Origin: Streptomyces sp. SAI-127
GTDB lineage: Bacteria; Actinomycetota; Actinomycetes; Streptomycetales; Streptomycetaceae
Direction: 5' to 3'
DNA length: 64,000 bases
Assembly (NCBI RefSeq): GCF_029894425.1
Contig: NZ_JARXYJ010000001.1
Coordinates: 4,464,001-4,528,000, forward strand
Below the pieces are notes generated by a model. That model did not search any database and had not been told where the DNA came from. It saw only the letters and a program-made list of their open reading frames with translations. Positions 1-64,000 of the stretch are shown here, piece after piece. The translations under genes and the position numbers were made by a program. Every line of letters begins with the position of its first letter. Position 1 is the first letter of the stretch.

Positions 1-344
1 TGATGGAGGCGAACTCCGAGGACCGGGTCAATGCCGTCCTCGACGTCTTCCAGTCCAAGCTGATCAAGCGTGGGATCTCCCTGAAGGCGCTCGACGCGGG
101 TGAGCCGCAGCTCTCCGGCAAGGAGTACAAGATCTTCGCGTCGATCGAGGAGGGCATCTCCCAGGAGAACGCGAAGAAGGTCGCGAAGATCATCCGTGAC
201 GAGGGTCCGAAGGGCGTGAAGGCCCAGGTCCAGGGTGACGAGCTGCGGGTCAGCTCGAAGAGCCGTGACGACCTGCAGTCCATCATCGCCCTGCTGAAGG
301 GCAAGGACTTCGACTTCGCGCTCCAGTTCGTGAACTACCGGTGA
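1..344 (+). CDS. yajQ: YajQ family nucleotide-binding protein, 5'-truncated by the window edge
   Basis: The visible 113 residues are the C-terminal two thirds of a YajQ-family protein (full length usually about 160 residues). The segment contains the family-typical stretches [29 protein letters not shown] and [17 protein letters not shown], and it ends in the usual FVNYR. Members of this family bind nucleotides, and some have been reported as cyclic di-GMP effectors; whether this one does cannot be told from sequence. The first codon shown is inside the gene, so the true start lies upstream. A strong hairpin follows 25 bases after the stop. Confidence 0.93.
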
Positions 345-368
345 GGCGCTGATACAGCGAAATACGAG

Positions 369-401
369 GAAGGGTGGGCACCTGGCCGGTGCCCACCCTT
401 C
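369..401. terminator. Bidirectional terminator hairpin between yajQ and the GlsB-like gene
   Basis: A perfect 13-bp stem (AAGGGTGGGCACC / GGTGCCCACCCTT) with a 5-base loop, extendable by one G-C pair, lies between two convergent genes. There is no long T tract, which is normal for streptomycete terminators. Its place between converging stops supports a bidirectional role. Confidence 0.85.
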
Positions 402-426
402 TCGCCTGCTGGCTGCGGTTCGGGGG

Positions 427-693
427 TCAGTCGCGCGAGTTGCCGAAGAGGAGACGGTAGGCGATCAGCAGCACGAGGGAGCCGCCGATCGCGGCGGCCC
501 AGGTGGTCCCGTCGTAGAAGCTCTTGGTGACCGGGTGGTCCAGCCAACGGGCCGATATCCAGCCGCCGATGAACGCGCCCGCGATGCCGATGAGGGTCGT
601 CCCGATGAAGCCACCCGGGTCCCGGCCCGGCAACAGGAACTTGGCGATGGCTCCGGCCAACAGCCCCAGGATGATCCAGCCGATGATGCTCAT
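427..693 (-). CDS. GlsB/YeaQ/YmgE family stress-response membrane protein
   Basis: This 88-residue hydrophobic protein opens with MSIIGWIILGLLAGAIAK and continues with a GRDPGGFIGTTLIGIAGAFIGG segment, the signature of the transglycosylase-associated/GlsB (YeaQ/YmgE) family. Three transmembrane helices are expected, one at each end and one in the glycine-rich middle. Length matches the family. These small membrane proteins are induced by envelope, acid or general stress in several bacteria, but their biochemical role is unknown. It converges on yajQ across a shared terminator and has its own promoter region between it and the divergent permease gene. Confidence 0.9.
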   Translation of the reverse strand: MSIIGWIILGLLAGAIAKFLLPGRDPGGFIGTTLIGIAGAFIGGWISARWLDHPVTKSFYDGTTWAAAIGGSLVLLIAYRLLFGNSRD

Positions 694-904
694 GCCCTGA
701 ACCTGCCCTTCCGCGCTGTGCCCGCACTGTCCGTGGTCTGTGATCTACGTCCCGGTCGACTGTGCGTGTGCTGGAGCGCTTGGGTTGGACGACGTGCTCG
801 TGCGACGCGCGTGCGGTGCTCTTCGTGCGGGTGTTCGTGTCCCGTTGATGAAGAGGACGTCCGTACTGCACCTCGCGGTTGCAGAGATCAGTAGGGTGCG
901 GCGC

Positions 905-2149
905 ATGACAGATTCCGGTGCCGAACTGCGGCGCACGCTGGGCACAGGCGACGCCGTGGTCATCGGTCTCGGCTCGATGATCGGTGCCGGGATCTTCGCC
1001 GCCCTCGGCCCCGCGGCGCGTGCCGCCGGGTCCGGGCTGCTGCTCGGGCTCGCGGTCGCCGCCGTGGTCGCCTACTGCAACGCCACGTCCTCGGCACGGC
1101 TGGCCGCCCTGTACCCGGCCTCGGGCGGCACCTATGTGTACGGGCGGGAGCGGCTCGGGCCGTTCTGGGGTTATCTCGCGGGCTGGTCGTTCGTGGTCGG
1201 AAAGACGGCCTCCTGTGCGGCGATGGCGCTGACGGTGGGTGCGTACGTCTGGCCGGAGCAGGCCCATGCCGTGGCCGTGGCTGCCGTGGTGGCGCTGACC
1301 GCGGTGAACTACGGCGGGATCCAGAAGTCCGCCTGGCTGACCCGGGCGATCGTGGCGGTGGTCCTCGCTGTCCTCGCTTCCGTGGTGGTCGTGTGTCTTG
1401 GGTCCGGGGCCTCGGAGGCCGGGCGGCTGGACGCTGGGGTCTCCGGCGGCGTGAGCGGGGTGCTGCAGGCGGCCGGTCTGCTGTTCTTCGCGTTCGCGGG
1501 GTACGCGCGCATCGCGACCCTCGGTGAGGAGGTACGGGATCCCGCGCGCACCATCCCCCGTGCGATCCCCCTGGCCCTGGGCATCACGCTGGCGGTGTAC
1601 GCGGGTGTGGCGGTGGCTGTCCTTTCCGTACTGGGCGCTGCTGCTCTGGGCCGTGCCGACGCGCCGCTGGCCGAGGCGGTGCGAGCGGCCGGGGTGTCGG
1701 GGCTCGTGCCGGTGGTGCGGGTGGGTGCCGTCGTGGCCGCGCTGGGTTCGCTGCTCGCCCTGATTCTCGGCGTCTCACGAACGACGTTGGCCATGGCCCG
1801 GGACCGGCATCTGCCGGGCGCGCTGTCGGCCGTCCACCCTCGCTTCCAGGTGCCGCACCGGGCCGAGCTGGCCGTGGGCGCGGTGGTCGCGATCCTCGCC
1901 GCCACGGTCGACGTGCGGGGCGCGATCGGTTTCTCCTCCTTCGGTGTGCTCGCGTACTACGCGGTGGCCAACGCGTCGGCGTGGACACTCGGTTCGGCTC
2001 CGGCGGCCCGGCTGGTACCTGCGGTGGGGCTGCTCGGGTGTGGGGTGCTGGCGTTCGCGCTGCCTGCGGTTTCGGTGGTCGCGGGCGCGGGGGTGCTGGC
2101 AGTCGGGGCGGGCGCGTATGGCGTACGGAAGCGGTGGGCGGGGCGGTAG
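905..2149 (+). CDS. APC superfamily amino acid permease
   Basis: The 414-residue product is a polytopic membrane protein with about 12 hydrophobic segments. The N-terminal motif GLGSMIGAGIF (residues 20-30) is the substrate-backbone-binding loop of TM1 in APC transporters. The later LFFAFAGYARIATLGEEVRDPARTIPRAI region is the conserved TM6-TM7 segment of the same superfamily. The start at 905 puts the protein directly before the TM1 motif; an in-frame extension to 740 is possible but the extra residues look unlike coding sequence. The substrate is probably an amino acid or polyamine, not predictable further. It stands alone, converging on the SMI1-like gene. Confidence 0.88.
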   Translation: MTDSGAELRRTLGTGDAVVIGLGSMIGAGIFAALGPAARAAGSGLLLGLAVAAVVAYCNATSSARLAALYPASGGTYVYGRERLGPFWGYLAGWSFVVGKTASCAAMALTVGAYVWPEQAHAVAVAAVVALTAVNYGGIQKSAWLTRAIVAVVLAVLASVVVVCLGSGASEAGRLDAGVSGGVSGVLQAAGLLFFAFAGYARIATLGEEVRDPARTIPRAIPLALGITLAVYAGVAVAVLSVLGAAALGRADAPLAEAVRAAGVSGLVPVVRVGAVVAALGSLLALILGVSRTTLAMARDRHLPGALSAVHPRFQVPHRAELAVGAVVAILAATVDVRGAIGFSSFGVLAYYAVANASAWTLGSAPAARLVPAVGLLGCGVLAFALPAVSVVAGAGVLAVGAGAYGVRKRWAGR

Positions 2150-2179
2150 GTCGGCGGCCGCGTACCGCTCAAGGGAGCG

Positions 2180-2749
2180 TCAGGACGCGTGGGCCGGCGG
2201 TGCCGTGCGTATCCGGAACTGTGCCCAGGGAGTCATCTCCAACTCCTCGTTCATCTCCTCGTACCAGCCCGTGCCGTCGACCCAGGTTTGCAGCCAGTCC
2301 GTGAGGGTGGGGGCGTCCACGAACCAGGAGTGGTCGCAGTCACCGGCGTTCGGCTCGAAGAGGAGAACGGGGGCTTCCGGGCTGTGGCAGTCCACGCACG
2401 CGTACATCGCACAGCCCCAGTGGGATATCGGCAGGACGCCCTCGGGCCAGGGCCAGTCGGGGTCCTTACGGCTGCTCTTGCGGTTGGCCAGGTATTGCAC
2501 GACGGCCGCGGGCTCGCCGGAGGGAGGGCTGTCGAGCAGGGGCAGCAGGCCGTACTCCGGGCCGAATCCGCCGTCCCCTATACGCAGGTAGAGGTCGGCG
2601 AGCAGCGGGGGCAGGTGGAAGCCCAGCGCTGCCTCGGCGCGGGTCAGGGTGTCCGCTTCCACCGGCTCGGGGAGGGAAGCCCAGCCCCACGGCCGGGTGT
2701 TGCGGGCCTTGTCCGCCACCCGTGCCAGCAACTGCTCGCTCTCGGTCAT
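2180..2749 (-). CDS. SMI1/KNR4 family protein
   Basis: The 189-residue protein has the SMI1/KNR4 (SUKH) pattern: an N-terminal helix, then LTRAEAALGFHLPPLLADLYLRIGDGGFGPEYGLLPL, a later WPEGVLPISHWGCAMYACVD strand pair, and a C-terminal acidic and aromatic section. In bacteria this superfamily is rich in immunity proteins of polymorphic toxin systems, but many members are lone proteins of unknown role. The ATG at 2749 was chosen because upstream in-frame sequence is low quality. The gene lies downstream of, and in the same direction as, a barstar-domain gene, with 85 bases between them. No toxin gene is recognisable nearby. Confidence 0.85.
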   Translation of the reverse strand: MTESEQLLARVADKARNTRPWGWASLPEPVEADTLTRAEAALGFHLPPLLADLYLRIGDGGFGPEYGLLPLLDSPPSGEPAAVVQYLANRKSSRKDPDWPWPEGVLPISHWGCAMYACVDCHSPEAPVLLFEPNAGDCDHSWFVDAPTLTDWLQTWVDGTGWYEEMNEELEMTPWAQFRIRTAPPAHAS

Positions 2750-2834
2750 GCATTCATGATGCAGGGCGGCACTGACAACCGGGCAGACCTGTGGACAACC
2801 TCCGGGTTGTGGAAAACCTCGGGTGAACCTCGGC

Positions 2835-3995
2835 TCAGGCGAGGTGGACGTCGACGCGATCGCCCTGGGCGAGAAAGGCGAGCAGTTCCTCGAAGGCCGG
2901 CGGCCCGTGGAGGACCTGCGAGATGACGTCAAGAGATCTGCGGGCGACTTCGGAATCGTGCCAGACCAGGCTGAGGGGCGGGGTGGCGCCCCAGCGGCCC
3001 ATCAGACAGTCGTCCAGGGCGTCCAGGCCCCAGCCGAAGTAGCCGCCGGGGCCGTTCACCGCCTCGCCCAGGGCGCAGAAGAAGCCGGGCAGGTCGGTGA
3101 TGTGGCGGCCGTCGAGGTGGTACGTCGTGCCGGGCGGCCGGTCCTGGCCGCCGTGCACATGGTTGTCGAGCGCCGTGCGAAGCCAGAACTGCCGTCCCTC
3201 GTTGTCGCATCGCGCCCAGCGGTTGGAATCCGTCGGGCGTCCCTCGGTCCACAGTTCCCACACCTCGCCGGCCGCGAAGGGCGGCCGCTCCGACCACAGG
3301 TCCAGGGTGAGGTCCACCAGACCGGGACCGCGCGCCGACGGGATCCAGGCCCGCAGCTCACCCTCGGCAGCGGACTGCAGGGGCCGACCGGAGGTGTCGA
3401 TGCGCAGGACCTTGGCATGACCGAGGTCCTCCTCCCCCGCGTCCAGCGCGGTCCGCAGGGCGCCCTGTGGAGAGCAGCCCAGCAGGCGCAGTGGGGGTTC
3501 CATGGTTTCCTCCGGGACCTCGCGCACGCACGCCAGGTCGCGGCAGGTGCCGTGCGGTTCACCGTGGGCACCCAGCAGGCGGTAGCCCGGGGACAGCGGC
3601 GGGCGCCGCGGACAGTCGTAGGGGTTGTGGTCGGGTTCCGTTCCCTCGATCGTGACGTCCCGCAGTGTCAGGTCGCGGGCACAGGGGCGGTCGCCGATGA
3701 GGTGCGCCTCTTCCAGATGCCACTCACCGACTGCCGCGCCGGTCTTGTCGAGGATCTCCAGGGTGAGAGACCCGAGAGGCGCCGATCCCTCGGCACGCGC
3801 GCGTGTGAGGGCTTCGCTCAACCGGCCCTCGGGAGCGCAGCCGAGAAGTTCGTAGACGCCCCGGAGGGGAGGAGGCGGGTCGGCGAAGAGATCCGCGGCG
3901 TCCTCGCACAACGCCCATGTCTCCTCGTAGCCCTCCTCGCCCTCGAACTCGGCTTCCCGGTCGTACGACAGCAGGACGTACTTCGGCGCCCCCAC
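2835..3995 (-). CDS. Barstar-domain (barnase-inhibitor-like) protein with large N-terminal region
   Basis: The 386-residue protein ends in a barstar fold: TTYHLDGRHITDLPGFFCALGEAVN is followed by GYFGWGLDALDDCLMG and LSLVWHDSEVARRSL (roughly residues 290-370). These are the inhibitor's strand-helix, the acidic fG.nLDAL.DcL helix that plugs RNase active sites, and the last strand-helix. The N-terminal ~280 residues contain two similar segments (GVYELLGCAPEGRLSEALTRA and PPLRLLGCSPQGALRTALDAG), suggesting an internal duplication of unknown function. Start is a GTG at 3995; spacing to the nearest purine stretch is poor, so the true start is uncertain. It follows yccF by 16 bases and is probably co-transcribed with htpX-yccF. 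Confidence 0.8.
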   Translation of the reverse strand: MGAPKYVLLSYDREAEFEGEEGYEETWALCEDAADLFADPPPPLRGVYELLGCAPEGRLSEALTRARAEGSAPLGSLTLEILDKTGAAVGEWHLEEAHLIGDRPCARDLTLRDVTIEGTEPDHNPYDCPRRPPLSPGYRLLGAHGEPHGTCRDLACVREVPEETMEPPLRLLGCSPQGALRTALDAGEEDLGHAKVLRIDTSGRPLQSAAEGELRAWIPSARGPGLVDLTLDLWSERPPFAAGEVWELWTEGRPTDSNRWARCDNEGRQFWLRTALDNHVHGGQDRPPGTTYHLDGRHITDLPGFFCALGEAVNGPGGYFGWGLDALDDCLMGRWGATPPLSLVWHDSEVARRSLDVISQVLHGPPAFEELLAFLAQGDRVDVHLA

Positions 3996-4011
3996 TCCCC
4001 CGGTCCGTCCG

Positions 4012-4404
4012 TCAGCGGGTCGCGAACGGCTCGTCCGTGGGGACGATTTCGCGGCCCAGTGGGAACAGGGACACCGGGATCAGCTTGAAGTTGGCGATGC
4101 CGAACGGGATACCGATGATCGTGACGCAGAGGACGAGGCCCGTCGCGATGTGGCCCAGGGCCAGCCACCAGCCGGCGAGGACCAGCCACAGGACGTTGCC
4201 GACGCAGGAGGGTGCGCCCGCGTCGCGGCGCTCGACCGTGGTGTACCCGAAGGGCCACAGGGCGTAGACGCCGATGCGGAAGGCCGCTAGGCCGAACGGG
4301 ATGCCGATGATGGTGATGCAGAGCAGCGCGCCCGCGGCCAGGTAGGCGAGGAACAGCCAGAAGCCGCTCAGGACGAGCCAAATGACGTTCAGGATGGTTT
4401 TCAC
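4012..4404 (-). CDS. YccF domain-containing membrane protein
   Basis: This 130-residue inner-membrane protein has two copies of the YccF module. The first is around residues 20-60 ([19 protein letters not shown]) and the second around 75-120 ([19 protein letters not shown]), each preceded by a [12 protein letters not shown] / [12 protein letters not shown] helix. That duplicated arrangement and length are typical for the family, whose function is unknown. Its GTG start overlaps the stop of htpX (GTGA), so the two are probably translationally coupled. Confidence 0.9.
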
Positions 4405-5264
4405 TGGGGGCGACCTGCCATCTTCTCGAGCCGGGCGATGCGCTCCGCCATCGGCGGGTGCGTCGAGAACATCTTGGACAGTCCCTGGCCAGGGCGGAAG
4501 GGGTTCGCGATCATCATGTGGCTAGCGGTCTCGATGCGCGGTTCGGGGGGCAACGGCAGTTGTTTGGTGCCCATTTCGAGCTTGCGCAGGGCGCTGGCGA
4601 GCGCGAGGGGGTCGCCGGTGAGCTGGGCGCCGGACGCGTCTGCCTCGTACTCCCTGGAGCGGCTGATGGCCATCTGGATGAGGCCGGCCGCGAGCGGCCC
4701 GAGGATCATGATCATCAGCATGCCCAGGAGGCCCGGGCCGTCATCGTCGTCGGAGCGGCCGATCGGGATCAGCCATGCGAAGTTGACCAGGAACATGATC
4801 ACGGAGGCGAGGGCGCCGGCGACCGACGAGATCAGGATGTCGCGGTTGTAGACATGGCTGAGTTCGTGGCCGATGACACCGCGCAGTTCGCGCTCGTCCA
4901 GGATGCGCAGGATGCCGTCGGTGCAGCACACAGCGGCGTTGCGCGGATTGCGGCCGGTCGCGAAGGCGTTGGGTGCCTCGGTCGGCGAGATGTACAGGCG
5001 CGGCATGGGCTGACGGGCCTGGGTGGAGAGGTCGCGGACCATGCGGTACAGGGCCGGTGCCTCGAACTCGCTCACCGGGCGGGCACGCATCGCGCGTAGA
5101 GCCAGCTTGTCGCTGTTCCAGTACGCGTACGCGTTGGTGCCCAGCGCGATCAGGACGGCCACAACCAGCCCCATACGGCCGAAAAAGCTGCCGATGACGA
5201 TGATGAGTGCGGACAGTCCCCCGAGGAGGACTGCGGTCCTGAGCCCGTTGTGCCGGCGGTGCAC
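4401..5264 (-). CDS. htpX: HtpX-like zinc metalloprotease
   Basis: The 287-residue product is an M48-family membrane protease. Two N-terminal transmembrane helices (residues ~10-48) are followed by the zinc-binding motif HELSH (133-137) and the downstream glutamate ligand in [10 protein letters not shown] (E207), with two further helices between them. HtpX homologues degrade misfolded or damaged membrane proteins. The GTG at 5264 was preferred because GGAGGG lies six to seven bases upstream; an in-frame GTG at 5348 would add 28 poorly conserved residues. It sits downstream of nuoN in the same direction with a 212-base gap, and overlaps yccF by four bases. Confidence 0.93.
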
Positions 5265-5476
5265 GGTACGCCCTCCAAGTGGTGCAGCAGGGGAACCCTT
5301 TGCTTGCTGATCTCCGATGTCTTCCGATGCCACCGTCCGTGATGTCACGTCCAGTGGACCCTCCCGTTTTGCTCAACGCCAGGCGAGGGTCACTAGTTCC
5401 CTTGTGCGCGCGGAGGCCCAGGTGGGCCGTCCGGGTGATGGTTCAAGGGCGGCTGTTCACATTCGGGAGGGCCGGT

Positions 5477-7039
5477 TCAGAAGAGTCCGGTGTCGGTGAA
5501 GCGCAGCACCAGCTGGGGCGCGCCCGAGAGGGCGACGCCGAGGACGCCGGTCAGGGCGAGCGCGGCGGTGAGGGGGGCGGGGACGCGGTGCGCGGCGGGT
5601 TCGCCGTCGGGGGCCCTGAACAGCAGCGTCGTCCACTGGAGGTAGTAGAAGAGCGCGATCACGACGTTGACGGCCATGACCACGGCGAGCCATCCGAGGC
5701 CCGCGTCCACGGCCGCCGAGAAGACGGTGACCTTGGCGAACAGGCCGATGATGCCCGGCGGCAGCCCTGCCAGGCAGAGCAGGAAGAAGGCCAGCAGGAG
5801 GGCGGCGAGCGGGTTGGTCGCATAGAGGCCGCGGTAGTCGGTGATGCGGTTCGCTGCCCTCGTTCGGCCCACCAGCGCGGCCACCGCGAAGGCGCCGAGG
5901 TTCACGGCGGCGTACATGAGGGCGTAGGCGACGGTGGAGCCGACGGACCGTTCGGCGTCGTCGGAGTACGCGGCGGCAGCGATCGGGACGAGGAGGTAGC
6001 CGGCCTGGCCGACGGAGGACCAGGCGAGCAGCCGTACGGCGCTGTACGCGCGCGTGGCCTGCTGTCGGAGGGCGCCGACGTTGCCGACGGTCATGGTGAG
6101 GGCGGCGAGCGCGGCGAGCGCCGGGCCCCAGACGTCCGCGTACGACGGCAGAGCGACGACGGTGACGAGGATCAGGCCGGAGAAGCCGACCGTTTTGCCG
6201 ACGACCGACAAGTAGGCGGCGATCGGGAGGGGTGCGCCGACGTAGGTGTCGGGCACCCAGAAGTGGAAGGGGACGGCAGCCGTCTTGAAGGCGAAGCCGA
6301 CGAGGGTGAGGACGACGCCGGTCTGGACGAGGGTGTGGAGCTGTCCGTCGACGTTCTGAATGCGGTCGGCGACCTGTGTGAGGTAGAGGGTGCCCGTGGA
6401 GGCGTACACGAAGCTGATGCCCATGAGGCTGACCGCGGTCGCGGTGACGGAGGACAGGAAGAACTTCAGGGCCGCTTCGGATGACTTCCTGTCGCCATGC
6501 CGGATGCCGACGAGGGCGAAGGCGGGCAGGGAGGCGACTTCCAGGGCGACGACGAGGGTCGCCAGATCGCGGGAGGCGGGCAGGAGTGCGGCGCCGGCGG
6601 CAGAGGAGAGCAGCAGGAACCAGTACTCCCCTTCGGGGAGTCTCTTGTCGGCGTCCTTGAGGGTGGTGACCGACAGGAGGGCCGCCAGAAGGGCGCCGCC
6701 AAGGACGAGGAACTGGATGACGAGCGTGAAGCGGTCGGCCGCGTAGCTGCACACGTCGGCGTCGCCGGTCAGGCAGAAGGTGCTGCGGTCGCCGTCCAGG
6801 AGAGGCAGCAGCAGGAGCACGGAGGCTGCCAGGCCCGCGACCGAGACCCACCCGAGCAGGGCTTTCCGCTGCTCGCCGACGAACAGGTCTGCGACGAGAA
6901 CGACGAGTCCGACGACCGCCGCGAGGGTGGGTGGCGCGATCGCCAGCCAGTCGACGGACTGCACGACGTTCGCGGCCGTCGCGGGCAGCGTTTCGGCCGA
7001 CGAAGCCAATGGCTGAGCCATGGCGGCCAGGGTGCTCAT
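5477..7039 (-). CDS. nuoN: NADH-quinone oxidoreductase subunit N (second, partial nuo cluster)
   Basis: This 520-residue antiporter-like membrane subunit of complex I is close to normal length. It shows the Mrp-type core with about 14 hydrophobic helices, including the conserved lysine-bearing FKTAAVPFHFWVPDTYVGAP region and the ARAYSAVRLLAWSSVGQAGYLL segment. NuoN contributes one of the proton channels of the membrane arm. The ATG overlaps the nuoM stop (ATGA). It is the last gene of the leftward nuo run and is followed by htpX. Confidence 0.95.
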   Translation of the reverse strand: MSTLAAMAQPLASSAETLPATAANVVQSVDWLAIAPPTLAAVVGLVVLVADLFVGEQRKALLGWVSVAGLAASVLLLLPLLDGDRSTFCLTGDADVCSYAADRFTLVIQFLVLGGALLAALLSVTTLKDADKRLPEGEYWFLLLSSAAGAALLPASRDLATLVVALEVASLPAFALVGIRHGDRKSSEAALKFFLSSVTATAVSLMGISFVYASTGTLYLTQVADRIQNVDGQLHTLVQTGVVLTLVGFAFKTAAVPFHFWVPDTYVGAPLPIAAYLSVVGKTVGFSGLILVTVVALPSYADVWGPALAALAALTMTVGNVGALRQQATRAYSAVRLLAWSSVGQAGYLLVPIAAAAYSDDAERSVGSTVAYALMYAAVNLGAFAVAALVGRTRAANRITDYRGLYATNPLAALLLAFFLLCLAGLPPGIIGLFAKVTVFSAAVDAGLGWLAVVMAVNVVIALFYYLQWTTLLFRAPDGEPAAHRVPAPLTAALALTGVLGVALSGAPQLVLRFTDTGLF

Positions 7040-8610
7040 CGGGTGCCTCCTGCGAGGAGCTGCTGGACGGCCGGGTCGGTGAGGCCGAGGAGGGCCTTCG
7101 GCCACAGGCCCGCCGCGACGGTGAGGGCGACGAGCGGCGTCCAGGCCGCGAACTCGTACGTGTGGACGTCGGCGAACTGGGGGGCGTCCTGGGGTACGGC
7201 GCCCATGCAGACGCGGCGGACCACGACGAGCATGTAAGCGGCCGTCAGGAGGGTGCCGAACGCGCCGATCGCCATGAAAGTGAGGAAGGCGGGGCGGCTG
7301 AGGTCGTCGGCGGGCTTGAAGGCGCCGAACAGGGCCAGCATCTCGCCCCAGAATCCGGCGAGGCCGGGCAGGCCGAGCGAGGCGACCGCAGCGAAGGCCA
7401 GCAGGCCGCCGAGGCGCGGGGCCTTGCCGTACAGGGCGGCGCCGGTCTCTTCGGCCAAGGTGTCGAGGTCGGTGGTGCCGGTGCGGTCCTTCAGGGCGCC
7501 TACCAGGAAGAACAGGAGGCCGGTGATGAGGCCGTGGGCGATGTTGGCGAACAGGGCGCCGTTCACGCCGGTCGGGGTCATGGTGGCGATGCCGAGCAGG
7601 ACGAAGCCCATGTGGCCGACGGAGGAGTAGGCGATGAGGCGCTTGAGATCGCCCTTCGCGCCCCGCTTGGCCAGGGCGAGGCAGGCCAGGGATCCGTAGA
7701 TGATCCCGACCACGGCGAAAGCGGCGAGGTAGGGCGCGAAGTCGCGGAAGCCGTCGGGGGCGATCGGCAGCAAAATCCGGACGAACCCGTATGTACCCAT
7801 CTTCAGCAGGACGCCGGCCAGCAGGACCGAGCCGACGGTCGGCGCGGCGGTGTGGGCGTCGGGCAGCCAGCTGTGCAGCGGCCACATCGGGGTCTTGACC
7901 GCGAGCCCGATCCCGATCGCCAGAACGGCGATGACCTGCACGGATGAGGACAGCGACCGGCCGTTGTCAGTGGCGAGTGCCACCATGTCGAATGTGCCTG
8001 CCTTGATCCCGATCAGGAGCAGGCCGAGCAGCATGACGACCGAGCCGAGCAGTGTGTAGAGGATGAAGCGCCAGGCGGCGGCCTGGCGGTCCTCGCCGCC
8101 CCAGCGGGCGATGAGGAAGTACATCGGGATGAGCACCATCTCGAACGCGAGGAAGAACAGCAGCAGATCGAGGACGGCGAAGGTCGCGAGGGTGCCGGAC
8201 TCGAGCATGAGCAGCAGTGCGACGAACGCCTTCGGGGTGGGGCCTGCGGGCATCTTGAAGTACGAGTAGAGCGCGCAAAGGAAGGTCAGCAGCGCGGTCA
8301 GGACCAGAAGAGGGAGGGAGATGCCGTCGATGCCGAGGTGGATGCGCACGTCGAGTGCGGGGATCCAGCTGATGTCGGTCGTGGCCTGCATCTTCGACGG
8401 ATGGTCGTGGTCGAAGCCCAGCGCCAGGACGATCGCGGCGATGAGGATCACGCCGGTGACCGTGACGCCGTGCCGCAGTACGGCCTGGTCAGGTGACTTT
8501 CCCTTCAGTCCCGGTGGGGCCGGCAGCAGAGCCGTGACGGCGCCGAGGAGCGGGCCGGCCACGACGAACGCCAGAAGGAACTGCATCACGGACTCGTTGA
8601 TATCGATCAC
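7036..8610 (-). CDS. nuoM: NADH-quinone oxidoreductase subunit M
   Basis: The 524-residue protein is a complex I proton-pumping membrane subunit. Recognisable segments are the GIDGISLPLLVLTALLTFL stretch, FFLAFEMVLIPMYFLI with the TM5 glutamate, and KTPMWPLHSWLPDAHTAAPT with the following VLLAGVLLKMGTYG loop that holds the mid-channel lysines. The RLIAYSSVGHMGFVLLG segment is also typical. The start is a GTG at 8610, six bases after the nuoL stop. The gene is between nuoL and nuoN, as in standard nuo operons. Confidence 0.96.
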   Translation of the reverse strand: MIDINESVMQFLLAFVVAGPLLGAVTALLPAPPGLKGKSPDQAVLRHGVTVTGVILIAAIVLALGFDHDHPSKMQATTDISWIPALDVRIHLGIDGISLPLLVLTALLTFLCALYSYFKMPAGPTPKAFVALLLMLESGTLATFAVLDLLLFFLAFEMVLIPMYFLIARWGGEDRQAAAWRFILYTLLGSVVMLLGLLLIGIKAGTFDMVALATDNGRSLSSSVQVIAVLAIGIGLAVKTPMWPLHSWLPDAHTAAPTVGSVLLAGVLLKMGTYGFVRILLPIAPDGFRDFAPYLAAFAVVGIIYGSLACLALAKRGAKGDLKRLIAYSSVGHMGFVLLGIATMTPTGVNGALFANIAHGLITGLLFFLVGALKDRTGTTDLDTLAEETGAALYGKAPRLGGLLAFAAVASLGLPGLAGFWGEMLALFGAFKPADDLSRPAFLTFMAIGAFGTLLTAAYMLVVVRRVCMGAVPQDAPQFADVHTYEFAAWTPLVALTVAAGLWPKALLGLTDPAVQQLLAGGTR

Positions 8611-8616
8611 GCCTGC

Positions 8617-10611
8617 TCACGCTCCCGTGGCGACGAGGACGACGGCGACCGCGAGGACGACGGTGCCGGCGAGCAGCGCGCTCACATAGGTCTGCAGATT
8701 GCCGGTCTGGGCCCGTCGTACGGCGGTGCCAAGCCAGCGGGGCAGCGTTCCCGCGCCGCGCACGTAGGTCTCGACGACTTCGCGGTCCAGGAACCGGACG
8801 AGGGTGGCTCCGGCCTGGACCGGGCGGACGAAGGCGGCCGTGTACAGGGCGTCCATGTGGAAGCCGACGGCCGCGTGGCGGTGCAGTGGGCCGAGCAGCA
8901 ACCGTCCGGGGTCCGCGGGGTCGGGCGCGTAGGCCAGGTCTCCGTATGCGGGCTCGTGGGTGGCGATGGCCTCGGCCTCGACCAGTCCGGCGTCGCCCTC
9001 GGGGTGGGCGGCAACCGCACCCAGCGGGACGCGGGCCGTGACCGCACTGGTGTGCCGCCAGGCCGCGTAGGTGACGAGGCCGCCGATCAGGGCCACGCCC
9101 GTGCCGACGACGGAGGTGGTGAGGGTCGGGGTGAGGTCGCGGCCGTCGAACCAGTCGGGCAGCACGCGGTAGGAGAACGCGCCGAGGGCGAGGGACGGGG
9201 CCGCGAGGACCCAGAGGACCACCGTCATCGTCAGCGGCTGGCGTCCGTGGTCGGGGGCTTCGGTGCCCTGCCCGCGGAAGGCGAGCAGCCACAGCCGCGT
9301 CGCGTACGCGGCTGTGAGCAGGGCCGTGAGGAGGCCGGCGACGAGGGTGATCCAGCCTGCGGCGCCGGGGGCGTTTTCGGTGTGGCCGGTGGCGACGTGC
9401 TCCGCCGCGCCGAGGACGGACTCCTTGGAGAAGAAGCCGCTGAAGGGCGGGATCGCGGCGAGCGCGAGGAGCGCCACGGTCATCGTCCAGTAGGCGTCGG
9501 GGACACGGGCGCTCAGGTCCTTCATACGGGACATGGCGGCCAGTGAGTTGGTGCCGGCGGCGTGGATGATCACGCCGGCCGCGAGGAACAGCAGCGCCTT
9601 GAAGGCGCCGTGGGACAGGAGGTGGAAGACGGCGGCACCGCGGTCGCCGACGGCGAGAGCGCCGGTCATGTAGCCGAGCTGGCCGATCGTCGAGTAGGCG
9701 AGGACACGCTTGATGTCGTCCTGGGCGAGCGCGGCGAGACCCGAACCGATCATCGTGACGGCGGCCATGACGGCGAGGACCACCATCGCGGCCTGGGAGG
9801 CCTCGAAGACCGGGAGGAGACGGGCGATGAAGTAGACACCGGCGGCAACCATCGTCGCGGCGTGGATCAGCGCGGAGACGGGCGTGGGGCCCGCCATCGC
9901 GTCGGGGAGCCAGGTGTGCAGCGGGAACTGCGCCGACTTGCCCGCCACGCCCGCGAGGAGGAGCAGGGCGATCAGGGTCGGGTGGTCGAGTGCGCCGTGC
10001 GCAACGGCGTCGAGGACCTTCGTGATCCGGAAGGAGCCGGCGTCGGTGGCCAGGGCGAAGAGGCCGATCAGGAAGGGGACGTCACCGAGCTTGGTCACCA
10101 GGAATGCCTTGAGGGAGGCGGCGCGGGCCTCCGGGGTCTCCCAGTAGTGGCCGACCAGGAAGTACGAGCAGATGCCCATGATCTCCCAGCCGACCAGCAG
10201 CACGATCAGGTCGCCCGAGTAGACGACGAGCAGCATCGCGGAGGTGAAGAGGGAGACGAGAGCGGCGTAGGAGGGGTAGCGCGGGTCGTCGCGCAGATAG
10301 CCGGTCGAGTAGATCTGCACACAGGTGGCGACGAAGGCGACAAGGACGGCGACGAGGGCGGCGAAGCCGTCGATGTACAGGGCGAGTTCGATCGGGACCG
10401 AGCCGGTCGGGGTGAGTTCGGTGGCGGCGTTCACCGTCTGGTCGCCGCCCTGGCGTACGGCGACCACCGCGGCGAGCGCAAGAGCGGCCAGGGGCGGCAG
10501 GATGGCGAGCGGGCGGACGAAGCCGGGGGCGGTGCGGCCCAGGAGCAGGCCGGCCACGGCGCCCAGGAAGGGAAGGAGGGGGACGAGGACGGCGAGGGTG
10601 GTCGTGGTCAC
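8617..10611 (-). CDS. nuoL: NADH-quinone oxidoreductase subunit L
   Basis: The 664-residue protein is the distal proton-pumping subunit of complex I. It has the [27 protein letters not shown] region, [20 protein letters not shown], and the channel segment [28 protein letters not shown], followed by the [14 protein letters not shown] helix. The C-terminus carries the expected amphipathic/lateral region, with a divergent hydrophilic stretch around residues 540-600. Start is a GTG at 10611 overlapping the nuoK stop (GTGA), which implies coupled translation. Confidence 0.96.
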
Positions 10612-11015
10612 GCGGTGGCCTCAGCCTTCCCGGTCCGCCCGGACTCTGCGGCCTGTTCGGCCGTGCGGGCGTCGTCGTCGGAGGTGTCGGGGTCGTGGCC
10701 CTCGGCCGTGTCGCGGAGCTTGTCGATGTCGGCGGTGCCGCGGTTGCGGTGGACGGCGAGGACGATCGCGAGGCCGATGCCGATCTCGGCGGCGGCGATG
10801 GCGATGGTGAACAGGGTCAGGGCCTGGCCGGAGTGCAGGGTCTCCTCGGCAGCCCTGCTGAGCCAGACGTCGAAGGCGACCAGGTTCAGGTTGACGGCGT
10901 TGAGCATCAGCTCGACCGACATCAGGACGAGGATCGCGTTGCGGCGGGCCAGGACGCCGTAGAGGCCGGTGCAGAAGAGGAGGGCGGAGAGTACGGCGGG
11001 ATAGGCGAGGTGCAT
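10608..11015 (-). CDS. nuoK: NADH-quinone oxidoreductase subunit K with hydrophilic C-terminal tail
   Basis: The first ~100 of 135 residues form the usual three-helix NuoK, including the conserved glutamates in [20 protein letters not shown] and in the [17 protein letters not shown] helix. The last ~35 residues are a charged, Asp/Glu/Thr-rich tail absent from most NuoK proteins, which are about 100 residues long. The ATG overlaps the nuoJ stop by one base (TGATG). Together with nuoJ and nuoL it belongs to the proton-translocating membrane arm. Confidence 0.95.
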
Positions 11016-11725
11016 CAGCGGGCGCCTTCCTGCTCGGTCGACTCGGTTCCCCTGGCCGACTCGGCTCCCTTGGCCGACCCGGTTCCCGCGACCGGCTCAT
11101 TTCGCCCGATCGTGTGATTACGGGAATCGGGGACGGATGGGGAACTACCGGTCGTGGCTCGGGAGTTCACAGGGGGAGAGCTCGACTCCGCCTTCGCCTT
11201 GCGGGACAGGACGATCGCGCCGACCAGCGCCGCGAGGAGCAGGACGGAGAGGGCCTCGAAGGGGAGAACCCAGTTCTGGAAGAGGCTCGAGCCGGTTGCC
11301 TCGGTGGAGCCGGCGGCGGGGCCGTCCAGGTCGATCCAGGTGGTGCGGAAGGCGTCGACGACCACCCAGACCAGAGCGGCCGCTGCGGCAAGGGCCACGA
11401 CGAGGGCGGCCCAGCGGTTGCCGGAGTCGGCGTCCGGGGAGCGGCCGATGGGGGCCCTGGTGAGCATCAGACCGAACAGAAGGAGGACGACGACGGAGCC
11501 GACGTAGATGAGGACCTGCACCCACGCGATGAATTCGGCGGTGAGCAGAAGGTATTCGACGGCGAGGCCTCCGAGGGCCACCACCAGCCACAGGGCGGCG
11601 TGTACCAGCTGCTTGGTGGTGACGGTGATGATCGCGGCTCCGAAGGTCACCAGGCCGACGAGCAGGAAGGCGATCTCGACGCCGGTCGGGGAGAGGAAGC
11701 CGTGCGCTGCCTGGGCGAGGGTCAC
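11015..11725 (-). CDS. nuoJ: NADH-quinone oxidoreductase subunit J with extended C-terminus
   Basis: The 236-residue protein has five hydrophobic helices, including the VIYVGSV-like segment ([18 protein letters not shown]) with the TM3 region of complex I that rearranges during turnover. After TM5 (about residue 175) it continues for ~60 hydrophilic Ser/Glu/Thr-rich residues, longer than usual. Start is a GTG at 11725 overlapping the nuoI stop (GTGA); longer in-frame sequence upstream belongs to nuoI read in another frame. Confidence 0.94.
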
Positions 11726-12291
11726 GACTCTTCCCCCTGAGGGTCGGCCGACGGGGTCGGCTCGGCCTGGGTCGCCGCCAGCTTCTCGGCAGTCTTGCGG
11801 GCGGTGGCGATCTCCTTCGGTTCCTCCGCGCCGGGGTCGAGGGCCGGTGGGGCCGGGACGGTCCACATCCACTCGCGGAGCTTGTCCCGCTCGTGGGTGA
11901 GGTCGCGGATGTCGGTCTCGGCGTACTCGAACTCGGGGGACCAGAACAGGGCGTCGAAAGGACACACCTCGATGCAGATACCGCAGTACATGCAGAGGGA
12001 GAAGTCGATGGCGAAGCGGTCGAGGACGTTGCGGCTGCGTTCGCGGCCACCGGGGGTCGCCGCCGGGACCGTCTCCTTGTGGGAGTCGATGTAGATGCAC
12101 CAGTCGGGGCACTCACGGGCGCACAGCATGCAGACCGTGCAGTTCTCCTCGAACAGGCCGATCACGCCACGGGTGCGGGGCGGGAGGTCGGGCTGGGCGT
12201 CGGGGTACTGCTCGGTGACGGTCTTCTTCGTCATCGTGCGCAGGGTGACGGCCAGGCCCTTGGCCAGACCCGAGCCAGGAATGGGGGCCAT
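11722..12291 (-). CDS. nuoI: NADH-quinone oxidoreductase subunit I (2x[4Fe-4S])
   Basis: The 189-residue protein carries two 4Fe-4S motifs, [12 protein letters not shown] (residues 51-62) and [12 protein letters not shown] (100-111), the ligands of clusters N6a and N6b that carry electrons through the peripheral arm to N2. The preceding region with [10 protein letters not shown] is typical. The C-terminal ~40 residues are Ala/Glu/Pro-rich and variable. It starts two bases after the nuoH stop and overlaps nuoJ. Because NuoE, F and G are absent from the cluster, NuoI would be the natural entry point for electrons from an external donor such as ferredoxin (inference). Confidence 0.95.
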
Positions 12292-12293
12292 GG

Positions 12294-13262
12294 TTACTGG
12301 ATCACCACCTTGACGATGCCGGTGAGGGCGATCTGGGCGAGGGAGAGGGGGACGAGGAGGGTCCAGGAGAGTTTCTGGAGCTGGTCCTCGCGCAGGCGGG
12401 GATAGGTCACGCGGAGCCAGATGACGACGAAGGCAAGCACGGCCGCCTTGAGGAGGGTCCAGACCCAGCCGAGCCCGTCGGCGCCCCATGGGCCGTGCCA
12501 GCCGCCCAGGAAGAGGACGGTGGTCAGGCCGCACAGGACGACGATTCCGGCGTACTCGGCTAGGAGGAACAGGGCGAAACGCAGGCCGGTGTACTCGGTG
12601 TAGGCGCCGAAGATGATCTCCGAGTCAGCCACCGGCATGTCGAAGGGAGGGCGCTGGAGTTCGGCGAGACCGGCGACGAAGAAGACGATCGCGCCGACGA
12701 TCTGCCAGGGCAGCCACCACCACTCGAAGGCGTCGAGGATGCCGGGGAGGGAGACGGTACCGGCCGCCATCGCCACCGAGGCGGCGGTGAGCAGCATCGG
12801 GAGTTCGTAGGCGAGGAGCTGTGCGGCCGTGCGCAGGCCGCCGAGGAGGGAGAACTTGTTGGCGGAGGCCCAGCCGGCCATGAGGGAGCCGAGGACGCCC
12901 ACGCCCATCACGGCGAGCACGAAGAACACGCCGGCGTCGACGACCTCGCCGACGGCGCCCTCGCCGGGGCCGATCGGGATGGCGAGGAGGACGAGGAGGT
13001 AGGGCAGGAGGGCGACGGCGGGAGCGAGTTGGAAGATACGGCGGTCCGCGCCCGCCGGTACGACGTCTTCCTTCTGGGCGAACTTCACGCCGTCCGCTAC
13101 GAGTTGGGCCCAGCCGTGGAAGCCGCCGGCGTACATCGGGCCCAGGCGGCCCTGCATGTGGGCCATCACCTTGTGCTCGGTCTGACCGATGATCAAGGGG
13201 AAGGTGAGGAAGACGACGAAGACGATCAGGAGTCGCAGGGCGACGTCGAGAGCGTCGTTCAC
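12294..13262 (-). CDS. nuoH: NADH-quinone oxidoreductase subunit H
   Basis: The 322-residue membrane subunit forms the roof of the quinone cavity with NuoB and NuoD. Conserved segments are present: [21 protein letters not shown] N-terminal loop, [21 protein letters not shown], the glutamate-rich [34 protein letters not shown] loop and [18 protein letters not shown]. All the acidic residues of the E-channel loop are retained, so the protein looks functional. Start is GTG at 13262 overlapping the stop of nuoC (GTGA). Confidence 0.96.
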
Positions 13263-15556
13263 TGCGGGCCTCCAGCGGGCTTGTCGGGATGGGGGGTGGG
13301 CGTGTCGGGGGTGGAGGGCTTGTCAGGGTCCGGGTCCTCGGAGGCCTGGGTGGCGCGGTCGGGGCTCGGGTCGGTGCCATCGGGGCGTGGCGGGTCCTGG
13401 GAGTCCTCGGGAGCCTCAGGAACCTCGGAAGTCGGGGGGCGCCCGGGAGTCTGGGGCTGCTCGGGGGCCTTGGATCCCTCGGAGGTCGTGGACTCCTCGG
13501 AGGTCGGCTCCTCGGAAGCCGGCGGCTTCTCCGGAACCTCGGGACCATCGGAAGCCGGCGGCCCTTCCGGAACCTCGCTGCCACCGGAAGCCGACGGCTC
13601 CTCCCGAACCCCGCGTCCACCGGAAGGCGACGGCTCCTCCCGAACCCCGCGTCCACCGGAAGCCGACGGCTCCTCCCGAACCCCGCGTCCACCGGAAGCC
13701 GACGGCTCCTCCCGAACCCCGAGGCCTTCGGAACCTCCGGGGCCTTCTGGGGCCGTGGAGGCTCCCGAAACCGTGGGCTTCTGGGAGGCCTTGCGCGCCT
13801 CGGGCTCCTCGGGGCGTTCGGAGACCTCGCGGCCTTCGGGGTGCTTGGAGACTCCGCTGTCCTCGGGTCGCTCGGAGACTCCGCTGTCCCCGGATGGGGA
13901 AGGTAGCTCGGAGTGTCCGGGGTCCCCGAGTGTGGGAGACCGCTCGGAGTCACCGGCATCCCCGAGTGTGGGAGACCGCTCGGAGTCACCGGGGTCCCCG
14001 AGTGTGGGAGACCGCTCGGAGTCACCAGCATCCCCGAGTGTGGGAGACCGCTCGGAGTCACCAGCATCCCCGCTCGTGGGAGGCCGATGCGGTTCCGGGT
14101 CGTCGAAGGCCGGGCGGGCGTGGTGCCACGGTGCGTCCGGGCTGCGAGGGGTGGTGGGGGGCTTCGGCGGCGCGGGGTTGGTGCTCGCGTCGTCGGTCGA
14201 CGGCTCGGTCTGGGCCTCCGCGGCGCGCTGACTCGCGGAACCGCTCGAGGCGGTACGCGCCCGGCGAGGTCCGGCCGGTGCACCGCCCGTCGCTCCCGAA
14301 CGCTGAGGTGCCGGGGCAGACGCCGCAGGGGAGTCCGAGGCGGGGGCGGGCGAACCCTCCCCCTGAGTGTCCGAGGCGGGGGCGGGCGAACCCTTCCCCT
14401 GAGTGTCCGACGAGGACGCGGGCAAGCCGGTTGCTGGAGCTTCGGACTCGGGTGCGCCGCTGGCTGGGACTGCGGAACCGGCGCCGGTGTCTTCGGCATC
14501 CGGTGCCGCCTGGCTGGCCGAGCCCTGCGCAGCGCTACGTGAGCGCCGGGTCACGCCAGTCGGCGAGGCGGTGGGAGCCCCCTCCGTCGCCCCGGGCTTG
14601 GTCTGGCTCGCCGAACCCTCGGACGCCGTACGCGCCCGCGGCGAACCCGCCCCCGGAGCCCCGGCCGCATCCGATGCCCCGGAAACCTCCGCCTGACTCG
14701 CTGAACGCGCCCGCCGCGAACCGGCCCCCTCAGCGCCCGCCGCATCCGACGCCCCAGACACCTCCGCCTGACTCGCCGAACCCTCCGCCGCCGAACGTGC
14801 CCTCCGCGGCCCGGCCCCCGAGCCGCCCGCCGCATCCGACGCACTCGGCGCCCCAGACACCTCCGCCTGACTCGCCGAACCCTCCGCCGCCGAACGTGCC
14901 CGGCGGACCGGGCGGTCGCCCGTGGCTCGGGGTGGGCGTTCGGTCGGGCGGCCTGCCGTGCGGGTCGGGCGGGTCGGGGCCGGGGGGAGTTGGCCCTTCA
15001 GGGGGCCCCATTCGTTGGGGTCGGGGACTCCCGGGGGGAGCATCTGGCGGCGTTTGGGGCCGCCGTGTTCGGACTCGCCCGGTTCCTTGGCGCCGGGCCA
15101 GGCCTTGGCGACGCGGGCGGCCAGGACGAAGTCCTTGCGGAGGGGGTGGCCCTCGAAGGTTTCCGGCAGGAGGAGGTGGTTCAGGGAGGGGTGGCCCTCG
15201 AAGGTGACGCCGAACATCTCGTGGGTCTCGCGCTCGTGCCAGGCGGCACCCGCGTAGATGTCGACGGCGGTGGGCAGCACCGGGGTCTCGTGGGGGATCG
15301 TCGTACGCAGGAGCAGGCGTCGTACCGGGGAGAGTGCCGCCACGTGGGCCGCCACGCGGAAGCCGGTGCCCGGTTCGTCGACGGCGCTGAGCCAGTCGAA
15401 GTAGGTGCAGCCCAGTTCGTCGCGGGCGACGCGCAGTGCCGTGAGCCAGGTCGTGGGCGGGACGTCCACGGTCAGGACCTCGTAGGACTCCTCGGCGCCG
15501 GCCTCGGGGCCGAAGAGTTCCTCTGCGGGCGCGGGGAGCCAACCGACGGCGGTCAC
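13259..15556 (-). CDS. nuoC: NADH-quinone oxidoreductase subunit C with ~570-residue repetitive C-terminal extension
   Basis: Residues 1 to about 195 are a complete NuoC (30-kDa) domain, with the diagnostic [20 protein letters not shown] and LRKDFVL motifs, and start at a GTG overlapping nuoB (GTGA). The normal protein would end there, but the frame stays open for another ~570 residues, 765 in all. The tail is low-complexity and predicted disordered, in three repetitive blocks. Residues ~218-440 hold six variants of an R-R-A-R-S-A-x-x-G-S-A-S-Q unit. Residues ~497-545 hold four copies of a 12-residue [15 protein letters not shown] unit. Residues ~611-659 hold four copies of a [16 protein letters not shown] unit. 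The tail is not NuoD, although NuoC is fused to NuoD in some bacteria. The stop overlaps the nuoH start, so the whole length must be translated for coupling. Confidence 0.9.
13581..13724 (-). repeat. Tandem 36-bp repeat, four copies, inside the nuoC tail
   Basis: Four head-to-tail 36-base units begin at 13581, 13617, 13653 and 13689, nearly identical (the second has one base change, the last differs at its end). Each encodes a 12-residue unit of the type [12 protein letters not shown], so the period is a multiple of three and the reading frame is kept. Confidence 0.95.
13923..14066 (-). repeat. Second tandem 36-bp repeat, four copies plus a degenerate fifth
   Basis: Four 36-base units begin at 13923, 13959, 13995 and 14031, differing only at one to three bases near the unit end; a diverged fifth copy starts at 14067. 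Each encodes a 12-residue unit of the type [12 protein letters not shown]. The sequence is unrelated to the 13581 repeat, so two independent expansions of the same period occurred in one gene. Confidence 0.95.
14240..14905 (-). repeat. Imperfect longer repeats encoding R-R-A-R-S-A-x-x-G-S-A-S-Q units
   Basis: Six variants of the motif R-R-(A/S)-R-(S/T)-A-x-x-G-S-A-S-Q are spread over this stretch of the nuoC tail, three of them followed by [11 protein letters not shown]. At the DNA level the copies near 14680, 14735 and 14835 share long near-identical blocks, with units of variable spacing rather than a fixed period. Confidence 0.85.
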
Positions 15557-16215
15557 TGTGACTCCCCCTCGCCCGCAGACGAAGACGAAGCCGGAGACGA
15601 AGACGAAGACGACGCAGGCCCAGGAGGCTTGACCAACCCGCTCTGCAGCGCAGCCGCCGACGGACGCGCCGTGGACGACCCGTACCGCTCCTCCAGCGAC
15701 TCCCGGGCGATCTTCTCCTGGAGCTTCAGGATTCCCTGGAGCAGGGCCTCGGGGCGGGGCGGGCAGCCGGGGACGTAGACGTCGACGGGGATGATCTGGT
15801 CGACGCCCTTCGTCACGGAGTACGAGTCCCAGTACGGGCCGCCGCAGTTGGAGCAGGCGCCGAAGGAGATGACGTACTTGGGCTCGGGCATCTGCTCGTA
15901 CAGACGTTTCACCGCCGGTGCCATCTTGTCCGTGACCGTGCCGGAGACGACCATCAGGTCGGCCTGTCGCGGGCCCGGTGCGAAGGGGATCACGCCGAGG
16001 CGGATGAAGTCGTGGCGGGCCATCGAGGCGGCGATGAACTCGATGGCACAGCAGGCGAGACCGAAGTTGAAGACCCACAGGGAGTACCGGCGGCCCCAGT
16101 TGAGGATCACCTTCATCGGCTCGGGGGCGAGGCGGGCGAGGGCGCCCAGCCGTTGCGGCTCCGGGAGCAGAACGGGCCCCGTGACAGCGGAGTCGACCGC
16201 AGGGTTCACGTCCAT
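15553..16215 (-). CDS. nuoB: NADH-quinone oxidoreductase subunit B (cluster N2)
   Basis: The 220-residue protein keeps all four N2 cluster ligands: the tandem cysteines in GLACCAIEF (C55, C56), C121 in GACSNCGG and C151 in [10 protein letters not shown]2 is the last cluster before quinone. The RRYSLWVFN segment and [13 protein letters not shown] helix are standard. The last ~30 residues form a Pro/Ser tail not found in most NuoB. The ATG at 16215 lies within the end of nuoA (10-base overlap), and the stop overlaps nuoC (GTGA). Confidence 0.96.
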
Positions 16216-16628
16216 GTCAGGACACCCTTCTTGTACGCGTACAGCAAACCCACGGCGAGGAAACCGAGGAAGATGAACATCTCGACGAGGGTCGTCGCGC
16301 CGTAGCCGGGAGCCGCGAAGACCGTCGCCCAGGGGAACAGGAAGATCGAGTCGACGGCGAAGATGACGTAGAGGAAGGCGTAGACGTAGTAGCGGACCTG
16401 GGTGTGGGCCCAGCCCTCGCCGACGGGGTCGACTCCGCACTCGTACGTCAGGAGCTTCTCGGGGGTGGGCACCACGGGTCGCAGCAGACGGCCGGCGCCG
16501 AAGGCGACCGCGACGAACAGCACGCCGACGACGGCGAGCAGTCCGACGACCGAGTACGACTGGAAGTAGTCCGCCGCGACGACGGTCGGATCGACGACGG
16601 TTGCATCGACGACGGTCGGTTCCGGCAC
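16206..16628 (-). CDS. nuoA: NADH-quinone oxidoreductase subunit A
   Basis: This 140-residue, three-helix membrane subunit has the conserved loop [16 protein letters not shown] and [22 protein letters not shown], both central to complex I coupling. The N-terminus adds ~20 residues with a [13 protein letters not shown] pattern before TM1. It is the first gene of the leftward partial nuo operon; its upstream region is shared with the divergent sensor kinase gene. Confidence 0.95.
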
Positions 16629-16652
16629 GTCCGCCCCTCACTCCCTGTGAGC

Positions 16653-16689
16653 ACGCTGAACACAGTGCTTACGCTGAACAACACTGTTC
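16653..16689. promoter_or_regulatory. Direct and inverted repeats upstream of nuoA
   Basis: Two identical 10-base direct repeats ACGCTGAACA start at 16653 and 16671, 18 bases apart. They overlap an imperfect dyad, GAACACAGTG (16658-16667) and CACTGTTC (16682-16689). The cluster lies 25-60 bases upstream of nuoA in the divergent nuoA/sensor-kinase intergenic region, a plausible regulator site. No regulator is assigned. Confidence 0.4.
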
Positions 16690-16777
16690 GACGATCTGTA
16701 CGCACCGGAGTCTAGGCCCTGATAAAGGGACGGTAAGCAGCCCGTCACCGCGGGAAAGTCATCCGAAAGGCCGGGGT

Positions 16778-16789
16778 GGGGTTTTCCCC
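16778..16789. promoter_or_regulatory. GGGGTTTTCCCC element upstream of the first sensor kinase
   Basis: A G4-T4-C4 element lies 60 bases upstream of the kinase start. A related element in the opposite orientation (GGGAAAACCCC, at 18073-18083) lies between the two kinase genes. The pairing suggests a shared regulatory site; this is inference. Confidence 0.3.
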
Positions 16790-16849
16790 AGTAAGCCGCG
16801 GCGGCCCGCCTCATGGCGCGCGGCGGTCCGGGGCGGCACGCTAGCCCAT

Positions 16850-18073
16850 ATGACCGAACGCCATTCGTCCCCGAGCCGCGCCGTGACCACCGGCAGACAC
16901 GGCGGAACCGACGACGGCCGGCCGCCGCCGGCCCGTTTCGCCTACGACTCGCACACCTGGAAGGAGATCGCGCATCTCCTGGCGAACCTTCCGGTGTCGA
17001 TCCTCGGCTTCACCTACGTCGTGACGGTGCTGTTCACCGGTTTCTGGCTGACCGTCACGGTGATCGGATTCCCGTTGCTCGCGGCGGGTCTGCTGGGCGC
17101 GCGGCAGCTGGGCAAGCTGGAGCGGGCGCGGGCCCGGGCGCTGCTCGGAGTGCGGGTGGACGAACCGAGCCGTCTGCCGTGGCGCACCAAGAACGGCGGC
17201 AACGGCTTCTTCGCCCAGCTGTGGATGGGGGTGAAGGACCCCGTGGGCTGGCGGACGGTGCTGTACGACTTCATCCGGCTGCCCTGGGGGGTGCTGACCT
17301 TCACCATCACGCTGACCTCGTTGTTCGTGCTGTGGCCGGTCCTGCCGTTCATCGCGCGGGGGCTCGCCAACGTGGACCGGGTGATGGTGCGCGGTCTGCT
17401 GTCGCCCTCCGACGAGCTGGAACGCCGTATCGCCGAACTGGAGTCCGACCGGGGGGTCGTGGTCGACACGGCCGCCGCCGATCTACGGCGTATCGAGCGC
17501 GATCTGCACGACGGGGCGCAGGCCCGGCTGGTCAACCTGGCCATGGGTCTCGGCCTCGCGAAGGAGAAGCTCCTGGAGGACCCCGAGTACGCGCAGGCGA
17601 TGGTCGAAGAGGCGCACGGCGAGGTGAAGCTGGCGCTTCAGGAGCTGCGGGATCTGGCGCGGGGCATCCATCCGGCCGTACTGACCGACCGAGGCCTCGA
17701 CGCGGCGCTGTCCAGTGTCGCCTCGCGGTGCACGGTCCCGGTGAAGGTGACCGCCGACCTCGACGCGCGCCCGGTCCAGGCGATCGAGGGGATCGCCTAC
17801 TTCACCGTCTCCGAGCTGCTCCAGAACGTCAGCAAGCACAGCGGGGCCCGGTCGGCGTCGGTCGACGTGTGGCGCTCGGAGAACCGGCTGCTCATCCAGG
17901 TGTGGGACGACGGCCGCGGCGGAGCCCGGCTCGACGGCGGCACCGGTATGCGCGGGCTCGCGGAGCGCCTTGACGCGGTCGACGGGCTGTTCGTCATCGA
18001 CTCGCCGCCGGGCGGTCCGACGGTCGTCACGGCGGAGCTGCCGTGGCGGGACCGTGGCCTGGACAAGGGGTAG
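16850..18073 (+). CDS. NarL-family sensor histidine kinase (first of a tandem pair)
   Basis: The 407-residue protein has an N-terminal membrane sensor region (about residues 40-190, two pairs of hydrophobic segments), a HisKA_3 dimerisation domain with the phospho-acceptor in ERDLHDGAQARLV (H220), and a HATPase_c domain with VSELLQNVSKHS (N box), VWDDGRGGA (G1) and GTGMRGLAERL (G2). Such kinases phosphorylate NarL/LuxR-type regulators, and one is encoded about 3.3 kb downstream. The ATG at 16850 was chosen because the longer in-frame sequence upstream is not protein-like. It is closely related to the next gene. Confidence 0.92.
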   Translation: MTERHSSPSRAVTTGRHGGTDDGRPPPARFAYDSHTWKEIAHLLANLPVSILGFTYVVTVLFTGFWLTVTVIGFPLLAAGLLGARQLGKLERARARALLGVRVDEPSRLPWRTKNGGNGFFAQLWMGVKDPVGWRTVLYDFIRLPWGVLTFTITLTSLFVLWPVLPFIARGLANVDRVMVRGLLSPSDELERRIAELESDRGVVVDTAAADLRRIERDLHDGAQARLVNLAMGLGLAKEKLLEDPEYAQAMVEEAHGEVKLALQELRDLARGIHPAVLTDRGLDAALSSVASRCTVPVKVTADLDARPVQAIEGIAYFTVSELLQNVSKHSGARSASVDVWRSENRLLIQVWDDGRGGARLDGGTGMRGLAERLDAVDGLFVIDSPPGGPTVVTAELPWRDRGLDKG

Positions 18074-18185
18074 GGAAAACCCCCCTTTCAAGAGGCCGAC
18101 GGACTCCATGGTCCGTTGAGCTGCGGCCCAGCAGGGTGGAGATACGACACCACAGGCGCGGGACGAGAGAAGAAGGACGACGTCG

Positions 18186-19529
18186 ATGGCCACGGACTAC
18201 GGGTACGACAGTGGGCTCGGGTTCCCCGAGACGGTACGGCGGCACCGGGTGCCGGCCGGGCTGCGGGCGCCGTTCGAGGGGCGGACCTGGCGGGAGTTCG
18301 GCTATGTGCTGCTGAGCCTGCCGATCAGCATCGTGATGTTCACGTACGCCGTCACGATGATCTCGCTCGGCGCGGGCCTCCTCGTGACCTTCCTCGGGAT
18401 TCCGGTCTTCGCGGCCGGGCTCGCCGGATGCCGTGGGCTCGGCGCGCTGGAGCGGGCGCGGGCTCGGGGGCTGCTGGGTCTGGAGGTCGGGGATCCGGAG
18501 CCGCTCAGGATGCGGAAGTCCGGGTTCATGGCGTGGGTGGGGGCGGTGCTCAAGAGCGGGACGTCGTGGCGGACTCTGCTGTACTCGGTGCTGCATCTGC
18601 CGTGGGCGACGTTCTCGTTCGTCGTCGCGGTGAACTTCTGGGTGTACGGCTGGGCGCTGCTGACGTATCCGCTGTGGTTCTGGGTCTTCCCGGCGTACGT
18701 CGGTCAGGACGGGCTTCAGCTCTACGGCGACCAGACCCACCACATCTACCTGGACAACCCGTTCGAGATCGGTGTGACCGCGCTGGTGGGACTGTTGTTC
18801 ACGCTGGCCACGCCGTGGATCGTGCGGGCACTGACGACGGTGGACCGGGCGATGGTGCACGGGCTGCTCGGGCCGACCCGGCTGTCGGCGCGGGTGGTGG
18901 AGCTGGAGTCCGACCGGGGGGTCGTGGTGGACACGGCGGCCGCGGATCTGCGTCGGATCGAGCGGGATCTGCACGACGGGGCGCAGGCTCGGCTGGTGGC
19001 GCTGGCCATGGATCTGGGGCTGGCGAAGGAGAAGCTCACGGAGGATCCTGCCGCAGCGGCGCGGATGGTGGACGAGGCGCACGGTGAGGTGAAGACGGCG
19101 CTTCAGGAGCTGCGGGATCTGGCGCGGGGGATTCATCCGGCGGTGCTGACCGACCGGGGGCTGGACGCCGCGCTGTCGGCGGTGGCTTCCCGGTGCACGG
19201 TGCCGGTGCAGGTGGAGGTGGATCTTCCGGCCCGGCCTGCGCCGGCGATCGAGGGGATCGCGTACTTCACGGTGTCGGAGCTGTTGCAGAACATCAGCAA
19301 GCACTCTCGGGCGACGCTCGCCGCGGTGGATGTGTGGCGGGTGGAGAACCGGTTGATGCTGCAGGTCGTGGACAACGGGGTCGGTGGGGCGGATGTGTCC
19401 TCCGGGTCCGGGCTTGCGGGGTTGGCGGAGCGGCTGGACGCGGTGGACGGGATCCTGGTGGTGGATTCGCCGGTCGGGGGGCCCACGCGCGTGACGGCGG
19501 AGTTGCCGTGGCGGAGCGAGCGGGTGTGA
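18186..19529 (+). CDS. NarL-family sensor histidine kinase (second of a tandem pair)
   Basis: The 447-residue paralogue of the preceding kinase shares long near-identical stretches, such as LESDRGVVVDTAAADLRRIERDLHDG, with H263 as phospho-acceptor. It keeps the N, G1 and G2 boxes. It differs mainly in the membrane region, where a ~40-residue insertion (around residues 160-205) sits between the two hydrophobic pairs. It follows after 112 bases, in the same direction. The pair looks like a tandem duplication diverged in the sensing half, implying two inputs into one regulator. Confidence 0.92.
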   Translation: MATDYGYDSGLGFPETVRRHRVPAGLRAPFEGRTWREFGYVLLSLPISIVMFTYAVTMISLGAGLLVTFLGIPVFAAGLAGCRGLGALERARARGLLGLEVGDPEPLRMRKSGFMAWVGAVLKSGTSWRTLLYSVLHLPWATFSFVVAVNFWVYGWALLTYPLWFWVFPAYVGQDGLQLYGDQTHHIYLDNPFEIGVTALVGLLFTLATPWIVRALTTVDRAMVHGLLGPTRLSARVVELESDRGVVVDTAAADLRRIERDLHDGAQARLVALAMDLGLAKEKLTEDPAAAARMVDEAHGEVKTALQELRDLARGIHPAVLTDRGLDAALSAVASRCTVPVQVEVDLPARPAPAIEGIAYFTVSELLQNISKHSRATLAAVDVWRVENRLMLQVVDNGVGGADVSSGSGLAGLAERLDAVDGILVVDSPVGGPTRVTAELPWRSERV

Positions 19530-20208
19530 CGGGTACCGAGTGAGAGGGCGGTGGGGGTCGTTTTCGCCCTCGCCGCCCTCACCCATTCCCATCCCCTTGG
19601 GCTGCCGCCCCTTCGCCCGCGAGGGCGACTGCGCGGGTCAGCCCCGGGCGGACTCCGCCTAGGGGTGCGGCCGCCCTCTTACCCCTTGCCCACAGGGCTG
19701 CACCCTCTGCACTCCGCCGGGACCCCGCCCCGAGCCGCCCGGGGCTTCCCCGCGGCCGCCAGGGCTCCGCCCCGCACCCCCGCGGACTTCCCCACCCCGC
19801 CCCCGCCAGGCCTGCACCCCTGAACCCACCGGAGCCCCGCCCCCAACCCCCGCAAAGGCTCCCTCCCCCGCACGCTCCGGGGTTGCATCCGGGGCTCGGG
19901 CCAACCACCCCCTGCGCCCCGCCCAGGACCGCACCCCTGAACCCACTGCAAGACCGACGCCCTCCGAAGCACCCGGCCGGCACCCGCAAAACCCCGCCCC
20001 CACCCTCCCCAAGCCACCGGCGTCTCCCGCCCCCGGCGGACTCCCCCGTGGCGAAGATGGCCGGATGTCGAGTGTGGCCCCGTGTTATCGGGTCCTTGTT
20101 CGTATTCCTGGGGCCTAATCCCGTTGCCCGCGCCCGCCCGGATCCGAATGCTGGAATGCTGGACTTGTCCGGCGGGTGGGCAGGTAGTGGGCTGGGGGGC
20201 CGAGAGTC
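19530..20208. other. Non-coding cytosine-rich tract between kinase and response regulator
   Basis: From about 19550 to 20050 the + strand is dominated by C runs (CCCCGCCCC, CCCACCCC, ACCCCCG), with few G runs. Open frames on either strand here are low-complexity and match no family, so I see no gene. The minus strand of 19768-19806 has four closely spaced G runs (4-5 G, loops of 1, 8 and 3), a possible G-quadruplex. The last ~150 bases have normal composition and probably hold the regulator's promoter. Confidence 0.6.
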
Positions 20209-20880
20209 GTGGAGGACAGGGTGCGGGTGGTCATCGCCGAGGATTCAGTGCTGCTGAGGGAGGGCCTGACCCGGTTGCTGACCGACCGCGGGCACGACGT
20301 CGTGGCCGGTGTGGGCGACGGGGAGGCACTGATCAAGACCATCGGTGAGCTGGACGCCCAGGGCGAGCTGCCCGACGTCGTCGTCGCCGATGTGCGGATG
20401 CCTCCGACGCACACGGACGAGGGCGTGCGAGCCGCCGTACAACTGCGCAAGGCACATCCCGGACTCGGGGTACTCGTACTGTCGCAGTACGTGGAGGAGC
20501 GGTACGCCACCGAGTTGCTGGCCGGGTCCAGTCGCGGGGTGGGGTACCTGCTCAAGGACCGGGTCGCGGAGGTGCGTGAGTTCGTGGACGCGGTGGTGCG
20601 GGTGGCCGAGGGAGGGACCGCCCTCGACCCCGAGGTGGTCGCTCAGCTGCTGGGACGCAGCCGTAAGCAGGACGTGCTCGCCAATCTCACGCCCCGGGAG
20701 CGGGAGGTCCTAGGACTCATGGCCGAGGGGCGCACCAATTCGGCGATCGCGCGGCAGCTCGTCGTGAGCGACGGGGCCGTGGAGAAGCATGTCAGCAACA
20801 TCTTCCTGAAGCTCGGGCTGTCACCGAGCGACGGGGACCACCGGCGGGTGCTGGCGGTGCTGACCTACCTGAACTCCTGA
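20209..20880 (+). CDS. NarL/LuxR-family response regulator
   Basis: The 223-residue protein has a receiver domain, with the acidic pair in VVIAEDSVLLREGL, phospho-acceptor D61 in VVVADVRMPP, the switch region VLVLSQYVEERY and lysine in LLKDRV. A C-terminal LuxR-type helix-turn-helix follows (LTPREREVLGLMAEGRTNSAIA and VEKHVSNIFLKLGL). Start is a GTG at 20209; a GTG four codons later is also possible. It is the natural partner of the two upstream kinases, although a 679-base non-coding tract separates them. A perfect palindrome begins three bases after its stop. Confidence 0.93.
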   Translation: MEDRVRVVIAEDSVLLREGLTRLLTDRGHDVVAGVGDGEALIKTIGELDAQGELPDVVVADVRMPPTHTDEGVRAAVQLRKAHPGLGVLVLSQYVEERYATELLAGSSRGVGYLLKDRVAEVREFVDAVVRVAEGGTALDPEVVAQLLGRSRKQDVLANLTPREREVLGLMAEGRTNSAIARQLVVSDGAVEKHVSNIFLKLGLSPSDGDHRRVLAVLTYLNS

Positions 20881-20882
20881 CT

Positions 20883-20901
20883 ATCTGACACCGTGTCAGA
20901 T
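20883..20901. promoter_or_regulatory. Perfect 9-bp inverted repeat, candidate operator upstream of korA
   Basis: ATCTGACAC-C-GTGTCAGAT is a perfect dyad with a single-base centre. It lies just after the response regulator stop and 254 bases before korA. The short centre and lack of a loop make a protein-binding site more likely than a terminator; the binding protein is unknown. Confidence 0.5.
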
Positions 20902-21155
20902 ATCACCGTGGCGGCCAGTCAGGGAGACGGAGGGGCCGCCCGGGACCGAGAACCAAAGAACCATGAGGGAGCGTCTTCAAGGAAAGCGCCGGGGGGCGAG
21001 TAAATCATGACAAGTCAGGGCGTCGTACCGTCTCAAAAGCACGTCCATCATGCGAATGGCCGAGGGAAGGCGACCCCTGCGGTCGTAGGGTTGATCCTGG
21101 GAAGGCCTGCGGGAAGGCCGCTCCCGAACAGCCGCCTCGAGGGAGGTCCAGTTCA

Positions 21156-23084
21156 GTGACCAGTCAGGTCAGCAGCCCAGCGGAGCAGGCCGACGAAGCC
21201 GTCGTAGGAGAGCAGCGCAAAGAGGCCGGCGCGAAGGACGTCCGCCGCCTCGACCGGGTGATCATTCGTTTCGCGGGAGACTCCGGCGACGGGATGCAGC
21301 TCACCGGGGATCGTTTCACCTCGGAAACCGCGTCCTTCGGCAACGACCTGTCCACCCTTCCCAACTTCCCCGCCGAGATCCGGGCCCCTGCCGGAACCCT
21401 GCCGGGTGTCTCCTCCTTCCAGCTGCACTTCGCCGACCACGACATCCTCACGCCGGGTGACGCGCCCAACGTGCTGGTGGCCATGAACCCCGCCGCCCTC
21501 AAAGCCAACATCGCCGACCTGCCGCGCGGTGCGGAGATCATCGTCAACACGGACGAGTTCACCAAACGGGCGATGCAGAAAGTGGGGTACGCGGCCTCGC
21601 CGCTCGTTGATGGATCGCTCGACGGTTACAGCCTTCATCCGGTCCCTCTGACCACGCTGACCGTCGAGGCCCTCAAGGATTTCGACCTCAGTCGCAAAGA
21701 GGCCGAGCGCAGCAAGAACATGTTCGCGCTCGGCCTCTTGTCGTGGATGTACCACCGGCCCACCGAGGGCACGGAGAAGTTCCTGCGGACGAAGTTCGCG
21801 AGGAAGCCGGAGATCGCCGAGGCGAACCTGGCCGCCTTCCGGGCGGGCTGGAACTTCGGCGAGACCACCGAGGACTTCGCCGTCTCCTACGAGATCGCCC
21901 CGGCGACGAAGGCCTTCCCGGTCGGCACCTACCGCAACATCTCCGGGAACCTCGCGCTGTCCTACGGACTGGTCGCCGCGTCTCGCCAGGCGGACCTGCC
22001 GTTGTTCCTGGGCTCGTACCCGATCACGCCGGCCTCGGACATCCTGCACGAACTGAGCAAGCACAAGAACTTCGGAGTACGGACCTTCCAGGCCGAGGAC
22101 GAGATCGCGGGCATCGGCGCGGCGCTGGGCGCGGCCTTCGGCGGCTCACTGGCGGTGACGACGACCTCGGGCCCTGGCGTGGCCCTGAAGTCGGAGACCA
22201 TCGGTCTCGCGGTCTCCCTGGAGCTGCCGCTCCTCGTGATCGACATCCAGAGAGGCGGCCCGTCCACCGGGCTGCCGACCAAGACCGAGCAGGCGGACCT
22301 GCTGCAGGCGATGTTCGGGCGCAACGGCGAGGCGCCGGTGCCGATCGTCGCCCCCTGCACCCCGGCCGACTGCTTCGACGCGGCGCTGGAGGCGGCCCGG
22401 ATCGCGCTGACCTACCGCACGCCGGTGATGCTGCTCTCGGACGGCTACCTGGCCAACGGCTCCGAGCCCTGGCGCATCCCCGAGCTGGACGAACTCCCTG
22501 ACCTGAGCGTGCAGTTCGCGCAGGGCCCGAACCACACCCTGGACGACGGCACCGAGGTCTTCTGGCCCTACAAGCGCGATCCGCAGACCCTCGCCCGCCC
22601 CTGGGCGGTGCCCGGCACACCCGGTCTCGAACACCGCATCGGCGGGATCGAGAAGGAGGACGGGTCGGGCAACATCTCCTACGCCCCGGCCAACCACGAC
22701 TTCATGGTCCGCACCCGCCAGGCCAAGATCGACGGGATCAACGTACCGGATCTGGAAGTGGACGATCCGCACGAGGCGCACACGCTGGTGCTGGGCTGGG
22801 GATCGACGTACGGACCGATCACCGCCGCCGTCCGCCGGCTGCGCACGGCCGGTGAGTCGATCGCTCAGGCCCATCTGCGCCACCTCAACCCCTTCCCGCG
22901 CAACCTGGGCGCGGTGCTCAGCCGTTACGACAAGGTCGTCATCCCGGAGATGAACCTCGGACAGCTCGCCACGCTCATCCGGGCGAAGTACCTGGTCGAC
23001 GCGCACAGCTACAACCAGGTCAACGGCATGCCGTTCAAGGCCGAACAGCTCGCCACGGCTCTCAAGGAGGCCATCGATGGCTGA
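21156..23084 (+). CDS. korA: 2-oxoacid:ferredoxin oxidoreductase, alpha subunit (gamma-alpha fusion)
   Basis: The 642-residue protein combines an N-terminal gamma domain (residues ~30-210: IIRFAGDSGDGMQLTGD..., NFPAEIRAPAGT, VLVAMNPAAL) with the alpha domain containing GSYPITPASDILHEL, FQAEDEIAGIGAALGAAFGG and TTTSGPGVALKSE. This is the layout of 2-oxoglutarate:ferredoxin oxidoreductases of aerobic actinobacteria. They oxidatively decarboxylate 2-oxoglutarate (or a related 2-oxoacid) to an acyl-CoA and reduce ferredoxin. Start is a GTG preceded by GGGAGG. It overlaps korB by eight bases. No ferredoxin gene is adjacent. Confidence 0.93.
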   Translation: MTSQVSSPAEQADEAVVGEQRKEAGAKDVRRLDRVIIRFAGDSGDGMQLTGDRFTSETASFGNDLSTLPNFPAEIRAPAGTLPGVSSFQLHFADHDILTPGDAPNVLVAMNPAALKANIADLPRGAEIIVNTDEFTKRAMQKVGYAASPLVDGSLDGYSLHPVPLTTLTVEALKDFDLSRKEAERSKNMFALGLLSWMYHRPTEGTEKFLRTKFARKPEIAEANLAAFRAGWNFGETTEDFAVSYEIAPATKAFPVGTYRNISGNLALSYGLVAASRQADLPLFLGSYPITPASDILHELSKHKNFGVRTFQAEDEIAGIGAALGAAFGGSLAVTTTSGPGVALKSETIGLAVSLELPLLVIDIQRGGPSTGLPTKTEQADLLQAMFGRNGEAPVPIVAPCTPADCFDAALEAARIALTYRTPVMLLSDGYLANGSEPWRIPELDELPDLSVQFAQGPNHTLDDGTEVFWPYKRDPQTLARPWAVPGTPGLEHRIGGIEKEDGSGNISYAPANHDFMVRTRQAKIDGINVPDLEVDDPHEAHTLVLGWGSTYGPITAAVRRLRTAGESIAQAHLRHLNPFPRNLGAVLSRYDKVVIPEMNLGQLATLIRAKYLVDAHSYNQVNGMPFKAEQLATALKEAIDG

Positions 23085-24156
23085 GACGTCCACGGAAGGC
23101 ACGGGCACGATCGAGGCACTCACGCTCGTCCCCAAGGCCGAGGCCCGCCAGAGCATGAAGGACTTCAAGAGCGACCAGGAAGTCCGCTGGTGCCCCGGCT
23201 GCGGTGACTACGCGATCCTCGCCGCCGTCCAGGGCTTCATGCCGGAGCTCGGGCTGGCCAAGGAGAACATCGTCTTCGTCTCCGGCATCGGCTGCTCGTC
23301 GCGGTTCCCGTACTACATGAACACCTACGGCATGCACTCGATCCACGGACGGGCGCCGGCGATCGCGACGGGCCTGGCGTCGTCTCGCCGCGACCTGTCG
23401 GTGTGGGTGGTCACGGGTGACGGAGACGCGCTGTCCATCGGCGGCAACCACCTCATCCACGCCCTGCGCCGGAACGTGAACCTGAAGATCCTGCTCTTCA
23501 ACAACCGGATCTACGGCCTGACGAAGGGCCAGTACTCCCCCACCTCCGAGGTCGGCAAGATCACGAAGTCGACACCGATGGGCTCGCTGGACGCCCCCTT
23601 CAACCCGGTGTCCCTCGCCATCGGGGCCGAGGCGTCCTTCGTGGCGCGGACGGTGGACTCGGACCGCAAGCACCTGACGCAGGTGCTGCGGGAGGCGGCC
23701 GCCCATCCGGGGACCGCGCTGATCGAGATCTACCAGAACTGCAACATCTTCAACGACGGCGCCTTCGAGGCCCTCAAGGACAAGCAGCAGGCCGAGGAGG
23801 CGGTGATCCGCCTGGAACACGGGAAGCCGATCCGCTTCGGGACGGACCTGTCGAAGGGGGTCGTCCGGGACCCGGCGACGGGCGATCTGAAGGTGGTGCC
23901 GGTGACGCCGTCGAACGAGGCGCAGATCCTCGTCCACGACGCGCATGCATCGTCCCCCACGACGGCTTTCGCCCTGTCCCGCCTGGCCGACCCGGACACC
24001 CTCCACCACACCCCGATCGGGGTCCTCCGGTCGGTGGACCGGCCGGTGTACGACACCCAGATGGCGGACCAGCTGGACACCGCGATCGAGCAGAACGGCA
24101 AGGGGGATCTGGGGGCGCTGTTGGCCGGCGGGGACACCTGGACGGTCGTGGGCTGA
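23077..24156 (+). CDS. korB: 2-oxoacid:ferredoxin oxidoreductase, beta subunit (TPP-binding)
   Basis: The 359-residue beta subunit carries the RWCPGCGDY motif at the N-terminus, the GIGCSSRFPYYMNTYG region and the thiamine diphosphate/Mg motif VTGDGDALSIGGNHLIHALRRN...FNNRIYGLTKGQYSPTS. It completes the KorAB enzyme. Its ATG overlaps the korA stop, indicating coupling. Length is normal for the family. The C-terminal ~90 residues vary, as usual. Confidence 0.94.
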   Translation: MAETSTEGTGTIEALTLVPKAEARQSMKDFKSDQEVRWCPGCGDYAILAAVQGFMPELGLAKENIVFVSGIGCSSRFPYYMNTYGMHSIHGRAPAIATGLASSRRDLSVWVVTGDGDALSIGGNHLIHALRRNVNLKILLFNNRIYGLTKGQYSPTSEVGKITKSTPMGSLDAPFNPVSLAIGAEASFVARTVDSDRKHLTQVLREAAAHPGTALIEIYQNCNIFNDGAFEALKDKQQAEEAVIRLEHGKPIRFGTDLSKGVVRDPATGDLKVVPVTPSNEAQILVHDAHASSPTTAFALSRLADPDTLHHTPIGVLRSVDRPVYDTQMADQLDTAIEQNGKGDLGALLAGGDTWTVVG

Positions 24157-24180
24157 CGGTCAGTCCCGGCGTGCGGAGGT

Positions 24181-24214
24181 CCGGGTGCCGTACGGCTGCC
24201 CGGCCCTCCGGGCC
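24181..24214. terminator. Hairpins between korB and the convergent DUF6082-like gene
   Basis: Two adjoining dyads, CCGGG-T-GCCG-TA-CGGC-TG-CCCGG (24181-24203) and GGCCC-TCC-GGGCC (24202-24214), lie 25 bases after the korB stop and before the stop of the opposing gene. Likely terminator. Confidence 0.6.
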
Positions 24215-24229
24215 ACACGTCGGTCGGCG

Positions 24230-24724
24230 TCATGCCCCATCAGCCTCCGGGCCCACCACCCACCACTCCTCAATGTCCTCGAGTCGCTCATCCATGATGG
24301 CGTCGACCGCCCTGCCGACCCGGGCCTCGAAGGAATCCGAGGGGAGGTTCCCGCGTGCCGCAGCCGACCGCTCCCAGTACTCCGCGAAGGCGTCGTTGCC
24401 GTGTAACACCTTCAGATATCCGAGGAGTTCACTTCGATCGATGTGTCCGACCCGGTGAGCCATCAGGATGAGCGAGTACTGTGCATTGGCGTTGAGCATC
24501 TGCCGGCGCTTCTCGTCGGACAAGCCGGTGATGCTGCTCAAAGCGAGCGTTGGGTCGTCGATCGCCCGGTCCAGACGCTCCACGAAGACACTTTGCAGCT
24601 TGATCAGGTTTGCCCGATGCAGTTCGGTGGCGATCCGGTCGTAGCCGTCTGCCATCCGGCCGAGCTGCTGGGCAACCTGCCGAAGCAGCTCTGCCAGCCA
24701 CTCACCCTGGTTCGGTACCGTCAT
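24230..24724 (-). CDS. DUF6082-like protein
   Basis: The 164-residue soluble protein resembles actinobacterial DUF6082 proteins, a family of unknown function: LHRANLIKLQSVFVERLDRAIDD, then GLSDEKRRQMLNANAQYSLILMAHRVG, then HIDRSELLGYLKVLHGNDAFAEYW and a C-terminal WWVVGPEADGA. No catalytic motif is visible; it looks all-helical. The ATG at 24724 is preceded by GGTGGAG. It is the only intact DUF6082-like copy in the array at 24.2-26.7 kb, next to a small acidic gene. Confidence 0.65.
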   Translation of the reverse strand: MTVPNQGEWLAELLRQVAQQLGRMADGYDRIATELHRANLIKLQSVFVERLDRAIDDPTLALSSITGLSDEKRRQMLNANAQYSLILMAHRVGHIDRSELLGYLKVLHGNDAFAEYWERSAAARGNLPSDSFEARVGRAVDAIMDERLEDIEEWWVVGPEADGA

Positions 24725-24854
24725 GCTCCACCCCCGGGGGTCCGCCGAACGTCGACACGTAGGTTTCCAGCGTGCAAGCCACACCGCGCTCGGAAAAGGA
24801 GGAGTTCAGGCACATTGACGTGAGAGGCTCGCGCGATGCGCGCTTCCGTCGCTA

Positions 24855-25112
24855 TCACCCGTCGGGGATGTCCCGTTTGGCGCGGAGGAGTGTGTCGCGG
24901 GTAATGACGACGATGCGTTCGTAGTCCGCGCGGGCGGTGTCGACCGGGAGCTGCGCCTCGAGCTCGGCGGTGCGGTCAGTTCCGATGACCGCGAAGCTGC
25001 CGTCACTCAACTCGAAGAGGTCAGGACACGTCTCGCCCGTCCCGCACCCGCGTTGGTGGGGCGAGTCCCCGAGACGGCGGGCTATGTGAGGGGGCATGAG
25101 CTCCTTGAACAC
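24855..25112 (-). CDS. Small acidic protein, paralogue A (unknown function)
   Basis: This 85-residue protein reads ...IARRLGDSPHQRGCGTGETCPDLFELSDGSFAVIGTDRT..., ending ARADYERIVVITRDTLLRAKRDIPDG. The start is a GTG with AGGGAG five bases upstream. It is clearly homologous to the gene at 25564-25806. I do not recognise a named domain; the GETCPDLFELSDGSFAVIGT core resembles short proteins found beside regulatory or DUF397-type genes in streptomycetes. It precedes the intact DUF6082-like gene by 130 bases. Confidence 0.6.
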   Translation of the reverse strand: MFKELMPPHIARRLGDSPHQRGCGTGETCPDLFELSDGSFAVIGTDRTAELEAQLPVDTARADYERIVVITRDTLLRAKRDIPDG

Positions 25113-25147
25113 GAATTCTCCCTAGTTGCGAAGCGTGGGCACAGAAG

Positions 25148-25342
25148 CTAGCAGGAATCGCTCTTCCGTCTCGATGAAACCCCTAAATGGTGGCGTTGAT
25201 GTCCCTGCCGAGCTGCGCCCGACCGTTGCCAGTACTTCTTGAAAACAGCATCGGCACGCAATACGTTCAAATGCTGAACCAGTTCACTCCGGTCGATCAT
25301 ATCGACGCCGCGGGCGATAAAGATGAGCTAGTACCGCGGATT
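25148..25342 (-). pseudogene. Remnant of a DUF6082-like gene
   Basis: Read leftward, this stretch gives NPRY-stop-LIFIARGVDMIDRSELVQHLNVLRADAVFKKYWQRSGAARQ. It aligns with NAQYSLILMAHRVGHIDRSELLGYLKVLHGNDAFAEYWERSAAAR of the intact gene at 24230-24724. An in-frame TAG replaces a serine, the N-terminal half is missing or unrecognisable, and the C-terminal WWVVGP part is absent. Local A/T content is raised, as expected for decaying DNA. Confidence 0.75.
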
Positions 25343-25563
25343 AGAATTCGGGAAAAGCCGGAGCCTCTGTTCGGGTAGATCTGACCAGACCTCAGCCCCT
25401 ACGTGATGATCGGCGACCGCCACAGGCCTCTGAGCAGGCCAGACGGTCCATTCTTCCTACACCTTTGCAGGGCATCACGATGCGGAAAAGGGATGCTTGG
25501 ATGGATGGGGCAACCAGCACGCATGCCCCACCCTTTTCACATGCATGTCGACGGGGGATGATG

Positions 25564-25806
25564 TCAAGCGTCGGGAATATCTCGTTTGGCACGGACAAGT
25601 GTCTGGCGATCGATGACGACGATTCGCTCATAGTCGGCGCGCGCTGCATCCGGGGGAAGGAGGGGGTCGAGATCCACGGTGGCCTCAGTACCGATAACGG
25701 CGAAACGGCCGTCACTGAGTTCGAAGATGTCCGGACAGGTCTCCATCGATCCACTGCCCCGCACCTTGGGTGGATCTCCGAGACGACGAGCGATGTTCAA
25801 CGACAC
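25564..25806 (-). CDS. Small acidic protein, paralogue B (unknown function)
   Basis: This 80-residue protein parallels paralogue A along its whole length: IARRLGDPPKVRGSGSMETCPDIFELSDGRFAVIGTEAT and ARADYERIVVIDRQTLVRAKRDIPDA. A GTG at 25806 with GAGGGAG seven bases upstream is the favoured start; an in-frame extension to 25836 adds ten unconserved residues. It lies between the two damaged DUF6082-like copies. Confidence 0.6.
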   Translation of the reverse strand: MSLNIARRLGDPPKVRGSGSMETCPDIFELSDGRFAVIGTEATVDLDPLLPPDAARADYERIVVIDRQTLVRAKRDIPDA

Positions 25807-26106
25807 GCGGGGACTCCCTCTTTCACCCCTCCTCACCCTGGGCCGCTACGGACGTTGACGCAGCGGCACATCCTGGTCCGCTGAGCAACAAAGCAGGCAG
25901 CACACAGCGGAGAAGGACCACTGAATCTGACGAAGCGTCGGCACGCGCAGGAGGGCCTTCCGCGTCGGCGGTGGCTCACGCCCCTAGACGTTCGACCCGT
26001 GACACCCTGCCACACGTCGACGAAATTTCGTAACTACCTGTAACCATGTCGGCATGTCAACCCTCGATGGCCAAGTCGGCAGGTCGACAGTTTCCCGACG
26101 CGCCGT
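25807..26106. other. Intergenic stretch with no recognised gene
   Basis: About 300 bases between paralogue B and the frameshifted DUF6082-like gene. The leftward promoter of paralogue B should be here. I see no protein with family resemblance, no clear dyad and no RNA gene. Confidence 0.5.
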
Positions 26107-26680
26107 TCAGGGCCCCAGCCCTGACCCCTGCGGCCCTGGCCCCACCACCCACCACCGCTCAGGATCGTCGCCCAGTTCTTCGATCATCACGTCCACCACC
26201 GCTCCGACCCTCGCCTCCGTCGAGTCCGTAGGCAGCGACCTGCGATGCTCATCTGTGCGGTCCCAGTACTCTGCGAACAGTTCGTTGCGGCAGAGCACTC
26301 GCAGATGCCCGACGAGTTCGTCCCAGTTGTACACACCGACCCGGTGAGCCATGAGCAGATTCCCGTACTGCCGATTGGCGAAGATCATCTGACGGCGCTT
26401 CACCTCGGAGAGACCGGTCAGCGTGCTCGCCGCGTCGGCCAGAGCGGGATCGTCGATCGCCCGGCTCCATCTGATCCAGCGTCAGCCGATACTGCTGGAT
26501 CAGATTCGCCCGATGGATCTCCTCCGTCATCAGCGTGAGTTGGCCGAGTAACTCCAGCAAGATGTCCTCCTGACGTCGGCGGCGTGAGCCCCGAGTGAAG
26601 AAGGCTCGCATCAGGCCGCGCCCCGAGGCGACAGCAGAACCGATCCTGCTGTGATGGACGGCCGGAGTCTGTGTGGCCAT
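26107..26680 (-). pseudogene. Frameshifted DUF6082-like gene
   Basis: From an ATG at 26680 the frame reads MATQTPAVHH...EEIHRANLIQQYRLTLDQMEP and then loses homology. Near 26461-26465 the homology jumps to another frame, which continues AIDDPALADAASTLTGLSEVKRRQM and runs to ...ERWWVVGPGPQGSG. Both halves align with the intact gene at 24230-24724, so a one-base insertion (or two-base loss) has split the gene. It could be a true pseudogene or a sequencing error; the decayed neighbour favours the former. Confidence 0.8.
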
Positions 26681-26909
26681 GTCAAGGCATCCCCCTGGAT
26701 CCGGTGACCGTGCGCCGAGAAGTGGCGTGGCGGGTCGGTACACGGTGGGCGTGGGCACTCCGCATCCAGCGTGCCCGCCGACTCAAGTCGGCGCGGGAGG
26801 CGGAGAGGGGGCGCATGGGTGGACGGGCCTCGCATGTCGACCGACGCCCTGATACATGTGTGCCCCCTGGCGCCGTGTACATGCCTTCAGCCGGTCCGAG
26901 TCCGGCGTA

Positions 26910-27320
26910 TCACCCCTGCTCAGAGCCCCTCTTCCGCGCGTCGTACACCTCCCGCGCCTCCTGCACCGCAGCCATCCTCCTCGCGGTCCACTCCGCCAGC
27001 CCGCGCACCTGTTCCGCCGCCTCGCGGCCGAGGTCGGTCAGCGAGTAGTCGACCCTCGGGGGGATCACCGGCTTGGCGTCCCGGTGGACCAGGCCGTCCC
27101 GCTCCAGGGTCTGGAGGGTCTGGGTCAGCATCTTCTCGCTGACGTCGCGGCCGAAGCCGCCGATCGCCCGGCGGAGTTCGCTGAAGCGGTGCGGGCGGTC
27201 GAGGAGCTGGATCAGGACCAGGACGCCCCATCGGCTCGTCACGTGTTCCAGGACGAGGCGGTGGGGGCACATCGCCTCGCCCGACATCTCCAGGGTCTTC
27301 ATCTGAGCACTTACTGCCAT
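26910..27320 (-). CDS. HxlR-family transcriptional regulator
   Basis: The 136-residue protein is a winged-helix HxlR regulator: CPHRLVLEHVTSRWGVLVLIQLLDRPHRFSELRRAIGG, then DVSEKMLTQTLQTLERDGLVHRD and VDYSLTDLGREAAEQV. A cysteine at residue 18 (MSGEAMCPHR) corresponds to the position used for aldehyde or quinone sensing in some HxlR members. It is divergently transcribed from an NmrA-type oxidoreductase gene, and a perfect dyad lies between the two, the usual autoregulated arrangement. Confidence 0.92.
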   Translation of the reverse strand: MAVSAQMKTLEMSGEAMCPHRLVLEHVTSRWGVLVLIQLLDRPHRFSELRRAIGGFGRDVSEKMLTQTLQTLERDGLVHRDAKPVIPPRVDYSLTDLGREAAEQVRGLAEWTARRMAAVQEAREVYDARKRGSEQG

Positions 27321-27323
27321 GCC

Positions 27324-27348
27324 AGTACCTTACTTCAAAGTGGGTACT
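27324..27348. promoter_or_regulatory. Candidate HxlR operator
   Basis: AGTACC (27324-27329) and GGTACT (27343-27348) form a perfect dyad with a 13-base centre. It starts four bases upstream of the HxlR start and 64 bases before the oxidoreductase start, where a repressor of both genes would bind. Confidence 0.65.
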
Positions 27349-27411
27349 TTCGCAGAGTTAGCGCTTCACCTATGGTTAGTGGCACCGCACCCCACAAGGA
27401 GATCGCACATC

Positions 27412-28266
27412 ATGAGCATCGTCGTCACCGGAGCCACCGGACACCTCGGCCGCCACGTCGTCGAGCAGCTGCTCGAGAAGGTCCCGGCCGAGCAGATCAC
27501 CGCCGTCGTCCGCACCCCGGAGAAGGCCGCCGGCCTCGCCGCCAAGGGCGTGAAGATAGCGGTCGCCGACTACAACAGCCCCGAGACCTTCGACAAGGTC
27601 TTCGCGGCCGGCGACAAGGTGCTGCTGATCTCCGGCAACGAGTTCGACAAGGGACGCCCCGCCCAGCACCAGGTCGTCATCGACGCCGCCAAGGCCGCGG
27701 ACGTGGCCCTCCTCGCGTACACCAGCGCCCCGGGCAGCCTCACGGCCGCGCTCGCGGACGACCACCGGGCCACCGAGGAGGCCCTCCTCGCCTCCGGCGT
27801 GACCTACTCGCTGCTGCGCAACGGCTGGTACAACGAGAACTACACCGAGAACCTCGCCCCCGTCCTGGAGCACGGTGCCGTGGTACAGGCCGCCGGCGAC
27901 GGTCGCGTCTCCTCCGCCTCGCGCGCCGACTACGCGGCCGCCGCCGTGGCCGTGCTGACCGGCGAGGGACACGAGAACACGACGTACGAGCTGGGCGGCG
28001 ACGAGCCCTGGGGCTTCGCGGAGTACGCGGCCGAGCTCAGCAAGCAGACCGGCAAGGAGATCGCCTACAACGCCGTCTCCGTCGAGGCCTACACCGGGAT
28101 CCTGACGGGCGTAGGACTGCCGGCCCCGCTCGCCGCGACCCTCGCGGGTGTCGACGCCTCCATCGAGAAGGGTGAGCTGGTCGTCTCCTCCGGTGACCTG
28201 TCCCGGCTGACCGGCCGTCCGGCCACCCCGATCGCCGAGTCGATCGCGGTCGCGCTCAAGGGCTGA
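27412..28266 (+). CDS. NmrA/SDR-type NAD(P)H oxidoreductase (quinone-oxidoreductase-2-like)
   Basis: The 284-residue protein has an atypical short-chain dehydrogenase fold. The nucleotide motif VTGATGHLGRHVVEQLL lies at the N-terminus, AVVRTPEKA gives the NADP-type specificity loop, and YTSAPGS and LRNGWYNENY mark the active-site face. It resembles NAD(P)H:quinone oxidoreductase 2 (YtfG) proteins, which detoxify quinones. That fits regulation by the divergent HxlR repressor, a common quinone/diamide-responsive pairing. The ATG at 27412 is preceded by AAGGAG. Confidence 0.88.
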   Translation: MSIVVTGATGHLGRHVVEQLLEKVPAEQITAVVRTPEKAAGLAAKGVKIAVADYNSPETFDKVFAAGDKVLLISGNEFDKGRPAQHQVVIDAAKAADVALLAYTSAPGSLTAALADDHRATEEALLASGVTYSLLRNGWYNENYTENLAPVLEHGAVVQAAGDGRVSSASRADYAAAAVAVLTGEGHENTTYELGGDEPWGFAEYAAELSKQTGKEIAYNAVSVEAYTGILTGVGLPAPLAATLAGVDASIEKGELVVSSGDLSRLTGRPATPIAESIAVALKG

Positions 28267-28295
28267 CACTCCCCAGCGGGCCCCTGGGGCCGGCA

Positions 28296-28343
28296 CCCCC
28301 GGCTGTCATGACCGTATAGCGATACGGGCATGACAGCCGGGGG
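28296..28343. terminator. Very long hairpin between the oxidoreductase gene and rarD
   Basis: CCCCCGGCTGTCATG pairs with CATGACAGCCGGGGG (15 bp), followed inward by one A/G mismatch and a 6-bp CCGTAT/ATACGG stem around an AGCG loop, 21 paired bases in all. It lies 30 bases after the upstream stop and 51 before the rarD start. A smaller CCCCAG/CTGGGG hairpin precedes it at 28271-28289. Confidence 0.75.
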
Positions 28344-28393
28344 TACTCGGCGTTACCTTCTTGCAGGCGAGGGCGGTGCGAGGAGGAGAGTCC

Positions 28394-29398
28394 GTGAAGT
28401 CGAGGGGCGAGCGGCACATAGGTCTGCTGAACGGCTTCGCCGCGTATGGCATGTGGGGTCTCGTCCCGCTCTTCTGGCCGCTGCTCAAGCCCGCCGGGGC
28501 CGCGGAGATCCTCGCCCACCGGATGGTGTGGTCGCTCGTCTTCGTCGCCGTCGCGCTCATCGTCGTACGGCGCTGGGCGTGGGCCGGTGAGCTGCTGCGG
28601 CAGCCGCGTCGGCTGGCGCTGGTCGCCGTGGCCGCCACCGTCATCACCGTCAACTGGGGCGTCTACATCTGGTCCGTGAACAGCGGACATGTCGTCGAGG
28701 CATCCCTCGGGTACTTCATCAACCCGCTCGTCACCATCGCCATGGGCGTGCTGCTGCTCAAGGAGCGGCTGCGGCCCGTGCAGTGGACGGCGGTCGGGGT
28801 GGGCGCCGCCGCCGTGCTCGTCCTCACCGTCGGATACGGCCGGCCCCCGTGGATCTCCCTCACCCTCGCCTTCTCCTTCGCCACCTACGGACTGGTCAAG
28901 AAGAAGGTGAACCTCGGCGGCGTGGAGTCGCTGGCCGCCGAGACCGCGATCCAGTTCCTGCCCGCGCTCGGCTATCTGCTGTGGCTGAGTTCGCACGGCA
29001 ACCTCAGCTTCGCCTCCGAGGGGCCGGGGCACGCGGCGCTGCTCGCCTCGACCGGCATCGTCACCGCGCTCCCCCTGGTCTGCTTCGGCGCGGCGGCGAT
29101 CCGCGTGCCGCTGTCCACGCTGGGACTGCTCCAGTACCTGGCCCCGGTCTTCCAGTTCCTGCTCGGCATCTTCTACTTCGGCGAGGCCATGCCACCCGAG
29201 CGCTGGGCCGGGTTCGCACTGGTCTGGCTGGCGTTGACGCTGCTCACCTGGGACGCCCTGCGCACCGCGCGGACGCTCAGGAGGGAGATCACCAGGCCCA
29301 GCACCACCATGACGACGGGCACCGTCAGCGCCGTACGGAAGGCGGAGAGTCTGGCCTCGGGTCCGGAGTCGCCGGCCTCGCCCAGCGCCAGGCCGTAG
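28394..29398 (+). CDS. rarD: EamA-family transporter RarD
   Basis: The 334-residue membrane protein has ten expected helices and typical RarD segments: LNGFAAYGMWGLVPLFWPLL, AHRMVWSLVFV, NWGVYIWSVNSGHVVEASLGYFINPLV, and LQYLAPVFQFLLGIFYFGEAMPPERWAGF. The substrate of RarD proteins is not firmly known. The GTG at 28394 follows AGGAGGAG. The conserved part ends near residue 300 (LRTARTLRRE). The last ~35 residues are antisense to the coding sequence of the convergent MFS gene and are not conserved-looking. The two genes overlap by 226 bases. Confidence 0.9.
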   Translation: MKSRGERHIGLLNGFAAYGMWGLVPLFWPLLKPAGAAEILAHRMVWSLVFVAVALIVVRRWAWAGELLRQPRRLALVAVAATVITVNWGVYIWSVNSGHVVEASLGYFINPLVTIAMGVLLLKERLRPVQWTAVGVGAAAVLVLTVGYGRPPWISLTLAFSFATYGLVKKKVNLGGVESLAAETAIQFLPALGYLLWLSSHGNLSFASEGPGHAALLASTGIVTALPLVCFGAAAIRVPLSTLGLLQYLAPVFQFLLGIFYFGEAMPPERWAGFALVWLALTLLTWDALRTARTLRREITRPSTTMTTGTVSAVRKAESLASGPESPASPSARP

Positions 29399-30633
29399 AC
29401 CGCCGTCACCGCGGAGATACCGATCGCCGAGCCGAACTGTGTCGCCGTGTGCAGCAGCCCGCCGGCCAGGCCCTGCTCGGACTCGGCCACCCCGTCCGTC
29501 GCCGCGATCGTCAGCGGCCCGTACGCCAGCGCGAAGGCGGTGCCCGCGATGATCAGCGTCGGGAACATCGCCAGGTAGGGCCAGTCCATGCCGACCGGCA
29601 GGAAGAGGCCGTAGGCGAGCACCGCCAGCAGGAAACCGCCGACGATCACGCGCGTGTTGCCGAAGCGGGCGACGAGCCGCGGCGTGAGGGTGGGCGCGAG
29701 GACCGCGTCACAGCCCATGATCACCAGGGCGATCGCGGTCTGCACCGAGGACCAGCCGCGCAGTTCCTGGAGATAGAGCGTCACCACGAACTGGAAGCCG
29801 AAGAAGGCGCCGACGAACAGCAGCGCCCCGAGGTCGGCCCGTACGACCGGTCCCGTGCGCAGGATCCCGAGCCGGACCAGGGGGTTCGCGGCCCTGCGTT
29901 CCACACCGACGAAGGCGGCCCCGAGCAGCAGCGCCCCGAGCCCGGACGCCGTCGTCGACCACCATGCGTCCAGGCCGTGTTCCAGGCGTACGACGGTGTA
30001 GGCGGCCAGCAGCATGGCGCCGGCGGCGGTCAGGGCGCCGAGCAGGTCGAAGCCGTGCCCGGTCGGCGTCGGGACGGGCCGGCGCGGGATCAGGCGGAAG
30101 GCCGCGAGGAGCAGGGCAGCGGCCATCAGCACGGGCGCGAAGAACACCCAGCGCCAGCCGAGCGCGGTGAGCAGGCCGCCGATCACCAGGCCGAGGGAGA
30201 AACCGCCGGCTCCGGTGCCGGCGAAGACCAGCAGGGCCTTGGTGCGCCGCGGGCCCTCCTCGTAGGAGGTGGTGATCAGGGACAGCGCGGCCGGGGTCAT
30301 GAAGGCGGAGGAGACGCCGGTGACGAAGCGGGCGACCACCAGCATCCAGCCCTCGGTCGCCAGGCCCCCGAGGCCCGAGAAGGCGAGGAAGACCGTCAGC
30401 CAGATCAGGAACATCCGGCGGCGGCCGAGCAGGTCGGCCGCGCGCCCGCCCAGGAGGGTGAAACCGGCGTAGCCGAGCACATAGGCGCTCACCACCCAGG
30501 CCGCGGTGTCGGTCGCGAGCCCCAGATCGGACCGGATCGACGGGATCGCGACGGCCATCATCGCGATGTCGGCGCCCTCCAGGAAGATCGTTCCGCACAG
30601 GACGAGCAACAGCGCCCAGGCGCGTGCACCCAT
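29173..30633 (-). CDS. MFS transporter, DHA2 (EmrB/QacA-like) type
   Basis: The 486-residue protein is a drug-exporter-type MFS permease with about 14 helices. Motif A appears as GGRAADLLGRRRMFLI and motif C as GTGAGGFSLGLVIGGLLTALGWRWVF. The last helix is TVPVVMVVLGLVISLLSV, near 29272-29330. The ~30 residues after it are antisense to the end of rarD and look acquired. ATG at 30633; a GTG two codons earlier is possible. It is divergent from the VOC gene, sharing a 97-base promoter region. Substrate unknown. Confidence 0.9.
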   Translation of the reverse strand: MGARAWALLLVLCGTIFLEGADIAMMAVAIPSIRSDLGLATDTAAWVVSAYVLGYAGFTLLGGRAADLLGRRRMFLIWLTVFLAFSGLGGLATEGWMLVVARFVTGVSSAFMTPAALSLITTSYEEGPRRTKALLVFAGTGAGGFSLGLVIGGLLTALGWRWVFFAPVLMAAALLLAAFRLIPRRPVPTPTGHGFDLLGALTAAGAMLLAAYTVVRLEHGLDAWWSTTASGLGALLLGAAFVGVERRAANPLVRLGILRTGPVVRADLGALLFVGAFFGFQFVVTLYLQELRGWSSVQTAIALVIMGCDAVLAPTLTPRLVARFGNTRVIVGGFLLAVLAYGLFLPVGMDWPYLAMFPTLIIAGTAFALAYGPLTIAATDGVAESEQGLAGGLLHTATQFGSAIGISAVTAVYGLALGEAGDSGPEARLSAFRTALTVPVVMVVLGLVISLLSVRAVRRASQVSSVNASQTSANPAQRSGGMASPK

Positions 30634-30730
30634 GACCACGCTCCCTCGGTAGGGGCTTACTCGACTGCAGACGGGCGGCGGAAGCCATTCAGGACACTAC
30701 GGGACCTGATCCGCGGCTATAAGTGGCTCC

Positions 30731-31198
30731 ATGACGCAGACCACACCCACACCCCTGCACTGGAAACTGGTCGTCGACGCCGGCGCCCCGCACGCACAGG
30801 CCGACTTCTGGGCCGCCGCTCTGCACTACGTGGTTGAGGACAACGACGCGCTCATCCAGCGGCTGCTGGAGCTCGGCGCGCTGCCGCGCGAGGCCACCGT
30901 CGAGTACCACGCGCGCCTCGCCTTCCGGGACCTGATCGCCGTACGGCATCCCGACGACCCGTACGACAAGGACAGCGGCACGGGCCTCGGCCGGCGGCTG
31001 CTGTTCCAGCGGGTGCCTGAGGCGAAGACGGTCAAGAACCGGCTCCATCTCGACGTGCACGCCGCCGACGGACAGCGGGCGGCCGAGGTCGAGCGGCTGA
31101 CGGGACTCGGGGCGAGCGTGCTGCGGGAGGTGAAGGAGCAGGGCGGCGAATGGGTGGTGATGGCGGATCCCGAGGGGAACGAGTTCTGCGTGCAATGA
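30731..31198 (+). CDS. VOC-fold (glyoxalase-like) protein
   Basis: The 155-residue protein has two halves: LHWKLVVDAGAPHAQADFWAAAL (first beta-alpha module) and NRLHLDVHAADGQRAAEVERLTGLGASVL...WVVMADPEGNEFCVQ (second). The His in LHLDVH and Glu in GNEFCV match the usual metal-ligand positions of the glyoxalase/bleomycin-resistance fold. Streptomycetes have many such short proteins of unassigned reaction. It is transcribed alone, divergent from the MFS gene. Confidence 0.88.
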   Translation: MTQTTPTPLHWKLVVDAGAPHAQADFWAAALHYVVEDNDALIQRLLELGALPREATVEYHARLAFRDLIAVRHPDDPYDKDSGTGLGRRLLFQRVPEAKTVKNRLHLDVHAADGQRAAEVERLTGLGASVLREVKEQGGEWVVMADPEGNEFCVQ

Positions 31199-31262
31199 GC
31201 CCTTGAGAGCGATGGGGTCCGTTATGCGAACAGGCGTGACCGGATTCCGCCCTTGACGGTGA

Positions 31263-32300
<1,038 letters not shown>

Positions 32301-32314
32301 CACGGCTTCCCGGG

Positions 32315-33781
32315 CTACTGGTCGGCCTTCCGTGCGCGTTCCGCGAGGCGGAGCATGCGGGCGCGGGCCGACTCCAGCTTGTCGGGGTCCTCGGCCGCCG
32401 GGCCTTCTCCGGCGGCCAGGTCCGTCCACAGGGTGAGCAGGTCGCGTCCGAGTTCCAGACCCCGCAGCGGATCCCGTACGGCCTTCCACGCGGTGGCCGC
32501 GCTGTGCACGTTGCCGTAGGCCGCCTCGGCGTCTCCGGCGCGGTGGTGGATGTCGGCCAGTTCGAGGGAGATCTCCGCGGCCCGGACCGGCTCTCCGCCC
32601 AAGTAGGCGATGTACGCGGCGAGTTCACGCACCCGCAGCACGTCGGGATGCTCGGCGCCCAGGGTCTCGGACGCCTCACCGACCACCCGCTCGGCCAACT
32701 CGGCGGCAACGTCCGTCCGCCCCTCCCGCACCGCCTCACTGATCCGCCCGACGGGTTCCGCGAGAACGGCGCCGTCCTCCACCACCAGCCCCTCCCCCAG
32801 CACGGCCTCGGCCACGGCGTCGAACCCTCGCACGGGGGTCGGCTTGGGACCGGGGTCGTCCAGGAGGGGGACGGGATCGATGAGCGGGGCGGCGGGACGA
32901 GAGGCGGGCGACGCCGACGGGAGCGGCTGCGGAACAGCGGCGAAACCGGCCGAGGGCAGGGGCTTGGGCGCGGACACCGGCGCCGAGTCGCTTGTCGGCT
33001 GTGGGGTGGGGACGGCGTCCGACGGCGGCGGTACGGGGGTCGGGACTGTGTCCGACGGCGGCGGGTCGGAAGTGGGGACGGCGTCCGACGGCGGGGCCGG
33101 TGTCGGGCCGGGGCCGGGCTCCGGCAGGGACCTGGGGGCGTAGGCGAAGTCGGTCGGTGACAGCGGGGCGGGGGTCGGGCTCGTGTCCATGACGGGCGGC
33201 GGGCCGAACTCGCCCGTCGGGGGTGCGACCGTCCCGGGGGGCTGAGCCGGAGCCGGGCCGGTGCGCCGAGGGTGCGGCAACTGTCGTAGGACCTGGGTCG
33301 GGGACGGTTCGGCGTCCGCCGGCTGCGGCTCGGGCAGGTTCCGCAGCCGGAACGTGGGAGCCGGATCCCGCGCGGGCTCGTCGAGTGACCCCGGGAGCTG
33401 AGGGGACTCCTCGTGCGGGCCGGCGCCCGCGGACGGCCAGGGCTTCTCCGCGGGCTCCTCGCTCCCGGCGAGCGGCGGACCCTCCGGGGCAGCCATCAGT
33501 ACCGGCTCCGCGGTGAAGCGGCTGGAGCCGTCCGTCGTGACCTCCAGCGGGACCACGTACCCGATGCGGGCGTCGTGGACCGTGGCGTGGACGGGCCGGC
33601 CACTGGAGAGGGCGAGATGGTGGAGGTGGGTCAGGACGGTCTGGTGGAGTTCCTCGCCGGGCGGGGCGGTGACCGCTGTTCCGGCCACCGTCGCGGACTC
33701 ACCCGTCAGGGGGACGCGGACGTCGATCGGGGTCGCACCCCGCTGCTGGTCGCGCTTCTTTTCGCGGCTGAGTCGAGACAT
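32315..33781 (-). CDS. Proline-rich protein with C-terminal TPR-like repeats
   Basis: The 488-residue protein has three parts. Residues ~10-100 form a small domain (DVRVPLTGESATV...VHDARIGYVVPLEVT). Residues ~100-330 are a Pro/Ser/Ala-rich linker with repeats such as PPSDAVPT and PPPSDTVPT. Residues ~340-485 are helical TPR-like units (EAVREGRTDVAAELAERVVGEASETLGAEHPDVLRV, EISLELADIHHRAGDAEAAYGNV). The ALE-HPD pattern is typical of TPR proteins found near secretion or signalling genes. The ATG at 33781 was preferred over a GTG four codons upstream. It is divergent from the DUF6668-like gene, which it may serve; function unknown. Confidence 0.75.
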   Translation of the reverse strand: MSRLSREKKRDQQRGATPIDVRVPLTGESATVAGTAVTAPPGEELHQTVLTHLHHLALSSGRPVHATVHDARIGYVVPLEVTTDGSSRFTAEPVLMAAPEGPPLAGSEEPAEKPWPSAGAGPHEESPQLPGSLDEPARDPAPTFRLRNLPEPQPADAEPSPTQVLRQLPHPRRTGPAPAQPPGTVAPPTGEFGPPPVMDTSPTPAPLSPTDFAYAPRSLPEPGPGPTPAPPSDAVPTSDPPPSDTVPTPVPPPSDAVPTPQPTSDSAPVSAPKPLPSAGFAAVPQPLPSASPASRPAAPLIDPVPLLDDPGPKPTPVRGFDAVAEAVLGEGLVVEDGAVLAEPVGRISEAVREGRTDVAAELAERVVGEASETLGAEHPDVLRVRELAAYIAYLGGEPVRAAEISLELADIHHRAGDAEAAYGNVHSAATAWKAVRDPLRGLELGRDLLTLWTDLAAGEGPAAEDPDKLESARARMLRLAERARKADQ

Positions 33782-33922
33782 CTCATCCCTCACGGTCGTG
33801 CACGTACTGTCGAGTCTCTCCGCTCGCCCCCGGTTCTCACGTCACCGTGATGTCACAGGCCTGTCCCAGCAGGTGGAGGGCGAGTGGGATGACAGGGTCG
33901 GGGCGCGGGCAGGCGGACCGAC

Positions 33923-34402
33923 GTGCGGCGAGAGGCGGAGAGTGTGCAGCAGGGGCCGGAGATCTGGATCCGGGGGCCGGTGGCCCCGCCCGGGAGGCGG
34001 TTCGCGTGGGTCGGCACCCATGGCGGCGCGGGCGTCTCCACCCTGGCGGCCGTCTACGGCGGCCACGACAGCGGACGCGACTGGCCGGGCCCCGGTGCTC
34101 CGACCTCCGTCCTGCTCGTCGCCCGCACGCACGCCGCGGGTCTGCTCGCCGCCCGCCGCGGCCTGGAGCTCTTCCGGCGCGGTGAGCACCCGCCCGGGCT
34201 CGACCTCGACGCCGTCGTCCTCGTCGCGGACGCACCGGGCCGACTCCCGCGCCCGCTCGCCCGGCAGCTCAAGGAGATCGAGTCCACGGTGGACGTGTAC
34301 CGCGTGCCCTGGGTCCCCGCGTGGCGCCTCGGTGACGTGAGCGGAACCCCGCCTCGCGGAACCGAGGCGCTGATCCGGCTCACCCGGGCCGCCTCCCCGT
34401 GA
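33923..34402 (+). CDS. DUF6668-like protein with a degenerate P-loop
   Basis: The 159-residue protein has [35 protein letters not shown] near its start, which looks like a ParA/MinD-type Walker A loop whose invariant lysine is replaced (HGGAGVSTL). [11 protein letters not shown] and [12 protein letters not shown] follow at the positions of the other nucleotide-site strands. I assign it to DUF6668-type proteins from memory. Whether it binds nucleotide is doubtful without the lysine. The GTG at 33923 could be replaced by one at 33944. Its stop overlaps the amidase start (GTGA), so the two are coupled. Confidence 0.65.
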
Positions 34403-35685
34403 CGGCCGACGACTCCGACCTGGCCTTCCTCTCCGCCCGGGACATCGCTTCAGCGGTACGTGCCCGCTCGCTGCGGGCCGTCGACGTCGTCGCCCTGGCC
34501 CTGGAGCGGATCCGGCGGGTGGATCCGCAGCTGTGCGCGTTCGCCGAGGTGTGGGAGGAGGAGGGGCTACGGCGGGCACGCGAGGTCGACCTCCGTGTCG
34601 ACGCGGGTGAGCGGCCGCCGCTCGCCGGGGTGCCGCTCGGGGTGAAGGGTCGGCACGGGCTGCGCGGCGCGGCACCGCTCCTCGCGGCCGGATGCGTCCC
34701 GGTCGGCGCGACCTCCGTGCCCGGTCCCGGAACTCCCTGGCAGACCTGGGGACTCGGCGCCCACGGCCGTACCGTGAACCCCTGGCGCGCCGACCGTACC
34801 CCGGGCGGCTCCTCGGCGGGCTCCGCGGCCGCGGTGGCCGCGGGACTCGTCCCGATGGCGACGGGGAGCGACGGGGCGGGGTCGGTACGGATCCCGGCGG
34901 CGTGGTGCGGGGTGATCGGCCTGAAGACCACGAACTCCGGCCGCTTGGCTACCGATACCGATGCCGATACCGAGTCGGACGCCGATAACGACCGCACGAT
35001 CACCCGCTCAGGCTCCCTCGGCGCCAACTCCGGCCGGCCCAACCTCACCACCCCCGGCATCCTCGCCCGCCACGCCGCCGACGCCGCCGCCTACTGGCAC
35101 GCGATCTCTGCCGACGGGGAGGGGGACGGGGACGGGGACCTGTATGGCCACGGGGCCATTTACGGGGACGGGGGCCTCACCGAACCCCCCGCCGCCCTTC
35201 CCTTCACCGCCGTCTGGTCCCCCGATCTCGGCTTCGCCGACCCCGACCCCGACATCGTCCGGATCACCCGCGCGGCGGCCGGGCGGCTGGCCGACGCCGG
35301 TGTCGTACGGCTGGCTCCGCCCCGCACCCCCCTCCGCCTGCACGACCCCGCCCCCGCCTGGCTCGCCCTGCGCACCCCCGGTTCCGACCTGCGGGACGCC
35401 GACCGGATCCGGGCCGCCAACGACCATCGCCTCCACGAGCTCTTCGACCACACCGACCTGCTGCTGACGCCCACGACCCCCCATCCGCCGCACGGTCACG
35501 AAGGCCCTGGTGAGCGCTACTCCACCGCCCTCACCTGGGCGTTCAACCTCAGCGGGCACCCGGCACTCAGCCTCCCGGCCGGCCTCGGCCCCGACGGCTG
35601 CCCGGTCGGACTGCAGCTCGTGGCCCGGCACGGCGGCGAAGCGCTGCTGCTGGAGGTGGCGCGGGCGGCACCGGCGTACATCTGA
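34399..35685 (+). CDS. Amidase-signature family protein
   Basis: The 428-residue protein has the amidase-signature catalytic set: K83 in [11 protein letters not shown], the serine loop [18 protein letters not shown] (S138/S139) and the nucleophile S162 in [19 protein letters not shown]. The signature tolerates small changes (A for the usual G in GGSSGGS). It is somewhat shorter than typical amidases (450-500 residues). Two low-complexity acidic stretches, around residues 185-197 and 235-255, look like simple-repeat insertions. Start is a GTG overlapping the upstream stop. Substrate is not predictable. Confidence 0.85.
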
Positions 35686-35707
35686 GGCTCACCCCTGGAC
35701 AGGTAAT

Positions 35708-35734
35708 TGCGCACGCATATAATGCATGTGCGAG
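35708..35734. promoter_or_regulatory. Promoter-like TATAAT inside an imperfect dyad before the FMN reductase
   Basis: CGCAC-GCAT...ATGCATGTGCG forms an imperfect dyad, with a consensus TATAAT at 35718-35723 in its centre. A good -35 box is not obvious. The location, about 55-80 bases before the reductase ATG, fits a promoter with an overlapping repressor site. Confidence 0.45.
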
Positions 35735-35787
35735 TATTTGACGTACGCCGATCACCGCCATCTCCGCCGATCATCCGAGGGATCTCC

Positions 35788-36378
35788 ATGACACGCCGTT
35801 TCCTGTTCGTGCTCGGCAGCAGCCGCAGCGACGGCAACACCGAGCTGCTGGCCCGCCGGGCCGCCGAGCAACTGCCCCCTGATGTCGAGCAGCAGTGGAT
35901 CGACCTCACGGAGCGCCCGTTGCCCGACTTCGAGGACCTCCGCCACGACACCGACCACGTGCGTCCGACGATCGGCAACACGGCGCTGCTGTTCGATGCG
36001 ACGCTCGCGGCGACGGACATCGTGATCGCTTCTCCGCTGTACTGGTACTCGGTCTCCGCCCACGTCAAGCGCTACCTGGACCACTGGGCCGGCTGGCTGC
36101 GCACTCCGGGCGTCGAGTTCAAGGCGACCATGGCGGGGCGCACGCTGTGGGGGGTCACCGCGCTGGCCCACGAGGAGGCCGAGGTCGCCGACCCGCTGGT
36201 CGGCACCCTCAACAACTCGGCCGCGTACATGGGCATGCGCTTCGGCGGGGTGCTGCTCGGCAACGGCAGCAAGCCCGGTGACGTGCTGAGGGACACCGAG
36301 GCCCTCGCCCGCGCGAAGACGTTCTTCGAGCAGGAGGCCCCGCTCGCGCGGTTCCCCTATGAACAGCTCACGCCGTGA
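35788..36378 (+). CDS. NADPH-dependent FMN reductase / flavodoxin-fold protein
   Basis: The 196-residue protein has the flavin phosphate-binding loop GSSRSDGNTELLARRAAEQL at the N-terminus and IVIASPLYWYSVSAHVKRYLDHW, the second flavin contact of the NAD(P)H:FMN reductase family. Such enzymes reduce FMN or quinones, or act on drugs. The ATG at 35788 gives the start directly before the first strand; an upstream in-frame extension is unlikely. Its stop overlaps the end of the convergent ABC permease gene by 11 bases. Confidence 0.87.
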   Translation: MTRRFLFVLGSSRSDGNTELLARRAAEQLPPDVEQQWIDLTERPLPDFEDLRHDTDHVRPTIGNTALLFDATLAATDIVIASPLYWYSVSAHVKRYLDHWAGWLRTPGVEFKATMAGRTLWGVTALAHEEAEVADPLVGTLNNSAAYMGMRFGGVLLGNGSKPGDVLRDTEALARAKTFFEQEAPLARFPYEQLTP

Positions 36379-37255
36379 TGTCCTTCGCCATGAACCTCGC
36401 CCACGCCGCCGAGCCGAACACCGCCGCGTACAGGGCCTGCAGGCCGAGGTTCTTCACCAGGTCGTCCCAGTAGACCGGTTCGCGCATCAGGTCGGCGAAG
36501 GACAGCCAGTAGTGGGAGAAGAAGTACGGCTGAAGAGCGTGCAGCTGGGGGATCTGGTCGAGGATCTGGACCGTGATCAGCAGGCCGACCGTCGTGGCCA
36601 TCGCCGCGATGCCGCTGTTGGTGAGCGTGGAGACGAACAGTCCCAGTGCCGCCACCCCGGTCAGTGACGCGGCCACCACCAGGGCGATCAGCAGGGCTCT
36701 TCCCAGGCCCTCCGCGAAGGTGATCCGGGTGCCGGAGATCGTCGTCAGGTCGCCGAGCGGGAAGAGGATCGCCCCTACCGCCAGCGCCGAGAGGGCGACC
36801 ACGAGGGTGGCGACCAGGCAGAAGGCCATCACCGTCGTGTACTTGGTGAGGAGCAGACGGGTGCGGCCCGCCGGGGCGACCAGGAGATAGCGCAGGGTGC
36901 CGGCGTTGGCCTCGCCCGCGATCGCGTCGCCCGCGATGACGCCGATGGACATCGGGAGGAAGAAGGGGAGGGTCGCGGCGAGGGCGGTGAAGACCAGGAA
37001 GAGGCCGTTGTTCGTGATCTGCGAGATGAAGGCGGGGCCGCCACCACCACCGCCGGCCGAGCCGCCGTCGCCGGTCTCGATCTTCACCGCGATGCCTACG
37101 AGGATCGGGACGGCTGCGAGTACGGCCAGCAGGGCGAGGGTTCGCCAGCGGCGGAAGGTGGTGAGCAGTTCGTTGCGGAAGAGGGTGGCCCGGAAGGTCG
37201 TACGGCGGCTGCGGGCCGGTTGTGGATGAAAAGCCCCTGCTTCAGCCTGCGACAT
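36368..37255 (-). CDS. ABC-2 type transporter permease
   Basis: The 295-residue membrane protein starts with a hydrophilic ~25-residue leader, then TFRRWRTLALLAVLAAVPILVGI as TM1, a periplasmic loop rich in glycine (GGSAGGGGGGPAFI), and further helices with GDAIAGEANAGTLRYLLVAPAGRTRLLLTKY, a conserved cytoplasmic loop of ABC-2 permeases. The ATG at 37255 lies 14 bases inside the ATPase gene. With the next gene it forms an exporter; the substrate is unknown. Confidence 0.88.
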   Translation of the reverse strand: MSQAEAGAFHPQPARSRRTTFRATLFRNELLTTFRRWRTLALLAVLAAVPILVGIAVKIETGDGGSAGGGGGGPAFISQITNNGLFLVFTALAATLPFFLPMSIGVIAGDAIAGEANAGTLRYLLVAPAGRTRLLLTKYTTVMAFCLVATLVVALSALAVGAILFPLGDLTTISGTRITFAEGLGRALLIALVVAASLTGVAALGLFVSTLTNSGIAAMATTVGLLITVQILDQIPQLHALQPYFFSHYWLSFADLMREPVYWDDLVKNLGLQALYAAVFGSAAWARFMAKDITA

Positions 37256-38228
37256 CGAAGCCCTCCCCCGTCAGTGCCACGAAGGCGTCCTCCAGGGAGG
37301 CTCGCTCGACACCGAAGCCCCGTACCCGTACTCCCGCTGTCACCAACGCGGCGTTGATCGCGGCCGGTTCGCCTTCCGGAGGGTCGGACGTCACCCGGTC
37401 CTCGTCGATGACCACGTCACCGACCCCCTGTTCCTTGAGAACCCGCGCCGCGTCCGCCGTGTCCGGTGTCGTGACCACCAGCCTGCCCCTCGCCCCCGCC
37501 GCCAGGTCGCTCACCGAACCCTGGGTGATCAGGCGGCCCTGGGCCATCACGGCTGCGTGGGTGCAGACCTGTTCGATCTCGTCGAGGAGGTGGGAGGAGA
37601 GGAAGACGGTGGTGCCGTCCGAGGCCAGCTCCCTCACCAGGGAACGGATCTCGCGCATGCCCTGCGGGTCCAGGCCGTTGGTCGGTTCGTCCAGCACCAG
37701 GAGTCTGCGGGGCTGGAGCAGGGCCGCCGCCAGGCCGAGGCGCTGTTTCATGCCCAGCGAGTACGCCTTCGCCTTCTTGCCGGCGGCGGCCGCCAGGCCC
37801 ACCCGGTCCAGGGCCGCTGCCACGCGGGCGCCCCGGGTGCGGGGGTCGGCGGTCGGGTCCGCGGCGTCGTAGCGGATGAGGTTGTCGCGGCCGGAGAGGA
37901 AGCCGTAGAGGGCCGGGCCCTCGATGAGCGCGCCGACGTGCGGGAGTACGGTCCGGGAGGCGCGCGGCATGGGGTGGCCCAGGACACGCGCCGAGCCGGA
38001 GGTCGGTGCGATGAGGCCCATCAGCATGCGGATGGTGGTGGTCTTGCCGGAGCCGTTAGGGCCGAGGAAGCCGAAGACGCTGCCCGCCGGGACGGTCAGG
38101 TCGAGACCGTCCACGGCGAGCTGTCCGCCGCGGTAGCGCTTGGTGAGGGCGTGGGTGTGGATGACGCCGTCACCCGCGCCCTCGCCCGCCCCCTCCGGAT
38201 CCGGCTCCGTGGCGGACGGCTGGTCCAT
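37242..38228 (-). CDS. ABC transporter ATP-binding protein
   Basis: The 328-residue ATPase has a Walker A motif in GFLGPNGSGKTTTIRML, Q-loop region MGLIAP, signature YSLGMKQRLGLAAALL, Walker B LLVLDEPTNGLDPQGMREI and H-loop FLSSHLLDEIEQV. A ~100-residue C-terminal extension, ending in AFVALTGEG, is typical of the DrrA/CcmA-like group that works with ABC-2 permeases. It follows the LolA/RseB-like gene by 28 bases, so all three probably form an operon. Confidence 0.92.
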   Translation of the reverse strand: MDQPSATEPDPEGAGEGAGDGVIHTHALTKRYRGGQLAVDGLDLTVPAGSVFGFLGPNGSGKTTTIRMLMGLIAPTSGSARVLGHPMPRASRTVLPHVGALIEGPALYGFLSGRDNLIRYDAADPTADPRTRGARVAAALDRVGLAAAAGKKAKAYSLGMKQRLGLAAALLQPRRLLVLDEPTNGLDPQGMREIRSLVRELASDGTTVFLSSHLLDEIEQVCTHAAVMAQGRLITQGSVSDLAAGARGRLVVTTPDTADAARVLKEQGVGDVVIDEDRVTSDPPEGEPAAINAALVTAGVRVRGFGVERASLEDAFVALTGEGFDVAG

Positions 38229-38256
38229 CGGCTCCCTCGATTCGTCGTGCCGAGTC

Positions 38257-39493
38257 CTACTTCGCCGCGTCGGCCGCCTTCACCAGCGCGTCCTTGGTGA
38301 CCGCGCCGACGTAGACCTTGCCGTCGTCCGTGATCAGGGCGTTGATCAGGCGGGTCTTGAAGACGGTGCCCTCGCCGAACTTGCCGGAGACCTTGTCGCC
38401 GAGCGAGTCCAGGAAGCCGCCGACGTCACCGCCGACCTCGGAGCCGGACGGGACGCCCTGGCCGCCGGTGTCGAAGGTGGCGATGGAGTCCCAGCCGTCC
38501 CCGATGACGTTCAGACCCTCGGGGCCCTCCTTGCCGAGCTCGGGGGCCGAACCCTTGCCGAAGTCCCCGGGGCGCTCGGAACGCTCGGAGTGCTCGGGCG
38601 CCTTCGCGGCGTCCCCCTCCTCGACCTTCGCGCCCTTCGGCGGAGTGAAGTCGAAGGTCGAGGCGGCCGGCTTGGCGAAGCTGACCTGGGTGAAGCCCGC
38701 GTCCACGACGGCGGAACCGCCGCTCGCCGGCGTCAGCGTGAACTTCAGCGGCAGCCCGGTCTTCGAGTCCACGGCCACGGTGATCTGGCCGACCGTCGAC
38801 CCTTCGTCCTTGGGCTTGATGACGAGCCGGTAGGCGTCCCGCCCCGCGACCTGCGCGGTGCCCTCCACCGTCACCGACGTGGTCTTGTCGGCGGCCTTGA
38901 GAGCCTCCTCGGCGAGGTCCTTGGGCGTGGCCGGGAGCTCTTCCTTCTGCTTCCCGTCGCGCTCGAGAGGCCGTGGTGTGGAAGACCGAGTTGGACTTGC
39001 TGTCGTAGCCCCAGACGTCCTTGCCGTTGTGGATGAGGCTGTACTCGGCCGCGTTCTCCAGCAGCGAGACCTTCTGCTTGTTCTCGCCGTCGGCCGCGAC
39101 ACGCAGCGTGTGCGTGCCGGAGGCCAGCTCGGTCAGCTTGGTGGAGGGGTCGGCGGAGGAGCCGTCGCCCGAGCCGGAGGGCCCGGCGGCGGAGCCGAGC
39201 GAGCTCTCCAGGCCGCCGAGGTCCGGCAGCCCCAGATCCGTGGTGATCTTCACCGTGCCGGACAGCTGCTGTACGTCCGATGCGGCGATCTTCTCGATGA
39301 GTTCCTGTGCGCTGATCTTCGGCAGGTCGGGATCGCCGGAGTCGGCGAGCGCCGGGACGAGCCCGATCGTCGCCGCCGCGATGCCCACCACCGTGGCCGG
39401 CACGACGTATCGCGCGGCCTTGCGGCGGCGCGCGGAGCGCAGCTCTTCGGCGTCCGCGGCGGTCGCGTTGTCGTCGGATTCGTACGGTGCCAT
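38257..39493 (-). pseudogene. Frameshifted LolA/RseB-like membrane-anchored protein
   Basis: From an ATG at 39493 the frame gives a membrane anchor (ARYVVPATVVGIAAATIGLVPALA) and a LolA/RseB-type start: SAQELIEKIAASDVQQLSGTVKITTDLG and KVSLLENAAEYSLIHNGKDVWGYDSKSNSVFHTTA. Homology then shifts frame near 38970-38980 and continues LERDGKQKEELPATP, KDLAEEALKAADKT, TGLPLKFTLTPASGG and FTPPKGAKV, to a stop at 38257. One extra base (or a two-base loss) breaks the gene. Intact relatives are envelope proteins with a lipid-binding-like fold, in streptomycetes often next to ABC-2 exporters, as here. Sequencing error is possible. Confidence 0.8.
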
Positions 39494-39681
39494 GTGTGCC
39501 TTACCTCCGTCGTCGGCGGCGGCTGTCAACTCCCGTGCGTCCACCCTGTAGCCGCCATTCTCACCCGAATCGGTGAGGAGTGGTGTTTTCTGTGATGTCC
39601 ATCTGACCAAATCGGCCATGAGCATGCGTCAGCCCTCGGGGCCAACTCCATGTACACCTGGGGTATGACACGACATGCGGA

Positions 39682-39706
39682 CGCCCCCTACTACCCGTAG
39701 GGGGCG
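39682..39706. terminator. Terminator hairpin after the polyprenyl synthase gene
   Basis: A perfect 10-bp stem (CGCCCCCTAC / GTAGGGGGCG) with a 5-base loop lies 27 bases beyond the leftward stop of the polyprenyl synthase gene. Confidence 0.85.
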
Positions 39707-39732
39707 CCGCTCTGCCGAAAGGTCAGCAGGCC

Positions 39733-40743
39733 TCAGCCCGCGCGATGCACCACCGCGTCGCACAGCTCCATCAGCGCCGCCTTCGCATCGCACTCCCGCA
39801 GCGGGGCCAGGGCCGCGCGCGCGTCCTCGGCGTACCGCACGGTGTCCTTGCGGGCCTGCTCCAGTGCGGGGTGCGTACGCAGGGCGGCCAGCGCCTCCGC
39901 GTGCCGGGCGTCGTCCGTGAGGTCGGAGTCGAGCAGCTCGCACAGGGCGATGTCCTCGGCCAGACCGAGGCGGGCGGCCCGCTCGCGCAGCCGCAGCACC
40001 GGCATCGTGGGGATGCCCTCGCGCAGGTCCGTGCCCGGCGTCTTGCCGGACTCGTGGGAGTCGGAGGCGATGTCCAGGACGTCGTCGGCGAGCTGGAAGG
40101 CGACGCCGAGGCGCTCGCCGTACTGGGTCAGGACGTCCACGACCGTCTCGTCGGCGCCGGACATCATCGCCCCGAAGCGGCACGAGACCGCGACCAGCGA
40201 GCCCGTCTTGCCGCCGAGCACGTCGAGGTAGTGCTCGACCGGGTCCCGGCCGTCCTGCGGCCCGGCGGTCTCCAGGATCTGGCCGGTGACCAGGCGCTCG
40301 AACGCCTCCGCCTGCACCCGGACCGCCTCCGGCCCGAGGTCGGCCAGGATGTGCGAGGCGCGGGCGAACAGGAAGTCGCCGGTCAGCACGGCCACCGAGT
40401 TGCCCCAGCGGGTGTTGGCGCTGTCGACACCCCGTCGGACCTCGGCCTCGTCCATGACGTCGTCGTGGTACAGCGTCGCGAGGTGGGTCAGCTCCACCAC
40501 CACGGCCGACGGCACCACGCCCGGCGCATAGGGGTCCCCGAACTGGGCGGCGAGCATCACGAGGAGCGGACGGAACCGCTTTCCACCCGCGCGCACCAGA
40601 TGCTGGGCGGCCTCCGTGATGAAGGGAACCTCACTCTTGGTGGCCTCGAGCAATCCCTCCTCGACAGCCGCCATTGCGGCCTGGACATCGGCTTCCAGAG
40701 CCTGGTCCCGCACGCTCAGCCCGAACGGCCCGACGACGGTCAC
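39733..40743 (-). CDS. Polyprenyl diphosphate synthase
   Basis: The 336-residue protein has both aspartate-rich motifs of trans-prenyltransferases, DDVMDEAEVRRG (first, with the following arginines) and ADDVLDIASDSHESGKTPGTDLREG (second), plus GGKRFRPLLVMLAAQFG and GGKTGSLVAVSCRFGA. It condenses isopentenyl diphosphate onto allylic primers; the likely role is the menaquinone side chain (hepta- to nonaprenyl), though the chain length cannot be read directly. Start is a GTG at 40743 with AGGAG about nine bases upstream. It is monocistronic with its own terminator. Confidence 0.93.
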   Translation of the reverse strand: MTVVGPFGLSVRDQALEADVQAAMAAVEEGLLEATKSEVPFITEAAQHLVRAGGKRFRPLLVMLAAQFGDPYAPGVVPSAVVVELTHLATLYHDDVMDEAEVRRGVDSANTRWGNSVAVLTGDFLFARASHILADLGPEAVRVQAEAFERLVTGQILETAGPQDGRDPVEHYLDVLGGKTGSLVAVSCRFGAMMSGADETVVDVLTQYGERLGVAFQLADDVLDIASDSHESGKTPGTDLREGIPTMPVLRLRERAARLGLAEDIALCELLDSDLTDDARHAEALAALRTHPALEQARKDTVRYAEDARAALAPLRECDAKAALMELCDAVVHRAG

Positions 40744-41049
40744 GAGGGGTCTCCTGTCTGCTGGTGTCCCACTGGCGGTTATACGGAATGTCGATACGTC
40801 GCTGCCATCACTCAAGTCAGCGTATCCGGTCATCTTTGGATCACCGATAGCGCCCGCCCCGTCCATGCCAGGCGGTATCGGATCACGACCGGTATGTTTT
40901 TGATCACCTGAAAAGAAGGGATATCTATCGACTTGTAGGGAAGTAGCCGCCCGTGTCCCGAACCGAGGTCGAGATCGCGACGACGGCCGCCGCGGCCTGG
41001 CTGCGCCGCACCATGCACCCGGTGCTCTGAAACCGACGGGACTCCACCG
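40744..41049. other. Divergent promoter region between polyprenyl synthase and CocE-type hydrolase
   Basis: This 306-base region should carry both promoters. No strong dyad was found. A 25-codon open frame (GTG 40953 to TGA 41030, product MSRTEVEIATTAAAAWLRRTMHPVL if translated) ends 19 bases before the hydrolase start and could be a leader peptide, but nothing else supports it. Confidence 0.4.
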
Positions 41050-43044
41050 ATGCACATCCGTACGTCCTTCCCCTACGAGACGACCCACGACGACGTCCGC
41101 ATCCCGCTGCCGGACGGGACGCTCCTGTACGCACGCGTGTGGCGGCCCCTCACCCCCGAACCGGTACCCGCGATCCTCGAATACCTGCCGTACCGCCTCA
41201 CCGACTGGACCGCTCCCCGCGACTGGCAGCGCCACCCCTGGTACGCGGGCCACGGTTACGCCTCCGTGCGTGTCGATGTGCGCGGGCACGGCAACAGCGA
41301 GGGCGTGCCGGGCGACGAGTACTCCGCGACCGAGCTCGCCGACGGGGCCGAGGTCGTCGGCTGGCTGGCCGCGCAGCCCTGGTGCGACGGCCGGGTCGGC
41401 ATGTTCGGCATCTCCTGGGGCGGCTTCAACTCCCTCCAGGTCGCGGCCCTGGCACCCGAGCCGCTCAAGGCGGTCGTCACGGTCTGCTCCACCGACGACC
41501 GCTACGACAACGACGCGCACTACATGGGAGGTTCCGTCCTCGCGGTGGACATGCACGCCTGGGCGGCGACGATGCTCGCCTTCGCCTCCCGGCCGCCGGA
41601 TCCGCTCCATGTCGGCGACGTGTGGCGGGACATGTGGCTGGGACGGCTCGAACAGGTCGACCCGTTCCTCCACACCTGGCTCGACCACCAGACGCGCGAC
41701 GTCTACTGGCGCGCCGGCAGCGTCTGCGAGGACTACGGCGCGATCGTCGCGGCCGTCCTCGCGGTGGGCGGCTGGCACGACCCGTACCGCGACACGGTCC
41801 TCAGACTCGTCGAGCACCTGCCCGTCGAGCGCGTACGGGGGCTCATCGGTCCGTGGTCCCACCAGTACCCGGACCGCGGCCTGCCGCCCGGCCCGGCGAT
41901 CGGCTTCCTCCAGGAGACCCTGCGCTGGTGGGACCAGCACCTGAAGGGCGTCGACACCGGCGTCATGCGGGAACCGCTCCTGAGGGCCTACGTGAGCGAC
42001 TCCCACCCCCCGGCCACGGTCTACGACACCCTGCCCGGCCGCTGGGTCGGCGAGCCGGCGTGGCCTTCCCCGAACGTGACGACGGTGTCGTACGGCCTCC
42101 AGGGTCCCCCCGTCCTGGTCCGCTCCCCGCAGCACACGGGCGTGGACGCAGGCCGTTTCTTCCCGGTCGGGAACGACGCCGACCTGCCGCCGGACCAGCG
42201 GGAGGAGGACGCGCGTTCGGCCTGCTTCGAGTTCGCGGTGGGTGTGGAGACGTGGGTCCTCGGACGGCCGCGGGTGCGGCTCAGGGTGACCTCGGAGGTG
42301 ACGCGCGGGCAGGTCGTCGCGCGGCTGTGCGATGTCGCCCCGGACGGGTCGTCGACCTTGGTCACGCGGGGCGTGCTGAACCTCTCGGCACGCCATGGGC
42401 GGGACCGGGCCGTGCCCTGGGAGCCGGGCGCGACGCAGGAGGTGAGCTTTGAACTGAACGGCGTCGGGCACGCCTTCCCGCCCGGCCACCGCATCCGGCT
42501 CGCCGTCTCCTCGGCGTACTGGCCGTGGATCTGGCCGCAGCCCGGTTCGCAGGCGGGATTCGCGCTGGAGCCTGCGGGGAGCTTCCTCGAACTGCCGGTA
42601 CGCGCGCGTGAAGCCTCCTCGGACATCGCGTTCGAGGAGCCGGAGCAGTCCGAGCCGCTCGGCGTGAGCCACCCCGCGACCTTCGACGAGCCGCGCCCCG
42701 AGCGCCTGGTCGTCCGTGACGTGGCCAAGGGTGAGTGGCGTCTCGAGGTCGACCCGCGGTACGGCGGCACGCGCGTGTACCCCGACGGTCTGGAGTGCAC
42801 CGAGGACGCGCTGGAGACGTACACGATCGACGAGAACGACCCGCTGTCCGCCCGCACCCGCTCGGACTGGTCGATCCGGCTGCACCGCCCGGAGCTCGGC
42901 TGGGACGCGACCGTCCGGACCCGCTCGGAGATCACCTGCGACGCGACGGACTTCCACACCTCGAACGAGGTCGTCTGCACCGACGGCGGCGAGGTGGTCT
43001 TCCACCGGACATGGGAGAAGCGGATCCCACGGACGGCCGGTTGA
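41050..43044 (+). CDS. CocE/NonD family alpha/beta-hydrolase (X-Pro dipeptidyl-peptidase-like)
   Basis: The 664-residue protein has the S15/CocE layout: a hydrolase core starting LPDGTLLYARVWRP, the nucleophile elbow GMFGISWGGFNSLQ (S122), the cap region, VRGLIGPWSHQYPD with the catalytic histidine, and a C-terminal jelly-roll domain from about residue 330 (VRLRVTSEV, LRPVFPPGHRIRLAVSSAYWPW-like). Members hydrolyse esters or X-Pro peptides; which substrate is not predictable. No signal peptide. It stands alone in the + direction. Confidence 0.9.
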   Translation: MHIRTSFPYETTHDDVRIPLPDGTLLYARVWRPLTPEPVPAILEYLPYRLTDWTAPRDWQRHPWYAGHGYASVRVDVRGHGNSEGVPGDEYSATELADGAEVVGWLAAQPWCDGRVGMFGISWGGFNSLQVAALAPEPLKAVVTVCSTDDRYDNDAHYMGGSVLAVDMHAWAATMLAFASRPPDPLHVGDVWRDMWLGRLEQVDPFLHTWLDHQTRDVYWRAGSVCEDYGAIVAAVLAVGGWHDPYRDTVLRLVEHLPVERVRGLIGPWSHQYPDRGLPPGPAIGFLQETLRWWDQHLKGVDTGVMREPLLRAYVSDSHPPATVYDTLPGRWVGEPAWPSPNVTTVSYGLQGPPVLVRSPQHTGVDAGRFFPVGNDADLPPDQREEDARSACFEFAVGVETWVLGRPRVRLRVTSEVTRGQVVARLCDVAPDGSSTLVTRGVLNLSARHGRDRAVPWEPGATQEVSFELNGVGHAFPPGHRIRLAVSSAYWPWIWPQPGSQAGFALEPAGSFLELPVRAREASSDIAFEEPEQSEPLGVSHPATFDEPRPERLVVRDVAKGEWRLEVDPRYGGTRVYPDGLECTEDALETYTIDENDPLSARTRSDWSIRLHRPELGWDATVRTRSEITCDATDFHTSNEVVCTDGGEVVFHRTWEKRIPRTAG

Positions 43045-43289
43045 CCACGAGTTGGGCACTCTTGACCGTTTTACACCTCTTGCGCTCGGCTGTGACTTGG
43101 CCCACGCGGACAGGCGGACGGACGCCGATCCGGAATCTGCCGATCCACCTTTGCCGAAACCTCAGTTGAGGCTTGGCGACCGCAAAGGATCAAGTGCCCC
43201 AAATGCCTCCTACCAAGGTCAATAGGCATCGCATGTGAATTCGCCACTTGTTCCGGACATGTGCTCTCGCATACGTTCCCGGCCTGTCG

Positions 43290-43430
43290 GGCGGACGCCG
43301 AATCCTGCCACCGCCCGTACACCCACCGAGAAACCAGGGCAGGAGCGGGGGACCCAGGTAAGCCGCCGGACCGGGCGTCTTCGGACATACCGGTACGGCT
43401 TGGGGTGAAGTCACGCCTTTCGTAGGCGTG
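43290..43430 (+). ncRNA. c-di-AMP riboswitch (ydaO/yuaA type) upstream of the transglycosylase gene
   Basis: The 448-base leader before the transglycosylase contains the ydaO-type landmarks in order: GCCGAATCCTGCC, GGCAGGAGCGGGGGACCCAGGTA, and CTTGGGGTGAAG. ydaO riboswitches bind cyclic di-AMP and in streptomycetes precede cell-wall hydrolase genes, matching this position. The remaining ~245 bases upstream (43045-43289) contain no gene I can see. Confidence 0.85.
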
Positions 43431-43492
43431 TCCGGGCAACTCCAGCCCGAACCCGACAGCTCACCTCGCAGGCGCCGGAGAGGAACTTCGCC

Positions 43493-43975
43493 ATGTCCGC
43501 TGCCGCTCAGCACCGACGTACCCGTACCAGCCGTCTCGTCCGCAAGCTCGCCGTCGCCGGCACCGGAGCCGCCGTACTCGCGCTCCCCCTCATCGGCGCG
43601 ACCAGCGCGTCGGCGGCCACCCCGCCCATGCAGACCGCGGCCACGCTCGGCTACCCCAACACCCTGGACGGCTGGATCCGCGCCTCCCTCGCCGTCATGG
43701 CGGAGCACGGGATTCCCGGCTCCTACGACGGCATCTACCGCAACATCATCCGTGAGTCCTCCGGCAACCCCTGGGCCATCAACAACTGGGACTCCAACGC
43801 GGCCGCCGGCACCCCCTCCAAGGGCCTGCTCCAGGTGATCGACCCGACCTTCAACGCCTACCACGTGGCCAACACGTCGTGGGACCCGTACGACCCGGTC
43901 GCGAACATCACCGCGGCCTGCAACTACGCGGCCCAGCGGTACGGGTCCATCGACAATGTCTGGGGCGCCTACTAG
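43493..43975 (+). CDS. Secreted lytic transglycosylase-like (SLT/Rpf-fold) protein
   Basis: The 160-residue protein has a signal peptide (RRTRTSRLVRKLAVAGTGAAVLALPL...ASA, cleavage near residue 42) and a short SLT-type domain. The catalytic glutamate sits in IIRESSGNPWAINNWDSNAA, followed by SKGLLQVIDPTFNAYH and AACNYAAQRYGSIDNVWGAY. It probably cuts peptidoglycan glycan strands. A c-di-AMP riboswitch precedes it. Its stop codon shares CTAG with the stop of the convergent HAD gene. Confidence 0.93.
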   Translation: MSAAAQHRRTRTSRLVRKLAVAGTGAAVLALPLIGATSASAATPPMQTAATLGYPNTLDGWIRASLAVMAEHGIPGSYDGIYRNIIRESSGNPWAINNWDSNAAAGTPSKGLLQVIDPTFNAYHVANTSWDPYDPVANITAACNYAAQRYGSIDNVWGAY

Positions 43976-44784
43976 GCCTCGGGAAACAGTCTTTCGAGGA
44001 CGACGGCGATGCCGTCGTCCTCGTTCGACAGGGTCACCTCGTCGGCCACGGCCCGGAGTTCGGGGTGCCCGTTGGCCATCGCGACGCCGTGGGCCGCCCA
44101 GTCGAACATGGGGATGTCGTTGGGCATGTCCCCGAAGGCGATCGTCATCTCCGGCCCCAGGCCCAGGTGTTCGGCGGCCAGCGCGAGGCCCGTCGCCTTG
44201 GTGATGCCACATGGCTGGAGTTCGACGGTCCCGGGCCCCGACATGGTGACCGTGGCCAGCGAGCCCACCACCGAGCGCGCCGTCACCGCCAACTCGTCGT
44301 CGGACAGGTAGGGATGGCGCAGCAGCACCTTGCTGATCGGCTCGCACCACAGGTCGTCGCGCCGGCCCACCCGCACGGCCGGCAGGGTCGGATGGGGCAT
44401 CAGATATCCCGGCTCGATGAGCGTGAGCCCGTCGACACCGTCCTGGTCGACGGCCGCGTACACCTGTCCGACCTCGGCCTCGATCTTGCCGAGCGCGGTC
44501 TCGGCCAGCTCCCGGTCCAGGGTCACCGACCACAGCAGACGGTCGGCGCCGGCGTCGTACACCTGCGCGCCCTGCCCGCACACCGCGAGCCCCGTGCTGC
44601 CCAGGTCGTCGAGCAGCGGCCGCACTCTGGGTGCCGGCCGTCCCGTCACGACGAGATGCTGGGCCCCACCCGCGGCCACCCGTGCGAGCGCGGCCAACGA
44701 CCGGTCGGAGAGGGTGTCGTCGGCGCGCAGCAGCGTGCCGTCCAGGTCGGTGGCGATGAGTGAATATGCGGGGGAGGCGGCCAT
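43972..44784 (-). CDS. Cof-type HAD-superfamily hydrolase
   Basis: The 270-residue protein has HAD motif I ATDLDGTLL (both Asp), motif II VVTGRPAPRV and motif IV AFGDMPNDIPMFDWA with an upstream lysine. The large middle cap is type C2, typical of Cof phosphatases that act on sugar or nucleotide phosphates. Its stop shares CTAG with the transglycosylase stop (tail to tail). About 236 bases upstream, before the LacI gene end, show no gene. Confidence 0.92.
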   Translation of the reverse strand: MAASPAYSLIATDLDGTLLRADDTLSDRSLAALARVAAGGAQHLVVTGRPAPRVRPLLDDLGSTGLAVCGQGAQVYDAGADRLLWSVTLDRELAETALGKIEAEVGQVYAAVDQDGVDGLTLIEPGYLMPHPTLPAVRVGRRDDLWCEPISKVLLRHPYLSDDELAVTARSVVGSLATVTMSGPGTVELQPCGITKATGLALAAEHLGLGPEMTIAFGDMPNDIPMFDWAAHGVAMANGHPELRAVADEVTLSNEDDGIAVVLERLFPEA

Positions 44785-45020
44785 GATCAGAGAATACGGA
44801 TGGTTGGCCCCCTGCGACTCGACGCGAACCGGACGGCTGCTGCTTTCACATCCGTTGACCGCAGTTCCGGTTCCTGGGCATGTCCCGTGCGGCTCCGCCC
44901 TGTTGACGCGGCGGCCGGCCGGGGAGCGGTGCGGAACGGCCAGGCCGGCGTGCGCCGCGTCGCCGTGCCCCCACCTGCGTCGTACGGCTCACCCGTCACA
45001 CCGCGCCGCCGGCGGAACGC

Positions 45021-46049
45021 CTACGCCGAGTCCCGGACCACCAGTTCGGTCGGGAGGATCACCCCGGCCGTGTCCTCGCCGGCGATCTGGGCGAGGAGCA
45101 TGCGGACCATCTCGGCACTGATGCGGTCGAAGGGCTGGCGCATGGTGGTGAGGGCGGGGGCGCCGGCGGTGGCCGCGGGTGAGTCGTCGAAGCCGCCCAC
45201 GGTGATGTCGCCGGGGACCGAACGCCCGGCCTGCTGAAGGACGTTGACGACACCCAGGGCCATGAGGTCGGAGGCGACGAAGACGGCGTCCATGTCGGGG
45301 GCCTGGGCCAGCAGGCGGCGGGCCGCCCGTTCACCGCCGCTGCGCCGGAAGTCGCCCTCGACCACGAGCGCCGGGTCGTAGGGCAGGCCCGCCTCCGCGA
45401 GCACGTCCCGGTAGCCGGCCAGCCGGTCGGGGCCGCCCGGCATGTCCAGCGGCCCGGTGACCATGCCGATACGGCGCCGGCCCCCCGTGAGCAGATGGCG
45501 GACCATCTCCTGCGCGCCCTCGCGGTCGGCGGCCGCCACGTAACTCACCTTGGAGCCGAGCCCTATCGGCTTGCCGCAGACCACCAACGGGATCCCGGCG
45601 TCGTGGAGTTCGGCGGCGACCGGGTCGCCGCTGTGGTTGGAGAGCAGCAGCACGCCGTCGACATGACCCGAAGTGATGTACCGGGTCAGCCGGCGCCGGT
45701 CGTCGTCGCTCTCGGCCAGCATCAGCAGCAGCGGGATGTCGTGCTGGGCGAGCCGCTCGGTGCAACCCCGCAGCAGGACGTTGAAGTTGGGGTCCTCGAA
45801 GAACTTCTCCTGGGGCTCCGTCAGCAGGAACGCCACCGAGTCCGACCGGCCGGTACTGAGGCTGCGCGCATGCCGGTTGACCACGTAACCGGTCTTCCTG
45901 ATGGCGGCCTCCACGGCCCGCCGGGCGGCGGGCGAGACGTAGTGGCCGCCGTTCAGGAAGCGGGAGACGGTGCCCCGCGAGACGCCCGCCTCCCGGGCCA
46001 CGTCGTGGATGGTCGGAGGCCTTCGGCGTCCGTTCGCGCTGGTGGTCAT
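45021..46049 (-). CDS. LacI-family transcriptional regulator of the galactan operon
   Basis: The 342-residue protein starts with a LacI helix-turn-helix (IHDVAREAGVSRGTVSRFLNGGHYVSPAARRAVEAAI) followed by the RHARSLSTGRSDSVAFLL hinge region, and ends with a periplasmic-binding-protein-type sugar domain. It is the last gene of the leftward SBP-permease-permease-LacI operon (31 bases after the permease stop) and would control it. Two matching operator-like sites lie between the operon and the divergent GH53 gene. Confidence 0.93.
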   Translation of the reverse strand: MTTSANGRRRPPTIHDVAREAGVSRGTVSRFLNGGHYVSPAARRAVEAAIRKTGYVVNRHARSLSTGRSDSVAFLLTEPQEKFFEDPNFNVLLRGCTERLAQHDIPLLLMLAESDDDRRRLTRYITSGHVDGVLLLSNHSGDPVAAELHDAGIPLVVCGKPIGLGSKVSYVAAADREGAQEMVRHLLTGGRRRIGMVTGPLDMPGGPDRLAGYRDVLAEAGLPYDPALVVEGDFRRSGGERAARRLLAQAPDMDAVFVASDLMALGVVNVLQQAGRSVPGDITVGGFDDSPAATAGAPALTTMRQPFDRISAEMVRMLLAQIAGEDTAGVILPTELVVRDSA

Positions 46050-46080
46050 GTTCCTCGTTCGTGAAAGGGGGTCCGGGGCC

Positions 46081-46959
46081 TCAGGCCTTGACCGAGCCGC
46101 TGAGCAGGTCCAGGGACCAGAACCGCTGGATCACCAGGAAGAGCCCGATCAACGGGAGGATCGCGAGCAGACAGCCGGTGATGACCAGGGTGTAGAGGGC
46201 CGGCTGCGAGGCGCCCTGCGCGAGCAGCGTGTAGAGGCCGAGGGTGATCGGGAACTTCTCGTCGTCGGCGAGCATCACGTAGGGCAGCAGGAAGTTGTTC
46301 CAGATGCCGACGAACTGGAAGAGGAACACCGTGATCAGGCCCGGCATCATCATCGGTACGGCGATCCGCGAGAAGATCCTCCACTCGCTCGCGCCGTCCA
46401 TGCGGGCCGCCTCCATCAGCTCGGCGGGCACCGAGGCGGACGCGTAGATGCGGACCAGGTAGACGCCGTACGGCGAGAGGATCGACGGCAGCAGCATCGA
46501 CCAGTACGAGTCGGCCATGCCCAGCTTCGACAGCAGCAGGTACTGCGGTACGGCGAGCACGATGGACGGCACCAGGACGCCGGCCAGGATCATCTTGAAG
46601 ATGGCCTCACGGCCCCGGAAGGCGAACCGGCCGAGCGCGTAGCCGCCGGCGGCGGAGACCGCGGCCGAGAGCAGGGCGCCGAAACCGGCGTAGAAGGCCG
46701 AGTTGGCCATCCACTTCCAGAAGATGCCGTCGCGGTAGTCCGTCAGGTCGCTCAGGTTCTGGAGGAAGCCGCTGCCGGGGGCGAAGGTGAAGGTGGAGAA
46801 GAGTTCCGACCGGTCCTTGGTCGCCGCGATGACCACCCAGGCGATGGGGATCAGGCAGTACAGGGCGCCGAGGACGAGCACGATCGTCGGTACCCAGGCC
46901 GTACGCCGTGCTTTGGCGGCCCTGCCGGTGGTGTCGGCGGTGAGGGTGAGGGGGGTCAT
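46081..46959 (-). CDS. Carbohydrate ABC transporter permease (MalG type)
   Basis: The 292-residue protein has six helices and the ATPase-contact loop EAARMDGASEWRIFSRIAVPMM (EAA motif), typical of the second sugar permease. The N-terminus has a 20-residue cytoplasmic tail before TM1. Its ATG overlaps the stop of the upstream permease (ATGA). No ATPase gene is present; streptomycete sugar transporters of this kind usually use the shared ATPase MsiK. Confidence 0.94.
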   Translation of the reverse strand: MTPLTLTADTTGRAAKARRTAWVPTIVLVLGALYCLIPIAWVVIAATKDRSELFSTFTFAPGSGFLQNLSDLTDYRDGIFWKWMANSAFYAGFGALLSAAVSAAGGYALGRFAFRGREAIFKMILAGVLVPSIVLAVPQYLLLSKLGMADSYWSMLLPSILSPYGVYLVRIYASASVPAELMEAARMDGASEWRIFSRIAVPMMMPGLITVFLFQFVGIWNNFLLPYVMLADDEKFPITLGLYTLLAQGASQPALYTLVITGCLLAILPLIGLFLVIQRFWSLDLLSGSVKA

Positions 46960-47951
46960 GCCCGGTCCTCCCGGGTGTAGCGGTCGGAGATGCGCAGCAG
47001 GGTGAAGGAGAGGACGAACGTGGCCAGGGCCAGGACGACCGCGGTGGCGGAGGCACCGTAGATGTCGGACTGCAGGAAGGCCTTGTCGTAGATGGCCATC
47101 AGGGGGCTCCACGAGCTGGGCAGACCGTTGGTCAGGGGCTTGAGGGCCATCGGCTCGGTGAAGACCTGGAGGGTGGCGATCACCGAGAAGAAGAAGGTGA
47201 GCACCAGGGAGGGCATCACGATCGGGATCTTGATCTTCAGGGCGATGTCGAGGTTCGACGCGCCGTCGATCCTGGCCGCCTCGTAGATGTCCGGCGGGAT
47301 CGCCCGCAGGGCGGTGTAGATGACGATCATGTTGAAGCCGGTGCCGCCCCAGACCGCGATGTTCGCGAAGGAGAGGTAGAGGTTGCCGCCGTCGAACAGG
47401 TCGGGCTGCGGGAGGCCGAACTTGTCGAGCAGGTAGTAGAAGGGGCTGACGTCCGGCAGGTAGAGGAAGCCCCACATCAGGGCGGCGATGATGCCCGGCA
47501 CCGCGTAGGGCAGGAAGATCATCAGCCGGGCGAAGGGCGCGCTGCGCGCCTTCGGGGTGTCCAGCATCAGCGCGAACAGCAGCGCGAGGCCCAGCATGGT
47601 CGGGATGACGATGAGGCCGTAGCCGGCGGCGCGCAGCACGCTGTCGCCGAACTCGGAGTCCTTGAGGACGTCGGTGTAGTTGCCGATGCCGTTCCAGACC
47701 TGTGAGCGGGCACCCTTGCCGAGGCCGATGCCCTTGACCTGGACCCTGTGCAGGCTCAGCCAGATCGCGTACCCGATGGGCACCACGGTGAAGGCGGCGA
47801 AAAGGGTCAGGGTGGGCACCAGGAACCAGTACGGTGCGCTGCGGCCACGGCGGCGGGGGCGGCTGGGGCGGACGGACTGGGCGGCGCCGGTGCCGTCCGC
47901 CAAGGGCCCGACCTCGGTGAGGTCGGAGCCCTTGAGCGGAGCGCTGGTCAT
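46956..47951 (-). CDS. Carbohydrate ABC transporter permease (MalF type)
   Basis: The 331-residue protein has a cytoplasmic N-terminus of ~40 residues, six helices and the EAA loop EAARIDGASNLDIALKIKIPIVMP. The stretch YWFLVPTLTLFAAFTVVPIGYAIWLSLH is the usual TM1 of such permeases. It begins inside the stop of the binding-protein gene (ATGA) and ends inside the next permease start, so the operon is translationally coupled. Confidence 0.94.
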   Translation of the reverse strand: MTSAPLKGSDLTEVGPLADGTGAAQSVRPSRPRRRGRSAPYWFLVPTLTLFAAFTVVPIGYAIWLSLHRVQVKGIGLGKGARSQVWNGIGNYTDVLKDSEFGDSVLRAAGYGLIVIPTMLGLALLFALMLDTPKARSAPFARLMIFLPYAVPGIIAALMWGFLYLPDVSPFYYLLDKFGLPQPDLFDGGNLYLSFANIAVWGGTGFNMIVIYTALRAIPPDIYEAARIDGASNLDIALKIKIPIVMPSLVLTFFFSVIATLQVFTEPMALKPLTNGLPSSWSPLMAIYDKAFLQSDIYGASATAVVLALATFVLSFTLLRISDRYTREDRA

Positions 47952-49279
47952 GCCTCGGTCACCTCGAAGCCCTGCTTCTTCATGTCGGCGAAGGTCTTCG
48001 ACTGCACGGTGGCCAGGGCCGAGTCGAACTGGGACTCCTTCTTCGCCTTGGTGGCCTTGCCGAACGCGTCCTGGAAGGTGGTGTAGGCCGTGTTGACGTT
48101 GGGGCCCCAGGCTGCGGCGGCGGTGGTCGCGGCGATCTCGCCGGCCGTCGTGTAGAAGTCCGCCTGGTTGGAGAAGAACTCCGGCGTGGTGAGGACGTTC
48201 CCGGACTGGCCCTTCGTGGCGGCCGGGTAGATCGCGACCTCCTTGACCAGGGCGGCCAGCGCCTCCGGGTCGGTGTTCAGCCAGGTGGCGAACTTGGCGG
48301 CGGCCTCGGCGTGCTGGGAGTCGGTGGAGACACCGGTGGAGGAACCGCCCCAGCTGCCGGTGACGTTCTCGCCGGACTTCCACTGCGGCAGCGGGGCCAT
48401 GCGCCACTTGCCCTTGGTGTCGGGGGCGGAGGAGACCAGCACACCGGGCGCCCAGACGGCGGAGACCCAGGCCAGGTGGGTGCCCTTGTTGAGGGCGTTG
48501 TTCCAGGCCGGGGTGTACATCGGCTGGTTGTCGATGACGCCCTCCTGCACCAGGCCGCCCCAGAACTCGGCGACCTGCTTGGTGGCCGCGTCGTCGATGC
48601 CGACGCTCCACTTGCCGGCCGAGTCGACGGTCCACCACTTGCCGCCGGCCTGCTGGGCGAGGCCCGCGAACAGACCGGGGTCGTTGGAGGAGAACGTGGT
48701 CAAGTAGGCGTCCGGGACGGCCTTCTTGGCGGCGCGGGCGGTCTCGGCGAACTCCGTCCAGGTCTTCGGGACGCTGAGTCCGTGCTTCTTGAAGAGGTCC
48801 TCGCGGTAGTAGAACATCAGCGGCCCGGCGTCCTGCGGGATCGCGTAGAGCGCGTCCGTGCCGAGGGTGACCATGCCCCACAGGCCCTCGGCGAAGCTGG
48901 ACTTGGTGTCGCCCGCGTACTTGGTGATGTCGGCCAGGACGTCGTTGGAGACCAGGGTCGGCAGGGACTGGTACTCGACCTGGATGAGGTCGGGGGCGTT
49001 GCCGGCCTTCTTCGCGGTGATCAGCTTGGAGACGATCTCGCCGCCGCTGGCCTGCTTGGACACGGTCACCGTGATGTCCGGGTTCTTCTTGTTCCAGATC
49101 GCGGCGACCTTCTCCATGTTCGGAGCCCACGACCAGTAGGTCAGCTTGACCGGCCCGCTGCTCCCGCCGGAGTCCTTGTCGTCGGAACCGCCGCAGGCGG
49201 CGAGGGTGCTCGTGAGGCCGAGGGCTGTGGCCCCGGCAAGGATGCTGCGCCTGCTGATCTGGCGGCGGTTGATCGACAT
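47948..49279 (-). CDS. Carbohydrate ABC transporter substrate-binding lipoprotein
   Basis: The 443-residue protein has an N-terminal signal with twin arginines (RRQISRRSILAG) and a lipobox LAAC (C29), then a family-1 sugar-binding fold (VKLTYWSWAPNMEKVAAIWNKKNPDI, GLWGMVTLGTDALYAIPQDAG). The ATG at 49279 was chosen because GGGGAG lies six bases upstream; an in-frame ATG two codons earlier overlaps that site. It is first in its operon and divergent from a galactanase gene, so galactan oligosaccharides are the likely cargo. Confidence 0.93.
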   Translation of the reverse strand: MSINRRQISRRSILAGATALGLTSTLAACGGSDDKDSGGSSGPVKLTYWSWAPNMEKVAAIWNKKNPDITVTVSKQASGGEIVSKLITAKKAGNAPDLIQVEYQSLPTLVSNDVLADITKYAGDTKSSFAEGLWGMVTLGTDALYAIPQDAGPLMFYYREDLFKKHGLSVPKTWTEFAETARAAKKAVPDAYLTTFSSNDPGLFAGLAQQAGGKWWTVDSAGKWSVGIDDAATKQVAEFWGGLVQEGVIDNQPMYTPAWNNALNKGTHLAWVSAVWAPGVLVSSAPDTKGKWRMAPLPQWKSGENVTGSWGGSSTGVSTDSQHAEAAAKFATWLNTDPEALAALVKEVAIYPAATKGQSGNVLTTPEFFSNQADFYTTAGEIAATTAAAAWGPNVNTAYTTFQDAFGKATKAKKESQFDSALATVQSKTFADMKKQGFEVTEA

Positions 49280-49395
49280 CTTCATCTCCCCTGACTTGGA
49301 ACCAGCCGTCCCGCACGTCCCGCGTACGCGGCAACCGCCGTGGGGGGAGGTTCTGCGGACGTGACCGAGAGGCTGTGCGCGAGGGCCGCGCGGCT

Positions 49396-49411
49396 CTGTG
49401 ATCGTGCACAG
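49396..49411. promoter_or_regulatory. LacI-type operator 1 of the galactan regulon
   Basis: CTGTGATCGTGCACAG contains TGTGnnCGnnCACA with a central CG, typical of LacI-family operators. It overlaps or immediately follows the -10 region of the leftward promoter. The same 16-mer occurs inverted at 49495. Confidence 0.75.
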
Positions 49412-49438
49412 TAGAGAATTGTTTCCGCCCCTTGTCAA
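49410..49438 (-). promoter_or_regulatory. Promoter of the galactan transporter operon
   Basis: On the minus strand TTGACA (49433-49438) and TCTACT (49410-49415) are separated by 17 bases, a consensus -35 and a fair -10. Operator 1 covers the -10 and the predicted start of transcription. Confidence 0.7.
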
Positions 49439-49494
49439 TGGCGGGGGCGTGGGGTTACCTACTTGTTGCTCGCCGATGACAGGGGCGAGGGGAG

Positions 49495-49510
49495 CTGTGC
49501 ACGATCACAG
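49495..49510. promoter_or_regulatory. LacI-type operator 2 of the galactan regulon
   Basis: CTGTGCACGATCACAG is the exact reverse complement of operator 1, 99 bases away. A partial third site, TGTGATCGTC, follows at 49526. The sites sit upstream of the GH53 gene, suggesting that one repressor controls both directions. Confidence 0.75.
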
Positions 49511-49641
49511 AAAATGAGGGTTTTTTGTGATCGTCAGGCGTTACGCCGACTCCCCTCGCCCCGCTCCCAGGCCTCCCCCCGGCCGCCGAGGTCACCACCG
49601 GGCCGGTATCCCCGTGACCGTCCGCGAAAGGACCCTTTGAC

Positions 49642-50781
49642 ATGCGCAGACGTACTGTCCTCTCCGCTGCCGGAGCCGCCGCGCTCGCCGTTCCCGTGCT
49701 GGGGGCGGCACCGGCCGTCGCCGCACCGGCCACCGTCCGGCGGGGCCGTCTGGAGATCCGGGGCGTGGACATCTCCTCGCTGCCGAAGAACGAGGACCAC
49801 GGCGCCGTGTACCGCACGGCCGACGGCCGCCGCGAAGACCCGGTCCGCCTGCTCGCTCAGTCAGGCGTCACCCACGCCCGCCTCAAGGTGTGGGTGAACC
49901 CGGCCGACGGCTACAACAACAAGGCGCACATCCTGCCGCTCGCCCGGCGCCTCAAGCGGGCCGGGGTCGGCATCTGGATCGACTTCCACTACTCGGACAG
50001 CTGGGCCGACCCCGCCCACCAGACCAAGCCGGCCGCCTGGGCGGACCTGGACGTGGCGGGCCTGACGCGCGCGGTGTACGACCACACGGCCGACGTCCTG
50101 GGAGCGCTGAAGCGGCAGGGCACCCCGGCTCAACTCGTGCAGATCGGCAACGAGTTGAACGGCGGCCTGATCTGGCCCGAGGGCAACTGGGAGCACTTCG
50201 ACACCATGACCGCCTTCCTCAAGGCCGGTCTGAGCGCGGCCCGCGACACCACCCCGCGGATCCGCACGATCCTGCACCTGGCGAACGGCGGCGACAACGG
50301 GCTGTACCGCTGGTGGTTCGACAACATGGTGGCGTACGGCGTCGACTTCGACATCATCGGGCTCTCGTACTACCCGTTCTGGCACGGCCCGATCACGAAC
50401 GCGGCCGCCAACATGGCGGACATCACCGCGCGTTACGGCAAGCCGTGCGTGATAGCCGAGACGGCGTACCCGTTCACGCTGGAGAGCGAGGACGACGTCA
50501 ACGACATCCTGAACGACCCCTCGCAGCTGACCGAGGGCTTCCCCGCCACGCCGGCGGGCCAGGCCGCGTGGCTGCGCGAGGTGGCCGACCTCGCGGCCGG
50601 TGTGCCGGACGGGCAGGGGCTGGGCTACTGCTACTGGGAGGGCCTGTGGACCTACCGCGCGGGCAGCGGCTGGGACCCGACGGACTCCTCCTCGGGCAAC
50701 GCATGGGAGAACCTGGCGCTGTTCGACTTCCAGGACCGGGCGCTGCCGGGGCTGCGGACGCTGGGGCGCTACCGGTCGTAG
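49642..50781 (+). CDS. Secreted GH53 endo-beta-1,4-galactanase
   Basis: The 379-residue protein has a twin-arginine-like signal (MRRRTVLSAAGAAALAVPV, cut near 28) and a GH53 catalytic domain: FHYSDSWADP, the acid/base E171 in QIGNELNGG and the nucleophile E273 in CVIAETAYPF. GH53 enzymes cut beta-1,4-galactan chains (arabinogalactan type I). Divergent from the sugar transporter operon with common operators, so it forms a galactan degradation-uptake unit. No cytoplasmic beta-galactosidase is present in the window. Confidence 0.93.
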   Translation: MRRRTVLSAAGAAALAVPVLGAAPAVAAPATVRRGRLEIRGVDISSLPKNEDHGAVYRTADGRREDPVRLLAQSGVTHARLKVWVNPADGYNNKAHILPLARRLKRAGVGIWIDFHYSDSWADPAHQTKPAAWADLDVAGLTRAVYDHTADVLGALKRQGTPAQLVQIGNELNGGLIWPEGNWEHFDTMTAFLKAGLSAARDTTPRIRTILHLANGGDNGLYRWWFDNMVAYGVDFDIIGLSYYPFWHGPITNAAANMADITARYGKPCVIAETAYPFTLESEDDVNDILNDPSQLTEGFPATPAGQAAWLREVADLAAGVPDGQGLGYCYWEGLWTYRAGSGWDPTDSSSGNAWENLALFDFQDRALPGLRTLGRYRS

Positions 50782-51115
50782 GACGGGCCACGGGGTTACA
50801 ACGGTTCGTTGAAGAACGTACATGGCGCCGTACTGGCTCGACGGCGATCGTGCGATCTGGGACGCCGGTACGGCGCCTGCGTGCGGGGCCCCCGCTCCAC
50901 CGCAGTGATGGTTCGGGGCTTCCCCGTCGCCTCTGGCCGTACCCATATGGACCGTTCGGGGCGTGCGGCCGAGCCGGACTCACTCCTGCTCAGTCAGGAG
51001 GAAAGGTGTAGTGGGCTACACCCCGCATACGCCGGGCAGCTCCCTCGTGGCGGTCGGCGGGCGGCGGAATCGTGGACGGTATCGAATCCGCCCCGAGAAA
51101 GGGTTGGCCACAGCC
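50782..51115. other. Intergenic region after the galactanase gene with one inverted repeat
   Basis: This 334-base stretch has no gene I can support. It holds a perfect 10-bp inverted repeat, GGCGCCGTAC (50824-50833) and GTACGGCGCC (50868-50877), with a 34-base spacer, perhaps the terminator of the galactanase gene or an operator of the next gene. The lipoprotein promoter is presumably in the last 100 bases. Confidence 0.45.
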
Positions 51116-51514
51116 ATGCGCCGTAGCCTCACCATCGCCACCGCCCTGACCGCCGTCGCCCTCACCGCCGTCCTCGCCACCGGCTGCGACCCCGACGACG
51201 TGGACAACTCCCTGGACTGCGTGTCGAACGCCGACACCATCGCCGACAGCGTCAAGGCCATCCACGAGGCCGGCTGGGACGCGGTGAAGGACCCCTCGAG
51301 GACCGACGAATCCATCGCCACGATCGACAAGAACGTCGACGAGATCAACAAGGCCCAAGGCGACTCGGCCGGCAGCGAGGTCGACAAGGCCGTCAAGGAC
51401 CTCGACCAGGCGATCGAGGACTACAACAAGTCCATCCTCGACGGAGACACCCACCCGGACACCGGCAGGATCGACGCGGCGGCCGACCGGCTGAAGGACG
51501 TCTGCACCTCGTGA
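51116..51514 (+). CDS. Small putative lipoprotein, unknown function
   Basis: The 132-residue protein has a signal peptide with C24 in LATGCDPDD, a slightly atypical lipobox, followed by a helical, charged domain (SNADTIADSVKAIHEAG, NVDEINKAQGDSAGSEVDKAVKDLDQAIEDYNKS). It ends DRLKDVCTS; C24, C38 and the C-terminal cysteine are the only cysteines seen. No family recognised. It converges with the monooxygenase gene (two bases between stops). Confidence 0.7.
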   Translation: MRRSLTIATALTAVALTAVLATGCDPDDVDNSLDCVSNADTIADSVKAIHEAGWDAVKDPSRTDESIATIDKNVDEINKAQGDSAGSEVDKAVKDLDQAIEDYNKSILDGDTHPDTGRIDAAADRLKDVCTS

Positions 51515-51516
51515 GG

Positions 51517-52719
51517 CTAGCCGTGGGCCGCCGCCAGGTGGCGGGCGAGCCTCGGGGAGGCGAATTCCGTGCCGCACACGAAGCGCATCACCGGGCCGTA
51601 GGACGCCGCCGCCGGCAGGCCGGTGAAGTACAGGCCCGGAACGGAGGAGACGTATCCGGCGCCGAGCCTGGGCGTGCCCCGGCTGACGGCGAGGGCGGTG
51701 CGCAGTTCATGCCCGAGGAAGTCCATCGCGGCGAGGTCGACGCGGTAGCCGGTGGCCGCGATGACGTGGTCGGCGGCGAGGCGGTCCATGGCCCCGGTGC
51801 CGGTGAGGACCTCCAGGCTCGGGTGCCCCTGTGAGGCGTCCGCCTTGAGGATGCGGTCCACCTCGGTGACCTGCACCTTCCCCTCGAAGCGGTCGCGCAG
51901 CCACCACGCGCCGAGCGGGCCGAGGACCCGTCGGACCAGGAAGTGGCGGGCGCCGGCCGGGAGGTGGCGGTAGGAGTGCGGGTAGTAGGTCAGGGCCCAC
52001 AGCGACCAGGCCCGGCCGAAGGGCGACTCGGGGCGCAGCCTGGGCTGCTTCCACGGCGGTGCGCCGAAGGCCACGCTGCCGCGGCCGCGGGCGACCACCC
52101 TGACCTGCGCGCCCGCCTCCGCCGCCAGGGCGGCCGTCTCCAGCGCCGACTGGCCGGCGCCGACGACGATCAGCTCCTTGCCGGAGTAGCGGGTGAGGTC
52201 GTGGTGCTGGGAGCTGTGGGAGACCGGGCCGGTCGGGGCGGGTCCGTCGGGTGCGGCGGCGGCCAGCTCCGGGGGCAGGTGGGAGAGCCCCGACAGACCG
52301 GTGGCGACGACGACCGCCCGCGCGGTGAACGACTCCCCCGAGTCGAGCTTGAGCTGGAAACCCCCCTGCTCGCTCCGGTCCACGGCCACCACCCGCACCT
52401 GCTCCAGCTCGGGCACCAGCTTCTGCTGGAACCACTGGCCGTAGGCGATGAAGGTCTCCACGGGGACGATGTCCTCGTCCGTGACCAGCCGGGGGATCCC
52501 CGCCGCGTCGCAGTAGTCGACGAGGGTGTGCCCGTGCTGGGGCGCGTCGAGGTTGGAGGCGGCCGGGGTCGACTTGAGGAGCATGCCCGCGGGCATGTGG
52601 TCGCGCCAGCTGACCATGGGGTCGCCGAAGACGCGCACGGGTATGCCGCGCGCCCGCAGATGGGCCGCGGTCGACAGGCCGAAGGGCCCGGCACCGATGA
52701 CTGCTACCGGATGGATCAC
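51517..52719 (-). CDS. Flavin-dependent monooxygenase-like NAD(P)-binding protein
   Basis: The 400-residue protein has an FAD Rossmann motif VAVIGAGPFGLSTAAHL at the N-terminus, an RVFGDPMVSWRDHMPAGM substrate-side loop, ATGLSG, and a second NADPH-binding motif ELIVVGAGQSALETAALAAEAGAQV about residue 195. ATGYRVDLAAMDFLG near the C-terminus is typical of flavin-containing and N-hydroxylating monooxygenases. It follows an ATP-grasp gene by 50 bases in the same direction, suggesting a small biosynthetic pair. Confidence 0.88.
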   Translation of the reverse strand: MIHPVAVIGAGPFGLSTAAHLRARGIPVRVFGDPMVSWRDHMPAGMLLKSTPAASNLDAPQHGHTLVDYCDAAGIPRLVTDEDIVPVETFIAYGQWFQQKLVPELEQVRVVAVDRSEQGGFQLKLDSGESFTARAVVVATGLSGLSHLPPELAAAAPDGPAPTGPVSHSSQHHDLTRYSGKELIVVGAGQSALETAALAAEAGAQVRVVARGRGSVAFGAPPWKQPRLRPESPFGRAWSLWALTYYPHSYRHLPAGARHFLVRRVLGPLGAWWLRDRFEGKVQVTEVDRILKADASQGHPSLEVLTGTGAMDRLAADHVIAATGYRVDLAAMDFLGHELRTALAVSRGTPRLGAGYVSSVPGLYFTGLPAAASYGPVMRFVCGTEFASPRLARHLAAAHG

Positions 52720-52769
52720 GAAGTCCCTCCCCAGGACGTCACTTCGTCACTTCGTGGTGGTTCCGCTGT

Positions 52770-54029
52770 TCAGTTGGTCGTGCCGCCGCGGCGGTTGGCC
52801 CGCCACAGCTGGTAGAGGTGCTTGGCACCCGGCCGCACGAAGCGCCCGAGCATCGTGAGGAACGGCAGCGGGTCGTCACCCGCGAGCCAGGCCAGCTCGG
52901 TCCCGCTGGGCCGCTTCGGCGCGTGCGGTGTCGTATAGCCGCTGCGGCGGTAGGCGAGCAGGGCGGGCAGGTCGATGTTCTCCACGACATAGCGGTGACC
53001 GGCCCGCTGTTCCCCCTCCGGAACGGCACGTCCGGTCAGATCCAGGTGCATGGCGCGGACGACGTCCACCGCCGACTCGCTCTCGAAGAGCCGGAACTGG
53101 GCGCCCATGCGGGGGTTGAAGTCGAGCAGTTTGTACTGACCGTCGCGCCGGTCGAAGCGCAGGTCGAGGTCGATGATGCCGGTGTAGCCGATCTGTTTGA
53201 TGAACCGTGCGGCGAGGTCCGCGAGTTCCGGGTTGTCGACGACGTACGCGTTGGCCGTCATGCCCGCGTGCGGCGGCCAGGAGCGGACCTTGACGCCGGT
53301 GAAGATGGCCAGCGGTGTGGAGTCGCGGTCGAAGTAGGCGTGCACGATCCAGTCCTCGGCCTCCTCTCGCGGCAGGTACTCCTGGAGGATCACCCCGGGC
53401 CGCTCACCCCAGTCACGGGCGAGGGCGAGCAGCCCTTCACGGGTGGCGATGCGCGTGGTGCCGCTGACCGCGGGCCGCCGGCGCCGTACGAACGCCTCGC
53501 GGTTCTTGGCCACCACCGGGAAACGGGCCTTCTCGGCGAAGTCCACGATGTCTTCGTACGACTGCGGGAAGGCGGCCTCCGGGCTCGCGATCCCGTGTTC
53601 CACGCACAGTTCGTGCAGGCCCTGTTTGCTGGCCAGCCGGCGGGGCAGGCCGGGCTCCACGCGCGGGAAGAGGAAGCGGCCGAAGAGGTCGTTCTGGTGC
53701 TCGGCGATCAGGACCGCCGCCTCCTCGTCGGTCGGTACCAGGACGGCGGGGCGGCCGATGCGGCGCCCGATCCGGATCAGTCCCTCGATCAGCCGGCCCG
53801 GGTCCTCGGTGCCGGTCGTCGGCCAGACGAACGCGCGGGTGAGGTACCGGGAGGCGGCCGCGGGCGTGTAGCGGTCCTCCGTGATGGCGTACATGGGCAC
53901 GCCCAGGCGGCCCAGACTGCGGATCGCGCCGACTCCGCCGTGGTGCAGCGGGTAGTCGCCGAACTTGACGATCAGGGCCGGCACCTCACGATCGGCCTCG
54001 AATGGCACACTGCTCGCGCTTCTGGCCAC
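52770..54029 (-). CDS. ATP-grasp carboxylate-amine ligase-like protein
   Basis: The 419-residue protein has an N-terminal Rossmann-like part (IVKFGDYPLHHGGVGAIRSLGRLG, VLVPTDEEAAVLIAEHQ) and an ATP-grasp domain: KARFPVVAKNRE (ATP lysine), PGVILQEYLPREEAEDWIVHAYFD, and the metal-binding LDLDLRFDRRDGQYKLLDFNPRMG. These enzymes join a carboxylate to an amine using ATP. Start is a GTG at 54029. With the following monooxygenase it probably makes or modifies a peptide-like small molecule; the product is unknown. Confidence 0.87.
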   Translation of the reverse strand: MARSASSVPFEADREVPALIVKFGDYPLHHGGVGAIRSLGRLGVPMYAITEDRYTPAAASRYLTRAFVWPTTGTEDPGRLIEGLIRIGRRIGRPAVLVPTDEEAAVLIAEHQNDLFGRFLFPRVEPGLPRRLASKQGLHELCVEHGIASPEAAFPQSYEDIVDFAEKARFPVVAKNREAFVRRRRPAVSGTTRIATREGLLALARDWGERPGVILQEYLPREEAEDWIVHAYFDRDSTPLAIFTGVKVRSWPPHAGMTANAYVVDNPELADLAARFIKQIGYTGIIDLDLRFDRRDGQYKLLDFNPRMGAQFRLFESESAVDVVRAMHLDLTGRAVPEGEQRAGHRYVVENIDLPALLAYRRSGYTTPHAPKRPSGTELAWLAGDDPLPFLTMLGRFVRPGAKHLYQLWRANRRGGTTN

Positions 54030-54255
54030 GGTCCCCCCACGCGTCCCCCAACGGACGCGATCCCACCCATCCCGTCCGTACTCGCAAAGGACGCTAAGCC
54101 GGAATGGAAGCCTCCGAGTATCCCGTAACGGGACATTGCGAACTCTTTAGTCACTCTGCTGTCCCTCGAGGCACTGCCGCGACAGACGACTCGGACGTAA
54201 CGTGTGCCGCGACCACCTGCACCGCACGGCATGCGCGAGAGTGAGGCAGCACCCC

Positions 54256-55491
54256 ATGCCCCCCTTCGATGTCCCCTTCGACGTGCCCGAGGGCGACCCC
54301 TTCGGCCCGCACAACCTTCCCTACGGAGTGTTCTCGCCTCCGGGTTCGTCCGACCGGACCGTCGGCGTCCGCCTCGGTGACCAGGTCCTCGACGCGGGCG
54401 CGGCGGCCGCCGCCCTCGGTTCTCCGTACGTCTCCCTGCTCGCCCGGCCCTCCCTGGGCCCGCTCCTCGCCGCCGGCCGCACGGCCTGGTCGGACGTGCG
54501 GCGCGCGCTCACCGCGTGGGTGACCGTGCCGGCGCACCAGGAGGCCGTGGCGGGGTTCTTCCATCCGCTGTCGTCGGTCGACCTCCATCTCCCCTTCGAG
54601 GTCGCGGACTACGTCGACTTCTACGCCTCCGAGAACCACGCGCGAAACGTCGGCCAGATGTTCCGGCCCGACGCCGCCGACTCCCTGACCCCCAACTGGA
54701 AGCACCTGCCGATCGGGTACCACGGCCGCGCGGGCACGGTGGTGGTGTCGGGGACGGATGTCGTACGGCCGTCGGGACAGCGGAAGGCCGCCGCCGACGC
54801 CTCTCCCGTCTTCGGGCCGTCCGTGCGGCTCGACATCGAGGCGGAGGTCGGTTTCGTGGTCGGGACGCCCTCGGAGCTGGGCCGGCCCGTCGGGCTCGGC
54901 GACTTCCGGGAGCACGTCTTCGGGCTGTGCCTGCTCAACGACTGGTCCGCACGGGACATCCAGGCCTGGGAGTACGTCCCTCTCGGCCCGTTCCTCGGCA
55001 AGTCCTTCGCCACGTCGGTGTCGGCATGGATCACCCCGCTGGACGCCCTGGAGGAGGCGCGGGTGGCGCCGCCGGAGCGGACGCACGAGCTGCTGCCGTA
55101 TCTGGACGACACCGCTTCCGACGTGGAACCGGGTGGCTACGACCTGCGGATCTCCGTCGCGGTCAACGGCCACGTGGTGTCGGAGCCGCCGTTCTCCTCC
55201 ATGTACTGGACGGCGGCCCAGCAGTTGGCCCACATGACGGTGAACGGGGCCTCGCTGAGGACGGGTGACCTGTACGGCTCGGGAACGGTGAGCGGGCCCT
55301 CGGCGGGCGAGCGGGGGTCGCTGCTGGAGCTGACCTGGAACGGCCGGGACGCGCTCGAACTCCCCGACGGCAAGCGGACCTTCCTGGAGGACGGGGACGT
55401 GGTGACGCTGTCGGCGTGGGCTCCCGGTCCGGGCGGGGTCCGGGTGGGGCTGGGGGAGGTGGTGGGGCGGGTGGTCTCCGGGGAGGTGTGA
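54256..55491 (+). CDS. fahA: Fumarylacetoacetase
   Basis: The 411-residue protein has the full FAH layout: an N-terminal SH3-like part (NLPYGVFSPPG), the metal-binding DYVDFYASENHARNVG (D121), the TP-NW-HLPIGYHGRAGTVVVSGT region, DIEAEVGFVVG (two Glu ligands) and LNDWSARDIQAWEYVPLGPFLGKSF. It performs the last step of tyrosine and phenylalanine catabolism, hydrolysing fumarylacetoacetate to fumarate and acetoacetate. The ATG at 54256 lies 226 bases from the divergent ATP-grasp gene. No other homogentisate gene is in the window. Confidence 0.95.
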   Translation: MPPFDVPFDVPEGDPFGPHNLPYGVFSPPGSSDRTVGVRLGDQVLDAGAAAAALGSPYVSLLARPSLGPLLAAGRTAWSDVRRALTAWVTVPAHQEAVAGFFHPLSSVDLHLPFEVADYVDFYASENHARNVGQMFRPDAADSLTPNWKHLPIGYHGRAGTVVVSGTDVVRPSGQRKAAADASPVFGPSVRLDIEAEVGFVVGTPSELGRPVGLGDFREHVFGLCLLNDWSARDIQAWEYVPLGPFLGKSFATSVSAWITPLDALEEARVAPPERTHELLPYLDDTASDVEPGGYDLRISVAVNGHVVSEPPFSSMYWTAAQQLAHMTVNGASLRTGDLYGSGTVSGPSAGERGSLLELTWNGRDALELPDGKRTFLEDGDVVTLSAWAPGPGGVRVGLGEVVGRVVSGEV

Positions 55492-55645
55492 GGCGTCCGG
55501 TGCTGTTCGAGTCCTGCCGTTGGGCGTCCGCTCACGGCATACTGGCGGCGGGCGGCATACGTGGGACGACGTACCGACCGCCCTGCGGCACCTCACCACC
55601 CAGCCCCACCTTCCCTGTCTCCGATCAGGATGCGGAGCCCGTGGC

Positions 55646-56587
55646 ATGACTCTCTGCCTGCTCCTGCTGAGCACCGTCGCCGTAGCGGCCGCCGTGCCGG
55701 TGCCGCGCGCGCTCACCCGGTCCGCGTGGCCCGAACGGGAACCGGTGGTCGGGCTGTGGGTGTGGCAGTGCCTGGTCGCCACGGTGCTGCTGTGCTGCCT
55801 GACGGCGCTGGTGCTGGGAGCGGCGGCGGTCTTCCACACCGTCCGCGACCATGTGTTCGCCCCGGCGCCGCCGGCCGTGACCGCGGCGTACGACCTCTCG
55901 GCGGCGCCGGTCTGGGCGGTCACCCTGACCCTGCTGCTGGCGGGCGGGGCCGCGTGGACCACGGCGATGCTGGCCCGTGAACTGGTCGAGGCCCGTCGGC
56001 GCCAGGGGCTCGCCCGTGAGCATCTGCGGGAGCGGGCGCCGGATCTGCCGGCCGGGCTGGGTGCGGTCGCGCGCGGTCCGCTGCTGGTGTTGGAGGACGA
56101 GTACCCGGACGCCTGGTGGATGCCGGGGAATCCGCCGCAGCTGATCGTGACGACCGGTGCGCTGCACCGGCTGACCGATCACCAGCTGGACGCCGTCCTC
56201 ACCCACGAGCGCGGGCATGCGCGGGCCCGCCACGACTGGCTGCTCCATCTGTCGACGGCGCTGGCCACGGGATTTCCCCGGGTGCCGCTCTTCGCCCACT
56301 TCTGCGACCAGACGCACCGCTTGGTGGAACTGGCGGCGGACGACACGGCGTCGCGGCGGTGCGGTCACCTGACGACGGCGCTGGCGCTGATCGAGCTGAA
56401 CCAGCATCGGGGGGTGCTGTCGTGCGCCTCCAGTCATCGGCTGCTGGGTGAGCGGGTGGACCGGTTGCTGGAGCCGCCGCCGCGGTTGTTGCGGCGGCAG
56501 CGGGCGCTCACGTCCGCGACGGCGGCGCTGGTGCCGTTGCTGCCGCTGCTGATCGTTTTCGGGCCGGGGTTGTCGGCGCTGGTGTAG
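55646..56587 (+). CDS. M56-family membrane metalloprotease
   Basis: The 313-residue protein has two to three N-terminal helices, a cytoplasmic-side domain with the zinc motif HERGH (H187, E188, H191) and a downstream Glu ligand in LVELAADDTA (E228), and a C-terminal helix. The layout is that of M56/BlaR1-type peptidases found in many streptomycetes, often with a BlaI-type repressor gene alongside. No BlaI gene is seen here, so it may act with a regulator elsewhere. Confidence 0.85.
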   Translation: MTLCLLLLSTVAVAAAVPVPRALTRSAWPEREPVVGLWVWQCLVATVLLCCLTALVLGAAAVFHTVRDHVFAPAPPAVTAAYDLSAAPVWAVTLTLLLAGGAAWTTAMLARELVEARRRQGLAREHLRERAPDLPAGLGAVARGPLLVLEDEYPDAWWMPGNPPQLIVTTGALHRLTDHQLDAVLTHERGHARARHDWLLHLSTALATGFPRVPLFAHFCDQTHRLVELAADDTASRRCGHLTTALALIELNQHRGVLSCASSHRLLGERVDRLLEPPPRLLRRQRALTSATAALVPLLPLLIVFGPGLSALV

Positions 56588-56788
56588 GCGGTCGGTTGTC
56601 GGCCGCGGGCCCGGTGGGGCTGGTCGCGCAGTTCCCCGCGCCCCTGGGTGGGTTGCAGCCGCCCTCGCTTTCTTCGGCAGGTGGCACATGTCACCCCACG
56701 GCGCCTGAAACCGCAGGTCAGACACGGATCCGTCACTGCGTCAGGTGGCGCAACAATCCAGCAACACAGCTTTTCCTACCGGCTCGGT

Positions 56789-57586
56789 ATGGTTCCGGCC
56801 ATGCCATCCACCGACCGTGTCCGGGACCACGCCGGCCAAGGCGCGACCACCGTCGCCGCCCGCGCCCGGCGCCGGCTGCGTGCGGACCAGGCACGACAGC
56901 TCGCCGACCTTCTGCGCCACCAGCTCCTGACCGGCGGCTTCGAGGACGGCACCCTCCCCCACGAGACGACCCTCGCCACCGACTACCGCGCCTCCCGCAA
57001 CACGGTCCGCCAAGCCCTGGACCTGCTTCGCGCCGAAGGCCTGGTCGAACGCCTCCCCGGCGTCGGCACCGTGGTCGTGGGCCAGAAGTACCCCCATGGC
57101 CTGGACCGTCTGATGGGTCTCGCGGAAACCCTGCACGAACACGGCACGGTCACCAACGAGGTCCGCACCATGGGCCCGGCCGCCGCCCCCCACCCGGTCG
57201 CCCGGCGCCTCCAGATCGCCCCCGGCACCGACGTCCTCTACATCGAACGCCTGCGCCGCCTGAATGGCCTCCCCCTCTCCCTCGACCTCACCTACCTCCC
57301 CCTCGACATCGGCACCGCCCTGCTCGGCGCCGACCTCGAGAACACCGACGTCTTCCGCCTCCTGGAGACGATCACCGGCCAGGGCCTCGGCCACGCCGAG
57401 ATCACCCTGGAGGCGGTGAACGCGGACGCCCACTCCGCCGCCGTACTGGAAGCCCCGCGCGGCGCGGCCGTCCTGATGCTGGAACGCCTCACCCACCTCG
57501 CCGACGGCCGACCCGTCGACCTGGAGTTCATCCGCTTCCGCGGCGACCGCATCACGATGAGCGGCCTGCTGCACCGCTCCCTCTGA
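56789..57586 (+). CDS. GntR-family transcriptional regulator (HutC/UTRA type)
   Basis: The 265-residue protein has a winged helix-turn-helix (LADLLRHQLLTGGF, LPHETTLATDYRASRNTVRQALDLLRAEGLVERLPGVGTVV) and a C-terminal UTRA-like ligand domain (PHPVARRLQIAPGTDVLYIERLRRLNGLPLSLDLTYLP). The ATG at 56789 is favoured; an ATG at 56801 is equally possible because no clear ribosome site precedes either. It is the first gene of the operon containing ferredoxin, ABC transporter and flavoprotein, 31 bases ahead of the ferredoxin, and is the likely regulator of that operon. Confidence 0.9.
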   Translation: MVPAMPSTDRVRDHAGQGATTVAARARRRLRADQARQLADLLRHQLLTGGFEDGTLPHETTLATDYRASRNTVRQALDLLRAEGLVERLPGVGTVVVGQKYPHGLDRLMGLAETLHEHGTVTNEVRTMGPAAAPHPVARRLQIAPGTDVLYIERLRRLNGLPLSLDLTYLPLDIGTALLGADLENTDVFRLLETITGQGLGHAEITLEAVNADAHSAAVLEAPRGAAVLMLERLTHLADGRPVDLEFIRFRGDRITMSGLLHRSL

Positions 57587-57617
57587 CCTCTTTCCGAGCC
57601 GTTTCCTGGAGACAGCC

Positions 57618-57845
57618 ATGCCCTTGGCGCCCCAGCGGGCCGACGTGCCCGTGACCATCGACGAGTCGAAGTGCATCGACGGCTGCACGCTCTGCGTGGA
57701 CATGTGCCCGCTGGACTCCCTCGCCATCGACGAGAGCAACGGCAAGGCCTACATGCACGTCGACGAGTGCTGGTACTGCGGCCCGTGCGCGGCCCGCTGT
57801 CCCACCGGAGCCGTCACGGTCAACATGCCCTATCTGCTCCGGTGA
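57618..57845 (+). CDS. Two-cluster [4Fe-4S] ferredoxin-like protein
   Basis: The 75-residue protein has two iron-sulfur motifs: CIDGCTLCVDMCP (residues 19-31, with an unusual C-x3-C start instead of C-x2-C) and CWYCGPCAARCP (about 51-62, standard). It resembles the small iron-sulfur partner (AprB-like) of the flavoprotein encoded 3 kb downstream, and would pass electrons to or from it. ATG preceded by GGAG. It belongs to the GntR-led operon, 16 bases ahead of the binding protein. Confidence 0.92.
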   Translation: MPLAPQRADVPVTIDESKCIDGCTLCVDMCPLDSLAIDESNGKAYMHVDECWYCGPCAARCPTGAVTVNMPYLLR

Positions 57846-57861
57846 GAGGTCCAGAACTCCC

Positions 57862-59199
57862 ATGAAACACAAACCGGTTGTCGCCGCTCTGCTGCTGTTC
57901 GCGCCACTGACGGCCTGCGGCAGTGCCCAGGCGGGCGACAGTTCCACGGTCACCGTCACCGTCGGCTACCAGTCCAAGACCATCAACACGGTCACGGCCG
58001 GAACGCTGCTTCGCTCGCTCGGCTACTTCGAGAAGCAGCTCAACTCCCTCCACGACGGCCACACCTACAAGGTCGACTGGCAGGACTACGCCACCGGCGC
58101 CCCCATCACCGCGCAGATGACCGCCGGGAAGATCGACATCGGCTCGATGGGCGACTTCCCGCTGCTCATCAACGCGGCCCGCGGCAAGCAGCTCGGCAAG
58201 CCCACCCGCCTGGTCTCGGTCACCGGCTACAACCTGCGCGGCGGCCTCAACACGATCGTCACCTCCCCCGGCTCGGACCTCGCCTCACTCGACGACCTGC
58301 GCGGCAAGAAGGTCTCCACGAGCGTCGGCTCCGCCGCCGACGGCACTCTCGTACGGGCCCTGCAGCGCGCCGGCATCGACCCCGACAAGGGCATCGAGAA
58401 GCTCAACCAGCAGCCCGCGGTGGGTGCTTCGGCCCTGTCGGCGGGCAGCGCGGACGCCCTGTCGCAGTTCGTCGCCTGGCCCGGTCTGCTCGCCTACCAG
58501 GGCAAGGCGAAGGCGCTCTACGACGGTGCCGAGCTCGACCTCCCCACCTTCCACGGCGTCACCGCCCGCGAGGACTTCGCGAAGCGGCGGCCGCCGGTCC
58601 TGGAGGCGTTCCTGAAGGCCCAGGCCGAGGCCACCGACTACCTCAACGCCCACCCGGTCGGCGCCGCCGAGTCGGTCGCCAAGGCCACCGGCCTGCCCGC
58701 CGAGGTCGTCTACCTCTACAACGGCGCCCACGGCATCGCCACCTTCGACCCGGCGATCAAGCCCCAACTGGTCTCCGCCCTGAAGAAGGACGTCTCGGTC
58801 CTGAAGGCGGCCAAGCTGACCGGTGACGTGGACGTGGACTCCTTCGTCGACGACCAGTACGTCAAGAAGGCCCTCGGGTCCGACTACGCGGGTCGCCTCG
58901 CCCTGAATCCGCCCGCCTCCGCGAGCGAGGTCTGGCCCAAGGGCGCCTCCAGGACGCAGAGCTTCAAGACGCCCGCCGAACTCCTCGCGTACGTCTCCGC
59001 GCACAAGGACGGCGTCCGCGCCGCCTACGTCCCCGACGCCACCACCGGCACCCTCTGGTTCGCCGACAAGGCGGTCTGGGTGGCCGACGGCGACGAACTG
59101 CTGCCCTTCGTGGCGCCGGAGACCGCGCAGGCCTACGTCTCCGCGCACGGCGGCGCCCGGGTCGTCACGTACGCCGAGGCGCTGGAGCGGGCGTCGTGA
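57862..59199 (+). CDS. ABC transporter substrate-binding lipoprotein with C-terminal NosL-like domain
   Basis: The 445-residue protein has a lipoprotein signal with C19 in PLTACGS, then a nitrate/sulfonate/taurine-type binding fold (TVTVGYQSKTINTV, TAGKIDIGSMGDFPLLINA, LDDLRGKKVSTSVGSAADGTL). The usual fold ends near residue 335. Residues ~366-440 then look like the C-terminal half of NosL: TPAELLAYVSAHKDGVRAAYVPD, TLWFADKAVWVADG and LLPFVAPETAQAYVSAHGGARVVTYAEAL. The N-terminal copper-binding part of NosL is absent. The stop overlaps the permease start (GTGA). Confidence 0.87.
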   Translation: MKHKPVVAALLLFAPLTACGSAQAGDSSTVTVTVGYQSKTINTVTAGTLLRSLGYFEKQLNSLHDGHTYKVDWQDYATGAPITAQMTAGKIDIGSMGDFPLLINAARGKQLGKPTRLVSVTGYNLRGGLNTIVTSPGSDLASLDDLRGKKVSTSVGSAADGTLVRALQRAGIDPDKGIEKLNQQPAVGASALSAGSADALSQFVAWPGLLAYQGKAKALYDGAELDLPTFHGVTAREDFAKRRPPVLEAFLKAQAEATDYLNAHPVGAAESVAKATGLPAEVVYLYNGAHGIATFDPAIKPQLVSALKKDVSVLKAAKLTGDVDVDSFVDDQYVKKALGSDYAGRLALNPPASASEVWPKGASRTQSFKTPAELLAYVSAHKDGVRAAYVPDATTGTLWFADKAVWVADGDELLPFVAPETAQAYVSAHGGARVVTYAEALERAS

Positions 59200-60104
59200 G
59201 CGGGAAGGCGCGCGCAAGCCGGGGCCGGGGGGTGCCCCGGCTCGGCCGGTACGCGCTGCGGGCGGGCTCGCTCGCGGTCGCCCTCGGCGGGTGGCAGCTG
59301 CTGACCAGCCTCGACATCGATATGTGGCTGCGCTTCTCGCAGTTCCCCACGGTCGCCGACGTGGCCCGCACCTTCGCCGACCGGCTGTCCGGCCCGGACT
59401 ACTGGACGGACCTCACCGACAGCCTCACCCGCATCCTCACCGGTTTCCTGCTGGCCGCGGTGCTCGGTGTGGCGGCGGGCGTGCTCGTGGCGCGCTCCCG
59501 TCTCGCCGAGGACCTGCTCGGCCCGGTCCTGGAGGTCGTCCGCCCGATCCCGGCGATCGCCCTCGTCCCCGTCGCGATCCTGCTGTTCCCCTCCAACGAA
59601 CAGGGCATCGTCTTCATCACCTTCACCGCCGCCTTCTTCCCCGTCCTGGTCTCCACCCGGCACGCGGTCCGCGCGCTGACCCCCGGATGGGAGGAGGCGG
59701 TGCTGACCATGGGCGGCGGCCGCTGGTGGATCCTCGCCTCGGTCGTGCTGCCGGGCGCCCTGCCCGGCATCTTCGGCGGCCTGTCCGTCGGCATCGGCGT
59801 CTCGTGGATCTGTGTGATCTCCGCCGAGATGATCTCCGGCCAGTACGGCGTCGGCTACCGCACCTGGCAGGACTACACCGTCGTCAACTACGCGGGCGTC
59901 TTCGTCGGCATGGTCACCATCGGCGTCCTCGGCTGGCTCACCTCCACGGCCGTGGAACTCCTGGGGCGCCGCCTGACGCGATGGCTGCCGAGGACGTCGT
60001 ACGTCGCTGCCGGCCGGCCGGCGCGGCGGGTGGACCGTGCCGCGGCCGCGGTGCCGGTGAGCCCCACGACTCGGGAGGGCGTGCCCCATGACCAGCTCGT
60101 CTGA
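59196..60104 (+). CDS. ABC transporter permease (SsuC/TauC type)
   Basis: The 302-residue protein has six helices and the EAA-type loop LTPGWEEAVLTMGGGRWWILASVVLPGALPGIFGGLSVGIGVSWI. The pattern DSLTRILTGFLLAAVLGVAAGVLVARS at TM1-TM2 fits sulfonate/nitrate importers. The C-terminal 40 residues (LPRTSYVAAGRPARRVDRAAAA) are hydrophilic. Start is a GTG overlapping the binding-protein stop. The ATPase gene begins 17 bases before its end. Confidence 0.92.
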   Translation: MSGKARASRGRGVPRLGRYALRAGSLAVALGGWQLLTSLDIDMWLRFSQFPTVADVARTFADRLSGPDYWTDLTDSLTRILTGFLLAAVLGVAAGVLVARSRLAEDLLGPVLEVVRPIPAIALVPVAILLFPSNEQGIVFITFTAAFFPVLVSTRHAVRALTPGWEEAVLTMGGGRWWILASVVLPGALPGIFGGLSVGIGVSWICVISAEMISGQYGVGYRTWQDYTVVNYAGVFVGMVTIGVLGWLTSTAVELLGRRLTRWLPRTSYVAAGRPARRVDRAAAAVPVSPTTREGVPHDQLV

Positions 60105-60855
60105 CGTCCGTTCGCCCGCCCGCGCCGGCGCGGCACTGGCGCTGCGCGGCGCCGCTCTCGGGCGGCCCGACGTGCCCGTGCTCGACGGAGTGGACCTCGT
60201 GGTGGCTCCCGGCGAGATCCTGACCCTCGTCGGGCCCTCCGGATGCGGCAAGTCGACGCTGCTGCGCACGCTCGCCGGACTGTTGTCGCCGCTTGCCGGA
60301 GAGGTCAGCCAGGACGGACGCCCGCTGACGGGCCCCGCCGCCCACCGCGCCCTGATCTTCCAGGAGGACGCCCTCCTGCCCTGGCGCACCCTGCGCTCGA
60401 ACGTCGAACTGCCGCTCGCGATCAAGGGGTTGCCGCGTGCGGAGCGCAGGCGGCAGGCACAGGCGTGGCTGGAGCGCGTCGGACTTGCCGACCAGGCCGG
60501 GCAGTTGCCGCACCGTGTCTCCGGCGGACAGCGCCAGCGCGCCCAGCTGGCCCGCGCCCTCGCGGGAGCGCCGCGCGCCGTCCTCATGGACGAACCCTTC
60601 GGCGCCCTGGACGCCCAGACCCGCGCCGGAATGCAGGACCTCCTCGTCGAGGTGCTGCGGGGCACCGGGGCCACCGTCGTCTTCGTCACCCACGACGTGG
60701 ACGAGGCCCTCTTCCTGGGCGACCGGGTCGCGCTCATCGGCTCCGGCCGCCTGGTCGCCGTACGTGACGTGCCCCGCCCGCGTGACCGCGCGGCCCACGA
60801 CGACCAGGCACACCTGGCGCTGCGGCGCGACGTCCTCTCCTCGCTCGGTACGTGA
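60088..60855 (+). CDS. ABC transporter ATP-binding protein (SsuB/TauB type)
   Basis: The 255-residue ATPase has Walker A GPSGCGKSTLLRTLAGLL, Q-loop FQEDALLPWRTL, signature VSGGQRQRAQLARAL, Walker B AVLMDEPFGALD and the H-loop FVTHDVDEALFLGDRV. The FQEDALLPW Q-loop is typical of sulfonate/nitrate/taurine importers. It overlaps the permease gene by 17 bases and the flavoprotein gene by four (GTGA). Confidence 0.94.
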   Translation: MTSSSDVRSPARAGAALALRGAALGRPDVPVLDGVDLVVAPGEILTLVGPSGCGKSTLLRTLAGLLSPLAGEVSQDGRPLTGPAAHRALIFQEDALLPWRTLRSNVELPLAIKGLPRAERRRQAQAWLERVGLADQAGQLPHRVSGGQRQRAQLARALAGAPRAVLMDEPFGALDAQTRAGMQDLLVEVLRGTGATVVFVTHDVDEALFLGDRVALIGSGRLVAVRDVPRPRDRAAHDDQAHLALRRDVLSSLGT

Positions 60856-63674
60856 AAGGCACCCTGGTGGACACCCCTCTGCAGATTCCGGCCCTCGACG
60901 AGGCCGAGGAACTCACCTGCGACGTCCTTGTCATCGGCGGCGGCACCGCCGGCACCATGGCCGCCCTGACCGCCGCCGAGCACGGCGCGGACGTCATCCT
61001 GCTGGAGAAGGCCCACGTCCGGCACTCCGGCGCCCTCGCCATGGGCATGGACGGCGTCAACAACGCGGTCATCCCCGGCCGCGCCGAACCGGACGACTAC
61101 GTCGCCGAGATCACCCGCGCCAACGACGGCATCGTCGACCAGTCCACCGTCCGCCAGACCGCCACCCGCGGTTTCGGGATGGTGCAGCGTCTGGAGTCGT
61201 ACGGCGTGAAGTTCGAGAAGGACGAGCACGGCGACTACGCGGTCCGCCAGGTCCATCGCTCCGGTTCGTACGTGCTGCCGATGCCGGAGGGCAAGGACGT
61301 CAAGAAGGTCCTGTACCGGCAGCTGCGGCGGCGCGAGATGCGGGAGCGGATCCGCATCGAGAACCGGGTGATGCCGGTGCGGGTGCTGACCGCTCCCGAG
61401 GACGGGCGTGCGGTGGGCGCGGTCGGCTTCAACACGCGTACGGGCGCGTTCGTCACGGTCCGCGCGGGCGCGGTGATCCTGGCGACCGGTGCCTGCGGCC
61501 GCCTGGGCCTGCCCGCCTCGGGCTACCTGTACGGCACCTACGAGAACCCGACCAACGCGGGCGACGGCTACGCCATGGCCTACCACGCGGGCGCCGAGCT
61601 CACCGGTATCGAGTGCTTCCAGATCAATCCGCTGATCAAGGACTACAACGGGCCGGCCTGCGCGTACGTCGCCAACCCCTTCGGCGGCTACCAGGTCAAC
61701 CGGCACGGCGAGCGCTTCGTCGACTCGGACTACTGGTCCGGCCAGATGATGGCCGAGTTCGCGGCGGAGATCGCGTCCGACCGGGGGCCGGTGTACCTGA
61801 AGCTGAGCCACCTCCCCGAGGAGTCGATCTCGTCCCTGGAGGCGATCCTGCACTCCACGGAACGGCCCACGCGGGGGACGTTCCATGAGGGCCGCGGTCA
61901 CGACTACCGCACTCACGACATCGAGATGCACATCTCCGAGATCGGCCTGTGCGGCGGCCACTCGGCCTCCGGGGTCCGCGTCGACGACCACGCCCGTACG
62001 ACCGTCCCCCGCCTCTACGCCGCCGGCGACCTGGCCTGCGTCCCGCACAACTACATGATCGGCGCCTTCGTCTTCGGTGACCTGGCCGGCGCGGACGCCT
62101 CCCGGTACTCGCCGTACGAAGGGGAGTTGCCGCCCGACCAGCTCCGCGAGGCGCACGAACTGATCTACCGCCCGCTGCGCAACCCGGACGGCCCGCCGCA
62201 GCCACAGGTCGAGTACAAGCTCCGTCGCTTCGTGAACGACTACGTGGCCCCGCCGAAGTCGGGGGCGCGGCTGTCGCTGGCTCTGGAGTCCTTCGAGCGG
62301 ATGCGCACCGACATCGCCTCGATGGGTGCCCGCACCGCGCACGAGTTGATGCGCTGCGCCGAGGTCTCCTTCATCCGCGACTGCGCCGAGATGGCCGCGC
62401 GCGCCTCCCTCGCCCGAACGGAGTCCCGCTGGGGCCTGTACCACGACCGTCTCGACCACCCCCATCGCGACGACACCTCCTGGTTCCACCATCTCGACCT
62501 GCACAAGTCCCCCTCCGGTGCGATGGAGTTCACGGCTCGTCCCGTGGCTCCCTATCTGGTCCCCATCGACGAGTTCACCCCCGTCGGCGGCGCCTCCCGG
62601 TACCTCGGCGAGGTGCACGCCGAGGTGGTGGCGACGGCGGGGGCGCGGGAGGTGGCCCCGGTCGCGGTCGGGCAGTTCGGTGCCACGAACGACACGGCCG
62701 CCGACCGTCCCGGTGCCGACACCGTGACGGACGCCCCGGACTCACCCGCCCCGGTCTCCTCCGCCCCCGTCTCCTCCGCCCCGGTCTCACCCCGTCTGCT
62801 CGGACTCCTCGCTCTCGCCGAGCAGGAACCCGAACTCGCCGTCATCCGGACCTACTTGTCCGATCCCGAGCCCGCTGTCCGCCGTACGGCCGTCACCGTC
62901 CTGACGGAGACCGCGCCACCAGGGACCGGACCGGTCCTCGCCACGGCCCTCACCGACCGCGACCCCGGCGTCCGCGCCGCCGCGGCGGCGTCCCTGCGCG
63001 AACTCGTCGAGACGCTCCCGCCGGAACCCGCCCTCCGCGAGGGTCTCGCCGCCGCCCTGGCCGAGTCCGACCCGGTCGTCCGCGCCGCCGCCCTGGACGT
63101 GCTGCGTGCCCTGCACCTCGGCGACACGGAACTGTTCGCCGGCTCCCTGAGCGACTCGGACATCGCCGTCCGCATCGAGGCCGTCCGCGCCCTCGTCTCC
63201 GTGGACGCCGCCGTGGAACTCGCCCGCGCGGCGACCACCGACCCCTCCCGCGAGGTCCGCGTGACGATCGCCAAGGCACTGGCCACGGTGTCGGCGGAAC
63301 GCCCGCTCGACGTCGTCCTCGACGCCTTGTCCCGTCTCACCGAGGACCCCGACGCCCTGGTACGGGGGGCCGCTTACGCAGCGCTGGGCACCACCGGCTG
63401 CCCCGCCCCCCTCGCCTCCCGCGCCGTCGCCGCCCTGTCGGCCGCCGCCTGGCAGGTCCGGTCGGGTGCCGCGACGGCGCTGTCCGCCGCCGAACCCGAT
63501 GTGGCCGTCCCCGCCCTCGCCATGGCCCTCGCCGACCCGAACGCCGACGTCCGCAAGGCCGCCGTCCTCGCCCTGACCCGGCACACGAGCGCCGACGACG
63601 CCCGCGCGGCCCTGGCCACGGCGACGACGGACTCGGACGCGGACGTGAGGGCGTATGCGGCGCGGGCCCTGTGA
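60852..63674 (+). CDS. AprA/fumarate-reductase-like flavoprotein fused to C-terminal HEAT repeats
   Basis: The 940-residue protein has an FAD-binding domain (VLVIGGGTAGTMAALTAAEHGADVILLEKAHVRHSGA, residues ~31-67), with GDGYAMAYHAGAEL and IGLCGGHSASGVRVDDHARTTVPRLYAAGDLACVPHN, typical of the succinate dehydrogenase/fumarate reductase/AprA superfamily. A helical C-terminal flavoprotein domain follows (about 430-600). Residues ~645-940 hold eight or nine HEAT-like repeats (SDPEPAVRRTAVTVL, DRDPGVRAAAAASL, ESDPVVRAAALDVL, DPNADVRKAAVLAL). The RHSGALAMG start resembles adenylylsulfate reductase AprA and related sulfur-oxidoreductases. It is last in the GntR-ferredoxin-ABC operon (GTGA overlap) and probably acts on the imported compound. 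Confidence 0.88.
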   Translation: MKGTLVDTPLQIPALDEAEELTCDVLVIGGGTAGTMAALTAAEHGADVILLEKAHVRHSGALAMGMDGVNNAVIPGRAEPDDYVAEITRANDGIVDQSTVRQTATRGFGMVQRLESYGVKFEKDEHGDYAVRQVHRSGSYVLPMPEGKDVKKVLYRQLRRREMRERIRIENRVMPVRVLTAPEDGRAVGAVGFNTRTGAFVTVRAGAVILATGACGRLGLPASGYLYGTYENPTNAGDGYAMAYHAGAELTGIECFQINPLIKDYNGPACAYVANPFGGYQVNRHGERFVDSDYWSGQMMAEFAAEIASDRGPVYLKLSHLPEESISSLEAILHSTERPTRGTFHEGRGHDYRTHDIEMHISEIGLCGGHSASGVRVDDHARTTVPRLYAAGDLACVPHNYMIGAFVFGDLAGADASRYSPYEGELPPDQLREAHELIYRPLRNPDGPPQPQVEYKLRRFVNDYVAPPKSGARLSLALESFERMRTDIASMGARTAHELMRCAEVSFIRDCAEMAARASLARTESRWGLYHDRLDHPHRDDTSWFHHLDLHKSPSGAMEFTARPVAPYLVPIDEFTPVGGASRYLGEVHAEVVATAGAREVAPVAVGQFGATNDTAADRPGADTVTDAPDSPAPVSSAPVSSAPVSPRLLGLLALAEQEPELAVIRTYLSDPEPAVRRTAVTVLTETAPPGTGPVLATALTDRDPGVRAAAAASLRELVETLPPEPALREGLAAALAESDPVVRAAALDVLRALHLGDTELFAGSLSDSDIAVRIEAVRALVSVDAAVELARAATTDPSREVRVTIAKALATVSAERPLDVVLDALSRLTEDPDALVRGAAYAALGTTGCPAPLASRAVAALSAAAWQVRSGAATALSAAEPDVAVPALAMALADPNADVRKAAVLALTRHTSADDARAALATATTDSDADVRAYAARAL

Positions 63675-63729
63675 CGTGATGTAAGGCCCGCGCCACAGCC
63701 GTCGCCCCCGCGCCGGCGCCCGGTGGCGG

Positions 63730-64000
63730 CTATATCCAGTCGTCCTCGGGCGCCGACTCCGCGTCCATCTCGGGCCAGTGGTCCGCGCCGGGATCCGCGT
63801 CACCGGCCTGGTCCGGTGTCTTCGCGGCCGCACCGCCGTCGGCCAGCCCGGCGAGTACCTCGATCACACCCTCCCCGTAGGTAACGAGCTTCTTCTCACC
63901 GACCCCGCCGACGCTTCCGAGCTGCGCCACGGACGTGGGCCACACCGTGACGATCTCCCTGAGTGTGGCGTCGTGGAAGATGACGTACGCCGGAACTCCC
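63730..64000 (-). CDS. C-terminus of a RecQ/HRDC-type protein, truncated by the window edge
   Basis: Read leftward, the end of the window gives GVPAYVIFHDATLREIV, then QLGSVGGVGEKKLVTYGEGVIEVLAG, then a Gly/Ala/Asp-rich tail. The Y-V-I-F-H-D-A-T-L-R pattern and the VGGVGEKKL loop are the HRDC domain found at the end of RecQ helicases. The 5' part is outside the window, so helicase or lone HRDC protein cannot be told apart. It converges on the flavoprotein gene. Confidence 0.8.
   Translation of the reverse strand, partial: GVPAYVIFHDATLREIVTVWPTSVAQLGSVGGVGEKKLVTYGEGVIEVLAGLADGGAAAKTPDQAGDADPGADHWPEMDAESAPEDDWI

Follow-up and report, generated by a model that had tools for sequence, protein, structure and literature searches.

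A compact set of six genes in Streptomyces sp. SAI-127, at positions 56789..63674 of the 64,000-nt stretch of DNA analysed here (the window), probably serves to take up an organic acid that contains sulfur and to process it by means of a redox enzyme akin to sulfate-reducing ones. In a more specific form, to which a probability of roughly 0.45 is assigned, the set would constitute a sulfur-acquisition operon in which a sulfonate-type compound is imported and an AprAB-like enzyme releases sulfite from it reductively. An earlier note on this DNA had suggested that an imported small molecule, perhaps a compound containing sulfur or another oxyanion, undergoes a redox step. With a sulfur-oxyanion compound as the import, this is the best-supported reading on account of a sulfonate-type binding protein, an AprAB-like enzyme, and sulfonate or sulfone genes near some loci. 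The six tightly packed ORFs all lie on the forward strand, and Pfam and NCBIfam agree on the type of each, in keeping with the six linked genes described there (Table 1). Successive genes are separated by gaps of 31 and 16 nt and then overlap by 4, 17, and 4 nt, a layout that fits a coupled operon. A longer gntR reading frame starting at GTG 56648 is also present.

Table 1. Features of the six-gene operon and its upstream region (window positions)
Feature	Position	Strand	Remarks
Conserved upstream (putative promoter/operator) elements before gntR	56680..56770	+	TGGCGCAA recurrence
GntR-family (HutC/UTRA type) regulator	56789..57586	+	ATG start; PF00392, PF07702
2x[4Fe-4S] ferredoxin	57618..57845	+	Fer4_7 E 4e-10
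Lipoprotein substrate-binding protein, SsuA/TauA-like, NosL-like C-terminal domain	57862..59199	+	NMT1/SsuA-type
ABC importer permease (SsuC/NtrB class)	59196..60104	+	GTG start; PF00528 E 3e-19
ABC importer ATPase (TauB/SsuB/NrtD class)	60088..60855	+	PF00005 E 5e-31
AprA-like FAD flavoprotein + HEAT array, 940 aa	60852..63674	+	GTG start

The operon is nearly invariant in actinobacteria. All six genes occur in the same order in 76 of the 80 best-scoring of 587 matched stretches (not necessarily distinct loci; the best 80 are all actinobacterial), and the other four comprise three loci cut by contig ends (L129, L141, and L147) and one without a GntR match (L121). Genome context had been suggested earlier as a check on linkage, and in this survey the genes stay together; the shared six-gene order rules out an artefact or a chance origin. 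The module is also found in Proteobacteria and Cyanobacteria, where the HEAT domain is a gene of its own. Neighbourhoods beyond the actinobacteria come from plasmid records only, 18 of 54 plasmid matches having been opened, including a distant APR-like Ilyobacter plasmid record that is left out of the 17-locus counts. As to a viral origin, a scan of viral contigs yielded 13 pattern matches, none of which encoded a relative. A copy with 58% identity is present in two records labelled as phage, where it is probably host DNA from Acinetobacter, and nine further phage-collection records match at a weaker level.

Upstream of gntR, recurrent elements are exemplified by CCGCAGGTCAG at 56711 and TCAGGTGGCGCAACA at 56741. 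Of 78 sequences, 63 contain the 8-mer TGGCGCAA, on either strand, within the 260 nt that precede the start of gntR, and GntR operator strings of the common form GT-N(0-2)-TA-N(1-2)-AC are rare in the sequences upstream of gntR, with two occurrences in total. The regulator matches PF00392 (E 7e-15) and the UTRA domain PF07702 (E 6e-34), and its best NCBIfam model is PhnF (105 bits, under the cut-off of 156.8). According to a published study, the orthologous regulator of Acinetobacter baumannii binds its own promoter and activates its operon (PMC13104710). In Streptomyces, the UTRA-type GntR regulator would control the operon, probably by sensing the compound or its product.

A binding protein, permease, and ATPase of the SsuABC/TauABC class are encoded in one operon. 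Fold searches place the binding protein nearest to alkanesulfonate and taurine binding proteins. The residues contacting the sulfonate in TauA/SsuA, namely Gln30/36, Gly61/68, and Gly79/86 (PMC6906117, PMC3839906), correspond to Q37 and G79, each present in 44 of 44 homologues, and to G97 (34 Gly and 10 Ala among the 44). All three components score under the NCBIfam cut-offs: the binding protein reaches 140.7 bits against SsuA_fam (cut-off 163.5), the permease 126.9 bits with SaoP, 118.6 with ntrB, 105 with TauC, and 102.2 with SsuC, and the ATPase 210.7 bits with its best model, taurine ATPase (cut-off 357). Binding-protein fold, sulfonate contacts, permease class, and ATPase are thus shared with SsuABC/TauABC, whereas the NosL-like C-terminal domain is an addition, H231 is a replacement, and SsuD/E or TauD are not constant partners. 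H231 is invariant (44/44) at the position of TauA D205 and SsuA G187, so the rest of the ligand would not be taurine-like. The NosL-like domain (about residues 354-439) reaches 20 bits against a model cut-off of 24, with E at or below 0.01 in 14 of 44 homologues, and no NosL chain occurs among the fold matches listed, from searches that barely covered this domain. The copper ligands of NosL are of Cys/Met type; copper binding was considered, and the C-terminal 92 residues of the window protein contain neither Cys nor Met.

The binding-protein fold is also common to binders of bicarbonate, nitrate, phosphite, and thiamin precursors. Together with H231 and with PhnF as the top model of the regulator, albeit below cut-off, this would suit import, and reduction by the enzyme, of a different small anion or amine-anion resembling nitrate, a phosphonate, or a carboxylate, an alternative regarded as unlikely. 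Under the preferred sulfonate reading, the importer would take up a small organic molecule with a sulfonate-like -SO3 group.

The flavoprotein combines FAD_binding_2 and Succ_DH_flav_C domains (FAD part, residues ~19-575) with a HEAT-repeat array (residues ~646-939), as assigned by Pfam and NCBIfam. It is a full-length member, with no difference, of the families NF010374/PRK13800 (1651.1 bits, cut-off 1196, model positions 1-895 of 898) and NF006131/PRK08275 (861 bits, cut-off 587), which are named in NCBI but carry no assigned reaction. Their name, "fumarate reductase/SDH subunit", finds no support as a statement of function. A role as fumarate reductase or succinate dehydrogenase would agree with that name and with the Succ_DH_flav_C domain; it is nevertheless scarcely credible, as the QHP-motif His of five SdhA/FrdA/NadB sequences is N259 in 16 of 16 family members, the operon is devoid of SdhB/C/D partners, the protein falls below the cut-off of each SdhA, FrdA, and NadB model listed, and the family forms its own clade. 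In a tree of 30 sequences (AprA reference partial), this clade is split from all other sequences with support 1.000, and the APR group closes without it, also at 1.000; the tree is unrooted and drawn with midpoint rooting, and the placement of the family next to the APR group depends on that rooting. Four of the flavoproteins in the tree (UNK rows) are unlabelled, none of them having matched an NCBIfam model at E 1e-150. The phylogeny recommended in the earlier note accordingly places the flavoprotein outside any family with an assigned substrate, apart from both APS/PAPS reductase and succinate dehydrogenase.

The solved relatives nearest to the flavoprotein are PAPS reductase and AprA, the closest chain being PAPS reductase alpha (8a8o_A, E 6e-54). 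The operon shares with APS reductase AprAB and the PAPS reductase of M. thermolithotrophicus (8a8o) the combination of an FAD alpha subunit from the fumarate-reductase superfamily and a 2x[4Fe-4S] beta subunit with the electron-transfer Trp. The ferredoxin resembles AprB but has no counterpart to the C-terminal tail found in AprB-like proteins; all eight cluster Cys are present in 17 of 17 aligned family members, and the CWxC Trp is invariant, being found in 20 of 20 sequences, three of them assimilatory AprB-like proteins. The pocket of A. fulgidus AprA is taken here to comprise Asn74, Trp234, Arg265, and His398 (their roles, and the number 398, are presumed). Its Asn and GGH His are kept, as N70 (16/16; Asn in 5/5 APR/PAPSR sequences) and H370 (16/16; His in the 4 of 5 APR/PAPSR sequences that cover the position, which the 2fja piece used does not include), whereas its Trp and Arg, found in 5/5 APR/PAPSR sequences, are replaced by Y230 and L261 in 16 of 16 members. 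A Phe is likewise exchanged for Q257, and C255, C270, and C367 are specific to the flavoprotein family. Two-subunit architecture and kinship to an assimilatory PAPS reductase would suit an additional APS/PAPS reductase that serves as a back-up in sulfate assimilation. The replaced Arg and Trp argue against such a role, as do scores far under the AprA cut-offs (TIGR02061, 129.9 against 641.75 bits; PRK06854, 258.7 against 557 bits), two adjacent PF01507 (PAPS_reduct) genes elsewhere in the host genome, read as CysH and CysD, and an operon without an ATP sulfurylase gene, so this function appears highly improbable. A further difference from AprAB is that the operon has no sulfite reductase gene.

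The earlier note regarded two of the proteins as unusual fusions, a description that does not hold at family level: the C-terminal extension of the binding protein is a constant family feature, and fusion of flavoprotein and HEAT array is the actinobacterial norm. The fusion occurs in 89 of 92 actinobacterial loci (L046 is unfused, and two are cut by contig ends) and is built into the NF010374 model, which excludes an oddity of the SAI-127 genome; outside the actinobacteria, a neighbouring gene of its own encodes the HEAT part. AF2 modelling of the full-length flavoprotein predicts the HEAT array with confidence (blocks mostly at least 85 from about residue 661) and is poor in the FAD domain (mean pLDDT 64.7, shallow alignment of 14). 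The array would probably act as a docking scaffold or maturation helper for the flavoprotein-ferredoxin complex. The HEAT protein is sometimes adjoined by DUF971 or an Mrp/NBP35 Fe-S carrier.

Sulfonate or sulfone genes (SsuD/E, SfnB/G) or sulfite exporters adjoin a minority of loci. SfnB, SfnG, and SsuE lie beside the operon in L111, all above cut-offs, and SsuA_fam and SsuE above cut-off lie in the neighbourhood of L046. SsuD-like genes (at least 49% identity) flank 5 of 91 actinobacterial loci, compared with 0.13 expected from their genome density, a value based on 23 matches of at least 45% identity counted by hand in 21 genomes and on loci treated as independent, which they are not. Plasmid loci and six longer control stretches (~290 kb in total) were scored for sulfur genes by hand from annotation; TauE and a YeiH/sulfate-exporter gene follow the cluster in three cyanobacterial loci; in Aquabacterium, TauE lies ahead of the cluster. 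The distant, APR-like L054 lies beside ATP sulfurylase, a sulfite-reductase-like gene, CysK, and an SsuABC-like importer. At most actinobacterial loci, no sulfur neighbour was found, a point in favour of a non-sulfur substrate. The sulfur setting would fit equally well if the enzyme oxidised the carbon skeleton or the sulfur and the ferredoxin removed the electrons, any sulfite arising later through another enzyme. Such a direction is compatible with a superfamily that includes dehydrogenases and oxidases (SdhA, NadB) and with hosts that are presumably mostly aerobic genera; it is nonetheless thought rather unlikely, given that the nearest solved relatives are reductases, that the loci examined have no separate desulfonase as a fixed component of the module, and that an aerobe would not usually employ a low-potential 2x[4Fe-4S] ferredoxin as acceptor. 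In the preferred reading, the inferred direction is reduction.

The earlier statement that no system of this composition had been described experimentally has been overtaken: the orthologous A. baumannii ATCC 17978 operon A1S_1717-1722, with the same six gene types, appeared in print in 2026, described as an "efflux" system and linked to H2O2 tolerance (PMC13104710). A search of the open-licence literature by the parts of the module found the composition described nowhere outside that operon. Sequence comparison used L071, a plasmid record from a different A. baumannii strain, to which identity is 57% for the flavoprotein, 62% for the ferredoxin, 32% for the binding protein, 41% for the permease, 42% for the ATPase, and 36% for GntR. 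Unlike in Streptomyces, flavoprotein and ferredoxin precede the transporter genes in A. baumannii, and HEAT and DUF971 are separate downstream genes in L071. A divergent chromate transporter adjoins both the published operon and the L071 cluster. The A. baumannii genes form a single transcript assigned to the OxyR regulon, and knockouts of the regulator and permease show greater sensitivity to H2O2 and lower antimicrobial resistance; the portion of the paper drawn on here names no substrate (PMC13104710). These phenotypes are the basis for an ABC efflux or oxidative-stress system that exports toxic compounds with accessory redox genes, although the parts termed efflux by those authors look like an importer. 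The loci examined contain a binding protein and an SsuC/NtrB-class permease, which exporter architecture would be predicted to lack, and ABC systems dependent on a binding protein are importers. The stress phenotypes could also stem from a shortage of sulfur or thiols. Export thus seems improbable; the words sulfonate, sulfur, importer, and HEAT have no occurrence in the main text of PMC13104710, which therefore did not discuss an import role in those terms.

According to the reductive sulfonate reading, the ferredoxin would dock on the flavoprotein and pass low-potential electrons via the conserved Trp to FAD, which would most likely attack the oxidised sulfur and free sulfite for assimilation. 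SsuD and TauD, the common aerobic routes from sulfonate to sulfite, are oxygenases. A precedent for reductive cleavage is isethionate reductase IsrBHDK, which releases sulfite from a sulfonate imported by an SsuABC-type system but is nitrogenase-like and anaerobic (PMC11423573); no sequence relation to the module is claimed. A more daring proposal, tentative and on balance doubtful, is a flavin/[4Fe-4S] reductive desulfonase, neither oxygenase nor radical enzyme, that converts a sulfonate or S-sulfonate to sulfite with a HEAT maturation factor in ordinary aerobic soil and host-associated bacteria. S-sulfonates would here be those formed when thiols are over-oxidised, and, if true for them, this proposal would also explain the H2O2-induced, protective A. 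baumannii orthologue. Most of the sulfur in aerobic soils is present as organosulfur compounds such as sulfonates and sulfate esters (PMC3839906), and a widespread, highly conserved importer with an APS-reductase-like enzyme represents a gap in sulfur metabolism. Its correct assignment would change how the Acinetobacter phenotypes are read, since the enzyme is now named fumarate reductase in databases and the transporter is described as an efflux pump in print.

The six genes proposed in the earlier note, a GntR regulator, a ferredoxin, an importer, and a large flavoprotein, were confirmed by ORF and domain scans as a plus-strand operon with unchanged boundaries, separated by gaps of 31 and 16 nt and then overlapping by 4, 17, and 4 nt. 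Their products comprise a GntR-UTRA regulator, a two-cluster ferredoxin, an NMT1/SsuA-type binding protein, a binding-protein-dependent permease, an ABC ATPase, and an FAD_binding_2/Succ_DH_flav_C protein carrying HEAT repeats. The host assembly spans 10.7 Mb in three contigs, and near-identical proteins with a named source, among the matches listed, come from Streptomyces. The conserved elements 5' of gntR differ in form from the usual GntR operator.

Features with coordinates in the window and in homologous loci
Sequence	Position	Strand	Feature	Observation
Window	56789-63674	+	six-gene operon	
Window	56680-56770		conserved non-coding elements preceding gntR	63 of the 78 upstream regions compared contain TGGCGCAA
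Window	43314-43489	+	c-di-AMP riboswitch (ydaO/yuaA leader)	sole Rfam match at gathering threshold in the whole window
Window	52770-54029	-	ATP-grasp-like protein	weak matches to PF15632 and carbamoyl phosphate synthase-like models, all below cut-off
L046, actinobacterial locus	7381-10019	-	flavoprotein and HEAT protein	only actinobacterial locus with the two as separate, overlapping frames
L065, A. caldus pTcM1	16065-20324		importer genes	look interrupted, with an ISL3-like transposase between permease and short binding-protein gene

The flavoprotein belongs to a catalogued family that has no assigned reaction. It scores 1651 bits against NF010374 (PRK13800; cut-off 1196), an 898-position model into which the HEAT part is already built, and 861 bits against NF006131 (PRK08275; cut-off 587); both models carry the name fumarate reductase/succinate dehydrogenase, and the specific SdhA, FrdA, and NadB models among the NCBIfam models listed all remain below their cut-offs. 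Of 41 genomes of relatives, 14 hold a protein above the NF010374 cut-off; for NF006131 the figure is 8 of 296 genomes sampled evenly across the phylum. GTDB species genomes yielded at least 597 matched stretches, of which at least 587 encode relatives. The flavoprotein gene also occurs, at 58% identity, in two records (H55 and H56) named as Acinetobacter phage MD-2021a, where it is probably host DNA.

The closest solved protein is the alpha subunit of Methanothermococcus thermolithotrophicus PAPS reductase (E 6e-54), followed by AprA. The phylogenetic comparison suggested in the earlier note placed the enzyme in a lineage of its own: in a tree of 30 sequences, 16 family members separate from all others with support of 1.000, and the APR/PAPSR group and the SdhA/FrdA/NadB group (five sequences each) close at 1.000 with the family outside both. 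Two pocket residues are shared with AprA: the Asn (N74 in A. fulgidus) and the GGH-motif His (AprA H398), the latter outside the 2fja piece. In contrast, the Trp (W234), Phe, and Arg (R265) found in all five APR/PAPSR sequences are replaced by Y230, Q257, and L261 in 16/16 family members, and the active site is not that of an APS reductase. C255, C270, and C367 are specific to the family, and the QHP His of SdhA, FrdA, and NadB is Asn. The CWxC tryptophan of the ferredoxin occurs in all 20 sequences compared, including three AprB-like ones, although the operon ferredoxin lacks the C-terminal tail of AprB-like proteins. A tryptophan has been proposed as an electron carrier in PAPS reductase (PMC10322725), and in our reading it is the CWxC one. 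Judged from sequence, the flavoprotein-ferredoxin pair would work like AprAB in architecture and electron path.

The module is highly conserved in actinobacteria. The set keeps the same order in all 11 loci initially examined (L043-L053), with the GntR match missing solely from L046, and all six genes, including the C-terminal part of the binding protein, are in order in 76 of 80 loci (the best 80 of at least 587 stretches); of the four exceptions, one lacks GntR and three are truncated at contig ends. The lowest identities where a gene was found are 78% for the flavoprotein, 76% for the ferredoxin, 52% for the binding protein, and 46% for the HEAT part. Flavoprotein and HEAT repeats form a single open frame in 89/92 actinobacterial loci, two others being cut by contig ends; the separation in L046 is either a natural split or a frameshift.

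A protein-level search of plasmids returned 54 records, mostly at ~56-62% identity, from hosts including rhizobia, Burkholderiales, Acinetobacter, Methylocystis, Acidithiobacillus, and Cyanobacteria. Neighbourhoods were examined in 17 of these family records and in one distant APR-like record. The actinobacterium Tsukamurella, one of the 17, has the fused form, whereas the remaining 16 have a cluster in which flavoprotein, ferredoxin, and HEAT protein each have their own gene; the actinobacterial protein is therefore a fusion of two proteins encoded elsewhere by neighbouring genes. The orthologous importer lies close by in 14 of these 16 loci, although its genes look interrupted in A. caldus; Nostoc and Mesorhizobium lack it or have a different one. 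A DUF971-type gene adjoins the cluster in 8/16 loci and an Mrp/NBP35 Fe-S-carrier-type gene in another 4/16, never together (domains checked in four examples). These neighbours of the HEAT gene (L063-L079) recall Fe-S cluster assembly, a process in which a HEAT protein takes part in eukaryotes. In rhizobia and Methylobacterium (L064, L073, L074, L075, L078), a Crp/Fnr-type regulator adjoins the module in the place of GntR, and low-oxygen or symbiotic expression is possible there.

One member has been studied experimentally. Corral et al. (2026) described the A. baumannii operon A1S_1717-1722, encoding GntR, a fumarate reductase/succinate dehydrogenase, a 4Fe-4S protein, a binding protein, a permease, and an ATPase, as a single transcript directly activated by GntR and a member of the OxyR regulon; regulator and permease knockouts showed lower H2O2 survival and lower antimicrobial resistance (PMC13104710). 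The transporter was termed an efflux pump, and the words sulfonate, sulfur, importer, and HEAT do not appear in the main text as available (PMC13104710). However, its components are those of an importer, and an import role, via sulfur or thiol supply, could also account for the knockout phenotypes.

In some of the loci, the neighbouring genes suggest a link to sulfur. Beside the operon of S. olindensis (L111), SfnB, SsuE, and SfnG exceed their cut-offs, and an SsuD-like gene is also present; in L046, which comes from a different family, SsuA and SsuE are above cut-off and an SsuD-like gene is below its own. SsuD-like genes (≥49% identity) flank 5 of 91 actinobacterial loci (L046, L085, L089, L105, L111), against 0.13 expected in 1.08 Mb of flank from a background of 23 genes (≥45% identity) in 187 Mb of 21 genomes (Poisson chance 3e-7 for five, or 0.008 for two if just two events are independent). 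Counting against a sulfur link, with few queries at E 1e-8 an SsuD, LLM, or TauD neighbour was missing in 73/91 actinobacterial loci, and TauE adjoined none of the 91. Three cyanobacterial loci carry TauE/SafE on the downstream side, accompanied by a YeiH-type or sulfate-exporter gene, and in Aquabacterium TauE precedes the module. By annotation, sulfur genes outside the module occur in 8/17 plasmid loci versus 1/6 control stretches, which come from the same plasmids but are longer; the single positive control holds four sulfate-transport genes. Elsewhere in the host genome, two adjacent PF01507 genes, read as CysH and CysD, adjoin another SsuABC-like importer. Among distant APR-like relatives, L054 belongs to a cluster for sulfate assimilation that also holds ATP sulfurylase, a sulfite-reductase-like gene, CysK, and an SsuABC-like importer, L055 adjoins only a sulfite-reductase-like gene, and Ilyobacter L080 adjoins CysC and CysD.

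The best reading, tentatively held at a probability of about 0.45 for the full mechanism, is that the operon imports and processes a sulfonate-type compound with reductive sulfite release, for which isethionate reductase offers a precedent (PMC11423573); a sulfur setting alone is somewhat more probable. The flavoprotein family was already catalogued, and the operon of one member had been studied under another interpretation; the system joins an AprAB-like enzyme having a different active site to a HEAT partner and an importer of the SsuABC type.
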